A stretch of DNA of 64,000 bases from Termitomyces sp. T153 (lineage: Eukaryota; Basidiomycota; Agaricomycetes; Agaricales; Lyophyllaceae). The notes under the pieces were generated by a model. That model searched no databases and was not told where the DNA came from. It was given only the letters and a program-made list of their open reading frames with translations. Below, in pieces: positions 1 through 64,000 of this stretch; position 1 is the first letter of the stretch, and each line of letters starts with the position of its first letter. Location of the stretch: assembly GCA_018296165.2 (NCBI GenBank), contig JACKQL020000005.1, positions 992,001 through 1,056,000 of the forward strand. Reading direction: 5' to 3'. The position numbers were made by a program, and so were the translations under genes.

Positions 1-1
1 T

Positions 2-2162
2 TATGGCCTGTCTGCGCCGATTGCTACCTCATTAATCGGCGGTGGTCCGGCTACAATCCTCTGGGGGTATGCTAGTCTTGCCTCGCTGTCCTCTTCATTC
101 ATCATTGACATTTGCTTCGAAGTTGGCTTCTCGTCTCCGTTCTCACGCAACCGATCGCGCTTTCCCTTGCAGAAATTTGTTCGGTATACCCCACGTCTGC
201 AGGCGCATACTATTGGTGTTATCGCCTCACGCCAGCCAGATACCGTCTCGTAGTGTCTTGGATCAATGGATGGCTCTATGCCGTCGGAATTTGGACCATC
301 AGTCTTTCGGTGACATTCGTACGTCATCTTCATTCTTAAGTACTCACTCAATTCGTCATTAAGGGGCTGATACCAAACTTTCGGAAGGGTACCGCACAGC
401 TCGTGGTTGCAGGTGTCACGATCTTCCATCCTAATTGGGTCGCAACGCCATGGCAAACATGTACGTACACCTCCCGACATCCAACAACAATTCTCACAGC
501 TACCTGAAACCTTAGATCTTATATTTATTGCTGTGACAGTATTCACAAGTATCGTCATCTTGTACCTGAACAAAGTTCTCCCAACCATTGATGTAGGTCT
601 CCGAAGCATTGGATTGAACGAGGATATGATACCTAACAGATGTTAGATCCTATCAGCTATTTGGACTCTCTTCGGGATTATCGGTATCCTACTTTCATCC
701 CTCACCCACATGGGGGAGCGCTCATTTAATTATTTTCTGCCCCATTTAGCCATCCTGATCGGGTTCTCAGTAAAAGCCGCCTCTGGTCGGCGTTCAGCTT
801 CATTTGCGCTGGGGCATTTCGATGCCTCATCAGCTGGGTGGACACCTGGATGGGCATTTTTCATCGGGTTATTGCCTGTGAGATTTCTTGCCGCCATGCT
901 TGTTGCACTTCACTAATCGACGAACGTTCGACGTCACCTTAGCCTGGTGAGTTCAATCGTCACCTCCATGGTATGGTTCAACAAGACCGAGACATTTACA
1001 GCATACACATATGCTGGTATTGGAATGAGTATGCTTCCGTCCTTATCGATCTTTGTATGGAATCTCAATTCCGTGGTTTTCAGCAACCAGCATGTCTGAG
1101 GAAGTACGTCATCCCGCTATCCAGGTACCCCAGGCAATTGCCTATTCTATCCCTATTGGCACGATCAGCGGCCTCTTGTTCCTTCTTCCTATCGTATTTA
1201 CGCTGCCCGATATTCAAACTCTCCTTGCGGGTATGTTTGTTCCCTCTTTTCCCTCCAACTAAAGACATTAACCGTTCATTCTTCAGTTCCTGGTGGACAG
1301 CCAATTGGTGTCATGTTCACTCTCATCATGGGTTCGAAATCGGGCGGATTTGGAATGGTAAGCACTTAAACATTCTTAAATTTCGAGAAAGAACACCCGC
1401 CGAAATCTCGTCTAGTGGTTCATCAGTATGTTTTCCAACGAACCTATCACATCACCTTAACAGAGCTTCCTACATCAGTCTTCGGCATTGGCCTCTTTTG
1501 TGCCATATCTATCTGCTGCGCTGCCTCTCGCGGGACCTGGTCTTTCGCACGGGACAAAGCCATTCCCTTCCATCACATATTCTCCCGCATCTCGGGTGAT
1601 GCCTCCTCAGATGCTTCCTTGGTCCCTTTCAATGCGCACCTCCTTTCCACCACTATCCAGCTCCTCCTCGGCTTGATCTATCTTGGCTCCAGTGCAGCAT
1701 TCAACGCCTTTGTCGGCGTCGGTGTAATTTGTTTAGGAGCGAGCTATGCGATGCCTATAGCAATTTTGTTATTCGGGAAGGAAGGGAGGAAACAGGTGCG
1801 CGAGGCACCGTTTTCACTTGGCAGGTGGGGGTGGTGGCTTAATGTTGCTGCGTTTTTGTGGCTTTCACTTGAGATGGTGTTGTTTTCCATGCCAGCGGTC
1901 ATTCCTGTTGATCGTGTTTCAATGAGTATGTGTTTTTCATTTGTAGGAGTGCAACGTAATGTGCTCATTTGTAATCAATAGATTACGCCAGTGTGGTGTT
2001 CGTTGGATTCGCGGTCATTAGTGCAGGATGGTATTTTATCAGTACGTCTGCTCAGATCACTTTTCCTACGAGATTGACTTTGACTATTCTTCAGGTGGAC
2101 GTTACCACTTTGCTGGCCCACCTATCCCCAGTGATATAGACAATGACAAGTTCTCCTTATGA
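2..2162 (+). CDS. Amino-acid/choline-type permease (APC family), 5'-partial, multi-exon
   Basis: Fungal APC-superfamily transporter, an integral membrane permease importing amino acids, GABA or choline-like solutes; the substrate cannot be told from sequence. The start lies left of the window. I place exons at 2-66, 123-318, 388-460, 516-592, 647-683, 750-877, 943-946, 1002-1028, 1084-1230, 1287-1357, 1416-1425, 1479-1925, 1982-2041 and 2095-2162 (TGA). They total 1410 nt, or 469 residues in one open frame. Family motifs appear in order: LSLAEICSVYPTSAG, GRRSASFALGHFD, TTSMSEEVRHPAIQVPQAI, FCAISICCAASRGTWSFARD and, at the C-terminus, FAGPPIP. All introns are GT-AG and 53-69 nt. The 684-749 intron is 66 nt and in frame, so it could be retained. 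The gene is CpG-rich and undamaged, unlike its transposon neighbours, and I take it as functional. Confidence 0.92.
943..946 (+). other. Predicted 4-nt micro-exon of the permease
   Basis: The exon ending at 877 (family motif FIGLLP) and the exon starting at 1002 (AYTYAGIGM) are out of frame if joined directly and hit a stop at once. A 4-nt exon, CCTG, flanked by AG on the left (941-942) and GTGAGT on the right, gives LLPPAYTYAGIGM, which is what I recall of related permeases. The two resulting introns (878-942, 65 nt; 947-1001, 55 nt) fit the size of all others in this gene. The alternative is a single 108-nt intron to an AG at 985, which adds about five extra residues. Confidence 0.6.
1416..1425 (+). 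other. Predicted 10-nt micro-exon of the permease
   Basis: Between GSKSGGFGM (ending 1357) and the exon starting at 1479, the segment TGGTTCATCA, flanked by AG and GTATGT, supplies the family's WFII residues and restores phase (ATC completed across the intron). Flanking introns are 58 nt and 53 nt. Confidence 0.75.
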
Positions 2163-2510
2163 AGGTTTCGAGATGGTCCACAAGTATACTGTCCATGCTT
2201 TGGCCCTCCCATGGTGCTAGCATGACCACTTAATATTTCCTTTATTGTATCTTGTCAAGGGTTCAGTATTCAGTCCTTACCAATAACAACTTGTAAATTA
2301 CACTATGAGTAATGAGTGGTTTGGTGTAAGCCTGTAGCTTACATTTGGATTCGAAACTTATATTTGACTTTGTACCACTGCACCGACTTACAGCAGTCTG
2401 CATAAAGGTTGGCACTCGTGGTATAATTAGAAAAGTGATTAAAAGTCTAGATTCCGAGATCTAGGATAGATCGAGGCCTTTATCATCAAAACAACGTCGC
2501 CTTGAATTGG
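2163..2510. other. Intergenic/3' flank of the permease
   Basis: No coding signal is visible. The AT-rich stretch after the stop probably holds the permease 3' UTR. It ends where Helitron H1 begins; the last 40 bases regain CpG and look like host sequence. Confidence 0.5.
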
Positions 2511-2522
2511 ACGAGCCACGGT

Positions 2523-2790
2523 CGGTGCCTTCGGCACGGGCCTGTAGCTCTTGCTTCATACCAGACCCAACCTCACTTTGTTCGGTTAGGTCCTTGTATT
2601 CCAAACTCAATGCTAAGTCCCAGACCCAACCTCACTTTGTTTGGTAAGGTCTTTGTATTTCCAACTCAATGCTAAGTCCCAGACCCAACCTCACTTCATT
2701 CAGTTAGGTCCTCATATTTCAAACTCAATGTTAAGTCCCAGACCCAACCTCACTTCATTCAATTAGGTCTTTGTATTCTGTTGACTAAGT
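2523..2790 (-). repeat. H1 3'-terminal hairpin and about four ~58-bp tandem repeats
   Basis: Reading plus, the hairpin is followed by GGCCTGTAGCTCTTGCTTCAT and then about four imperfect units of about 58 bp that begin CAGACCCAACCTCACTT and end near CTCAATGCTAAGTCC. The same hairpin, linker and array occur at 17300-17530 in the same orientation and at 59580-59820 inverted, so this is a conserved 3'-terminal module of one Helitron family. Confidence 0.85.
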
Positions 2791-3145
2791 GTTGCTTTTC
2801 TCTTGCAATTCAATACACTGAGTTTTCATGTATAAACCAATCATATATCTATGTTACATCATTAACAAAACACTACAATGTCCACTGCTATATATTAGAG
2901 ATGCTGAAAATTATAAAAGTTAGTACTAACCAAGCAATTATTTAAACTGTCACACCTACATTTGTAAACTATTGAGAATATCTATACTACATGGTCTGGC
3001 TATATACATTAGGTGCTGAAGTTCATAGAAGTTAGCAATTTGTTGCTTGAATCCAACAAAAGTCACACTTACATTTGTAAACCATTCAGGATTTCTTGAT
3101 AGACAATATTTACAGTCTTTCTTGATGTGTTTTCTGGGCCCAAAA

Positions 3146-4234
3146 TCACTTTGATATGATCTCCTGATGTGCACTGAGAGAGTGCAACATAAAGTTGGCT
3201 ATGTGCAAAACTCCTGATTGAAGGTCCAATCCAACATGCTTGATTGATTGACCCTGAGACTTGTTGATTGCTATAGCAAAGGCCAATTGGACTGGGAATT
3301 GTCTCCTGTGCAATGGAATTGGCAAATCCTCTTCAGAAACATCCATGTTGATTCTTGGAATCAAAACAATTGATCCTGCAAACTTGGCATCCCCAGTGAT
3401 GATCCAACATCCAAGAACTCTGGTCCTGATGTGGGTGACAATCATTCTTGTCCCATTGCAAAGTCCTTTGGTTATATTCAAATTCTTGAGCAGCATAACA
3501 GGAACACCAATCTTCAGAGCCAATTTAGCCAAAGGCAAACTGCTGGCTCTGAGAGAGTTGAGGTATTCCATTGGATACAAACCAAGGCCATTAGAATTTC
3601 CATCATCAGATATAATAGAGTCTGCATTCTGCAAGATTTTCTCTTCTCCTGGACATTTCTGCAGAACTTCTGAGTTGATATCCTCTACATCAGAGTTCTT
3701 GCCAGAAAGAATGGTACAGTCCAGATAATATTGATCATCTTGATGGTGATCAATATAAGGATAAGTGGAAGAGATCAATCCAGTGACAGAATTGTCATTA
3801 CAGATCATGGTTTCTGGAACTTGTACTGTTTCTTCAGGCCCAAGGTTTTTTCCAGCACCAACATCCAATAACCAAGCTGCATGAGCAATGTTATCAGGAG
3901 TCTGATCCAATCTCATGTTTTGAACCAAGTAGTGGATTTGAATCTGAACCCAAAGTCTTCCCCTTTTGAGTGAAGCAGCAATAATCTGCTGCCTGAGTCC
4001 TCATTGGATAACTGGGAGAGTTTGCTGAAAATCTCCTCCAGACACCACAATCACTCCACCAAAAGGAACATCCTTTTCCAGGATGTCTCTGAGCCCTTGA
4101 TCCACAGAGTCAATGGCATTTTTGTGTTGCATTGAGACTTCATCCCAGATGACAACTTTGATCTGGAGTAAGAGTTGAGACAATTGAGTTCCTCTTTTGA
4201 TATTGGCAATGGGTGTATCTAGAGCAGGAATGGG
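3146..4234 (-). pseudogene. Helitron RepHel, Pif1-like helicase C-terminal part (fragment)
   Basis: Minus-strand segments carry helicase motifs: IWDEVSMQHK (Walker B/motif II, about 4130-4160) followed by GGDFQQTLPV (motif III), then LKNLNITKGLCNGTRM (about 3470-3520) and AFAIAINKSQGQS (motif VI region, about 3250-3290). This half would unwind DNA during rolling-circle transposition. It is broken by stops and, upstream, by the LINE-derived insert at 4248-5136. Confidence 0.9.
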
Positions 4235-5149
4235 GATTTTAAACCTTTTGATTTGATTTGATTATGTCCTATATCTGTTGGGGCCTTACCCTATGTTGAG
4301 TTCTATGTAGTATGGATGTCTATCTATTTTCACTAGTGTACTTATATCCTGCACATGTGTAAGTGGTGGTGCCTGGACTTGGGCTATGTACCATATTACA
4401 CCTCTATTCTTGCTGTGTCTGCATATGATGCACCCTCTCCAGCTGTCCTCCACTGCCCTCTTCCTCCTCCCTCATTTCTGCCCCCTTGTGACACTCTCAT
4501 TTCTGTTACCTGCCCTTCTTCCAACCCCTTTCTGCCCTCCCTTGCTTGTTCTGCCATACCCTTTAATGATTTCATTGATGCCTCTGCCAAATTCTTTAGC
4601 ACTTCTCTGCATTCCTCCATTACCTTTCTGACCACCTCTGTCACCACCTTCTCCACTTCCCCCACCATCATGTCCTACATCCCAAATGCTACCACTCTCA
4701 TCCCATCTCTGATGTCTATTGGCATGTCTGTTCTTCTCAGAAGTTGCAGCAGTACATTCTTCAAGCTGGCTGCTTTTGTTTTGTCACTTATGTTGTCCAG
4801 GTGCCCATTTGCACTTAGCCAGTCCTTTGCTTTGCTTGCATTGTTCATGCTGGGGTTTTTGCTTATGTTTCCTGTTCCATGGATGCACTGCAAGCGGTTA
4901 CCCCTCCAGCTTTCCTTGCACCCAGCATGGCTGTCTTCTGTGTCAACCCACCACTGTTTGCAGGCATTTTATGGTACTTTTGATGTATTTGAGTGCATAG
5001 AAGAATTAGAGTAGGGTGTTATAAGGTCTATCTACTTCTAAACTGTACTCCCTCTGTCCCAGTGTTCCACTGAGTCTGTGTTAAACTCATTTTCCCATGG
5101 TGAGATGATGGTGATAGCAGATTAAAAGTGGTCCTTGATTTTAAACCTT
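4235..5149 (-). mobile_element. LINE-derived non-autonomous insertion with ORF1 remnant (element 4248-5136)
   Basis: An 889-bp insert inside the H1 helicase gene, bounded by an exact 13-bp target duplication (GATTTTAAACCTT at 4235-4247 and 5137-5149). On the minus strand it ends in a pentanucleotide tail, AATCA repeated about three times, as non-LTR retroelements do. Two minus-strand ORF pieces (4893-4675 and 4671-4396) encode a lysine- and glutamate-rich, coiled-coil-like protein whose KDWLSANGHLD motif resembles KWLKSNGWILAGD in ORF1 of the LINE at 20.5 kb. No reverse transcriptase is present, so it would depend on a partner LINE. Confidence 0.75.
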
Positions 5150-6354
5150 GAATGTGCAGTTCTACCACCCTCCAGCAATAAAGCAGCAATTCCAGATGAT
5201 GCTACACATAATGCCACATCTCCATTGGACCAAACAGCAGAAGCCAAAGTGTTGCAGACAAATGTTTTGCCACATCCACCTGCACTGTGAATAAATATCA
5301 TCTTGCCCAAGTTGTTGTCCATAGAGTCCATAACTTCATTGAATGCCCCCAGCTGTTCACTATGAAACCTGGCCTTGTTTTCATCCACTCTTCTCTTCAA
5401 CTCCTCAACATCATAATCTGTTTCCTCTTGCAACAGTCTATTCCCTAAAATTATCATTTTATCAGCATCAATGCCATATTTATATACAATGGCCAACTTA
5501 CCTGGAGTCACATTCCAAACTTGTTGAGGTTCTGGCATGTTGGGACAGTCTTGAAGAGTCCTGCCAAAATTCTTTAGGTTGTCAGATAAAGGCCATAGTC
5601 ATAGACATCTTCATCAGTGAAGACTCTGTCCCTGTACTGCCTGATATTCTTCAATCTGTGTTGAAGATCATTGCAAATGGAGTGCTTGAATTCATCCCAT
5701 AGAGCCTCTGGAGTGGTAGGAGCACAGTGAAATAGTATAGTGTAAAAGAGCTGTTGGAGAGCTGATCATAATTGGATTAGAGCAGCTTCAGCAAGACATT
5801 GCCTTCATTCTGCATCATTTTCTAGAAGACCAAGGGCCTTGCATGCCTCCTTGTAAGTAGGATAGGTGTGGTTATTGAGTGTCCTGAGATCAGCTCATGA
5901 TGTTGCATTGGTCACAACTGTCAGGAGCATCCTGAAGTAGAACCTTTCTTCCTGTTGAAGTGAAGCAAAGTACATCCTCCCAATAGCTGTTCCTCTCTAC
6001 CTCTCCTTCCAGGTCCTTTTGGAAGCTTCATAGACAAACTTGGTTGGAAAGCTCTGATAGGTGGTGTTATTATTAGGGAATCTGGCATTGGCTTCAAACC
6101 AAGCAGTGAGTGCAGTCTTGTTTGCATTGGATATAGTAGCTTCCATCTCTAAAGGCTCATTATCCTGAAAGTAGACTTTATGTTGGCCCTCCAAATGCAC
6201 AGGTAATCAATACACAGGGGGATGTTCTCTATGCATGTTGAATTCAAAGATGTGCCAGCAAGCCTTAGGTGCAGAGATGTATCTGGCATCCAAAGTGTTT
6301 CTTGATTTCATCCCTCTGGTCCATCTGCTCTCCAGCAATCTCCAAAGTTGTCCT
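5150..6354 (-). pseudogene. Helitron RepHel, middle part with Walker A (fragment)
   Basis: The minus-strand reading 5538-5150 carries the helicase Walker A motif HSAGGCGKT and the downstream ASSGIAALLLEGGRTAHSRF block. Upstream (about 6350-5540) are linker motifs common in Helitron proteins: LDARYISAP, HLEGQHKVYF, TALTAWFEAN, and WDEFKHSICNDLQHRL. It continues the Rep part across LTR-A, which sits between GHD at 13619 and this segment. Several stops are present. Confidence 0.88.
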
Positions 6355-6359
6355 ATAAT

Positions 6360-6728
6360 TGTCAGAGGACTTCCATTTCCAACCTCCGTGACCTATTCCA
6401 GTGACTCTGCAGCTGGTTTGACATCTCCAGGGCTTGCCTCAGAACTCCAGAGATCCCCAGAGAACTGTGGAGTTCTCCATATTACCTCACCAGTCATTAT
6501 TCTAGGGTTAGGATTAGCTCCAGCCTTCTGTACAGTAGTTCCCATGCCTCTGCCATCTGCTGATGCACTGCAACAAGCAGCAGGGATCCTTAGACTTGTT
6601 CTCTTTGGATTCCCCTCTGCTAAGTGATTAGTTACTGATTGTATTGTCATCTACTCTGATAATACACTTCAGATTCCTCTCTGCTAGCTGCATGACTCCA
6701 ATCTGCCACCCTGGAGGTTGCCCTTACA
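6360..6728 (+). repeat. LTR-A 5' LTR
   Basis: A 369-bp repeat matching 13253-13618 with many substitutions; it starts TGTCAGAGGAC and ends CTTACA. Confidence 0.9.
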
Positions 6729-7367
6729 GCAGAACAAGTCTTCTAAAACTGGTCTGGAAGCCCCTTATAGCCACAAGGAACCTCTGAGCCACTATCTGCT
6801 GCTCCTCCACCAGAATAAGCACTGTGGAGTTCCATGTCTCAGCTTGCCAACTCAGACACACCCTTGGAGGTCCTGGCCCCACAGGACAAAGCCTGGACTC
6901 ACTTGCTACACCTAGAAACTTAGGTGCAACTAATGCAATCATCTCTCACCCACCATACAACTAAACTCTCTACCCTCCATCAAACAACAGATCTTATCTC
7001 CCAATTGCTCTAGGCACTGCTTGAATGCCTAACTCCTACCTCTGCACCTCTCCCAGCTGTGGAACCAGCCCTGATTGTGTCTGCACCTGTCTCTGCAGCT
7101 CTGGTGACCCTACAACCACAGATCCTGTACCCCATGTTACCAGACACATACAATGGTGGTCGCTCTGGTGGAGAATGATTCCTGCAGTCCTGCTTCACCT
7201 ACATCCACCTCAGTAGGGATGCCTTTGACTCTGACATGTTGAAAATAGCTTAAGTACTGTCATACATGAAGATGGGATGTGCCTCCACCTATGTGCTATG
7301 AGTCTTCTGTTGCTCTAGAGGTGTTGGAAGTTTTCCCAATTGGGCCACTTTTGAGAAGGACTTCCAT
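6729..7367 (+). other. LTR-A 5' leader / start of gag, degenerate
   Basis: Non-coding leader and probably the eroded N-terminal part of gag. I see no long open frame and could not place a primer-binding site with confidence. Confidence 0.5.
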
Positions 7368-9060
7368 GTGGAGTTTCTCCTGCTAGACCCTGCCAAGACT
7401 GCAGCTTTAACACTATGCAATAGGGAGCAGTATGGGCAAGGAAAGTGTATGTTAGACAAGTACATTGACTTGTTCTGGGCTCTGGTTGAGCAAGCTACCT
7501 ACTCCAACAGTCTTCAACTATGCCTCACCTTCCAGGATGGCCTGCACCATGCACTGGTAGACCACATTGACAATCTTGTGGAGGGCTGCCCAGATGATGA
7601 AAAGATTGCATTGTGGTATGAGGTGGCCCAGTACCAGTGGCAATTCATGGAGATCTGGAGGGAGCTGTCAGGTTTTGCTGACCATGGGGGCTCAGCTACA
7701 CTGGGCGAGTCCTTACTAGGCGAACGTGATTCCCTGCACTGACAACCGGGCACTTGGAGGTGTTCCAGGTGCTAGGGACTTATGAGGATAGCTGGGAGAA
7801 ATTGATCTGAGCAAGTCTGGGGAGGTCTGGAGGAGTAGAGGATGAGTGGCAGAGAAGGGGGACGGGCTTGGCAGGGTTCAGGCATAAGTCCATGTGTGAG
7901 TATTGTGGGTGTGGAGGAGGCAGAGGCTTTGCAGATGACAGGGGTGAAGCTGGAGTTCTGATGGGGGATCAACAGGGGTTGATGAGGTTTGGAGCCAAGT
8001 GTATAGCAGGGTCCAGGGTTGGTAACGAGTGTCGGAGGTTTGTAATTGTAACTGCAGAGTTTGTAAGGACGTTATGGTCGAGAGGACGTGAACACAATAG
8101 ACAGAATCAGACGGGACAAGACGGAGTCAAACAAAATGAGACAAGGACGAGATGGGAACGAGAATAGATTCAGGCGGAGACATGGAATGATAACAAAAGG
8201 ATAACGGAACAGAAACGAGATAAGACCGGGAGACTGAGAGTAAGGAAAACAAGACATGGGACACAAAACACGAGAAGAAACAATCAGAAACACATCAGAA
8301 GGGTGGGTAGATAGATAATCTCAAGACTAGAGTATGAGGAGCTACTCTATGTCTTATATACTGACTACTGAAGAGCTCCGGGGATGTTGGCTGTGGTGGC
8401 GGGGCTTGGCGGAGCTTGATGGAGTTGACAGGTGTTGGTTACGATCAGAGGGTGGGCTGTGTTGATATGTTGATGGGATCAATTGCGACGCGGTCCGTTC
8501 TGAGGCTGTTGTGATACTCCAGGGTAAGTCGGAGAAGCCAGGGTGTCAAGTTGATGATGTGTAATGGAATCAGGCATGGTGGAGGAGTGGTCCCAGGGGC
8601 TTAGGAAGTCTAGGGGAAGCACTGGCGGCTGCGGGGAAGACATCAGAGTTGGCCAGGGGGCTGTCGGAGTTAGCCGAGAATGTGCCAGAGTTAGCTGGAG
8701 TAGGCGCGGAGTGCTGGGGAAGTTTGATGAAGTGTCGGGGGGTTCTGGGGGAGCGGGGGTTTGTCAGGCGGTGTACGGGGCTTCAGGGAACGGGTTGTGA
8801 CAGGAGCTCTGCCACCCACATTCTGTGATGTGCTCTGCTCCATTCACCAATCTCTGCAACCCTATACCAGTTTGCTCAATGCCAGCTCTTCCTCCAGTTG
8901 TCCTGGTGACATGCTTCTTGCTGCTAGGCATCCTCATAGACATGGACATGGCTAGACAGCTCTGTGCCATGCCACTACTGTGTTGGAGATGCCAGAAGCC
9001 TGGGCACCTTGCATAGCAGTGTCCTCTAGGCCTGGAGGTACATTACCTCTCCATGGCAGA
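7368..9060 (+). pseudogene. LTR-A gag, split by a solo LTR
   Basis: 7368-7665 encodes a capsid-like helical domain (FQDGLHHALVDHI, YQWQFMEIWREL). Translation resumes after the solo LTR at 8808 and reaches a CCHC zinc knuckle, CWRCQKPGHLA-stop-QC, at about 8980-9022. The spacing C-x2-C-x4-H-x4-C is intact apart from a TAG within it. It would form the particle shell and bind RNA. Confidence 0.85.
7661..8807 (-). mobile_element. Solo LTR of family LTR-D (7666-8802) inside LTR-A gag
   Basis: 1137 bp, TGTCAGG to TTGTGACA, with an exact 5-bp target duplication GGAGC at 7661-7665 and 8803-8807. It interrupts the gag reading between WREL and the following Cys/Pro-rich stretch. Related copies occur at 24555-24965, 45866-46860, 47756-49619, 56390-57603 and 57965-59041. 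It retains more CpG than the surrounding LTR-A, so it is younger. The strand is given relative to the LTR-D coding strand. Confidence 0.92.
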
Positions 9061-9419
9061 ACAGGAGGAACTCCTCCTGCAGCTGCTAGCTGCAAAGAAT
9101 GCTTCTAGAGCTTCATTGCCAGATGAGCCCACACTAGAGGAGATTAGTGCATGTGCATCACCCCTGGAGCTGGAGAAGGATTCTTAGTTGAGCAATGGAT
9201 GAGGTGTATGTCTCTATTGCTGGGTTCTAACAGGTTCTCCTGTCTGTTGATAGAAAATGAAATTGCTCCTTCTAATGCCCCTCATCCTAAGACAGAAGAA
9301 CCTCAATGTTCCCTCCAGACATACAAATACCAACTCCAGAGCCCCTGCCAAGCTCCCCAACACCTCTGAGGGTCTGCTAGCATGGCCCTGCCTGGGCCTG
9401 TTGGATGTCCTGATAGTAC

Positions 9420-9863
9420 ATGATGGCTTCCAGCCCATCTGCCAACTCCTTGCTCCTTGATGTGGAGATTAAGACAATGGTCATGCAGCAAGCCTGCAAA
9501 GTCACGGCTCTGCTAGATAGCAGGGCAACAGAACTGTTTCTGGACTCGGAGTTTGTCAAACACTATGGCCTGACTGTGCAGCCCCTTCCCAAGCCCATTC
9601 CAGTCTACAACATTGACAGAACGCCTAACAAAGCAGGAGCCATCAGCTCTGTGGTTGACCTGGTCCTCTACTATCAAAATCATACAGAGCATGCTGTTTT
9701 TGCCATCACCAGCTTGGGTAGGCAGAACATGATCCTTGGTTTCATGTGGCTCTGCAAGCACAACCCCAAAGTGAACTGGACCAAGGAAGAGGTAACCATG
9801 AGCAGGTGCCCTCAGAGGTACTCTGCCTGTGCTTCCAAAGATAGGGAAGAATGCTGGGCTTGA
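9420..9863 (+). pseudogene. LTR-A aspartic protease region
   Basis: Open for 147 codons. The catalytic loop reads ALLDSRATELFL where active gypsy proteases have D-S/T-G-A, so the glycine is arginine. VWNIDRTPN-like and MILGFMWLCKHNPKVNW follow (the usual LGxxWLxxxNPxIDW block), which fixes the family despite the lost active site. Confidence 0.85.
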
Positions 9864-10379
9864 GTCCAAGAATACGCAGCCATCTGCACATATTACACCA
9901 GCCCCTCCTTTTCATGGATCTAGACCTCCTGGATCCCCCACCTCTGGCATTCCCCCATAAAGAGGCCCTCTACAAGGACAACTAGAGTAGTGGCAGAGTC
10001 CTAAAAGAGGAATGCAGAGAAGAGTTTGGTGGTGTGCATGAGCTAGAGTTCTCAGACAAGGTGGTAGAAGTGGGGGATCAGATCTATGCCACCACCATAC
10101 ACCCACTGCTCTCAGTTGCAGAGATCTGGGCTAGCCAGACCACATCCCAGAGGCTGGCCCAGGCATTTGCTGCCAATGCTGCACTGTAGGAGTTCCAAGA
10201 TGTTGTACCCCCCTACCTCCATGCATTTGTGGATGTGTTCTTCAAGGTCTTATTTGACTCACTTCTAGAGTGCAAGAGGTGGAACCACACTATTGAACTG
10301 CTGCCAGATTCCATGCTCTCTAGCTATAAGGTCTGTCCACTAGCACTCAGGAAACAGAATGAACTTGACACCTTCCTGC

Positions 10380-11580
10380 AGGAGAACCTGGACTCTGGTT
10401 GAATTTGCCCTTCCAAGTCTCTGATGGCTTCTCCAGTCTTCTTCATCAAGAAGAAGGATGGCTTGCTTTGATTGGTTTAGGATTATCAGATTCTCAATGC
10501 CATGATAGTGAAGAACTACTGCCCCCTCCTCCTTATCTTTGAGCTCATCAATAATTTCTAGAGTGTGCAATATTTCACTAAACTGGATGTCTGATGGGGC
10601 TACAACAATGTGCACATCCAAGTAGGAGACAAGTGGAAGGCCACCTTCTGGACCAATTGAGGATTGTTCAAACTGCTTGTGATGTTCTTTGGACTCACCA
10701 ACGGCCCCACCACCTTCCAGACCATGATGAATGACATCTTCTGGGACCTCATTGCAGAGAGTGTAGTGTGCATATATCCCAACAACATCTTCATCTACAT
10801 TCAAATGCTGGAAGAACACTGTTGGATCACTTGCCTTGTCTTGAAATGCCTCTGCCAGCACCAGCTCTACTTCAAGCCATGGAAGTGTGAGTTTGAACGG
10901 ACCCAGATTAAAAATCTCAGTCTGATCATCTTGCATGGAGCCATGGAGATGGTCCCAGTGAAGGTGGCAGGTGTGGTGGAGTGGCTGGAGCCCAAGAACA
11001 AGAAGGAGGTATAGGTGTTTCTTGGCTTTGCAAAGTTCTACCAGAGATTTATTCAGGACTCCTTGCACCATGCCTGCCTGCTATTTGATCTCATTAGGAA
11101 GGATGTTGCATGGAGTTGGGGACTTCCAAAGCAGGTGGCCTTCAACATCCTCAAGCACACCATGACCTCCAGACCCATCCTCCTTTTCCCAGATGATAAC
11201 TCCCCCTTCCAGGTGGAAGCCAACAGCTCCGACTTTGCCACTGGGGCTGTCCTTTTGCAGCAATCCCTGGAGGATGGGAAGTGGCATCTGGTAGCCTTCT
11301 ACTCCAAGAGCCTAAATGCAGTGGAGCAAAACTATGAGATCCATGACAAGGAGATGCTGGCCATTATCCAATTGTTTGAGGAGTGGCAGCACTTCCTGGA
11401 AGGCACATGGTACAAGTTTGAGGTCTGGATGGATCACAACCTTGAAAACTTCCAGACAGCCAAGAAGCTCAACTGCTGACAGGCCCAGTGGTTCCTCTAC
11501 CTTGCCAACTTTGACTTTTTACTGCACCACAAGCTTGGCTGGAGAAACCAGATGCTTTGTCCTGGAGAGCAGACCATGGC
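10380..11580 (+). pseudogene. LTR-A reverse transcriptase and RNase H
   Basis: The RT begins near SPVFFIKKKDG (about 10427), then YFTKLDV, FGLTNGPTTFQTMMNDI and, at the catalytic site, YPNN in place of YxDD. FLGFAKFYQRFI and the RNase H block (FQVEANSSDFATGAVLLQQ, HDKEMLAII) follow up to about 11480. Five or more stops and the lost YxDD mean it is inactive. Confidence 0.92.
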
Positions 11581-11799
11581 ATAGAGGGGGGAGGGAGGAG
11601 GATAATAGCAACATTGTGCTTCTCCACCCCAAACTGTTCACAATCTGAGCTATGGAGGGTCTAGCCATTGATGGAGTAGAGGTGGGCATTTTCTGGGACA
11701 TACAGTGGAGCAATTGATGAGGTTGCCAGGAGGAACTTGTTATGCAGGCTGCTTGAATGCTGAACGTGGGGCATACCACTAGTGCCAAGTCGGTCTGTA

Positions 11800-12490
11800 C
11801 AGACAAATGGGCCCTCTAAGATGGGATCCTGATCTTTAGGAATCATATCTACATGCCCAATGTCCTGGAGCACTGTCAGAGGACCATGGAGCAACACTAC
11901 AACTCCCACATTGTGGAGCACCCTGGACATTGGAAAATGTTGAAGCTAGTATTGTGGAACTACTAGTGGCCTCAGGTGTCCCAATATATTGGGTCCTACA
12001 CTAGTACATGTGATCTCTGTCTCTAGACCAAGCCCCAATGCTGCCTTCCTTATAGACAACTACATCTGCTGCCCATGCTTATAGAACAATGGAGCATGGC
12101 TTCCATGGACTTCATCATAGAACTCCTCAATGCCCACAGTTATGATGCAATCATGGTGGTGGTGGACCTGTATGGCAAGCAGGTGCACTTCATTCCAATC
12201 CACACTATCTGCTTTGCCATAGGTAGTGAGAACCTGTACCAGAGGAATGTCTGGAACCTCCATAGCCTCTCCAATGCCTATGTCTCTGACTGGGGACCAC
12301 AATTTATGGTGGACTTCACCAAGGAGCTCTACCAACTACTCAGCATAAAGCTTCACACCTCCACTACCTACCACTCGCAGTCTAATGGCCAAACTGAATG
12401 CATAAACCAGGAGTTGAAGTAGTACCTCCACCTTTTCTGCAATGAGTGCCAGGACAGCTGAAATGAACTCCTCTCTGATGCTAAGTTCTA
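11800..12490 (+). pseudogene. LTR-A integrase
   Basis: An HHCC zinc-binding region (HxxxxHPGHWKML, CDLCL), then the catalytic core with SMDFIIELL (first Asp), VSDWGPQFMVDFTKEL (second Asp) and SNGQTECINQELK (Glu). The core triad is readable, but frameshifts and stops separate it from RT and from the chromodomain. Confidence 0.92.
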
Positions 12491-12866
12491 AAATAATAAT
12501 CATGTTCATGCATCCACCCAGTTCTCCCCATTCTTTCTTGACACTGGATGGCACCCATGCATGGTCTTTGAACTCAGGGCCTGACTCTTGGAGAACAAAG
12601 CAGTAAACAAGTTTGTAGACCAGATAAAGAGGTCACAGGAAGAGGCCTGAGCAGTGCTGGTGAAGGCAAAGAATGACATGGCATGATACTATGACTGTGG
12701 AAGGACTTCAGGGCACAAATATCAGCCTAGAGATTGAGTCTACCTAGATGCCTCTAACATTACAACTACCTGGCCCTCAAAAAAGCTGTCACACCACCAG
12801 TTGGGACTATTCACAGTGGAATGGCAGGTAGGGCCCCTAGTCTATTGACTTCAGCTCTCTGCAGGA

Positions 12867-13241
12867 ATGTGCCAACTTCATCTGGTGTTCAATGTGGTCA
12901 AACTAACTCCAGCTCTGAAGAATCCTATTCCAGGGCAATATCTGCCACCCTCACCACCTCCAGTGGTGGTTGACAACAGTGAAGAGTATGAGGTGGAGGA
13001 AATCCTGGATAGTTGTTTGTTCTGGAGGTGGCTACAATACAGAGTGAAGTGGAAAGGCTACAGGATTAGGGATGTCTCCTGGGAACCACAGGAGAATGTG
13101 CATGCCCCTAGACTCATCAGGGAGCTCCACAGGAGACACTCAGATGCTCCATGTGCTATCCCAGAAATCTACCCTATTTTGCTGGTGGACCAAGCGATCA
13201 GGAACTTCTTTTACCCTGCACATCAGAACACTGCACACTAG
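12867..13241 (+). pseudogene. LTR-A C-terminal chromodomain
   Basis: 124 codons are open: integrase C-terminal VFNVVKLTPA, then a chromodomain YEVEEILDS...YRVKWKGY...VSWEPQENV. In chromoviruses this module guides integration to methyl-H3K9 heterochromatin. Its presence classes LTR-A as a chromovirus. The frame ends 12 bp before the 3' LTR. Confidence 0.93.
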
Positions 13242-13252
13242 AGGAGGAGTGA

Positions 13253-13618
13253 TGTGAGGGGACTTCCATTTCTGACCTCTGCAACCTATTCCAGCAACTC
13301 TGCAGCTAGTTCAATGTCTCTGGGGCTTGCCCCAAAACTCTGGAAATTCCCAGAGAACTGTGGACTTCATATTACCTTACCAATCATTTTCCTATGGTCT
13401 GGATTAGCTCCAGCCTGCTGTACAGTAGTTCCCATGCCTCCACTGTCCACTGATGCACTATGCCAAGCAGCAGAGATCCTTAGACTTGTTCTCTTCAGAT
13501 TCCCCTCTGCTAGGTGATTAGTTACTGATTGTATTGTCATCTACTCTGCTAATATACTTCAGATTCCCCTCTGCTAGCTGTCTGACTCCAATCCACCACC
13601 CTGGAGGTTGCTCTTACA
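13253..13618 (+). repeat. LTR-A 3' LTR
   Basis: A 366-bp copy of 6360-6728, preceded by a purine tract and followed by ATCAT, the slightly altered target duplication. Confidence 0.9.
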
Positions 13619-15404
13619 ATCATGGCCTTTGTAGATGTACTTGTGAATGTACTTGATGGCTCTCACTGAAGCACAGACTTCAACATTGATGTGACATTTG
13701 TACTTGGCTGAGAAATAAGAGTTGTATGGCACAACATCACAATTGTCATAATGATGGCCATTCTTTTCAAAGAAGCACCCATTGTCAGGTCTAGCATATT
13801 GAGGATAGCCATTATCTACATACTGAGTAGCCTCCTGGAATTTCTTTGAGTATTCTTGAAACATTTGCCATCTATCATGCACTTAAAATTGGGTTTGGCA
13901 ACTCCACATGGACCATGGACCATGTTGGTAGTAACAACCTAACAACAAAGATAAGTAACTGAATTCAGGATTCAAAAAAAGCCAATACCTGATACAATTC
14001 AGGCTGAGCAACTAAATCTGGAATTTGGGCAGAGACAATGGAATCCACATCAGGTGCATCCTTGATCCTGTGATGGTGATGAAAAAAGATCAAGATGTGC
14101 ATATGTGGAAGTCCTCTCTTTTGGAATTCAATGGTATGAACATAAGCCACACAGCTGCCAAAGAGACCTTCCTTGATCTCCTTCACCACAGCAGTTTTCT
14201 TAAGTTCAAAAACTCTGGCAACAATATCAGGTCGATCAGCAGCTGTTTGCTTCTTCCCATTGACTGCAGGTTCCTTCAAGAGAGCTTCTTCAATCTCTGA
14301 CCACTTTGGATTGGCAGTCATAGTTAAGAAGAGGTCATGTTTTCCAAAATTCCTGCAGATAGCCATAGAGTCCTGGAATAATTGCTGCATCTGTCGATCA
14401 CTTTCAGTATGCGAGGATGGGAGGATAACACATTGGCTTTGTGGGGTGACTTCTTCATCTCCAGCAGCAGCATCCACTACTCCCTGATAAACTTCAGCTC
14501 TGATCTTCTTCTGATTGTGTCAGATCCAATTCAACTTGTTTTGTTCAGTGGAAGCTCATGCATTCACAACATATTGTTGAAATAGCCCTCTACTCCAGAG
14601 TAATGGTGCATTGAATTCCAAAGTTCTTTGCTGCAGCCTATATGCATAATATGCTGTTTAGGTGACCTTTGCTGATCTTTGTTGATTCTGTGGTCCAAAA
14701 TGAGAGCAAATGTTGGTGTGAAATCCAGGCTGTCCAGTGAGAAAGATGATGGTATAATGCAATGGAGTGTAATATGGGTGCAAGTGACTGATCTGCTTCA
14801 ATTGACCTCCATGCAAGTGCAAGACTATATCACAATGATTTGATCACTCCTCTGAGCCATCTCCAGGAATTACAGCTGCAAGCTCCTCCTGTTTATTAGG
14901 GTCATTATAGTGTTGAGGATCTCCAAAATCAGCTGTAAGCTTGACAAAAAGCCTTTGTGGTTGGCCTTCTGGAACTTCTCCCATAATCTGCCTGGCCTGC
15001 TTGTATAAGCCAATGAAGGGATTGACTCTAGCAAGCATATCCTGCAAAGAGGCCATTATCTGAGAATCAAGCCTGGGATTGTTCTGTTGACAAAAAGCCA
15101 ATTGCTGATTGTGATCATAAAAGTAGAGCCGTGCATATACAGGCAGATTGCCTTCAATAGGAAGCAAGGCACCTGTCAAATGATGTAGTTCTCCATTGTT
15201 CCTAAAGCTATATGGTCCAGGTGCATTGGTAATAGCATGGTCAATTTTGACTCCCAGAGATGTGAATGCAAAGGCTGCATTGTATTGATGGATAGATGTT
15301 TTAAAAGTGTTAGAGAGAGCATGGTGGCCATGGAGTAGTTTCAGTAAATCTGCTGGAGCATCTTGAAGCCTGGGCAAATTTACTTGGCCTTGTAAGCAGC
15401 ACAT
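13619..15404 (-). pseudogene. Helitron RepHel, Helitron-like N domain and HUH Rep endonuclease (fragment)
   Basis: The minus-strand piece 15404-14844 is the Helitron-like N-terminal domain (CCLQGQVNLPRLQDAP, FAFTSLGVKID, LTGALLP). 14477-13965 is the Rep domain with KRGLPHMHILIF, the two-His HUH metal site. 13882-13619 holds KYIHKYIYKGHD, the tyrosine motif that attacks DNA and stays covalently bound. Both catalytic signatures survive, but the frame is broken by stops between 14830 and 14490 and by LTR-A just after GHD. Confidence 0.92.
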
Positions 15405-15450
15405 GCTAAATTTTGGATTATTTTTGGTAGACCTGGTGAGCTTTTCAGCA

Positions 15451-16850
15451 TCAAAATGTAGAGCTTAGCAGTGTGGACATATGACAGGTGTGGACATATA
15501 ACAGGTGTGGACATATGACAGTTATAGGACCAAGATAATGTGGTGCCATCAAATAAGGTGGTCTTCCTCTTAAAATAGGCTGAACAGGGCCAAGCTGTGG
15601 TGAAATAGGAAGTTCAAAGGGAGGCTCTGGTTCTTCTGCTGGTATATTTTCAGCAAGATTTTCTAGTTGTGGTGGATCATTGGGTAGGACAGGGTCCAAG
15701 TCTTCTGCAGATCTCTGTTGAGCAGGATCAACATATTCCAAGCCATCATCAGAAGACATGTCATCCTGAGGACCCAATGAATCATCAAGGGGAGGATCCA
15801 ATTGCTCTGCTGGTTGATATTCAGCAGGATCAACATATTTCAAGTCATCCTCAGAAGGTATATCATTCTGATGACCTAAATCATTGAAATCCTCTTCCAG
15901 ATCAGCTTCATGTTGCTGTTCCCAGCCTTGAAAGATCCTTTGAGCCATAGCTGCATTCAAAGGCCTATGTTCAGGATCCAGATCAATATGCTATTGAACT
16001 TTGTTAGTTAAAGTAGCATTTCAAAGAAGTGTTTGACTGACCTCTTGTTCCTGTTGCCTCAATCTTTCCTCCTCCCTCAGCCTTTCCTGATGCAAGATGG
16101 CCAAAGCTTGTTGTTGCCTCTCCTGCTCTTCAACCATAGCAATATGTCTCAGCCTTTGCTGCTCCTGCAATGCTGCTAGTGCATGCTGTTGTTGAATTTG
16201 GTGGTCTGCCATTATTTCTCTATGAGCATCTGGTCTCACTCTCCTCAGTGCAGGAGCAGGGAGGAAAGGCACCAATCTAGGTAAGGGATTCTGCAAAGGA
16301 GCATCCCAACCTTCTGGCAAAACTGTTTCTGAAATGACCATAGCAGCTTGAGCAACAGCAAACTGATTGAGTCTATTGCCTCTTCTCTGTATAGGAGCAG
16401 GTGGAGATGGCACCATTCTAGGGATAGGATTCTGTAAAGGAGCATCCCACCCTTCAGGCAAAACAGTTTCAGGAATCACTATAGAAAATGGATTATCAGC
16501 AGCTGCTGGCTGCCTAATAGGTCTTCCTGAAGAGCCAGAAGTGGTGGCTATAGATTAGTGATTAAGTCTTGAACCCCCAGTTCCCATACCCCCAGTTCCC
16601 ATAGATTGATTAATACCCCCAGTTCTCATACCCCCAGGCCCCAATTGAAGTGGTGGGACAACCACAGTACAACCACAGTATTGATCTGTTCCAAAGATCT
16701 ATTGTTTCTATTTGCATGACAATCATCAGGATTTGTCATTTGTAACTGTTCAAGTCTCCTTTGATTCCTAGCTTGTTGCCTTTGGCTTTCAGGAGTAGTA
16801 GGTGGTTTCCTGAAACACCCATTGTTAAGCATTTTAATAGTCAAAAACCA
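15451..16850 (-). pseudogene. Helitron RepHel N-terminal low-complexity region
   Basis: Minus-strand frames 16844-16626, 16479-16021 and 15960-15451 form the N-terminal part. They contain a basic start (RNQRRLEQLQM), a duplicated module TVLPEGWDAPLQNP-PR-VP, a Gln/Glu-rich coiled coil (QQHALAALQEQQRLRH) and an acidic tail with repeated EYVDPA. It runs into the CPH part of the CPHC zinc motif, where a repeat expansion shifts the frame. Confidence 0.75.
15471..15521. repeat. 17-bp tandem triplication in the Helitron Rep gene
   Basis: GTGTGGACATATGACAG is present three times in a row, the middle copy with one change. One copy encodes the normal CPH of the CPHC...LHFDAEK motif on the minus strand. 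The two extra copies add 34 nt and shift the frame. Confidence 0.9.
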
Positions 16851-17289
16851 TTAAAATTGACTTGCATAATGAGATATTTGATATATTAATAGCTCAATGT
16901 GGTTAAGGAGTTACTAATAAGCTTGTTAGACAACATCAATCAATCAATAGATGTGACCAAACATACTTTGTCATGTGGCCTCCTTTCCACAACCTTGGAA
17001 ATGTCCATTATTTGGTCATGTTGTGTCAAAAAACACACGAAGCATGGAAAACAGTGTTCACTAAATCACATTTGGCCTTTTTGACATCTGAAGGCTATCT
17101 GGCATGTTTCAAACATAGTCAAAAGATTGTATATATGTATTAAAGCTGTCTACTGTAATTCTTTTTGAGAAAAAACCTGTTCCAAGTGTGAAAAACAGCC
17201 AAGCTACCCAAAAAGGAAGGTTCTTGGTCAGCCTTACTAAGCAGAAAAGTCATTGCATTTTTCCCAGGAGTCATCCCATATATTATAGA
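16851..17289 (-). other. H1 5' non-coding region
   Basis: No open frame. About 17035-17289 is similar to 19020-19305 (shared blocks around GTCTACTGTA, AAACAGCCAAG and AGCAGAAAAGT), which I read as the common 5' terminal region of the two Helitrons. Confidence 0.65.
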
Positions 17290-17299
17290 TGAGCTATGC

Positions 17300-17530
17300 C
17301 CCATGCCTTTAGCACAGGCTTGTAGCTCTTGCTTCATCCCAGACCCAACCTCACTTCATTTGGTTAGGTCCTTGTATTTCAAACTCAATGTTTAGTCCCA
17401 GACCCAACCTCACTATGTTCAGTTAGGTCTTTGTATTTTGTCAACTCAATGCTTAGTCCCAGACCCAACCTCACTTTGTTCAGTTAGGTTTTTGTATTTT
17501 GCCAATCTCAATGCTAAGATCCAAACTCAA
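17300..17530 (-). repeat. H2 3'-terminal hairpin and ~58-bp tandem repeats
   Basis: The same module as at 2523-2790 in the same orientation, with more substitutions; units start CAGACCCAACCTCACT at 17340, 17399 and 17460. Confidence 0.85.
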
Positions 17531-18064
17531 CCTCAGTTTGTCTACTTTGGTCTTTCATGTTATTGATAAGAGTTCCTTAATAAAGTAATCAAGATTGTTA
17601 TATTAATGGAGCTTTCCCACTTATCTCTTTCACTATGCTGACTTTGGTCTTTCTTTTTTAAATCAATGTGTCAATAGTCCTGTCATTGTCAATGTCAGTA
17701 AACATAAGTCTTTACTATGATTTCAATTATATTTCACTCAGTCAAATGAACTTTTCTTTATAAGTATTCCATTATTTTTAGCATAATGCTGAAATCCAGA
17801 CCAAACCTCACTTTGCTTGGTTAGATTTTCAATATTCCAACTCTTGCAAGTGATTATCATTAATAGATCTATAATATGCTTGAACATTTAGAATTATTGA
17901 TCAATCAAAGTCTCCTCCACCTTCTATCCCCTTATCACTCATGCACTTTGAAGAGCATGTTGGACAATTTTTGGACACCAAAATAGACTAAAGAGAAACA
18001 AATTAGGGAAAGCAGTCTGAGTAATGAGATATCTACAATCTCATTCATAATATCACTAAGTGGT

Positions 18065-18180
18065 ACTAATACTTAGCAATCAGACCTTTGACATCACTCA
18101 TCTGTTGTCTTCAACTCAATATACTAATACTTAGCAATCAGACCTTTGACATTGCTCATCTGTTGTCTTCAACTCAATAT
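18065..18180. repeat. 58-bp tandem duplication inside H2
   Basis: Two near-identical 58-bp units, ACTAATACTTAGCAATCAG to CTCAATAT, differing at one or two bases. Confidence 0.9.
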
Positions 18181-19305
18181 ATCTGACTATACATCATCTA
18201 ATCACAAACCATACACCTTCAAATCAAAAACTCTGTGGATCCTCAGAAAAAGGATGTAGCCTACAGCTAGTAGCAATCCAGTCTATTCAAATATAGATAT
18301 ATGTCATAGTACTGAGCAAAAAACCTCCTATTCCAGTCCCTTAACAGAAGACTATCAACTTTACACATTCTATATTAATACTGCCTTCTGAAGCTTTTTC
18401 CATTTCAAAGCAATCTTCAATACTCTCTTCACCAATAGTAGCATAATAAATTAAACCCACCATTCTTTTCTCAGAGGCTGTCATAATGTAGTCAAATTTT
18501 TATTGAGAGCAGCAAAAGTTGGAGATGATCAGGAGTAAGTTGACTCCAAGCTGATTACTGTAAAACTATAAGAATTCATACTTTCAAGTCTGAACCATAC
18601 ACTTTGGAATCAGAAAGCCAACATACAGCTAGCAGCACTCCAGTCCAAGTATAGCCTCACTTTGTTTGATTTTACAATTCAATGTTGGTACCACCTAACA
18701 TCACAGAATACACTTCCAAGTCAGAGGCTATCAGCAATCAGACTCAAGTCAGATTTATAGTCAAAACATAGTGTATGCCATAAACCTCTCAAAGTCCTTC
18801 AGAAACCATAGGTTGCCTAGGTATATACACAGGGCAATCATTCTCCTTTCTAAAAAATAAGTAGAAGCTTTTTGGAGTCAAAGAAACACCTTATACCACT
18901 TCTTTGGCCATTTTTGATCATAAATTCATTGTTCTGAACTTTTTTTGATAAGAAATATGTGCATGAGACATGTTCCTTTTCCAAAAAACAGCTAGAAGTG
19001 TTCCTTGTAGAGGTGCATTAAAAGACAGTACAATTTCACATAAATAAGGCTGAAAATAGTGAAATATTGCCTGAAATATCAAGTCTGGCACCTTTCACAC
19101 ATAGTAAAAGGATGGTCAAAGTTGTCTACTGTATTTTTTTTGGAAAAAATACATCTCAAGAGTGGCAAAATAGCCAAGTCTGATTATTACCATAAAAGGG
19201 TTTAAATTTGTCAGCATTTGTCAGTGCTGATAAATTTCAGTCAGCAGAAAAGTTGTCGCATAGGTGCAGCCACATTCCCATGTCCATTGTTGCATAATAT
19301 ATAGA

Positions 19306-20400
19306 TTTTGACTATACCTTGACATGTTATGGGGTTATTTATGAGGATCTTGATGGAAAAATATATGCACTGTGGAGGAATATGATATTTTCTTCTACCT
19401 CTCCAGGAATGCACTGTTAGAAATTTAGACTGGTATGCACACTAGATAGACAAGTGTGAGTACAAATCCTCAATCTGATATAAGCAACTAGATTAAACTG
19501 CACCTAGATATACAAGTGTAAGTACAAATCTATGGTACAGTCAGTGTTCATGTAATGTAGTGGAGAATTTTAGTTACTCACCCTGAGTCTGATATAAGTG
19601 ACTGAGGGTGCTATCTACTAGTGTCCAATTTATATATAGGACAGGTCTAAACAATGCCATCATTGTCTCTATTTTTGGCCACTGTGCTGACTGACAATTA
19701 ATTGCATGGCTCTTGTACACAATTCTGTGCAGACAAAGAGTGTCTGTGGTGACATCATTGAGGTCCAACATGCACTTGAATTTATATGTTGAATTACAAG
19801 TTTTGAACCAATTCAGCATCTCACTGGGTGATTGGTAGCCTTGGTCATCTGTCATGAGATGCTTGGCCCCTGAGATGCCAGGTGTCCTTTTAAACATTAC
19901 TGCCCTATTCAAAAATAGACTTAAGAATTTGAATACTAAGTCTTGACTTTGGAGTTGATTGCTCATTCACTCACACAGGTCTCAACCTTCCAGGGGCACA
20001 TTATATGCCCAATATCCTAGACCTCCATTGTTGCATTGTAGAGCAGAACCACAACTATTGAGTGGCTGGACATATTCATGCTTCCATGCAGGTGACCCTG
20101 TTCTTCCTGCTGGATATTACCCTTTTCTTTAAAGAAAATCTTCATTATGTGCATAAGGCACTTGGAACTTATGTTGCACACAGAACTAATAATGGTATCT
20201 ACAACTACAAGAACTATAGAGGACTTACTTAACCATTGACCACCATCATCCCTTTTGGAGTTCTAATAGTTCTTGAGTTATTAGTTGTGTAATTCTATTC
20301 TGGTCTGCTTCTGGTGCCTCTCCTAGGTGCCTAGAACACTTTACTTGCTTATTTTGAAGCCTTCTCCCCCCCCCACTGATGCTCCCACCCATGAGGAAAT
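19306..20400. other. Unassigned AT-rich stretch between H2 and the LINE
   Basis: A minus-strand open frame at 19966-19574 (130 codons) has no motif I recognise and could be chance. A run of nine C at about 20368 precedes the recognisable LINE ORF1. The left end of the LINE may lie here but I cannot place it. Confidence 0.4.
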
Positions 20401-20489
20401 TGACTAGGCGACCCTTCAGCAGTCCCACTTCTGGTGAGATCCCTCAATGCTCATGCCCACTCCCAACTCATTCCAACCTCAAGTCACTG

Positions 20490-21530
20490 ATGGCAACTGA
20501 CAATTGTCCAATCAAAATGGTTGATAATGCATGAAAGTGGCTCAAATCAAATGGCTGGATTCTAGCAGGTGACCCCTATGACTGTGCAAAGCTTGTCACC
20601 ATACTTGCCACAACTACACCTACCTCCAAGTATGTGAAGCTATGCTTGACAATAATAGCCATTGCCTTTCTCCTTGATGCAGATGTTACTATCCACATCT
20701 CCAATGCTCTGGCTGACACAGTGGCCTCCAAGGCCATGGACAAAATCAACAGCATGGTAAGTAAACTTGGCTCCACAGCTAAGTTTCTTGCAGCCAATGA
20801 TGCCAAACATGCAGAGTCAACTCTCATGCTCTAAGCAATGTTCAGCACTTTGGAGAGGGTGACAAGCTTGCTGAATCCTCTGGCATCTAAACTTGCAAGC
20901 CCTCTCTTGGCATCAACTCCTGGGTCTCCATTGTCAAAGTGTTGCAACAGTCCTCTGCCCCCTCTGCCCCTCCCCAACAAAAACAAGGTGACCTTCTGTC
21001 CACACAGGAGATGAAAAGCATCCAACAATGTCTCCTCTATGACACCCACATGGTCCTTGTCCAGTTCAACCCCTGCTATTAAAATGCCTCTAAGGACTTC
21101 ACTGCTAGCAGCTCCTTGAAGCTCTGCAATGATGTAGAGATCAACTTTGTCACCCCCAACACATGTGTTATTGGCCTCAAAGCAATCAGTGGAAGTGCAC
21201 ACATTGCTGAATTTGATAATGCTGACTCTGCTTGTAGGTTCCATTCCTACACTGAAAAGGAGTGGACCAGCTTTGAAGGCCTCTTTACCAACAGCATGGA
21301 CATTGTTGAGAAGTCATAGGGGCTCATCACACAGTTTGTCCCCTATGTAGGGTCCTTTGACCCTGACAATGTGTCATGTCTCCACACTATCAAGCTTGAA
21401 AACAGCCTGCTCCCCAACTCCATCACCTTGGCACCATTGCACTCCAAGAACCCTACCTTGACTACCTTGGCAACACAAAGGCAAATGGCTATTGGTGGAT
21501 TGTCTACCTGTCCTACCACTGTCATGACAG
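20490..21530 (+). pseudogene. LINE ORF1 (RNA-binding protein) remnant
   Basis: Frames at about 20500-20834 (KWLKSNGWILAGDPYDCAK, IHISNALADTVASKAM) and 21116-21530 (EINFVTPNTCVIGLKAI, WTSFEGLFTNSMDI, LENSLLPNSITLAPLHSKNP) shift against each other. The second block resembles the LP-x-SI-x-xA-x-W motif of agaricomycete LINE ORF1 proteins, as I recall them. Its first block is related to the minus-strand ORF in 4248-5136. Confidence 0.65.
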
Positions 21531-21552
21531 CACTGCATGATCTTGCTCAATT

Positions 21553-22052
21553 ATGCTTATCAATACCAACATCTCCACAGATGCCTATTCTATACTAAGT
21601 GTTGCCTCTACAGACATTACAGCAATTTGCTTTGCAGGCAAGCATAGTCATCTGTCAGTGATCAATGTCTACAATGATTGCACACACAATGAGGTGATAT
21701 CTTCTCTATCTGATTTTCTTTCTTTATCCATGCATCTGGTATGCCCCACACCAGATGATCATATGCTGTGGGTTGGTGACTTCAATGGCCACCAAATACC
21801 AAACATTGGTGAAATGACAATCTCAAATGGCTCAAGGCCCAGAGATGGCATGGGTCTAAACAAGCTAACAAATCCCATGACATTCCAGAGCACTCCTCAA
21901 AAGCTGAGGACCAGTAGTGAGACTTTCTTGGGAAATGGATGCAAGCATCCACAAGGCAAGGGATGATTACTGATGAGAATGGCTGGAAAACATTGATGCC
22001 TGTCAGATCTACCTTGCAAACAAGTACATTGTCAAAGAACCAATGGACTTTG
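21553..22052 (+). pseudogene. LINE ORF2 endonuclease (EEP fold) part
   Basis: Encodes SILSVASTDITAICF, HLSVINVYNDCTHNEVI and MLWVGDFNGHQI. The last is the catalytic GDFNxH motif of apurinic-type LINE endonucleases, which nick the target site. The frame runs to about 21966 and the sequence is cut by LTR-B at 22053. Confidence 0.85.
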
Positions 22053-22276
22053 TGTAATGGAGTACCTGTTACTAGTCATTATGCCTTGTTTACACTACTA
22101 TAATGATTCAATCTTACTATTATTATTATGGTAACATCACCTGACACTACCTATAAATACTATTACTGTAATTACATAAGGTAGCACCTTACTTCATACT
22201 TTGTAGACAGAATACAACTGGTTTGACTTATGAAGTGTGAACTGTAAGCAGTGCAACTCATAACAGAAATGTTACA
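22053..22276 (+). repeat. LTR-B 5' LTR (copy A)
   Basis: 224 bp; contains CTATAAATACTATTACTG, a TATA-like block shared with the 3' LTR. It is closer to the 3' LTR at 41764 than to the internal LTR at 24966. Confidence 0.92.
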
Positions 22277-22379
22277 TTTTTTTTTGTCAAATAAGCATGG
22301 ATTCATTTGCAAAGCAGAAGTTGAACTTCCAGAATGAAGTTTACTGCCACTAATTACAATCAGAATATTAAAATTTTGA

Positions 22380-24554
22380 CATTCACCTTCCTCAATGGGC
22401 ACAATTGTGACCATGGAAGGTCAGGTGTTTGGGCCTAGGTCTGAACCAGAGTTTAATGGAGCACTGCAGAGTGCTACATGGGATACATTGAATCTTGCCA
22501 TTTTACATAATGGCATGAGGAATGAGAGTGGTGTCATGTTAGTAGGGCTGTTAGCAGCTACTTCTATTAGACCACCTGTAAAGGGTCAGGCAGGCATTAT
22601 TTCTGAGGACACTTGAGTGCCCTCTGCTTAGTGATACCCAAAAGTAGAGCTGGAGGATGCAGCAGTGATGGTGAGCAAAGAGAAACTCTCCTTGTATGCA
22701 CCTACAGCACTGCAAGTGGAAGGTCTTAGATCCCTTCCAGTGACCATGGCAGAGCATCAGGACTACTTTCTAGTGGTTACCCTACTGAAGTATAATAACA
22801 AAGAGCCTCATAGGGCATGAGGCCCTGTATGTTTGCAAGCTAGACCTACTCTGAGCATGAGGCTAGTAGGACTATTAGCATTTATCAACACAATTCCAGA
22901 GGATGTTGGTGACATTTCAGATACTGATAGTGAGGCTAACTCAGATGACATCTTGCATTAGAGGGTGTTTTTTTGGTGGGGTCAGGTTGAGGTCACTAAG
23001 GCTTCAATACAGCAATGTTTAGCTGTAAGAGTAGCAAAGCATATAGTGATCCAGTGATTGCTAGGAGAAGGGATCATTTCAAACAATTTGGTCAAGTTTA
23101 TAGAACTTTACATGCTTTTCTTAGCACAGGAGGTAGCAGACTATCTTCAGTGAAAATGGCTACAAGGCTCACATGCATTATCTGCAATGCTCTTACCATT
23201 TGTGGGTGGGGATTCATTACCTCCACTCTCTCTGGTCAATAAGGCAATGACCTTACTCCATGCACCACAACAGCTTGGCAAAATTCTGCAAGATTATATA
23301 GCAAGACAGGCTGCGATAGACCATCAGAGATGGGCTATGATGGGTACATTGGTAGTGACCAATATAGCATCAACAGAGGCTGGGTCAGTCATTACCATTG
23401 AACAGCCTGTAGTGCAGTGTAGACCCACTGAGTCTACTTGGAGAGTGTTGACATGGGAAGATCAAATTGCTTTACAGCAATTCTGCAACAGTGATCTGAA
23501 TGATTTTGGACAGTCCTTTGCAGAAGACTAAGGAGTAGTGTTCTGAGATGACACCATCTACAATGCTTAGCCTGAAGGGTACATTTCTCCTGAACATCCT
23601 TAGCCAGTGAAGCTTGAGAAGCATAACAGTCACTTTCCAGGGGAAGATGTGTGTGCTGAGGCTAGAACTATCCCTGCAAGGCATTATGGACAGGCTAATC
23701 AAGGAGGGAATAATTCTCTGAGTTGGACTGGCTACTCAGTGGACAGTTGTGGAGATCCAGGATGGAATTTGTCAAGAGACAAATCAGACTCCACACCACC
23801 ACCAAGGCTTTGGGAACCACCAGTCTCTGGAAGAGGTGGTGGAGGACTTGATGGGAACTACTCTATTCAAGTTGAGAACCATCACCACCCTCAGGTGGAG
23901 CTCCCTAAATCCACAAGGATTGGATGGTCCTCCATATGGTGATGGGAATGAGGACATGGATCCCACACCTGTGAGACATAGAGCTGAAAGGAGAAGGACT
24001 ACAGCCCTCTCTAAAAGACAGCCATAGAGATTTTCAATGCCTCCACAACATTGTGGATAGTTTGCCACTCCAAGAGTAGAGGAGGCCCATGAATATCACT
24101 GCCAGACAATGCACAATTGTCTAAGAATAGTAATAGAGAAGTTGCTTGCAGTCCAACTGGCAATTCTAGATGGACTCAAGCTTAAGTAGAGTGATCTGTC
24201 TGAGACAATCACCTCTTATGCCAGGTCAGCCAAGTTCAGTAAACCTGAAGACTGGCTCATGAGTATCTGCATATTTTATGCAGTAGCCCAGTATTGTGGA
24301 GATGGGCATGAAAGTGAGAAAGTCCTCATGCTTATAGACTTTCTAGCTGCAGAAGTGCTGAAATAGCACCTACAACATGTAATATATATCAACAAGACCC
24401 AGTCCTACTGGAGGTTTGAGGATATGATCCTTGGACCATACAATTAGTTCATACAACCTTTGACAATGCTTGTAATGCATTCCATGATATAGTATATGCA
24501 ATTGAAGAGGGAATGCAAGGCTTCTATGATGCCTTGTTGGACTATGCTCAAAAC
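22380..24554 (+). pseudogene. LTR-B copy A gag
   Basis: Plus-strand frames include 22395-22616 (MGTIVTMEGQVFGPRSEPEF), 23187-23531 (ASTEAGSVITIEQPVVQCRP) and a capsid-like block at about 24225-24554 (WLMSICIFYAVAQYCGDG, MLIDFLAAEVLK, GFYDALLDYAQN). The last is typical of gypsy capsid domains from memory. It stops abruptly where the LTR-D fragment begins. Confidence 0.7.
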
Positions 24555-24965
24555 TGTCACAACCTACTCCCAGACCTTTTAACCTCTTCCCAAGCCACCT
24601 GCTTCCTCAGAGTTCCTCCCTCAACTCACCCCAACTCTTTTGTTCTTTGTTCACCTATGGTGCCCACTCCAGCTATCTTCAACACTTCTCCAGCAAACCC
24701 CAACAACCTTCTGGCAAACTCCAGTATGTCCTCTGTGGGCTTCCTCAGTTCCCCTTCTCCCTCCACAAGGCCTCCAAGTCTCTCTGACATCTCCCCTGAC
24801 CCAGGCACACATTGCTAGCTTGTCCTTGTGACCCACTTGACCCCCCTGGAACTTCCCAACAACTATGGAGTGGACTGCATTCCCATCAGTTCCCATCAGA
24901 ACATGGACATGTCCCACCATCTGATCAGAACTGACACCTGTCAACCCCATATGGCTCTGACAAGT
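24555..24965 (+). mobile_element. Truncated LTR of family LTR-D in LTR-B gag
   Basis: Begins TGTCACAACC in the middle of the capsid sequence and matches the first part of the LTR at 57965-59041 (blocks GGTGCCCACTCCAGCTA, CTCTCTGACATCTCCCCTG). It is cut off at 24965 by the second LTR-B LTR. The antisense Glu-rich frame here is not a gene. The strand is relative to LTR-D coding. Confidence 0.8.
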
Positions 24966-25179
24966 TGTAACAGAGCATCCATTACATGCTGTACATATAT
25001 CACTGGTATATATTATTTAATTATAATGATAGCATCATATGACACTATCTCTAAAAGTACTATACTATTACTTATGCAAGGCAGTGGCTTACTTCATACT
25101 TCATAGATGGAACTATCAACTGGTTTTGACTTACATTGTGTAAACTGTAAGCTGTGTGACCTATAACAGAAATGTTACA
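24966..25179 (+). repeat. Second LTR of the LTR-B family (copy B)
   Basis: 214 bp, TGTAACAGAGC to ATGTTACA, clearly related to but more diverged from the LTRs at 22053 and 41764. The sequence after it repeats the leader and gag start of copy A (MDTVVTMEGKVLRPRSKTEF at 25300). Confidence 0.88.
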
Positions 25180-25299
25180 TTTTTTTAAGTCAAACAAGTG
25201 ATAACTCATTTGTGAGGGGAAAACCCAAACTTCTAAAAAAGAAGTTTACTGCCACTAGTTGCAATTAGCACATTGAAATTTTGATGTGCACCTTCCACA

Positions 25300-26528
25300 A
25301 TGGACACAGTGGTGACTATGGAAGGTAAGGTGCTCAGGCCTAGGTCCAAGACAGAGTTTGATGGAGCATTGAAGAGTGCTCCACATGGGATGTTGAAATT
25401 TGCCACATGCTGTGATGCCAGAAGGACTGCCAGCAGTCACTCCAGTATGACCACCTGCAAGTGGTTGGGAGGGTGTCCTAGTGGAGGGCTCTCAAGGGCT
25501 CTCTACTCAACTGTATCTGACAGCAGAGCCAGGAGGTGCAGTGGCATCATCAGACAAGAAAAAAACCCCTTTGTATGCGCCCACAGTGCTGAGGCTGAAA
25601 GGACTCTGATCCTTTCCAATTGCCATGGGAGGTCAGATTGACTCTGCAACAGTAGGAACACTGCTGAGGAGTGGAGTTCATCAAGACAATACCAGAGAAT
25701 GTCAGAGACACCTGTAATATAGACAGTGAGGCTTATCCAGACAACATCCTTCATTGAAGAATGATGGGGTTCTGGCAGAGCCATGTTGAGGTCCCTAAGA
25801 CCTTAACTCAGCAATGTTTAGCTGCTAGAGTAGCTAAGCACATTGCAATCCAGAGATTGTTGGGAGACAATATCATCCCAACTGATCCAGTAAAAATATG
25901 GACATTTACATGCTGTTTTTAGCATATGAAGTAACAGATTACCTCCAGCACAAGAAGCTATAAAGATTGCAGACATCATCTGTGATGCCATCTCCATATA
26001 TTGGGGGAGCCTATGTGCCCCCACTGTCCCCAGTCAACAAAGTGTTGACTCTGTTGCACACACTGCAACAGCCTGGCAAAATGCCATGTAATTATGTGGC
26101 TAGACAGGCTGCTGTGGACTATCACTGACAGGCCACATTGTGCATGATTGTAGCACTAGACTTAGCATCTACTGATGCAGAGTTGGTGATTATGGTAGAG
26201 CAACCAGTAGTGTGGCATAGACCTGGTGGGTCTATACAGAGAGCACTGATTTGGGAAGATTGAATTGCTCTACAGTGATTTTGCAATGGGGGCATGAAGG
26301 ACTTTGGACAGTCCTACATGAATGATCAAGGGGTGGTGTTCCAAGAGAATACCACCTATGATGTGTGGCCTGAAGGGTATGTTTCACTAAAACAAACCAG
26401 GCCAATTAAGAGGGAGGAGCATGATTCTTGCTCTCCTCTCAGAGATGAACATGCTGGGACTGTTCAGAGCCCTGCAGATTGCCAGAGACACATAGGGCAT
26501 AGAGCAAGCACTTTTAGTTCTCCTTGAT
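25300..26528 (+). pseudogene. LTR-B copy B gag N-terminal part
   Basis: Colinear with 22395-23620 of copy A: TMEGKVLRPRSKTEFDGALK and, further on, FGQSYMNDQGVVFQ and YDVWPEGYVS versus FGQSFAED and PEGYIS. Roughly 1 kb matching the copy A capsid region is missing before the pol sequence begins. Confidence 0.65.
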
Positions 26529-28596
26529 TTTACAAATGACCAGATGGTCATTGATGGAAGGGCAACTCCAGCTCATAAGTTGGAGCTGGAGGATGCCAAC
26601 AGCTGTGCATGACACTTGCACACAGTAAAGAAGTGGCATGATGAGTGGCCTTGACTCCCTGGTGGACTCAAGTGGCTCACTGTAGAGGAGGTAATGGATG
26701 AGGATGGAGTTCAAGTAACTAAGAGTCTACCCAATGATCACCCATTCTTGTTAGTATCTGAAGAAGAGTATCAAAGGAGTACTCTTCAAGAGGAGGGGAG
26801 AGTATGCCAGAAGGGTCGAGTTGACACTTCAAAGGCAAGGAAAAGGAAGATCTGGAACAGACCAATCCCAAAGCCTACCCTGGAATGGGCATATGATCCA
26901 TGCATGCCACAAGAGTGGAATCAGGTCATAGCTGACCTGACACAATAGGAAGGGGTAAGAAGATCAACCTTTGAGGACAAAATATATAGAATGGCTATGA
27001 AGGATGAAATATCCGAGCCTAGCAAGTTTGAATACTTGTAGAAAGAAGCAAGAGGCAGGATAGCTCATGGTCCTGCTCAGCTGAACATACCAAACAAATC
27101 AGAAATTTGTCTGATGGCCTTGCATGATAAGTATGCAAAGCCTATACCACCAGCAAAGTCAAACAAGGAAGAGCATTGCTCTTTGCTGAGAATAGTTGGG
27201 GGAAAGGCACAACCTTCTAAGCTATCAGAAGGCAATATTCCACACCTTTGACAGCAGTGGTATGACAAGTTCCAAGACATTGTCAATAGAACAAAGGAGG
27301 AACTTCCTCCTTGGCAAGAAGTAAATCATGAGATAAATCTCATTGATGAGTCCAAATGGTACTCACACTTCATGCTGAGGTGTCCTAAGTCACTTTAGCA
27401 GCAATTGTGGGATAAAATCAACTGCTATGTGTAGGCTAAGTGGTGGGAGCCATGTGCAGCCAACCAGGCTGCACCACTACTATGCATCCCTAAAAAGGAT
27501 GGATCCCTGTGGATGGCATTAAATGCTTGTCAGTGCAATGACAATACTATTAAGGATGTAACACCCTTACTGGACCAAGAGGTTATTAAGGAGGACATGA
27601 CTTGTGCACCAGTGAGGTCAAAAATTGACCTCACTAATGCATATGAGCAAGTGAGAATATGTACATTGGATGTACCTAAGACTGTATTCATGACCATTAC
27701 TGGAATGTATCACAGTAACATCATGCAGATTGGCTACTGTAATGTGCCAGCCACATTCCAATGTCTAATGATGTTTATCTTTGAGAATGTCATTGGCAAG
27801 TGGATGCATGTCTATTTAGACAACATATTTGTCTTCTCAGACTCCATTGAGGAACACAAGCAGCACCTCAGAGTAGTCTTTGAAAGAGTATATAAAAACA
27901 AGCACTACCTCAAATGGAAGAAGTGCAAGCTATATGCCAAGCATGTAGAGTGCCTCAGCTATGTAATTGACTTGCAGGGTATACACTCTAACATAGAGAA
28001 GTTGAATAGGATCCAGAAGTGGCACACTCCTAGAACCTACAATGACATTCAATAGTTCATTGAGTTGATGAACTACATCAGGAACTTTCTGCCTGATGTA
28101 TTTGCATACACTGGGTCACTAATGGCCATGATGCCAAATGGGTCACCATTTCATTGGCAACCCATTCACCAATGGTGTTTTGACATGATCAAGAGGATCT
28201 GCACCAAAACTCCAGTAATATGCCCAATTGATCCTTGACACAAGGATCCTATCTGGCTGATCTGCAATGCCTCAAAGACAGGCATTGGAGCAATGTATGG
28301 ATAAGGTCCAAGCTGGCAGAAATGTTGGCCAGTGGGATTTATGTCTAAAAAGTTCACTAATGCACAGTAAAATTATGCCATGCATGAACTTGAAACTCTG
28401 GCAATTTTAGAAGCCCTTTTCAAGTGGGAGGATAAGCTTCTAGGGTATGAGATTCATGTGATGACAGACCATAAAGTGCTTGAGTTCTTCAAAACTCAAC
28501 AGAACTTGTCACCATATAAACAATAGTGGACAGATTAGATGTTGAAATTTAATTTCAACATCACATATGTAAAAGGAGAGCTCAATAAGGTAGCGG
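26529..28596 (+). pseudogene. LTR-B reverse transcriptase and RNase H
   Basis: Pre-RT linker, then APLLCIPKKDGSLWMALN, SKIDLTNAYEQVRI and the catalytic loop VYLDNIFVFSDSIEEH (YLDN instead of YxDD). RNase H follows with NASKTGIGAMYG, HELETLAILEALFKWE and MTDHKVLEFF. At 28596 the sequence breaks inside GELNKVA, and DCLSHYFESD resumes at 39654. Confidence 0.92.
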
Positions 28597-29595
28597 TGAT
28601 GAGCCCCAGTTATTGCTGAGCACCTTTTTCGGCAGTTCGGACTTAGCGGCAGCTGACTACTTCGAATTTGACACAAGTCACAACACTCAGCGCACGGGAC
28701 TTAGCCCGAGGATTGGACCGAAGCACAAGACTCTAGTGACCACAAGACTTATCGATCACGGGGAACATCACACGAAGCCTGGAACTTGGGCCTGGACCAT
28801 CAAGGCCTAGACCCCCTTGGCAATGATTATTAGCGACCTTAGCGATCCTGGCGACAAAACGGCATTCCTTTACTATATATGGACATATTACCAGACACGT
28901 ATTGACATCGGACTCATTCTCTTTTTGGTTCTTATTAGCAATTAGTCGTTGCCAAGGCCTCACCTATGACTTTTTACTTAGTTACGGACTGACGCCTGGC
29001 ACGCAACCTAAACACAGTGGCAGACGCCGCCGCTAGTGGCGCTTAATTACTTACCTTCCCTTACTATACTTCGAAAACGTATAAATACTGCCTGCACATA
29101 GACATCACCCCATCGAATTTTACCATCGAATCACCATCATATCACTCCCCTATCTATAAGCTACCAGCTTAAAGGTTTCATTTACCTCATCTCTTTCCCT
29201 CATCTCGTCTTCGACCTTGGCTTAGCGACAAGCCTCTTCAACTTCGACCTCGACTTAGTGTGGTACCAACTACGGGTGCCAATAAACGTTATTTCAACTT
29301 AGTGACGCTAGCAATTGCGGCTAGCGACAAGTTTACGTTCGTCCTTCGATCTCAATTTTACTCTTACTGCTGTCTCTCTCCTTTATCCCCCCCCCGCCAC
29401 CGTTTCAGTTTTGCTGCGACTATCGTAAGCAGTGGTGATTCTCTTCAACTTCACTTCCCCGCCACCACTTTCGCTCTAGTTCTCTGGGACGGTTACTGAC
29501 TCGCCCTCAACTATTAACTTCCTACTGCCAGCTACCCTATCTAGTGACAAGTGTTAGGTTTCCTGCACGGCACTAGGTGGCATAGGAGCACATCA
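28597..29595 (+). repeat. LTR-C 5' LTR with promoter elements
   Basis: 999 bp, TGATGAGCCCC to CACATCA. TATAAATA at 29080-29087 is a likely core promoter and AATAAA at 29281-29286 a likely poly(A) signal, giving a U3 of roughly 500 bp. Directly after the LTR, TGGAGCCCACCGCG (from 29599) is in primer-binding-site position; I cannot name the tRNA. Confidence 0.95.
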
Positions 29596-29669
29596 TTTTG
29601 GAGCCCACCGCGAGGGGTGTTTAGAAGTTAACCATTCCACCAGAAACAAGAGCTCACGCAAAACGTCGC

Positions 29670-32316
29670 TTGAAAAACCCTTTTGAACCACCCCAGTCTT
29701 CCCTTTCGACCCCCCAGCATTCTTCGCCAGCAGCCCGTCCTCGACCCCTTGCCGACAAACTCAAAACTGCCAAAAACCTTCGCGACGTTAGCGAAATCCT
29801 TGCCGACTTCCCAGGTGCCCTCATAGAAAGTTTTCTCGACGCGCCGCTTTCACCTTTAACCCCAACCGACTCTGTATTTTTCCCTGAAGCTCACTCTATC
29901 CCCATATCGCCAACTATCTCCCGTCCTCCGCTAAATCTGACAATCGTTAACATGAACAACGACCCCGCTGCTCAGCGCGCTAGAATGCCACCTCACAATG
30001 ACACTACTGCACCTAAGTGGGATGAGAGTCGCCCTAGGGAACTCTCCCAATACTTCAAAGAACTGGAATACCTCTTCGCCGACTGCGGTATCGCTGACGA
30101 CACACAAAAGAAAGAATACGTGTCTCGATACGTTTCCTATGACACGGCAGAAACTTGGCTTGGCTTACCTGAATTTGGCGACAATATTATTATCGGCAAC
30201 AACGCCCCTCGACCCTACACTTACCAGGAATGGAAAGCGGCAGTGCTTAGGCTATACCCTGGCGCTGATGCTAGCGCTCGTTATAATCTTGGCGATCTGG
30301 AACGACTAGTTAACCAGTCTTTCAACAGCGGCTTAGCGACTTTGGGAAGGTTCTCTGACTACTACCGGGACTTCCAACGTATTGCTAGATGGTTACTCGC
30401 TAACGGCAAGCTATATCGTAACGAGGAACGTCGCTTGTTCCAACAAGGTATCCCCACATCGCTATGGTCTAAAGTCATCTGCCGCCTCGAAATCACCCTT
30501 CCCGATCACCATCCTGAGGACCCTTACGATGTTGACCAAGTCTTCGAAGGCGCTAAGTGGGTTCTAAAAGGAACGGACACTTCCACGACTAAGACCAGCA
30601 ATGGCACCACCGGCATCCATTCGCCCATCGCTAACCCGCCGACCATCCCTTCGCTGGCACCTAAGCAAGAAGCATTGGAATTAGCGACCACTACCGCAAT
30701 CGTCAGCGCCTTGGAACGATTGGAAGCCCTTCTAACCAGCAGTAACGCCCAACCTCGCCAACAGTTTGCTAACAGCACTTGCCACTTCTGCGGGGAAATG
30801 GGTCACACTATGGTCCAAGGCACTTGTATTAAGCTTGAGCAAATGATCAGACAGGGTAAGATCCGTCGTAACGCCGAAGGCAAGATCATTTTACCATCTG
30901 GTGCCATGATTCCCAACTATTCCGGCAAGTGACTATACATTGAACGCATTGAGGAATGGCACCGGCTTAATCCAGGACAAATTGTTACAGGCAGACTTTC
31001 TTCCAACGCTAACCCAGACCCAGAGCAGGCGGCTATGCAGCAGTCGCTAATACACGAGGTAATGCAACAGGACGTCGCCACAGGCCGAGTGCTAAGCAAG
31101 GAAGAACAGATCGAGGCTTTGGAATGCGAGCTATTTGCACTCCGGCAAAATGGCGAAAAATTCGACGGCGTACAAGTTCCCCGAGCGACTTACCAACCAG
31201 CAAGTGATGCTTCAAAGGCAACACCCTTGACCAGTGACCCTCCGGCAACCTCCACCCCTTCTGATTCAGCTCCAGTTCCTGCCACTAAGCCTGCTGACAA
31301 AGGCAAAGCACCTGAATGCACCGTTGCTAAGGAACAACCACCTGTCGCTAAGGAACCTGTTGCTCAGCCTCCTATTCATCCATTTTCTGGCCTCCCTAGT
31401 CGCTACGCCCCACCCGCTAACCGGAATTTTGCTGCTCCCGACAAAGCTAACGATGGCGCATATCGAACTATGCCACCCATCTACGACATCGAGCAATCCA
31501 AAGCGGTTTTCAAATGAGTCTTACGCACCCAGGTCACGATATCGGTTGGCGAACTTTGCTCTGTATCCCAGGACATCAGGAATCAGTTTAGGACAGCGGT
31601 TACGCCCAAACGATCGGTTGGCGCTAGCGCTAATACAGTACAGGACTCCAGCAACATTTTTGAAGAGATTTTGCCGACTTTCGCTATCGAAGAACCCCAG
31701 TTTTCGCTGGGGTCCAACGCTGATACCGCTAAAGGACTTACTGCGGACAAGGCACCATTTGCTTCAGTCGACCCTGTCGAGGCCTATATCGATTTGCTAC
31801 CCCCTGGAGAAGAGCCTGTAGTACTCACTGTCGCTAAGGAATCTCAGTCACTTCGTACCGTCATGATGCTGATCGACAATAAAGAGGAAGTTGAATGCAT
31901 TCACGACAGCGGTTCTCAGATTATTTCAATGTCCGCCAAAATTGCTAGCAACATTGGCTTATCCTATGACCCCAACATCGTGCTAAACATGCAGAGCGCC
32001 AACGGTACCATGGATCGATCACTGGGACTAGCTAGAAATGTACCATGCACTATTGGCGACGTGACGGTCTATCTTCAAATCCATGTTTTACGGTCTCCCG
32101 CTTACGACATCCTACTCAGTTGCCCATTTGACGTATTAACCTGAAGTACGGTTAATACAATTAGCGACATCGAAACAACTATAACAATCATGGACCCCAA
32201 TACTGGCGTACAGCGCACTATCCCTACTTTTCCACACGGCAAAACCAAGAGAAACAATTGTCAAAATGTTTGCTTCGAAACAGAGGCACCCCGTTGCTTT
32301 CATCGCCGGAGGCAAT
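29670..32316 (+). pseudogene. LTR-C gag and protease (frame with three TGA stops)
   Basis: One frame from about 29670 to 32316, with TGA at 30930, 31515 and 32142. The first ATG is at 29952; the frame is open upstream of it without an ATG. The capsid part includes YFKELEYLFADCGIADD and YTYQEWKAAVLRLYPGAD. A zinc knuckle reads CHFCGEMGHTMVQGTC, spacing C-x2-C-x4-H-x6-C rather than the usual x4. Then comes a Pro/Ala-rich linker and an aspartic protease with CIHDSGSQIISMS. All three TGA sit where related proteins, as I recall them, have arginine. An extra A in AAAA at 32241-32244 explains the frame change into pol. Confidence 0.9.
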
Positions 32317-35300
32317 GAAGAAGATAGCAACCTAGTGATCGTTATCAGCTATGACCATTCAACTGGTCTAGCGACGTGTATAGCTTCTTGTGATTTGGAC
32401 AAAGACATTTTACTTACTGATTCTAACACAGAGACTAATCCCGCGCTAGCATACCTTTACGCTACGGCTAGCGACATTTCTGATTTGTCCCTTCCACCTC
32501 GTTCTTATCTCGTTTCTACTGATGCATCTAATCCCTTGATTCTTGGACAGACTTTGCCCTTTGATACATGTGTTACGGACACTACCCCCACCTATGTTAA
32601 CATCCCATTCCCCGCTCAGTATGTCGCTAACGAACCTCCTAAGTGAAAAGGAGTACAGGTCAAGAAGAAGTATAAACCAGTCATCATGAAAACCAAACCG
32701 GTCGCCAGCCACGTTAGCGAAGACTTTCGAATCGAGCGTCAAGTTATAGGCGATCCACTAGCGACCATTCCTCTGCTTAACCCAAACCCGCCACCTTTCG
32801 TCCCGACAAAGCGATTCACCAGCAAGCGACAAGCGAAATTGGTTAGCGACCATGACACTGGGTTCCTCACTAGCGATGAAATCAACGTATTGGTCGATAT
32901 GGTCGCCAAGCAAGAAAAAGCCTTTGCTTGGGAAGATTCTGAATGAGGAAGTTTGCGCCCCGACTTCTTCCCGCCAGTACGCATACCAACAATCCCGCAT
33001 GTACCTTGGGTTCAGCACAATTGCCCCATACCCCCAGGACTAGAAAAGGAAGTATGCGAAATTATTCGCAATAAGATCAGCGCCGGCGTCTATGAACCCT
33101 TGAATTCTGCTTATCGCTCGCGATGGTTTTGTGTTCTCAAGAAAAACGGTAAGCTCAGGATTGTACACAGTCTAGAGCCGCTCAACCGTGTCACCATTCG
33201 CCATTCTGGAGTACCACCTTTTCCAGATCACGTCGCCGAATCTTTCGCTGGACGCATTTGTGGTGCCACTCTCGACCTCTACGTTGGCTATGACAAGCGA
33301 CTTATCGACCCAGCATCACGTGATTTAACAACATTCCAGACTCCGTTTGGCACTCTTCGCTTAGTAACCTTGCCAATGGGGTGGACCAACTCTGTGCCTA
33401 TATTTCACGATGACATTACCTTTATTCTGCAGCCAGAGATACCCCACAACGTGCTCAGCTTTATCGATGACGTTGGCGCTAAAGGACCCAAGGACTGGAA
33501 GATCGTTAACGGTAAACCCGCTAAGCATCCCGCTAATCTGAACATCCGCCTAGGGCTCTGGGAGTTCTTTGAACTTCTTAACAGGATCCTTCAGCGGATG
33601 AAATATTGCGGTGGCACTTTTTCCGGTCACAAACTTGTTCTTTGCGCCCCGACATTCAAGATTCTCGGTCACATTTGTACTCCTAGCGGTCGAATCCCCG
33701 ACAAAAGTCGCCTAGCGCTAATCGAGCGATGTGGTCCTTGCAAGTCACTATCGGAAGTCCGCGCCTTTTTAGGTACCGTTGGGGTGCTAAGGATCTTTGT
33801 CAAAAACTTCGCCCATCGAGCCCATAACCTGACGAAACTTACTCGCGTTGGCGTCCCTTTTGAGTTTGGTCCCGATCAGATTAATGCTCAACGTGACCTC
33901 GTGAAGGCCTTACAAGACGCTAAGCCCCTTGTTCCTATCAACTATGAATCGCCTGACCCCGTCATCTTAGCGGTCGATACGTCGTATATAGCGGTCGGAT
34001 ATTACCTTTGCCAGTGTGCTAGCAATAATCGCAAGGAGCGCCGCTACAATCGTTTCGGGTCAATTACACTAAACGACAGAGAAGCATGATTCAGTCAGCC
34101 TAAGTTGGAGCTTTACGGCCTTTATAGAGCGCTACAAGCTTTATGGATGTACCTCATTGGCGTTAGGAACCTCATCATCAAAGTCGATGCTCGCTACATT
34201 AAGGGTATGCTCCAGAACCCCGACATTCAGCCCTCCGCTAGCATGAACCGTTGGATTATGGCAATTCTGATGTTCCACTTCGAGCTGGTGCATGTCAAGG
34301 GGACTTTCCACGGCCCAGATGGTCTGTCGCGGCGCCCGCCACAGCCTGATGATCCCCCTGTCGACGATAGCGACAACTCTGTCTATGAGGATTGGATTGA
34401 TTGTTTGCATGAGTTCATACACCAGGTCCAGTTACCGCTGCCGCTCCTTCGCCATCTCTCAACGGCCACAAGTCGCTTATTCCCTGTGGCCGATCTTGGC
34501 TGTTCGCCTACTTTAGCAACTTTTGCCAGCGACACCGACACTGCTCCACGATTAGCAACCAGCGACGATATAACCCCCCTCCGAGACGATGGCATCACTA
34601 CTTATAGCAATGTACCCCGCAGTGCCAAAGCTACCACCAACGATGCCTGTATACTCTTAGTTGAGAAATGGCTTCACAATCTAATCCGACCCGAAGGCTT
34701 TAGCGACAAAGATTATGCCACTTTCGTTTGCTACGCATCTATGTTTTTCGTTACGGGAGGCAAACTTTGGCGAAGAAGTCGAGACGGTGCTCACAAGGTG
34801 TTCGTCCCTATTGCCAGTCGCTTACGGGTCTTGAAGGCGATGCACGATGACTTGGGACACAGAGGCTTCTTCGCTACTCGCTCTGCTCTTCTAGAACAAT
34901 TCTGGTGGCCCCAAGTTAGCGCCGACATCATGTGGTACCTTAGGACCTGCCATCTCTGTCAGATACACCAGACAACTAAAGTGCTTATTCCGCCAACTGT
35001 CGCTACCCCGGCGCCTTTGTTCAGCAAGATATACGCCGATACCATGTTCATGCCGCCCTCCAATAAGTTCAAGTACATCATCCAAGGACGTTGTTTGCTA
35101 ACTCATTACCCGGAATTTCGCATGCTCACCCGAGAAAACACCGAAGCTATCGCCAAGTGGCTATACGAGGACGTCATTTGTCGTTGGGGAGCACTTAGCG
35201 AAATCGTGACCGACAATGGACCCCCGATCCTAAAGGCAGTTACCTATTTGGCGAAGAAGTATAACTTACACCATATCCGGATCTCTGGTTATAATAAGCG

Positions 35301-36039
35301 CGCTAATGGAATAGCCGAGTGGCCTCACTTCGACATTCGCCAAGCCCTTTTCAAAGCGGTCGATGGCGATCAGTTTAGGTGGAGTACGGCTACTTACTCG
35401 GTCTTTTGGTCAGAACGTGTTACAGTGCGCAAGCGAATGGGTTGCTCCCCTTACTACGCGATGACCGGTACCCACCCTCTCCTGCCTGCTGACATAGTTG
35501 AAGCAACATATTTGCAACCGCCGCCAAACTCATTATTATCAACCACCGATCTCATAGCCCGCCGAGCAATTGACCTTCAGCGCCGCCAAGAAGATCTCGA
35601 CCGTCTGCATAGCCAAGTGCTTAGCGCCCGTCGCCTGGCTGCCATTTGCTTCGAGAAAGATCACGCCGCTACGATTCGCAATTACAACTTCAAAACAGGC
35701 GACCTCGTACTAATGAGGAATACGAGAATCGAAGTAACGCATAACAAGAAAATGAAGCCGCGATACCCAGGCCCACTTGTGGTAATCTCTCGCAACTGTG
35801 GAGGAGCTTACATTCTTTGCGAACTAGATGGCTCAGTTCTACATCGCCCTGTTGCTGCCTTCCGCTTAATCCCCTATCTCGCTAGAGAACACATAACCGT
35901 GCCTAGCGACACTTTCGACATCGACACTTCGCGTCTCAGAGAACTGGAACAAACCAAACTTGTTGACAACAATGACACTGGCAAAAACGCCAGTGAAGAA
36001 GAAAACTACCTTTTGCTAGGCCTTAGCAACGAATCTTAA
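32266..36039 (+). pseudogene. LTR-C pol: reverse transcriptase, RNase H, integrase
   Basis: One frame to TAA at 36037, with TGA at 32644, 32944 and 34087. The RT holds VLKKNGKLRIVHSLEPLN, ATLDLYVGYDKR, LPMGWTNSVPIFHDD and the catalytic FIDDVGAKGP. RNase H/connection holds AVDTSYIAVGYYL and, past the third TGA, FSQPKLELYGLYRAL. The integrase has a zinc site (HDDLGHRGFF, CHLC), then YADTM, IVTDNGPP and NGIAEWPHFDIRQ, so the catalytic D, D and E are all present. It ends with a C-terminal barrel-like tail, with no chromodomain seen. Apart from the three TGA it looks intact. Confidence 0.93.
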
Positions 36040-36471
36040 CTCTGCTTCGTTTCTTACCGCTCTCATCTCTACTACCCAGAAAAACCATCAACAATTACTT
36101 TACAAAACCTAAGTCCTTTTCGTTTCGTTACTCTTTCATTTTTGATACAGTTAAAAAGCCTTTCACAGACACTTTACTTTACTACTGTCTTGTTTCAATG
36201 CTGCGCTAGGCTATTCTGTCGCCAGCGCTCAGCACGCCTCTAGGGGTAATTCGCCATGATGATCTACTGAGCGTTTGCCTTCAAGATGTCGCTAGCATTA
36301 GGCGACAGTCGCTAGTATGCCCAATTGATTTTTTGCTTTCTTTCTTCTGTTTTGTTTCACTTTCTGATTGCTCGCCAAAGATACTATACATTTTGGAGCC
36401 CCTTAAGGGGGCCAAGCTAGGTCCAAATTACTAACAAAAATATAAAATTTATATACAGGAGGCGACTGTCG
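36040..36471. other. LTR-C spacer between pol and the antisense gene
   Basis: The gap between the convergent 3' ends of pol (plus) and the accessory gene (minus). It is AT-rich, with an ATATAAATTTTATATT-like palindromic stretch near 36442-36458 that could serve 3' end formation for either gene. Confidence 0.5.
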
Positions 36472-38477
36472 CTAAGCATCAAGGTCAGCGTCATTGTCAG
36501 GAACCTCCATCGCCTCCGTCTCCTCCCAATCCCCCTCACCGATGTTGTTCTCCTCCTGCCAGGCCAGGAAGGCCTGGCAGTCGCGTCAATATCCCGCCAG
36601 AGTCACTAGCGTCCGCCTAGCGACTGTGTAGCAAGCCCGTGCCGCTAACAACTCCTCCCTCGCCGCCTCCAGCTCCCTTCGGAACCGTTGTTCCACTCCC
36701 GCTGCCCTCTCGTCGAAGTCCAGTAGCGACGCCGCCGACGTTAGCGGCGTCGGCCATCTGAGGTCCTCGCCCAGCCACTCCAGCTCGTCGTCGCCCACCT
36801 GACGCAACGGCGTGTCACTCCATGTTCCCTAGCAAAGCGGTTAGCGATCAGGTAGCTAGCGGAAGAAAATAACTTACTCGTCGTACGACCTCGACCTCTT
36901 CAGCCCGTTCTTCCTCCTCAGTAGCGATGGGTACGGCCTCCACCTCCTCCTCACCCTTGATCTCCATGTCACTCGCCTCCACCTCGGCGACCATCGCCAA
37001 GGGAGTCGTCTCTCTCATCTCCACGTCCTCCCTTCCCTCCTCGCTGGCGACCGTCCAAGGTCGCTTAGCGCTAGCGACCGATGATGGGCTTGCGGCTCGT
37101 TTCCGCGCCCAGGGCGTGTCGCAGTCACTGTTGTTGGCGTCGTCGTCCTCGTCGCTCTCCACCGTCTCCCTACTCTTCACCCTAGCGCCTCCACTACCTC
37201 CAACCAAGCCCTCCTCCTGCGACGTCGGCAAGGTCAAGCTTGAACGCTTGACCTTGATCGGCTCCCCTCTCCTCGCCAGCTCCCTCTGCCTCTCCACGAA
37301 GGCCCTCGCACTCCTTACCAACGCCGCCTTGATCGCTATCCTCTTAGCGAATTTGCTGCCTGTGCTCCTCGATGACAGGCCGCTGTGCAAGCAGCTCTTC
37401 CTAGTGCTGTCGCAACGATAGCAAGGCTGGACCCCCGTGGGGTACCAGCAGCCTTCTGGGTCGTTATCCGCCCAGCAATTGTCGCACTAGAAAAAAGCGT
37501 TAGCAACAAAAAGAGAAAAGAACCGCTAAGTACTCACCGCTCCTTGCGTGCGCTTATACTCTTGCCGCTTCTCTAGTGACACTGTTACCTTGCCCTTGGC
37601 CTTGTCCAACTTCACTCCTGCTCCCAGCCCCATATCCACCACCGTCGTCGTCCTTCGCCATTGAAGGAGCGTCGCCAAGCGCTTGTCGGTAAACGATTCT
37701 TCAACATGATCCTGCAGGAAAGGTTAGCGGTTGTCGCCAAGAATCAGCGAAAGGAAAGAAAATGACTCACCTCAATATCCTCGTCCTCCTCATCTTGTGC
37801 CTTTGCCTTTCCTTTCCCCTTCCCTTTGCTCTTTGGGGTTGTCGCCAATTTTGGCGACGTCGCCAACCCCCTAGCGACGCCACCAGCTGCAGCCTTGGGA
37901 GTCGAGGGGCCCGCCTCTTGAATGTCCCCACGATACGCCGCCTCTTCGTTCCTACAACCCTCGCTCCGTCCCTCCCCCCTCGCCACCGCTAACGCACCTA
38001 CCGGGTGCTGGAAGAGGAACTGGTCATTCGGTGACAAGTCTTCAAAGAGCTAACGTACCTTAGCGGGGTCGCTAGCACTAGCGACTGCCGAGGCACTTAC
38101 CGTCATTCCCGCCATGAGATCGTCCATCAGGAACTCCAGCAAAGGGTCGATTGGCGCCTAGCGATCGTATTAGAAGTTGGCGCTAAAAGGAAGAAAAGGG
38201 AACTTACAAAGTGAACATCAAAGGGGCGAACCCATTCTTCCTCCTTGTACTTCTCATATAACTGGCGACACTCCTTCTCGACAGTCGCCAACTCCGGCCA
38301 CTCGACTCCACTCCCCGAGGTCTTGAACCACTGGAGCCACATCTGAAAGATGGCGGTGACCACCAAGCAAGGATCCTTCGCCAACGATGCGCGGGCCACC
38401 GCGAGCAACCTGTCGACCCGATCGAGGAAGGCATGGGCCATGGTAATCTTCTCAAATTGGGAGGCGAGATCGGACAT
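36472..38477 (-). CDS. Antisense accessory gene of LTR-C: Cys6 zinc-cluster-like protein, six exons, with one premature TGA
   Basis: Exons on the minus strand: 38477-38208, 38157-38101, 38049-37771, 37711-37538, 37486-36878 and 36828-36472. All junctions are GT-AG, every exon is in phase 0, and they total 1746 nt (581 residues). The start is ATG at 38477 (MSDLASQFEKITMAHAFLDR). Exon 3 ends in a Lys/Gly- then Glu/Asp-rich stretch. Exon 5 opens with six cysteines spaced C-x2-C-x8-C-x8-C-x2-C-x6-C (CDNC...GC...PCYRC...SC), like a Zn(II)2Cys6 cluster, followed by a basic region and a long acidic tail. TGA at 36588-36586 cuts the last exon; the same frame continues as RDCQAFLAWQEENN to TAG at 36472, so TGA likely replaced CGA. 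It is neither gag, pol nor env. I recall similar cysteine-cluster proteins as abundant hypotheticals in basidiomycetes. Its role is unknown; DNA binding or regulation of the element is inference. Confidence 0.8.
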
Positions 38478-38650
38478 AGCGATAAGATTGAGAGGCTAGA
38501 AGAGATTAGATGGTAAGGAAGGGGGATGATGAAGTTCAAGCGATACCGCCAGCCACTGTTATTCGAATCCCTTTGGCGCACGGACCAGGCGATCAAGCAC
38601 GTGACTTTTGGGTTGACTGAGGACAGTCAATATTTCAGTACGGGGGAGGA
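38478..38650. promoter_or_regulatory. Gap between the antisense gene start and the 3' LTR, with polypurine tract
   Basis: 173 bp. The plus-strand purine tract GGGGGAGGA at 38642-38650 primes second-strand synthesis. The minus-strand promoter of the accessory gene must lie here or in the 3' LTR. No clear TATA box is visible on the minus strand. Confidence 0.6.
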
Positions 38651-39649
38651 TGATGAGCCCCAGTTATCGCTGAGCACCTTTTTTGGCAGTTCGGACTTAG
38701 CGGCAGCTGACTACTTCAAATTTGACACAAGTCACAACACTCAGCGCACAAGACTTAGCCCGAGGATTGGACCGAAGCACAAGACTCTAGCGACCACAAG
38801 ACTTATCGATCACGGGGAACATCACGCAAAGCCTGGAACTTGGGCCTGGACCATCAAGGCCTAGACCCCCTTGGCAACGATTATTAGCGACCTTAGCGAT
38901 CCTGGCGACAAAACGGTGTTCCTTTACTATATATGGACATATTACCAGACGCGTATTGACATCGGACTCATTCTCTTTTTGGTTCTTATTAGCAATTAGT
39001 CGTTGCCAAGGCCTCACCTATGACTTTTTACTTAGTTACGGACTGATGCCTGGCACGCAACCTAAACACAGTGGCAGATGCCGCCGCTAGTGGCGCTTAA
39101 TTACTTACCTTCCCTTACTATACTTCGAAAACGTATAAATACTGCCTGCACATAGACATCACCCCATCGAATTTTACCATCGAATCACCATCGTATCACT
39201 CCCCTATCTATAAGCTACCAGCTTAAAGGTTTCATTTACCTCATCTCTTTCCCTCATCTCGTCTTCGACCTTGGCTTAGCAACAAGCCTCTTCAACTTTG
39301 ACCTCGACTTAGTGTGGTACCGACTACGGGTGCCAATAAATGTTATTTCAACTTAGTGACGCTAGCAATTGCGGCTAGCGACAAGTTTACGTTCGTCCTT
39401 CGATCTCAATTTTACTCTTACTGCTGTCTCTCTCCTTTATCCCCCCCCCGCCACCGTTTCAGTTTTGCTGCGACTATCGTAAGCAGTGGCGATTCTCTTC
39501 GACTTCACTTCCCCGCCACCACTTTCGCTCTAGTTCTCTGGGACGGTTACTGACTTGCCCTCAACTATTAACTTCCTACTGCCAGCTACCCTATCTAGTG
39601 ACAAGTGTTAGGTTTCCTGCACGGCACTAGGCGGCATAGAAGCACATCA
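38651..39649 (+). repeat. LTR-C 3' LTR
   Basis: 999 bp, the same length as the 5' LTR with no indels. By hand count there are 24 differences, all transitions; 22 lie in a CpG of one copy or of the inferred parent. TATAAATA is at 39134-39141. Confidence 0.95.
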
Positions 39650-39653
39650 GCGG

Positions 39654-41750
39654 ACTGTTTATCCCACTACTTTGAGAGTGACTCTCCTAGAGATATGCAC
39701 CACATCTATGCCTATGTTTGTGCAGATGCTTGTATGAACCCAGAGGTGGATGATCTGCCCCCTATGCACATACAGGAACTACAAGTGCAGCTGGATCAGA
39801 TATGTGCTCTCCACAATGGATCTAGCCATGGATGCAGGCAAGTGCATGATTGTCATGAAATTCATGATGAAGAAGCACACATACTAGCCACCAGTAATGA
39901 TAGCAAGGGAGATTCAGCCCAAGCTCAACATGGGTCTAATATTGAGGGGGACAAGATTGATATGTCTCTGGGAGAAGCCATCCTAGGGATGGCCCAGTCT
40001 CCTCAACCCTGAGATAGGACAAACAGGGAATTCCTCCATTGTATCCAATTTCTGTATGGCAAAGACAAGCTCATTGCTAAAATCATGGCTTGACCAAAGG
40101 ACTATAAGTCCTTCTGCCTCCAGGTAAGTTAATCTAGACTACCAACATCTTGGGCCATGAGGTACTTTGTATACTTTGTGATTGAGAGTTGGTAACCAGT
40201 GTGCTTGAGCAAGCACACAATGTAATGGGGCATTTCAGCACCCAGAGAACAACAGAGTACATTTGTCATTGGTATTGGTGGCTAACAGTGGTTGCAGATG
40301 CATGCACATCCTGTACCACTTGTCAGCTGTGCTAGTGGGCAAAATGGAGCAATCAGCTCCCTTCAGGGAAGTTACATTCCCTGCCTGTGCTAGTCAAACT
40401 CTGGAATTTGATAGGGATGGACTTGATAGGTCCATTCCCTAAATCAAAAGAGTATAACTACCTATGGGTAGTTATATGCTGTGTGATGAGCCAGGTGCCC
40501 CTTATTCTGGTGTGCACAGCCATGACAGCTTTGCAGCTGTCCTGGGTTTACATGCATGAGGTGGTGAGGCTGCATGGCCTCCCAAGCTCAATTGTCAGCA
40601 ATTGAGACTCTGGTGTAAACTGCATAAGTTGTTAGGAGCAAAGCTCCTGATGTCTACATTGTTTCACTCACAGACTGATGGTCAGACTGAACATGCCAAT
40701 CAGAACATTGGTCAGATCCTGCATATGGTGGTACAACCAGACCAAAAAGACTGGTTAAGTCAAATAGACTTGGCAGAGTTCACAATAAACATGAGTATTT
40801 CTGAGATGATGCAGTTTGCACTATTTGAGTTGAATGGTGGGTACATGCCATCTATGATATAGGAGATTAGGGCAGATACTGTAATTCCAAAGGGAATCCA
40901 GCAGTTTGCTTGCCAAGCTTTAGAGAACTCAGCAGCAGTGCACAATGCAATTATAGAGGCACATGTTTTTCAGATGTGTCTAGCCAATTCACATTGCAGG
41001 CCTGACTCCAAACTAGTGAAAGGTGCATTAGTGTACCTTTCAACAAAAAATCTCAACCTACCTAAAGGCAGAGCAAGGAAACTCTGCCCTAAGTGGGTTG
41101 GGCCATATAGAATTTTGGAGGCCTATAGTGAAACCTCCAACTATGTATTGGAGTTGCCTACAGCACTCCAGAAACAAAGAATACATCCTAAGTTCCATGT
41201 GTTGCTGCTGTGCCCATATAAGGCCAGCAACAATGCCTTATTCCCTAACAGGGCAATGCCAGAGCCTTATGACTTTGGCATCTCAGATGACCAGGAATGA
41301 TTTGTTGATGACCTAGTAGGTCATCATTGGGATGGTAAGAACCTCAAGTTTGAGGTTTGCTGGAGTCTTGGAGACACCACTTGGGTGCTTTTGAAGCTAG
41401 AACTAGTGGCTCATGTGAGACAACTAACATTGTATCCAAGCACTGGGCTGACATTGTAAGCAATGAGGAAGCATTGTTGTCACAGATGGATGAACAGGCT
41501 AGTTGAACTACTACATATAGTTCACAATGCAAGTATTATATGCAGGCAAGCTGAGTGCTCACCAAAGCCTCCTAGTCTGCATTAGTGCAGCATGCCAGAT
41601 TACCATCATGCCCTTTATCCCTGTAGGACTATCCACACCTACCACAACTTTAATATAGAGACTTCTCTAGAGCCCCACCACCACAGGTGGAATGCTATAT
41701 TCCACCCTCTTTTTTATTCTATATTGTCACCTTGAGCCTATTGATGGACT
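39654..41750 (+). pseudogene. LTR-B integrase and chromo-like tail
   Basis: Continues LTR-B pol after LTR-C. HHCC-type remnants (GHFSTQRTTEYI, CTTC) are at about 40220-40330. The core follows with LIGMDLIGPFPKS (first Asp), GLPSSIVSN (second Asp now missing or shifted) and SQTDGQTEHANQ (Glu). The C-terminal part LPKGRARKLCPKWVGPYRI and HPKFHVLLLCPY is open at 40938-41300. It is followed by VGHHWDGKNLKFEVCWSLG, a degenerate chromodomain-like module. Confidence 0.88.
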
Positions 41751-41763
41751 CAAAAGGGGGGTA

Positions 41764-41990
41764 TGTAATGGAGCACTCATTACTAGTCCTTAGTTGCCTT
41801 ATCTACACTATTATAATTATTTAGTCTTACTATTATTATTCCAGTAGTATCACCTGATGCTACCTATAAATACTGTTACTGTAATTACATAAGGCAGTAC
41901 CTTACTTCACACTTTGTAGATAGAACAGAACTGGTTTTGACTCACAAGGTGTGAACTGTAAGCAGTGCAACTCATAATAGAAACATTACA
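41764..41990 (+). repeat. LTR-B 3' LTR
   Basis: 227 bp, preceded by AAAAGGGGGG and followed by CTTTG, identical to the five bases before the 5' LTR at 22053. Confidence 0.93.
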
Positions 41991-43780
41991 CTTTGCCTGC
42001 AACTGTGTCCCAGACTTCAAGATAGACATTGCTTGTATTTCTGTCATGGCCACCACCAATACTGAGAAGGCTGCCACTCTAGCTGAGTCCTTCTTTCCTG
42101 CTCCTCTCACTGTTCCTTCTATCCCTGCCTCTAAATACTCTGAGTTTGTTGCAAACACCCCTACTTCAGTAGGGACTACATCTTGGCTGCTATAAGGGCC
42201 CTCCCATCTTATAAGGCCCTAGGCCCTAATGGCATCTCCAATATTGTGCTTAAAAAGTATTCTGAGGCTCTTCCTGATCACCTTTATTTCATCTACCAAG
42301 TAGTACTTGAGCTTGACATGTATTACACAAGCTAGCTGGAGTTCACAATGCTTGTACTCCAAAAGCCAGGTAAACCTGCATACAATGTGGCAAAAGCCTA
42401 CAGGCCTATAGAGTTGCTCAACACAATTGGAAAACTCCTCTCAACCCTTATTGCAGCTGATTGTTCACACATAGCCAAAGAGCATGGTATGCACTCTCTG
42501 GGCCAATTTTGAGGTTGCCTAGGCTGCAACACTATAGATGCCATGCAACTAGTGGTTTTCAGAATCAAGAATGCTTGGCATTCAAGTAAGGTCACAGCAG
42601 CTCTCTTTCTTGATGTTCAAGAGGGCTCTTCAAACATGGTGATGGAGTGTTTCCTCTATAATATGTGGAAACTGGGAGGAAACTCCCAGTTCATCCAGCT
42701 CACAGAGTGTATGCTATCCAACCACTATACACATCTGAAGTTTGACAACTTCATTTCTGAGTGGATATCTATTGTCAATGGTACCATCCAGGACTGCCCT
42801 CTCTCCATGCTTTTTTATGCCTTTCATAATTCCCCCCTTATCCATATTGTCCACTCAGGCAGTAAGTCCAAGGTTTCTTCAAGCTTCATTAACAATGTAA
42901 TGTTCCTTGCTAGTCTCTGTAGGGAACACACACCATACTCAAGGACATGATGAAGCATGCCTAAAGCATATTTGACTAGTCCCTACACCACAATTCCCCT
43001 TTTGAACTTTCCAAGCTTGCTCTTATGAACTATCTCCATTCTCATTTTGACTTGATCTTCCTGACCTGATTCTCCAATGCACCATCCTGGTTGGGTTGGT
43101 CACAGCACAAACAGTTGAAACCATTGCAGATTACAAGTACCTGTGTGTTATATTTGACTTCAAGCTATGCTGATCTGCCTAAACTCAGAAAGTCACTGCA
43201 AGTGCCACCTAGTGGACAATCCAAATCACTAGGCTCTCTTAGGTATCTGGAAGCATGTCCTTGCATTGCATCTGACAGCTCTACAACATTGGTGCCATGC
43301 CAGCCTTTACCTATGCTGCTGACCTGTGGTACACTGGAATCACTAACACTCCCAAGAGAGAGAGGCAGATGGGGTCAGTGGGTGTAACAAAGAAGCTCTC
43401 TTTGGCACAATGCAGAGCTGCCAGAATAATTACCAGTGCCCTGAGCACCACAGCTGGTAATGTCCTAGGTGTTCATGCTAACCTCCTTCCCACAGATCTC
43501 CTCCTCTATAAGGTTTTGGTAAGAGTGGCAGTCTATCTGTCCTCTCTCTACCTTCTATGCATCCCTTACACAAACCAGTCCAAACTGCTATACAGCACCT
43601 TGTGTGCTGCTATTTCTCACCCCTTTATTGCCTCTTCAATTATGCAGACATTGACCAGCAACAATTGAAATGGTCCTCTCATGCAGATGCTCTCCAGCTA
43701 CAGATCATCCTTCAAAACACTTACTACCCCCAACAAGGATATAGCTCTTGTCTCTGCCTAGCAATGCCACAGATGGGCAC
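41991..43780 (+). pseudogene. LINE ORF2 reverse transcriptase
   Basis: Continues the endonuclease part across LTR-B. Motifs: LPSYKALGPNGISNIVLKK, KAYRPIELLNTIGKLL, SKVTAALFLDVQEGSSN (first catalytic Asp region), TIQDCPLSMLFYAF and SSFINNVMFLA, where FxDD is FINN. C-terminal thumb motifs (FTYAADLWYTG, AARIITSALSTTAGNVL) follow at 43297-43480. Stops and the lost aspartates make it inactive. Confidence 0.9.
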
Positions 43781-44810
43781 CAATTGATCTGCTATAATGG
43801 ATCAGGATTTGAAGAGGGCATAGGTGTCTCTGCAGTCTTTTTTGTAGATGGAGAGGAAACTTTCTCTTTGAGATTCCATCTTGGCTCAGCTGCTGAGCAT
43901 ATGGTCAACAAGGCCAAAGCCATTAGCCTTTCCTTGGGCCTTCACCTCTTTGCATCCTTTCACTGCAGGCTCCAGGGCCTAATCACTACCACCAGCAACA
44001 GCCAGGCCTGCATATGGGTACTCACAAACCAGTGGCCACACCCAGCACACTACCTCCTTGATCTTGTTTCTACTGTGGCTAAGAAACTCCACAGAAAGTA
44101 GAACTATCTAATACATGTTCCTCATGGCCATACCAGATATGGTATGGATAATGATAACCAACCCTGCTTCCATAGTGTTGTCAACCTCTGCATTCACTGA
44201 ATGCCCAGCCACATGGACTTCCTCCCTAACAAATGAGCAGACAAACTGGCTAAAGAAGTGGCTCAAGGTACCTCAAGTCCCTCCAACACCCTCCCAGCAT
44301 TCCTCCAATCCCAAACCCTCTGCATGAGTATCTCAATAACCTGCCAAGCCCACCTAGTTGCCACTCAAGTGCTCTAGAAATGGAAATGAAAGAAGTCCCT
44401 GCAGTACAACAACATTAGAATCCTTAACAAAACCCTTCCCTCCAAGGCCTACTTCAAATTGGTTGAACCTCTCAACTGCCACCACTTAGTAATCCTCACT
44501 CAGCTCTAAACAGGTCACTTGCCCCTCAACCAGCACCTTTTTTTACATCTGCCATGCCAAGTCCCCAATCTGTCCACACTGCCTAGGGCTGATGGTTGAA
44601 ACTACCCAGCACTTTTTTTTGGAGTGCCTGCAGTACCACTACAAATGCCATGTCCACCTTCTTTGCCTCCTCAAATGCAAAGCTGAGTTGATCCCTCTCC
44701 TCCTCTCCTCCCCAACCACTCTCATCTGCCTCTTCAAATACATAGATGCCACCAAAAGATTTCAGACCTCTCATACTGCCACCTCCACCCCCTTATAACC
44801 TAACAGTACC
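43781..44810 (+). pseudogene. LINE ORF2 RNase H and Cys/His C-terminal tail
   Basis: RNase H: CYNGSGFEEGIGVSAVFF, then AEHMVNKAKAISLSLGLHL and TTTSNSQACIWVL, with the first Asp replaced by Asn and the later ones eroded. The tail at about 44500-44640 holds the typical terminal block (TGHLPLNQHLF and the ETTQHFFLECLQY pattern). Several frameshifts are present. Confidence 0.85.
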
Positions 44811-45259
44811 TGGCCCCCTCTACACTGAGCCCACTCCAACAGCTCCAAGCTCCTCATGCTCCACTATACTGTTGACATCATGAATAATTTTGCTCTTATT
44901 ATTACTCTAATCTACACTAGAACATTCTTTAATAATAGTCCTAGACATTCTTCTCCCAACTCACTACTGGCCCCTTCTCTAGCCTTGATGGGGACCCCAG
45001 CCCAGTCACTCCTCCTAACCCTGCTCACCCAGTGAGCCTTCATTGTCATAACTACCCAACCATAACCAGCCACAAGCCTATCTTTAGGACATTACAGAGG
45101 ACAACCTAAAATGGCATTTGGAAGTGCTAGCCCATTCATTCTCCATATATGTGGGGAGGCAGGTATCTTGTTGCTCTTGTAGCTATGTAGCCTATCCATA
45201 GTACTGTGCAGTATAGGCACCAAGTGCCTTATGCATGTTAAACCCAGTAAAAAAAAAAA
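44811..45259 (+). other. LINE 3' UTR and A-run
   Basis: Non-coding, ending TTAAACCCAGT followed by 11 A at 45249-45259, which I take as the poly(A) end of the LINE. Confidence 0.6.
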
Positions 45260-45680
45260 GACCTGCAGAATTCCACATCCCTCTGTATACAATTGGGTTG
45301 GGTCAAAATGGGAGCAAATGAAGGCTTGCAGAGTCAAGCAAGTTTGAGGATGAGCAGGAGAGCCAATGTTCCCATCAAGTCAGCTAGAAAGAGACAGATT
45401 AGTGAGAGGTGGGAAGGAGGCTGAGTACTATTAATAGAAGGATGTATAGTAGAAATTAGGAGAGGATATATATTCATCATGAAGATGGCTTGTTGTAGTG
45501 GTAGGCTGTATTGGTAGTGTCAAGCAGTTGTTACTTTAGTCATGGAGGGCTGCAGAATAAGTTAAGCAGGTATTTGCATGTTAGCATAGCATGTTAGTGG
45601 GTTGAGAGTAGATGGGAATCATTTTGTGGCATTGGTATATCTTAAAAGGTGTTTAAAAGCAGATGGGGAGAATAGCAGGT
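45260..45680. other. Unassigned AT-rich stretch
   Basis: About 420 bp with no coding signal or recognisable repeat. It could be older transposon debris or the 3' flank of the minus-strand LINE fragment. Confidence 0.3.
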
Positions 45681-47755
45681 AGGATAAAGTCTCAGCTTTT
45701 CATTTCAACAGGCAAATAAAGCACATATAGTTATTCATTCTTATATTTGGAGCATTCCAGTAGCAAGTGCACCATGGTTTCTACAGTGATGCTGTAGCAG
45801 TATGAATAGGCTGGGAATTCTAACTGTCTGATGTGGAATAGGTGGTGATTCAGTGGATTGTAGCCTGTCAGGTTCCGCTGACAATGGGGGCTCAGTACAC
45901 TGGTGAGTCCTTACCAGGTGGACGCGATGTCCTGCACTTATAACCAGGCATCCGGAGTTGGAGCGGAGGAGGGAAGGCTTGCGAGGGGGTTCTAGGGAAA
46001 GCGGCCCGAGCAAGTCCTGAATGGTCTGGAGAAGTCTAAGACCAAAGGTATTGGTTGTTGACCCAGTGTGGGTGTCAGGGCTAGTTCATGGGCACGCAAA
46101 TAGATTGCGGGGTAAGCAGAGGCTTCTCGAGTGATGGGGGCAGGGCCAGAGTTGAATAGGGGATTACCAGGGCTTGATGGGTCCCGGGGCCAAGCGGGGA
46201 ACGAGGGTCAGAGTTGTCGTAAGAATGTTTGGGTCATGGCGTGTGCGTGGAGTTCGTACTGACATAGGGAGCAAGAGGAACTTAGAAGAACAAAGGAAGT
46301 ATGTATAGTCGAGATGAGACAGAGACGAGACGAGACTGAGGAGAAAGATAGATTTGAAACTTAAAAATAGAAACAGGGACAAGACGAGAGACAAAACATA
46401 GGAAACCGGTAAATGTAATATCAAGACTAAAGTTTGAGGAGTTATTCTACGACTTATATACCAACTACTGGGTACCCCGGAGGGCGGTGGATATGGCGGC
46501 GGGAGTCGACAGAGCTGTGCAGAGTTGACAGGTGTCAGGTATGATCCAAGGGCGGGCTGCGGCAGTATTCTGATGGGATCAGTTGGGGGCGCGGGCCGCT
46601 CTGAGGACATCATGATACTCCGGGACGGGTCAGGTAAACTAGGGTAGGGGGTTGGGAACGTATGATGTGGCCAGGAACAGTGGGGGAAGGTTTCAGGGAG
46701 TGTTGATGGCTATGGAGAGGGTGTTGGAGTTGCCGTCGGGGTTTGCTGGAGAAGTGTCATTGTTATCCAGTGTGGGCGCAAAAGTGTGGGTGGGGTTCAG
46801 GGGAGTTAGATGGGAAATTGGGAGGGGTTGGGAATAGTGTCTAGGGAGTGGGTTGTGACATAGCCTGTCTGTAGTTGTGTGAGGATTGCAAAGCATTGAT
46901 AGTTGAGAAACTTGACAAGCTAAAGGTAGTTCTTGGAAGAGATGATGCAGCCAATTATTTGAATGGATGGGGAGCAGTGAAACTTCTTCAGCACCATTTT
47001 CAGATGATTTGAACTGCTACTAAATTGGCTTGTTAGATGGCTGTTACACTTACTAGAAGAAGATTTCTGTAAAGGTAAGCTAGCAGGTCATTAGTAGGTC
47101 TTGATGGGTCATTGGCAACTTTCTTTGCAGGTTGGTCAGCATATTTGGTGGAGGCCAAATTGAGGTGACTCAGCAACCAATGGACTTGCAAGTTGATGAC
47201 TCCTCAGGAACATGAGCTGCACTCTTTGTCTATGACATGCACAGCATGATAACATGTAGTCTGGATGAAGTAATCATGTTTCTTGCAGGAGCATTTGGCT
47301 GCAGTGTGGATTCTATCTAGCAAGTAGTGAGCTGGGTGCAAGTGCTGGTTGTTGAAGGCTCTGATGGTGGCCTGGCTGTCACTGCCAATGATTGTGAGTC
47401 CTTTAAGTTGTTGGTTCATAGTCATGAGGAGGTGGAGTCCAAGCATGAAGCCAACTCACTTGCTCTTCATAAATTGTGTGCTTGCTGTTGAGCTGAGGTC
47501 ATACCTCAGAAAACCTCCTTGCTGTCTACATACATGTAATAGACTGATCCCTCTGGCCTATTTTGGATGTAGTAGCATAGCTACCTCCTAGAGTCTTTGT
47601 CCATATCACTATGTATAGTCACCTTTTCTACTATAGAATTGGATCATATGCACTTGGAACTGAGGACTGAGGCTTATCTGTAACTAACTGTTACATTCTT
47701 TTGCATATCTGGCTCCAATGGCTCCCCATTGTGGCTATAGTGCCAGAGTCCAATC
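45681..47755 (-). pseudogene. Second LINE, ORF2 C-terminal fragment, split by a solo LTR
   Basis: On the minus strand, RNase H lies at about 47650-47200 (MLGLHLLMTMNQQLKGL, GSDSQATIRAFNNQ, HPAHYLLDRIH). The C-terminal tail lies on both sides of the solo LTR: ALQSSHNYRQA ends at the LTR and PLNHHLFHIRQLEFPAY with VETMVHLLLECSKYKN continues at 45860-45740. The right part is cut by the LTR-D element at 47756. Confidence 0.82.
45861..46865 (-). mobile_element. Solo LTR of family LTR-D (45866-46860)
   Basis: 995 bp, TGTCAGGTTCC to GGTTGTGACA, with an exact TAGCC duplication at 45861-45865 and 46861-46865. It splits the tail of the LINE fragment. It retains several CpG and so is fairly young. Confidence 0.93.
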
Positions 47756-49619
47756 TGTCAGGTTCTGCTGACCATGGGGGCTCAGCTATACTAGGCAAGT
47801 CCTTACTAGGCAGACACAATATCCTACACTGATAACCTGGCATTTGGAGAAGGTCCAGAACTTCAGATACTTATAAGGATAAGCAAGAGGGAGCAGTCCA
47901 AACAAGTCCGGTGATAAGACCCACTTGTTGCTGAGCATCATTTTTGGCATTTCTGACTGAACAGCAGCTGATTAGTTTGACATGGCAAAAGTCACAACAC
48001 TCAGCACATGAGGCCTAGCCACAAGGTCTGGAACAATGTAGCTTTTGCATGGGATTTTAGCAACCACAAGACTTATCAATCACAAGCAATATCATGTGGA
48101 GTCTGGACTTTGGGTCTAGAATAACAAGGCCAAGACCTTGCTTAGCAATGATTGCTAGCAACTTTCCTTGCAACAACACAGCTTTACTACCAAATATGGA
48201 TATATTGACAATCATGTGATTTCTTACTTACTATTTTTCTTGTCGAGCTTACAAACATACTTGAATGGCATTTACACTTCAGGTATTGACATCAGACTCA
48301 CTCTTTTCTTGCAATTGATCACCTTTATGCATCACATTGACTTTGCTTATTTTTTCACTTGGTTACAGATTAACACCTCATATGTATCATAAATACTTTG
48401 GCAGATGCCATTGCTAGTGGTGACTATTGTTTCTTTTCCCATACTATACTTACAAACAGTATAAATACTGCTTGTACATAGACATCTCATCATCAAACTA
48501 CCATTGAATGAACAGAGCCCAGTTTCCTCTCTCTCTCTCTCTCTCTCTCTAAGCTTACCAGCTTGAGAGATTTCACTTTGCCTCTCTCTCTTTCTTGCTC
48601 ATTATCAATAACAACTTAGCAACAAGTCTAGCTGACTCAATTACAACTTTGTGTGGTACCAACTGCAGGTGCCCTTAGCCTCATATTGACTTAGCAATGC
48701 TAGCAACTATAGCTACTGACTAGTTTGCATTCATCTCCCTTCAGTCTCTTTATTGTCACTCTCTCCTTTCTTTACCCAACTCCCCTTTCACTACTACTTA
48801 GTTTGCTTTTGCTTGGCAACTCTTACATCTTTATTTGTTTTCCTTTCTCTCACTAGCAACTCTTCATTACTATCTAGTGACTTAGGCTAGCAATAGTGAC
48901 TATTTTCACTTTTCACTTTACACACACACTGTTCGCTCTAGTTCTCTGGGATGGTTACTGACTCACCCTCTATATCAACTTCCTACTGCCAGCTACTCTA
49001 TCTAGTGGCTAGTGTTAGGTCCTCTTTTTAGGTTTCCTGCACAGCACTAGGTAGCTTCAGAACACGTCACTAGAGTGGTTTGGAGAAGTCTAAAACAAGG
49101 TACAGGGAAGGTTTGAACTCAAAAGGATGTCAGGCACAAGTCTGGAAGCAAGTATTAGAAGTGTGGGGCAAACAGAAGCTATGTGAGTGATGGGAGTGGA
49201 GCCAGAGTTTAATGGGAGATCAATAAATGTTGATGGGTCTCAGAGCCAAGCAATTAGTGAGGTTCAGAGTTGGTTTAGGAATGTTCAAGGTTTGTAATTG
49301 TAATTGTGGGGTTTGTAAGAGTGTTAAGGTTTAATGAGCTGGGAAGTCAGGGTGATGGACTGGTAATGTATGCTGGTGCCAAGAACAGTGGACAAGGGTC
49401 CTAGGGGCTCAGGAGAGGCAGGACACTGAAGGCTGCAGATAAGGTGTTGGAGTTAGCCAAAAAAGCTGTTGGAGTTTGCCAGAGAAGCATCAGAGTTACT
49501 CAGAGTGAGTGTCATGAATGAATGAAGGTTGGAGAAGTTAAAGGGGGAGTTGGGGAGGAACTCCAGAGAAGCAAGATGGCTAGAAATGAGGTCCGGGGTT
49601 CTGGGAACAGGTCATGACA
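47756..49619 (-). repeat. LTR-D 3' LTR, containing an LTR-C solo LTR
   Basis: TGTCAGGTTCTGCTGACC to GGTCATGACA. About 700 bp belongs to LTR-D once 47912-49079 is removed, shorter than the 995-1137 bp solo copies, so part is deleted. Confidence 0.85.
47908..49083 (+). mobile_element. Solo LTR of family LTR-C, old long form (47912-49079)
   Basis: TGATAAGACCC to ACGTCA, with blocks matching the LTR-C LTR throughout (TATAAATACTGC at about 48471, AGTTCTCTGGGA, TCCTACTGCCAGCTA). Flanks CCGG (47908-47911) and CTAG (49080-49083) fit a 4-bp duplication altered by CpG decay. It contains a (CT)n tract at about 48529-48550 and a 67-nt GT...AG segment (48216-48282) absent from the LTR-C element. Confidence 0.85.
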
Positions 49620-49638
49620 TCATCCCCCCCCCTTAGCA
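49620..49638 (-). promoter_or_regulatory. LTR-D polypurine tract
   Basis: Minus strand reads AAGGGGGGGGGATGA directly before the 3' LTR, the primer for plus-strand DNA synthesis. It fixes the element's orientation as minus. Confidence 0.75.
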
Positions 49639-49929
49639 TTGAGACTCTCAAGATGCAGGGTATGAGTCAGGGATGGGTGGGGGGCATGGAAATCAAAGTC
49701 CAAGCAATATTAATCAAACCACAGTGAGTAGTGGCAGTGTGCAGAATAAAGTTGAAGCATGATTGTCATCCATCAAGAAGCTCATCCTAGGAAATTAAAA
49801 GAGTCAGGATGCACCCAGGTGTTCCCTTGACCACTTTCCCATGGCTTTGTAAGTACTATCATCCTCACTGCCTTTTCCAACTCCACCCCCATTGGACAAC
49901 AATTGTGTGGAGGTGTGGGCAGAATATGA

Positions 49930-51530
49930 GCATTGCCAGGGAAAATTTAACAAGCATCAGGATTATCAGAGAGTAGATGCCATGCACCATAGTTGTGAGT
50001 ATGGTGTCCCTTTTACTTCTGGGGCAAATTGCTGACCTTTGACAGAATTGTCTATGGCTGCAATGAGTTCATCCAGCAGCTCTACTCATGTAGGAGGCCC
50101 AGAGCAGGTCAGTCAAGTGGCTCCACTGCCACTGACCCATCCCACAATGTCAAGTTTGAATCCAGGGACAGTCCAGGTTGTTCTGAAGAGGCAAAGGGTG
50201 CCACAGAGAGAGGTGATGCTGGAGATATTTTCAGGGGCATTGGGGTGGGCACAAGGTCCCCCAATGTTGGAGTGGTGCCAGAACAAGGCTCCAGTGAGCC
50301 CTCAACTCTTTTTGCAGTGTTTGCTGATCAGTTCTTTTAGTGCACCCTCTGTACCTAGTAGAGGGAGCCATATAAGTTTAAGAAGCCTTCTGCAAGATCT
50401 TGCCATAATATGTCAGTCTGTCTTCCATGCCACACAAGGCATAGTAAGTGCTCAGTTTTGCTAGAGCAACATGTGGCCTGCATTGCTATAGAGCAGGGGT
50501 GGGAGGAAAGCTGAGTGAGGGAACAGTTGGGGGAGGGGGGGAGGACCAAGGCATTAGAGAATGGGGGCTTGGTGAGGAAGGTGAGCCTACTATGGGGAGG
50601 TTGCAAGGAGGAGTAGTCGAGCAAGCAGGATAAGAGAAAGAGGAGGGTGTCCCCACTCCTAGTGGCTGAGCTTAACAAGAGGCCCCAAGCCAAGTCATCA
50701 ATGGCAGGCCCTCCTGGGCCTCACATGTACTCCCCCAGCTCGAAGACACTAATGGGGTGTCCATTAAGTTCTCCTGAGCCTGCACCTTTGATCACTAAAA
50801 TGTTCTTTTGTCAACAGGTGGAGGGCTTATCTAGAATGCTGACAATATGGGAGGGAGAACTCTGGAGAGCAGGGGAGGATTGGGACCAGGTGTGGAGGGA
50901 GAGGGACATGTTATAGCAGGACTGCAATACTGCTGTACAAGTGGCTATAAAGCAGGCATTAGAGGTGCAGGATTTGCAGGAGCATTTGGCACAGTTGAAA
51001 ACACAGTCCATGAAGGAGGTAGAGAGGCAGTGAAGCTTGCAGGAGGGCAGCTCATCCCAGGCAGAGGCAGAGGCCAGCAGGTGGCAGGAGAAGTAGTTGG
51101 CAAAGGAGGTAGCCTTGGGGCATGCTGGAATTTTGCATAAGTGTTTCACTTGTTCCTTCCAGAACTTGTTAATGGGGTTGGGCCAGGCTGGATCTGCAAG
51201 CACTGGATTCTATTGGATGGGGCATCTGCTGCATTGGCATCAATCCAGGACAGGTTGGTGCAGATGCCCAAGGATCATCTGCCAGAGTTGGGACAGGAGG
51301 TGGTGAGGATGAGGCAGCTGCTGGCAGAGCATTGGCAGTGCAACACAGTGGCCCTAGAGTCATGGTGGGAGGTAGCAGCAGATGTGGAGGAAGTGCTGCT
51401 AGGGCTTGCAGAGGTCTTAGCAGTGGTAAAGTGCAAATGAAGGTGGACTTAGGGGTCAGGGCAGTGGGGGAAGGAGTTCTAGAGAGGTTGGATTCTGTTT
51501 TTCTTATTGTGCCATGCTTTTCATAGTCAC
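49930..51530 (+). pseudogene. Accessory gene of LTR-D, antisense to its pol, decayed
   Basis: Plus-strand frames between pol and the 3' LTR: 50039-50464 (Ser-rich start MTELSMAAMSSSSSS), 50811-51030 with a coiled-coil pattern (RMLTIWEGELWRAGEDW, VAIKQALEVQDLQEHLAQ) and 51141-51440 (QDRLVQMPKDHLPELG, WWEVAADVEEVLLGLAEVL). The last block matches my memory of abundant hypothetical proteins in agaricomycetes ending in a SWWEVA-DA-EALPGL pattern. It is not gag, pol or env. Stops and frame changes show decay. Position and orientation mirror the accessory gene of LTR-C, but the sequence is different. Confidence 0.6.
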
Positions 51531-53699
51531 ATCCTGTAATATTTTGTATTTGTATAGCATGTACCTATTTTTCTTTGGTTCTCTGCATAAGGCTGATGTG
51601 AAACAAAGAAGATTTCAGATTCAAGTGAAAAAATAAGAAATAAAACATGCAGGGGGTTCCTTGGGGGAGATGAATCCCTAATGAAATCCAGAGGCAGGAG
51701 TTTTGCTCACTAATTCCATCTGTATTAGCTAGTCCCAGAAATGCTGGGGCTTGGTGGAGCGTTGCAGACAAGGGTTTTGGAGTTGGGCAGAGGTGTCTAC
51801 AGGGCTTCTAAGTGCTTTCAAGGTGTCAGACTGAGATCATAGGTAGGGTCTCTTTAGGCTCAGAGTTAAGTTGAGTGCTTGTGATTGGGCTTGAGGGAGG
51901 ATCTCTGGGTCTTGGAGTGGTGTTGGTTGGGTCAGGTGGAGTTGCCAGAGGTCCAGCTGAAGGGTGAGCATGCTTCAAGTATGCTTGGCAGCAGTGTTGA
52001 TTTTGTCCTAGAGGAGTTGAGAAAGGGGGGCAAAAGTCTCTTGACAACTGTAAGAACAATGGGGTGGAAGTCATCCTTGGGGCAGGGTAGGCTGGAAATG
52101 AGAGTCCTTGGCGGCATAGTGAGGGGGAGCTCTGGGGTTGGAGTTGTTGTTGTAGTGGACTCAGCAGAGAACTGTTTTACATGCCAGCTATGCTGTTGGT
52201 TAGTTAGTATAAGGGCAGAGATACTTTCTCAAAGTTTGATTTGCTTATTCTTGTGGTCTGTCAACCTCTGAGTGTGAAGAGGTTGTGGGTTGATTTCAAG
52301 AGCAGAGAGTGTCTGGAGGTTTGCATTTTGGCAGGAGTGTGATTGGGTAGAGGTTTGCTGAGCTCTAGAGTATTTATATTTTGTTGGAGACATGCTTGGT
52401 CAGGGGTTTGCTGTGTTCGAGAGTATTGGTGGAGGGGCAGTGGGGTTCCAAGGTGACCCATCTTAGTGGGTTCTCTTGGTCCAGAGCTGGGACTTGCAAG
52501 TTTGGACATGCTATATGACGTTTCTTCTTATTCCTGGCCAAAGATGAGTTTAGAGATGAGTAGAGGAGTCTTACATATTTCTGGCATCCTCATTGCTTGT
52601 GGTGTTGCTGGAGTTTGTCAGGATGAGTATGTTCGAAGTCCAGGGCATGGGTTCATCCTTCTTGGAGTAGGAGTTAGTGGTCCAGAAACAGCACAGAGGT
52701 TGATTGGTAAGTAATTCTTTTTAGCAGAGTTGCTTCTGGATGAGGTGCAGAGTGGGGATGGGTTTGCCATTCTTGGGTTGTCTTTCCTAGGATGGGAGTT
52801 AGGAGTTTGAATTTGATGCAAGTGTTGGCTGGTTGGCAGACTCTTATAGTACAAGCATTAGTTGGGGTGGAGTAGGGAGTGGGTTGATGCAATTGTTGGT
52901 TGGTTGGCAGACTTCTGTGGTATGAGCATTGGTTAAGGCAGGGAGTGGGTTGATGTGATTGTTGGCTAGTTGGTGGACTCCTAGGATACAAGTATCAGTT
53001 GGAGCAGGGAGTTGTTTTGGCTGCTGTGTTGAGCAAGGAAGGAGTTTGGAGTTGCTGTTCCATAGTTTTGTTCTTTCTGGGAGTGGGAGTGGGTGGTCTG
53101 GAGGCAGTGTAAGGAGCAGGTCAGTTGCTGGCTCTTTGGCAGAGTTGCATTGAGGGTTGTATTGGTCCAGCAGTGGACTTGTCCCTTCTTAGGGTGGAGC
53201 CAGCAGTCTGGAGCCAGCACAGGAGTTGGTTGGGGTGCTGGCTTGTTGGTAGAGCTGCCTCTTGGAGTTTGTTGTGCATGGGTGGGGTTAGTCCAAGAGT
53301 GAGCTTTGTGGGTTGTGTCTTCTTTAAGAGTAGGAGCCAATGGTCTGGGGTTAGCATGGGGGGCTGATTGGGTGTTGGCTTGTTAATGGAGTTGTCTTTA
53401 GAGATGGTGCTGAGTGGAGGAAGAGGTCCAGGGATTTGTTTTGTTGGTCCATTCTTTCTAGAGCAGGAACTAGGAGTCTGGAAGCAGTGGAGAGAGTAGA
53501 TTGGGAGGTTGGCTCATCAATGGAGTTGCATTGGAGGTTGTGCTGGGCAAAGAGGGGGGTTCAGAGTGGGGTTTACTTTCTCATTCAAATCAGCATGACA
53601 TGTAAATTTTTAGTGGGGGTTATCACTGAGTGGCAGAACTCATTCTGCTTAGCCCAAAAGGGCTTTCTTAGGTACTTATCAGTTATCTGGCAGGAGTGT
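51531..53699. other. LTR-D internal region without clear genes
   Basis: G/T-rich on plus. Minus-strand frames are Pro/Gln/Ser/Thr-rich and look like low-complexity remnants rather than domains. It presumably held the RNase H/integrase part of LTR-D pol, now unreadable, plus a repeat block at about 52800-53010. Confidence 0.45.
52815..53010. repeat. Degenerate ~70-bp minisatellite
   Basis: About three imperfect units containing TTGGTTGGTTGGCAGAC, a GAGCATTGGTT-like core and AGGGAGTGGGTTGATG. Looser related units continue to about 53560. Confidence 0.65.
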
Positions 53700-55100
53700 T
53701 AAGGCTCTTTTAGGTTGACTGTGGGGTCACAGGGGCTGAGATTGTTTTTTGGAGGTTCTTGGGTCAGCAAGCAGGCAAGTGGCAGAGTTGTTGAGGGCAG
53801 TGGTCCCAGCAGGTGTATTTCAGTTGATCCCCTAAGAGTTGAATAGGTTGGATGGTCACCCCACTGCACAAAATTGTTATCCACATTGAGAGGGAGGTTG
53901 TCCATAAATATTGGAGGGTGGCAGGGGAGTTGGTCATTTGAGGGCATCACTTGATACTCAAAGGAGGCCATAGCAGGTATGGGAGTGATCTTCCATTCAT
54001 GCTCCAGAGCAGTCCAGAGGTCACTATAGATGGAGTCAGAAACATGTCTTGGCACTGAAGGGGCAGTCAACAAGATTTTTGATCAGAGGAAGTGAGTACC
54101 ACTTCTGTTGAAGGGCTTTCTTGATTCTCTGCTAGTCAGGGCAGAGTCAGAGGAGCCATTCATTGTTCTTGGTGGCAAGGCTAAAGCTCTGGCAGATGGA
54201 GTTGAGTTGCATGATGTATTGCCAAGCTTGTGGGGGACTGTTTTGAATGTCTAGAGTTTGTTTTTTTACTGAGTAATTGATTTTGTATGAGGGGTGGGGG
54301 GGGGGAGGATGACAGCTTGGTTGTGACTCTGGTGGTGGAAGTTGGAGCACATGATGTCCTTACTCATTGATGGGTAGAGGTGGGAGTGGCATTTTTTCAA
54401 TTTCAACTCAGCAGTGAGTGGTGATGAAGAATGCTACTCTTTTCTTAGAGAATACATCAGCAAACTTATGGTACTCTGAAGAAACTACTTCATATGGGAT
54501 TTGTTCTTCTGTTGCTCTGGCAGTACAGCTCCTGCATGTGGACATCTTTTGAATTGATGTTAGAGAGTTTCCAGATGGGTGTCAGAGTCAGGATGGCAGG
54601 GTCCAGAGCTGTGCTGCTAGGGTCCAGAGTTGTGTAGAAGGGTTTGGAGTTGTCTGGAGTTATGGGTCAAGGCACCTCAGGCCTTTTTGCTGATTCCTCT
54701 GGGCATTGAGGGAGGCTTTGAAGAGCATTGAGTTTCTAGAATTGTTGGTTGTTTTTGAATTGATTTGGTGAGGAGAAGCCTCCAAGGGGTGCTCGTAAGT
54801 GCGTTCTTCATTGTTGAGGCTTCAGGGTTTGAGATGGTTGGGTGTTGAGTTTGTAACAGTGGTTTCAGAGAAGTGACAGTGGGGTTCTTTACTTCCTTTA
54901 AAGAACATGTCAGCAAGTTCATAATACTCTGAAGGAACTACTTCATATAGAATTCTCTTTTTCCTATAGTTTGTTCTGGTGGAGTAGCTTCTGCACCTGG
55001 GTGTTCTTTTAGTAAGGATAGTACAATTGGTAGTTGAAGGGCAGAGGTCCCATCTTATGAAATGCATGTGGAGGGGGCAGTGTTAAACATTTGGATGCCA
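53700..55100 (-). pseudogene. LTR-D pol: reverse transcriptase remnant
   Basis: Reading minus: VVPSEYYELADMFFKGSKEP (54990-54930) and a second similar YHKFADVFSKKR (about 54520-54480) match the EYHEFADVFS linker before gypsy RT. SLPLIKNLVDCPFSAKT at about 54110-54060 and FEYQVMPSNDQLPCHPP at about 53960-53910 match the RT fingers and the FEYxVMPFGLxNxPxxFQ block. Stops are dense and no YxDD is readable. Confidence 0.72.
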
Positions 55101-56389
55101 GAGGTTCCAGATCACTTGGGAGGGGGTGTCAATGTAATGGCAGAGGGGTCTGGAGTTGTCTAGTATTGTGGATTGGGGTGCTGCAGTCCTTACATTGACT
55201 TCTGGGGTTTGCTAGAAAGCATCTTTGGGGTGTGTTCAAGGGAGCTGGAGCAGAAGTGTGTCTTCCTTCATTCTTTAGCCCTCTTGAGGTTTGGGAATTC
55301 CTTGGTATTGCTCTGGAGTTGCTGGAGTTGGGTCAGAGGTGTTAGAGCCTTGGGGAACTGGAGAAGAGGTAGAGGGGGGTGCATTCATGCTTGGAGACTT
55401 CAGTGTGGAGTTCATCCAGTCAAACATTGAGTGGGGTCAATGGCTAAATAACCAGAGTGATCCTAGCTGATTCTAGAGTTTGAGTTTGAGGTTGGGGGTG
55501 GAGTGCTGATCTTGGAGTCTTGACTTATTCTTGGAGGAGGGGGTTGTGATAGGCAGTGGTCGATTCCAATGATGGCAGAGTTTACTTCAAAGGGTTGATG
55601 TCCTCAAAGTTAGTTAAAAGCATTGCATGGAAATTGTATTGTCTATGGAGGAAGCATTGAAGGCTGGTGCTGTTGATTTGGGTGGAGGTGGTGCCATCAG
55701 AGAGTCATGTGCTTGGATATTGGTAGCACATGGACTTTGACAGGGCTGCAGTGACGTTGGTGCTGCTTTTTAGAGGAGGTGTGGCATTTTGGGAAGTTGG
55801 TCTAGAGTTATGCAGTTATTCCAGTTAGAGTGGGTTAGGGCCAGATAAGTTCAGAGGTGTTGGACTAGGAGGTTGGTGGTCAGAGGTCTCATTGTTGTTT
55901 GTTGGCAGGAAGAGTAATTTGTTCTTATGCAGCAAGTGATTGTCTCTGGCAGGGGTTTGCATTACTGTTAGGGAGATAGTATTAGTGAGGTGCCAGAGAA
56001 GTAGTTGAGCAATAGATTGATTTGTTACTGGGGTTGATTGGAGATGGAGTTGGGGATGTCATGGTCAGCCTTAGTAGGAGGCAAGATTGGCAGAGGGGGT
56101 GAGGGAGGTGCAGGAGGTGCAGGAGAGGATGGTGTAGAGATGATGTGATTGGAGTTGAGCAGAGAGGATGTCTGTAGAGAGAGCCATTTGTGTGGGGGTG
56201 TGACCAGAGCAGAGAGGACATTTGGTATCAGATCCATGACTTAATGTGCCTTGGCACACTGAGCAAGGCAAAACAAATCATAGTAGGTCTCAGGCACAGG
56301 CTAACCATAGGCATCAAGAGTTCTGGCAGAAGTGTATGCAGAGTTAATTGCACACATCACAAATGGGGTAAGGGGGAGTCTTGATATTA
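55101..56389 (-). pseudogene. LTR-D gag/protease remnant
   Basis: Only a Cys/His-rich stretch is recognisable: minus frame 56271-56071 has CSVCQGTLSHGSDTKCPLC followed by SGH (two CxxC pairs and a His), suggesting a zinc-binding nucleocapsid. The rest is eroded and I cannot place a capsid or protease. Confidence 0.45.
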
Positions 56390-57603
56390 TGTCAGATTCT
56401 GCTGACCATGGGAGCTCAGCTACACTGGTGATGAGCACCAGTTATCCCTGAGCACCATTTTTGGCATTTTTGGCATTGCAGACTTAGCAGCAGCTGACTA
56501 CTTTGTATTTGGCACAAGTCACAACACTCAGCACATGGGACCGAGCCCGAGAGTTGGACTAAAGCATGAGACTCTAGCAACCACGAGAATTATTGAGCAT
56601 GAGAAATATCACGAGGAGTCTGGAACTTGGGCCTAGATCATCAAGGCCTGGACCCCCCTAGTGACGATTATTAGCGACCCTAGCAATCCTGGCAACAAAA
56701 TGGCATTCTCCTACCATATATGGACAAATTATCAGACGCATACCTTTTTACTATCATTTTGTTTGCTGAGCTTACCCACATACTTGAACGGCGTCTATGC
56801 TTCAGGTGTTGACATCGGACTTGTTTCTTTTTGGTTTTTATTAGCAATTAGGCATTGCCAAGACTTCGCCTATGATTTTTCACTTAGTTACAAACTGACG
56901 CCTTGTATGCACCATAAGCACAGTGACAGATGCCATCGCTAGTACTTATTTGTATACTTTCACATACTATACTTTGAAACATATAAATACTGACTGTACA
57001 TAGACACCAAAAGACAGGAACAGAGAACCCCCTTCAGAGTTAACTAGCTGCTCTCTCTAAGCCTACCAGCTTGAGATTTCAACTTTGCCTTTCTTTCCCT
57101 TTTCTCGTCTTTGACTCCAGCTTAGCGATGAGCCTCCTTGACTTCAACTTTGACTTAGTTTGGTATCAACTGCGGGTGCCTATTTGCATTAATTTGACTT
57201 AGCAACGCTAGTGACTAAGGCTAGTGACTAGTGCATGTTCGTCCCTGGTTTTAGTCCTTCCCTTACCATCTTCTCTCTCCCTACTTGCCTCACCACCGTT
57301 TTGATGACCCCAGCTAGTGATAGTGACTTCTTTCTACTTCACCCCACATCTCAACTTTTGCTCTAGTTCTCTGGGACAGTTACGGATTCGCCCTCAACTA
57401 TTAACTTCCTACTGCCAGCTACCCTATCTAGTGACTAGTGTTAGGTCCTCTCTTTAGGTTTCCTGCATGGCACTAGGCGGCATAGGAGCACATCACTGGG
57501 CAAGTCCTTACTAGGTGGATGCAATGTTCTACACTGATAACTTGGCATTTGGAGAAGGTTCAGGACTCCAGATACTTATGAGGATAAGCAAGGAGGAGCA
57601 GTT
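56390..57603 (-). repeat. LTR-D 5' LTR remnant, containing an LTR-C solo LTR
   Basis: TGTCAGATTCTGCTGACC at 56390 and, after the nested LTR, CTGGGCAAGTCCTTACTAGG at 57496, matching other LTR-D copies to about 57603, where similarity stops. Confidence 0.82.
56425..57499 (+). mobile_element. Solo LTR of family LTR-C, long form (56429-57495)
   Basis: 1067 bp, TGATGAGCACC to CACATCA, with CTGG duplicated at 56425-56428 and 57496-57499 (ACTGG if the end is read one base earlier). It holds TATAAATA at about 56983 and a 66-nt segment at 56740-56805 that ends TTCAG and is missing from the LTR-C element. It also has 13 extra bases between two TTAGGT-like repeats near 57441. Confidence 0.92.
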
Positions 57604-57964
57604 ATGAATGTGCTGTTTCCATTTGAGGTGGTGTAAAATCAGTGTGTGTACTCTTATGAACTTATGAATTGCCAAAGAACATAATTTATGCCATATGGCT
57701 ACCTTTTTATCAGCATAGGCTTGGAGACCTTTTTTCCTGGTTAACATGGCCCTTTAAGGCTAGATTTCTATCTGCTTGAGGAATAGCAAATGGTCTACTC
57801 CATTTTATTGGCAACAAGCTGACATTCTTCTGTCCACCTATTCTGTTGTGCTCTTGTGCAGAGTTAGTACACCTAGTTGACTGGCCAGATTGGTGTACTG
57901 GTGAAGCAATAGTGAAGCAAATATGAATATGATATTAGAAAATTGATGTTACAGCAGTAGATGA
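57604..57964. other. Unassigned AT-rich stretch
   Basis: 360 bp with no gene or known repeat. It is the left part of whatever sequence the next solo LTR inserted into; it continues at 59042. Confidence 0.3.
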
Positions 57965-59046
57965 TGTCATGACCCACTCCCACACCTCTGGACCTCCCTC
58001 CAGATCACCCCGTCTCCCCATAGCACTTCCCAACATTCTCTCAACTCACCCCAACCTTTGTTGATCCATGGTGCCCACCCCAGCTAACTCCAACACTTTT
58101 TTGGCAAATCTTAACAACCTCCTGGCAAACCCCAACACATCCCTTGTGGGCCTCCTCGGCTCTCCCTCTCACTTACAAGGCCCTCACACCTCTCTGACAC
58201 TTCTCCTGGCCCAGACATACATCACTCGGCCACCTCCATGACCTATATGACCAACTCCACAACTTACATGACTACTCCAGAGTTCCCTGACAACTGCAGG
58301 ATGGACCACATTTCCATCAGAATATCACTGTGGCCTGCCCTCCAATCAGGACCAACACTCATCCACCCTGTGGGGCTCTGATGAGCCCTGCCATTGCAAC
58401 CTCAACCCCCAGAGAAGGTCCAGTAGTCAGTATATCAAGACGTGGAGTAGCATTTGTTACCTTAGTCTTGATATTACATTAACTGGTTACTTGTGTCTCA
58501 TGTTTCTTTCTGTTTCATCTTCTTTTCTATTTTTAGTCTTGAATCTATCTCTTTCCTCAGTTCTGTCTCATCTCATCTTTGTCTTGTCTCGACTGTCTCT
58601 GTTCCTTTTATCTCTCCTAAGTCCCCTTCATCTCTGACATCATTACAAACTCCATGCATATGCTACAACCTTCAAACATTCTTATGGCAACTCCAGATCT
58701 TGCCCTACACTCAGCCCCAAAACCCATCAGTCTTGATTGATCCCCCATCAAACTCTGGCTCTGCTCCCATCACTTGCAAAGCCTCTGCTTGCCCCACAGT
58801 CTATTTACACATCTACAAACTTGTTCCTGACACCCACCCAAGCCCAACATTTAATATACTTGGTCTTAGACTTCCCCAGACCACTCCAGACTTGCTTGGG
58901 CTGATCCTCCTGACTTCCCCTTGCAAGTCCCTATAGACTGCACCCACTCCGGAGCACTAGTTTATAAGCACAGGACATTGTGTCTGCCTAGTAAGAACTT
59001 GCCCAGTGTAGCTGAGCCCCCATAGTCAGCAGAACCTGACAGATGG
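57960..59046 (+). mobile_element. Solo LTR of family LTR-D, opposite orientation (57965-59041)
   Basis: 1077 bp, TGTCATGACCC to AACCTGACA on plus, the reverse of the 47756 copy. The duplication is GATGA (57960-57964) versus GATGG (59042-59046), one transition. The plus frame at 58493-58936 crosses LTR sequence and is not taken as a gene. Confidence 0.88.
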
Positions 59047-59578
59047 AAATGACAGTGGGCTAACAGTTATGGGAGCAGTAAATAGATATACCATCATGGA
59101 AGTGGTGGATGGATATACCATAAGCAGGCAAATAGAGGATGAATGAATGCATATGTCAGCAGCAAGCAGATATGTGAACAACTAAGCAACTTACACAGAT
59201 TTGCTTAGCATATCTCACAAACATTTATTCTTGATGATCTAGGAATATTTGGAATACATATAGATGTGCTTGTAGCTAGATCCACTTTCTGTAGGACATG
59301 ATATTTTTTGTCAAACATGGGATCTTCACCTAATTGCATAAGAGCACTGCAACATATTCCATAGGCCTATACTTTGATGGAAATGGATGCCTGAATTTTG
59401 TCAATTGATGGCTTAGCTCATGTTTTGACACTTTTGCTTGGAGCAGCCTAGACAACAGGAGAATACATGAAAGTTTTTTTGTAAATGAGTTCTTGGAGTG
59501 CTTGGATATGCCTTTCAATTTGAAGCAAACACAATTGCCATTCAATATTGAACAGTTCTGAGCAATTTCCAGCAATGG
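59047..59578. other. Unassigned stretch, possibly Helitron H3 interior
   Basis: AT-rich with no recognisable protein. Because a Helitron 3' end in plus orientation follows, this may be its interior. I could not find the 5' end. Confidence 0.35.
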
Positions 59579-59832
59579 TTGAAAACAAAGTGAGGTTGGG
59601 TCTGGGACTTAGCATTGAGTTGGAAATACAAGGACCTAACCAAACAAAGTGAGGTTGGGTCTGGAACTTAGCATTGAGTTTGAAATACAAAGACCTAACC
59701 AAACAAAGTGAGGTTGGATCTGGGACTAAGCATTCAGTAGAATATTGAGGACCTAACCAAACAAAGTGAGGTTGGATCTGGGATGAAGCAAGAGCTACAG
59801 GCCCATGCCAAAGGCATGGACCATAGCTTGTG
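59579..59832 (+). mobile_element. Helitron H3 3' terminus: tandem repeats and hairpin
   Basis: About four units of the ~58-bp repeat in reverse orientation to H1 (CAAAGTGAGGTTGGGTCTGG...), then ATGAAGCAAGAGCTACAGGC and a perfect 7-bp hairpin, CCATGCC-aaa-GGCATGG (59804-59820). The best-preserved of the three copies of this module. Confidence 0.82.
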
Positions 59833-59839
59833 TTATGTC

Positions 59840-60570
59840 ATATATCAGAAAGAGATGCTTCTTCAGCAGCAGCCAGCAAGGATCACATGGAGTTCCTGTA
59901 TGACACACTGCAGCCCCTTCTTTTGACAGTGTTAGCAAGAGGAGTGGAGCTACACTCCTATGCATGGAGGTCCCATCATGAGGTATTTCCTAGCCTTATC
60001 AACAGCATGATTTTGCCCTGACAGCATTCCTCATTGTCAGAATGATCATTGTTGTTGTTGTTATTGTTGTTTTCTTTCTGATTCATACTCAGAAAATGTG
60101 GGTGTATTTCCTCCATTTGCTTGGCTGACCTTATCAGCTAGAGTCTTGGCCTTATTGGTGCTGGCTCCAGTGAAGACAATGGACTCTGTACCAATACCTT
60201 ACCCACTTTTGATGATTGACCCACTGGGCTTGATGGACTTGTTGGGACCACCAGGGCCATTTGCACTGGTACAGCCATTGATGTTGTAGGCAGATGCATT
60301 GCTGAAATCCATTCAAAAACCTTGGATGGTGATAGAGCAAATATTTGATACACACCTGCCACTGCTGCCACTGCCTGGCCTTTGTCAGCCTCTTTAGCCT
60401 CCTTCTCCTTCTCCTGTGACTCCCTAACATACACCCATACCTTTTCCTTCAACTCCAACTGCCTTTTCATCTGACAACTTACCTGCTAAAATTCCAGGGC
60501 CTCATTGGAGAAGCTTTTTGTAGCCTCCAGGACAAGTTGTTTGTTCTTTGTCTTGAAAACTTTCTTCCAT
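59840..60570 (-). pseudogene. Decayed zinc-cluster accessory gene
   Basis: Reading minus from 60570: a Lys/Glu-rich helical stretch (KKVFKTKNKQLVLEATKSF, MKRQLELKEKVWVYV, QEKEKEAKEADKGQAVAAV), a Pro/Ser/Val-rich part to 60138, a poly-Asn run from a (TTG)n tract at about 60048-60073, and at 59950-59850 a cysteine block. This block reads C-stop-H-C-QKKGLQ-C-VIQELHVI-L-AG-C, which fits C-x2-C-x6-C-x8-(C)-x2-C with one cysteine changed. The second half has the same spacing as the accessory gene of LTR-C. Which element it came from is unclear; it ends beside Helitron H3. The call rests on spacing and is tentative. Confidence 0.42.
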
Positions 60571-60599
60571 AAAGATTTCTATGAACACTATTTGTGAGT

Positions 60600-61100
60600 G
60601 TTGCATAATATGCTACAAGTAGGCTTGCTTACCAATCCTCTAACCTATCCTTGAGATCAAACAAGTTTCTGAGAGCAGAGGCCAACACAAAGCTTTCAGT
60701 GTCATAGAGCTGTTGAAAAAGGGCCTCAGTGAAGGTAGACATGGGGTAGCAGACAGCAATGAGTTTGACATAATGGCTGCCAAAGAGGGTTGATAGATTC
60801 CAAAAAATCTGATGCTTTAATGAAATTTTGATGAAGATCAATGCCCTTCCAAGAATCTGATTTCTTATAAAAGGCTGCCAAAGAGGGTTGATAGCTTCCA
60901 AAGAATCTGATGCTTTAACAAAGAATTTGGACTGCCAAAGAAAATTGATGCTTTACAAAGAATCTGATTCCTTCTAGAAAATACTGATCCCTTCCAAAGA
61001 ATCTGATGCCTACAAAGAAGACCATTACTAATATGATGTTCTCTATTGATTTTGTTCATCTGGCATAATGCCATGTTTCTGCTCCTTAATTATCATTTCT
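60600..61100. repeat. Degenerate repeats of a CCAAAGAATCTGATG motif
   Basis: About five loose copies of GCTGCCAAAGAGGGTTGATAG and TTCCAAAGAATCTGATGCTTT between 60778 and 61012. The minus-strand frames here may be the 5' part of the decayed gene before 60570 but show no domain. Confidence 0.5.
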
Positions 61101-61600
61101 TGAATTAAAATCAATCTTCATATTACTTTTCCCACATTGCCATGTTGTGGGCTGAATCTGCTCATTAAAGTGGCTTTCTAGCTAATGATGGTATGAGCTT
61201 TGGTCATATTCCATCTTGTCAGCAGTTTTGTTGGACTCAACATTGCCCATTGCAACATATCATTTCCTTTTTCATACATCTTTTCTTTTTTGGATGGGTT
61301 AAATTACCATGCCCCATTATGCCTCTCCATTTATTTACTATTCTTTATTCTGAACCTTATTTCATGAGTACATATTGGATGTACACACACTACCCACCCT
61401 CAGCCATCTATGCTACTGCCAAAACTCTAAGGGTGAGCTACATTTACTTACTTCTACTTATCTCATTGCTAACCACACTCTGTAGACTCAATACTTGTAT
61501 TTCTCTACAAGTAATACACTCAGCTGTCCACACTACTGCCAAGACTCTAAGGACTAAATACTCATATTTCTTGGCATATTATAGGGCCCAAATTGCTTTT
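61101..61600. other. Unassigned AT-rich stretch
   Basis: Contains a plus frame (61193-61651) rich in Leu/Tyr/Ser without a recognisable family. Possible 5' LTR or leader debris of the copia fragment that follows. Confidence 0.3.
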
Positions 61601-61690
61601 TGCACTGCTGAAAATACATCCAGAGACTCAAATAAAACTTTATTACCTTGACCCACACAGCTCACTACTCTTGAAAATTGTCTACAAACT

Positions 61691-61806
61691 CTGCCCACAA
61701 CTCCCATATGTTTGCCAAAGATCTGCACTTTGATGAAATAAACTTCATCTGCCCACAACCCCCCTATGTTTGCCAAAGATCTGCACTTTGATGAAATAAA
61801 CTTCAT
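61691..61806. repeat. 58-bp tandem duplication at the start of the copia gag
   Basis: Two units starting CTGCCCACAAC and holding TTTGCCAAAGATCTGCACTT, 58 bp apart, with two or three differences. Confidence 0.9.
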
Positions 61807-62575
61807 CACATTCAAAGAAAGAATCCTGATTGCAGCACAAGCTTGCAGTACTTGCAGGTACCTGAAAGGCATGATCCCTAGGCCAGGGCTGCAGACTACA
61901 CTCCTTACTACTACTCAAACCGACTCTGACTCTGATGATGCTGCAAAACTCATGGAATGGTACTCCACCATGCTATCTATGGACAAGTGGAATAGCTGTG
62001 ATGCATGAGCAGTGGAGCTAATTATAAACAACTATAAAAACTCTATTGGCCTCAGTGTTAAGATGAACAGCACTGTGGCAGATGCATGAAAAGCACTCAC
62101 AAATATGTATGGTGCTATTTCTGACTTTGCCACAGTAGAGACAGAGAACTGTTTTCAGGCTACAAAGCTGGAGGAAAATGCTGAGTTTGCAGACCATATC
62201 AAAGACCTGCAAACAAAGTGGAACAAAGCCATAGAAAAAGGAGCACTGATCCCTGATGCCACATTCGGCTCAATCATCATTGGATTGCTTCCTGAGTCAT
62301 AGAACACCATTGTATTCAGCTTGTATGCCACTACAACATCCACTAAACTCACTGCCAGTGTGGCCATTCATTGGGAACATCTGAAGATGCAAAAGTCTGC
62401 AGGAGCATCAGTTACTGCATTACAGGCAAACACCAAAAACACCAAACCAAAGGTCATCTGCATCAACCTGAACTGTAGCAGGATAGTCACACCATCAGAA
62501 ACTGTTACTGGAATGGTGGAGGAAAAGAAGGTCAATTCCCTGCTAGCTTCAGAAACAGGAAAAGTGTGCTAGCCT
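61691..62575 (+). pseudogene. Ty1/copia gag fragment
   Basis: Plus frames give DLHFDEINFITFKERILIA, MLSMDKWNSCDA, LTNMYGAISDFATVE, FADHIKDLQTKWNKAIEKG, SIIIGLLPES and a degraded zinc-knuckle region near INLNCSRIV. This is the UBN2-type gag of copia elements. Three or more stops are present, and there is no pol; the sequence ends at the Tc1/mariner element. A 58-bp tandem duplication sits at its start. Confidence 0.82.
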
Positions 62576-62602
62576 TAATAAATAGTACTCCCACCACACC
62601 TA

Positions 62603-64000
62603 CAGTGGCTCAACAAATTGTCCCAATGTTTTATACTTTTTGAAAGATGACATTGGCATGAAGGATTGGAAGTATTTAAAATTCTGGTCAAATCATGTAA
62701 AATACTATGGCATTATAGCTACAAATTGCATTTTAGTTTATGTAATTTAAATCAAAACTGGTGGAGTAATGGCCATTTTGAAATATTCAATCATTGGAAC
62801 AGTTTTTTGAGCATCTCTAATTTTGGTATTTAGTACTTTGTATGTCCTCCATTTGCCTTGATAACTGCTTGAATCCTTCTAGGCATGCTTTCTATCAGTC
62901 TTTGGCATAGCTCTGCTAGAGTATTCCATCCCAATCCTTTGAAAACCTCTCCCACAATTCATGCACATGAGGAGGTGTTTCATACTGCCTAAGCTGCTTC
63001 TTGAGGTACTCCCAGAGGTGTTCAATAGGGTTAAGATCAGGGGATTGGGCTGGCCACCAAAGAACATTAAAGTTGTTGTTTTCAAACCACTTGTTAACCC
63101 TCTTGGAATTGTGTTTGAGGTCATTGTCCTGTTGAAAGTAGTGGGCACCCTCCTCCATCTCCAACTTTTCAAAGCTCTCCTTTGCTCCATCATCCAAGAT
63201 TTCACACTACTGTTCTGCATCCATGATCCTCACCACCTCTACCAGCTTTCCTATCCCATTCCAACCCATACAGCCCCATACCATGAGATTATTCTCTCCT
63301 CCATGTTTTACAGTAGGTGTTGTGATTTGGTTTGAAATGCCTTCTCCTTGTAACTTCCACACATACTGCTTTCTATCTGACCTAATCCTGGTAATCTTTG
63401 TCTCATCTGTCCACAACACTCTTTTCCAGTCCTCCACAGTCTAGTTCTGATGCTCTTGAGCCCATTTAAGTCATAGTTGCCAATGTCTGGCTTTGAGCAT
63501 AAGAACTTTCCTTTTTGTAGCAGACCAATACCCCTCCTCCTTTAGCACATTCTGGACAGTCTGAGGAGAGACAGGGTTGGAAATGATGTTGTTGACAAAA
63601 TTGGTGGCCAGAACAGCTGTATCAAGTCTCCCAGTTGAAATTTGTCAAACAATAATCTGTTTATCACATAGAGTAAGCTTAGCCAGATGGCCTCCAGGAT
63701 GGTTTTCCTTGTCCACCTCCAACTCTTTACCAATTCTCCCAATAGTAGACTTTCCTAGACCAGTTTTAGCCTCAATCTGACACAGAGAATATCCTTGAGC
63801 AAGGAAAGAAGCAACAGTAGAGCATTCAGAAGAAGCATGATGGTGACTGAAGATTAAGATGTGGTTCAACCAACTTGAACCTCTCCCAAATACAACCAAA
63901 CATGGTCACATGACTCTGTTGATGTTCCCAGATGCAACTTACTCTTTATTTCTGACTAAAATAGGGATAAACCTGCAAAATTAGAGATGCTCAAAAAACT
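62603..64000 (-). mobile_element. Tc1/mariner DNA transposon, right end outside the window
   Basis: The left end CAGTGGCTCAACAAATTG follows a TA target dinucleotide (62601-62602). An inverted copy of AGTTTTTTGAGCATCTCTAA, present near 62801-62820, occurs at the very right edge (from about 63981), so the terminal inverted repeats appear to be about 200 bp long and the right one is cut by the window. A transposase gene lies between on the minus strand. Confidence 0.88.
62895..63899 (-). pseudogene. Tc1/mariner transposase with a few stops
   Basis: One frame throughout, from about 63899 to 62916. An N-terminal HTH has ASFLAQGYSLCQIEAKTGLG and STIGRIGKEL. The DDE core has VLWTDETKI (first Asp), HYFQQDNDLKHNS (second Asp) and SPDLNPIEHLWEYLKKQL, where the Asp-to-Glu spacing of the DD34E type is kept. 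In-frame stops are two TGA (after QIIV and after HWQL), a TAG in place of the Trp before TVEDWKRV, and TAG codons near 63200 and 62914. The catalytic residues are intact. It would cut and paste DNA at TA sites; this copy is inactive. Confidence 0.92.

Follow-up and report, generated by a model that had tools for sequence, protein, structure and literature searches.

The stretch of DNA analysed here, which we call the window, comprises 64,000 nucleotides of the genome of Termitomyces sp. T153; among the matches listed, its closest protein relatives are hypothetical proteins of Termitomyces J132, T112 and Mn162. A Ty3/gypsy-type element occupies positions 28597-39649 (Table 1). It is bounded by two LTRs of 999 bp each with 97.6% identity (24 mismatches, 0 gaps), has GCGG at both outer flanks, and carries on the plus strand the order protease, reverse transcriptase (RT), RNase H and integrase on which the assignment to Ty3/gypsy is based. 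The RT and RNase H scores of this copy lie below the Pfam cut-off, the zinc domain of the integrase scores well above it, and for the catalytic core of the integrase there is no Pfam match in the window copy. The observed/expected ratio of CpG is about 1 within the element and 0.11 immediately outside, so that it looks like a young insertion into old, CpG-depleted sequence. This ratio is 0.13 and 0.07 in the remaining window and 0.03-0.13 in seven copia loci (L059-L065); the low values outside the element and in the copia loci suggest heavy CpG methylation and deamination of the transposons of this fungus. At 28300-28596, RNase H-like words read by eye give the impression that the element was inserted in the remains of an older retroelement.

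On the opposite strand, between pol and the 3' LTR, lies an additional gene. Here the preliminary description of this DNA had placed six minus-strand exons with clean GT-AG junctions, all in phase 0, and this anatomy is borne out: the integrase frame ends at 36039, the LTR starts at 38651, all five introns have GT-AG borders, and the coding sequence runs for 1746 nt to its final stop. The 581-residue frame given there is not open in the window copy, in which an in-frame TGA at 36588-36586 (codon 544) leaves 543 residues. The stops in the gag-protease frame and in the antisense gene mark this as a decaying copy; better copies of the family exist elsewhere.

Table 1. Positions of the element, its antisense gene and the TRGCGA sites in the window
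Feature	Position	Strand	Evidence
5' LTR (TGATG...CATCA), 999 bp	28597..29595	+	LTR-LTR comparison
Motif array TAGCGA, TAGCGA, TGGCGA, 9-bp period, 5' LTR	28831..28854	+	LTR alignment
gag-protease frame, with stops in the window copy	29625..32144	+	CCHC E 0.08 (weak), aspartic protease E 2e-5
Reverse transcriptase / start of RNase H; 1 motif site	32947..34089	+	weak matches, E 5.5e-5 and 6.5e-4
End of RNase H (weak) and integrase	34090..36039	+	H2C2 zinc domain E 1.7e-15
Antisense exon 6; long helix predicted in homologue; premature TGA 36588-36586	36472..36828	-	
Antisense exon 5; six-cysteine module first (37486-37391), then basic, then acidic stretch	36878..37486	-	
Antisense exon 4	37538..37711	-	copy alignment
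Antisense exon 3, starts LFEDLSPNDQF	37771..38049	-	copy alignment
Antisense exon 2	38101..38157	-	copy alignment
Antisense exon 1, ATG at 38477	38208..38477	-	copy alignment
Dispersed TRGCGA/TCGCYA, 81 sites (40 on +, 41 on -)	28597..38650	both	word count
3' LTR; its first part is upstream of the antisense gene	38651..39649	+	LTR-LTR comparison
Same motif array, 3' LTR, about 410 bp upstream of the antisense ATG	38885..38908	+	LTR alignment

Conservation of the antisense gene and its protein

The antisense gene has 43 matches in the genome, corresponding to about 40 copies with 79-100% identity (77% in short pieces), of which 31 were aligned; nine were left out, and L002-L008 were dropped as duplicates of L009-L015. 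Exon lengths differ by multiples of three in all 31 aligned copies, while introns 1, 3 and 4 range from 48 to 61 nt, intron 2 always has 51 nt and intron 5 has 49 or 50. GT-AG borders are present at all five introns in 28 copies, the three exceptions all falling at intron 1, the ATG is kept in 29, and the frame is open to the final stop in 14, with 575-582 residues. In most of 12 rows inspected, CTAAC- or CTAAT-like words stand close to the intron 3' ends, which we take to be where a fungal branch point would be. With frame-preserving indels, variable introns and retained splice sites, the structure of the gene is far beyond chance, and the argument that introns can survive in a retroelement if their gene lies antisense to the genomic RNA is supported for this resident gene.

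Between 38100 and 38008 (gene offsets 377-470) the sequence allows either of two overlapping introns, 377-428 and 419-470, with mutually exclusive stretches of 14 residues, and predicted proteins of Termitomyces T32_za158 likewise exist in two forms, containing LWTELSPDS or VSDPPAP; alternative splicing at exon 2/3 may be old. The form of some NCBI models, which keeps 377-419 and splices out 419-470, is less likely to be the main one because distinct changes fall 1/3/12 by codon position in offsets 428-470 as against 7/2/7 in 377-419. Both forms may be used, given the constant length of intron 2.

Other copies of the family carry the gene as well, at no fewer than 55 of the 68 places that bear an integrase: in these 55 it lies within 4 kb downstream on the opposite strand (never on the same strand), and at 13 none is found among the matches listed. 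Inspection of three of these 13 revealed one gene, one deleted remnant and one place with nothing. A further 54 of the 108 RT matches comprise 20 with the gene, 33 with none among the matches listed and one with a same-strand match at 6.3 kb. Conversely, 48 of 127 gene matches have no pol within 7 kb among the matches listed; one of them, L039, does adjoin an integrase match, and L040 and L044 have none in the stretch inspected. The copy L041 (C5:361000-364200) has an open pol and an antisense gene with a large internal deletion, and may move with the help of other copies.

The cysteine spacing C-x2-C-x8-C-x8-C-x2-C-x6-C, already read from the window protein in the preliminary description, stands; 55 of the 166 proteins retrieved show it, and many of those that do not are partial or decayed. 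Distant homologues with 28-42% identity occur in Termitomyces T32_za158 and T159_Od127; among them, the six-cysteine spacing is retained in P0067, P0068 and P0070 but not in P0069. Among the matches listed in three protein searches none comes from outside Termitomyces; two of these searches scored about 8000 candidates, so that distant relatives may be missed. The proposed membership of the protein in the Zn2Cys6 family found no support. Zn2Cys6 proteins have the spacing C-x2-C-x6-C-x5-12-C-x2-C-x6-8-C. The antisense protein resembles them in having six cysteines followed by basic residues, and a second half C-x2-C-x6-C with K/R, but its first loop is x8 instead of x6 and contains acidic residues. 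The window protein matches no Pfam family at E<=1, nine family members show no Zn_clus at E<=10, and a genome scan with PF00172 gave 21 matches, none at a listed copy of the antisense gene; spacing and profile searches both reject this family.

In AlphaFold predictions for a homologue, N-terminal helices and a long C-terminal helix have fair to high confidence, whereas the cysteine module is modelled at low confidence, residues 257-303 scoring below 50 in one model and about 42-62 by blocks in another. A Foldseek search with the first model gave no PDB match at E<=0.001 (best E 0.6), a sequence search of the PDB returned a single weak and irrelevant match (E 0.64), and no known DNA-binding fold was recognised in the antisense protein by Pfam or Foldseek.

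Selection on the protein was estimated in two ways. By the Nei-Gojobori method, dN/dS of the antisense gene is 0.14-0.18 in comparisons between classes and 0.25-0.47 inside the most diverged one. To allow for the fast mutation of CpG sites here, we also used a context-matched omega, for which 300 shuffles redistributed the same changes at random, each to a site that matched in base and CpG context. The comparison of L009 with L029 has 70 replacement changes where 136 are expected, and none of the 300 shuffles fell below 122. In intact copies from two subfamilies omega is 0.24 (L009-L029) and 0.23 (L013-L029) for the antisense gene and 0.12-0.14 for the integrase of these same two pairs; for L009-L013 the values are 0.35 and 0.37, respectively. 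When an intact copy is paired with a decayed distant one, omega of the antisense gene is 0.32-0.38 (four pairs); seven less diverged pairs with decayed copies among them give 0.57-0.93, and the integrase gives 0.66-0.95 in three pairs with decayed copies. Low values in intact pairs and near-neutral ones with decayed copies imply that selection is at work in active copies and weakens once they die. Purifying selection (dN/dS below 1), for which the preliminary description had called, is present, and of the three outcomes that it named beforehand as refuting its proposal, two, namely absence of the gene from other copies and dN/dS near 1, did not occur.

That the antisense transcript works as an RNA, through double-stranded RNA or interference, with the open frame being incidental, is very improbable. 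Antisense RNAs can regulate LTR elements, as described in part of the literature on them (PMC7264820, PMC7175516), but the constraint here is at the protein level (omega about 0.24), the indels preserve the frame, the splice sites are retained and the six cysteines are kept in distant homologues.

A short motif dispersed over the element

The element is rich in one short word. TAGCGA is the most over-represented of 2022 6-mers, with 46 occurrences against 5.0 expected (z 18.3); the next ranks are taken by its overlaps and then by TGGCGA, and the context extends the consensus to TRGCGAC. For comparison, the highest-ranking word has z 4.1-9.9 in ten other 10-kb stretches, of which three are host, two copia and five window sequence. 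TRGCGA is about 8-fold over expectation in the 10-kb element, in all frames, with a density of 8.1 per kb in the window element and of 15.9 and 13.3 per kb in two stretches of a recently multiplied subfamily. In 12 host loci its density is 0.8 per kb, 0.9 times expectation. Seven of eight copia loci, which are mostly CpG-poor, have none, and the eighth has 3 against 1.6 expected; L040, L043 and L044, old CpG-poor members of the lineage, have 0-1 sites. The even strand counts (Table 1) suggest double-stranded DNA rather than RNA as the target; in the LTR all five sites are on the plus strand. The 173 bp separating the antisense gene and the 3' LTR contain 0 sites, and the RT core (33097-34096) has one in 1 kb at normal CpG content.

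The copies L029 and L030 and five more (at C26, C50, C67, C106 and C139) have near-equal match scores and an open pol, and the antisense gene is open in L029 and L030, the two of these seven whose sequences were inspected. These seven probably stem from a burst of very recent date, and the subfamily to which they belong has the highest motif density.

CpG-depleted surroundings make a naive comparison exaggerate the contrast, and the enrichment could be suspected of arising from the codon usage or the CpG content of a young element. In a test that keeps protein and codon usage fixed, the motif count exceeds all 1000 synonymous-codon shuffles in eight of nine coding sequences, the nine including related copies of the same genes. 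Three integrase sequences have 21-27 sites against 5.1-5.8 in the shuffles, three copies of the antisense gene 20-23 against 6.2-6.7, a fourth copy 14 against 4.1, and gag 20 against 5.6; the exception is the RT part, with 1 against 0.5. Old copies may hold a trace of the motif: eight stretches of the lineage contain its deaminated form TRGCAA at 2.5-5.5 times the expected frequency. In five of them (L039, L040, L042, L043 and L044) TRGCAA stands at 2.8-4.9 times expectation versus 0.9-2.1 for the control TRACAA, while in L031, L034 and L036 TRACAA is likewise 3.8-6.2 times over expectation, as an artefact would have it. TRGCAA is at 0.8 times expectation in eight copia loci. With the synonymous shuffles, first-order Markov controls, CpG-rich host loci and the reversed-pattern control all speaking against it, an artefact is hardly to be believed.

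The motif is also better retained than other CpG words. Between intact subfamilies 26 of 28 sites are retained in the antisense gene versus 43 of 72 control CpG words (p 7e-4), and 18 of 21 versus 29 of 62 in the integrase (p 0.0015); a further comparison of intact subfamilies gives 26 of 29 versus 40 of 65. The effect is weaker in the reverse direction (26 of 35 versus 42 of 77 and 18 of 27 versus 29 of 68; p 0.037 and 0.029), and towards decayed copies the motif is not better retained (16 of 35, 11 of 35 and 15 of 34; p 0.12-0.61). The control words have the same degeneracy, and these p values are to be read with the fact that words and copy pairs were chosen after the motif had been seen.

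Close pairs of the motif number 529 in the genome of 72.4 Mb versus 183 for the reversed pattern. Among the first 50 of these 529 pairs, 35 lie within 6 kb of listed matches of the family; the other 15, which may include unlisted copies, amount to about 2.3 per Mb over 6.7 Mb versus 2.5 per Mb for the reversed control. A palindromic double motif, GTCGCTAGCGAC, occurs at two places in the genome versus three for a scrambled control, and the sites are not so arranged. These counts bear on the idea that a host DNA-binding protein recognises TRGCGAC, that the element has collected such sites so as to attract an activator or insulator of the host, and that the antisense protein acts otherwise, for instance in nuclear entry of the integration complex or in integration targeting. 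The tie between protein and motif is drawn indirectly, and GENE23 of the plant element Grande is nuclear with a role likewise unassigned in the parts of the source that treat it (PMC7264820). However, the motif is at expectation in the 12 host loci, and pairs away from copies show no host regulon, the samples being small. We regard a host binder as rather unlikely.

In each LTR three of the words form a regular array, and in the 5' LTR this ends 16 bp before a TATA-like TACTATATATGG that starts at 28871. Both window LTRs have all three words intact, as do 14 of the 19 young copies that were aligned. A fourth word, 13 bp upstream, occurs in 15 of these 19 but not in the window copy, and L039, L042 and L043 have a CpG-decayed form of the array. 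Its place directly upstream of the TATA-like box would also suit a negative regulator like HBZ of HTLV-1, which is a bZIP factor: the antisense protein would act on the LTR array and damp sense transcription, leading to latency, with the sites in the body serving as decoys or silencers. The anatomy is alike, HBZ being described as a spliced antisense regulator gene, expressed from the 3' LTR side and under its control, with a nuclear product (PMC10186651, PMC8622228). But site selection throughout the coding sequence exceeds the needs of a promoter repressor, and such a repressor seems unlikely to us. HBZ belongs to an animal virus, and its likeness to the Termitomyces gene is one of anatomy.

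Possible function and related systems

A binding site is the best explanation for a short word that is selected, dense over most of an element, even between the strands and arrayed at a promoter. The antisense gene is the only recognised gene of the element besides gag-pol, and its product has a conserved cysteine-basic module, so that the economical link is for the antisense protein to bind the motif. We give an even chance to the reading that the antisense gene supplies the element with a sequence-specific DNA-binding regulator of its own, possibly an anti-silencing factor like VANC. The element-encoded VANC protein of Arabidopsis VANDAL transposons causes loss of methylation and is associated with a dense short motif, according to the parts of the literature used here (PMC5735166, PMC10398659). 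The role in regulating the element or in countering silencing that had been suggested for the gene gains support from the dispersed, selected motif. Speaking against a self-encoded regulator are the DNA-binding fold that the searches failed to recognise, the low model confidence of the cysteine module, the almost motif-free RT core, the motif-free 173 bp next to the 3' LTR, the equal retention of motif and control words towards decayed copies and the near absence of sites (0-1) from three old CpG-poor stretches; moreover, co-occurrence of motif and gene is also expected from common descent, and a host protein could bind.

For such a regulator the six-cysteine and basic part of the protein would bind TRGCGAC, and the predicted N-terminal helices and a C-terminal coiled coil would allow multimers across many sites. 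Occupancy of the motif could keep the chromatin of the element open, as VANC does, or set the strength of the LTR promoter. The antisense position would let the introns survive the RNA cycle and would make possible a promoter of its own near the 3' LTR, so that the protein may be made from copies in which sense transcription is off. The spread of the motif over the whole body, beyond the promoter, would favour a role in chromatin, yet the sequence is compatible with VANC-like opening, activation or HBZ-like repression of the LTR alike. More tentatively, we consider a self-encoded anti-silencing system in which the new six-cysteine protein would recognise CpG-centred TRGCGAC, placed in the LTR promoter and, by silent changes, in the genes except the RT core; copies would in this way carry a label of self and withstand CpG methylation. 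The CpG-depleted surroundings would fit CpG methylation as what transposons face here.

Like the VANC system, the Termitomyces element has an element-specific short motif at high density (PMC5735166), as judged by the host, copia and reversed-pattern controls. The targets of VANC as described there are mostly non-coding tandem repeats, whereas the sites found here are mostly dispersed, many of them in coding sequence, and transposons of Arabidopsis are compared with a fungal retrotransposon for which binding is putative. Should the protein indeed counter silencing, the element would represent a fungal counterpart of VANC in a retrotransposon. Reportedly, an antisense additional gene, brtn, was found in the Boty-like elements of Botrytis by Zhao et al. 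in 2011. This is likewise a fungal gypsy-type element with an extra antisense gene, the likeness resting on description; a motif is not mentioned in the parts of the accounts used for it (PMC8365987, PMC7264820). The plant aORF-3R genes, namely gene23 of Grande, those of RIRE2, ORF4 of Retand and ORF2 of PvRetro13, also lie antisense between pol and the 3' LTR in most copies, and the nuclear product of Grande is encoded by a gene with its own promoter; unlike the Termitomyces gene, they come with no mention of a six-cysteine module or a dispersed motif in the parts of that source concerned (PMC7264820).

Antisense extra genes of LTR elements are recorded there with their function unassigned (PMC7264820), and fungal DNA transposons are described as carrying TET/JBP dioxygenase genes, with no retrotransposon found to do so in the part of the source on which we draw (PMC12730594). 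Listings of the open-access literature contained no fungal LTR element with an antisense gene that is spliced or has a zinc cluster, and no retrotransposon that combines a spliced antisense gene with an element-specific motif in its coding sequence. The gene described here has protein-level selection, conserved introns and a candidate selected target motif, which makes its function directly testable by a binding assay.

Elsewhere in the window, three extra motif sites and an LTR-end-like word lie at 56672-57123 and around 57480, probably a fragment of a related LTR. At about 50054-60107 the words AACTCC and ACTCCA are strongly over-represented (z about 10); they are apparently unrelated to the element and possibly form a tandem repeat.
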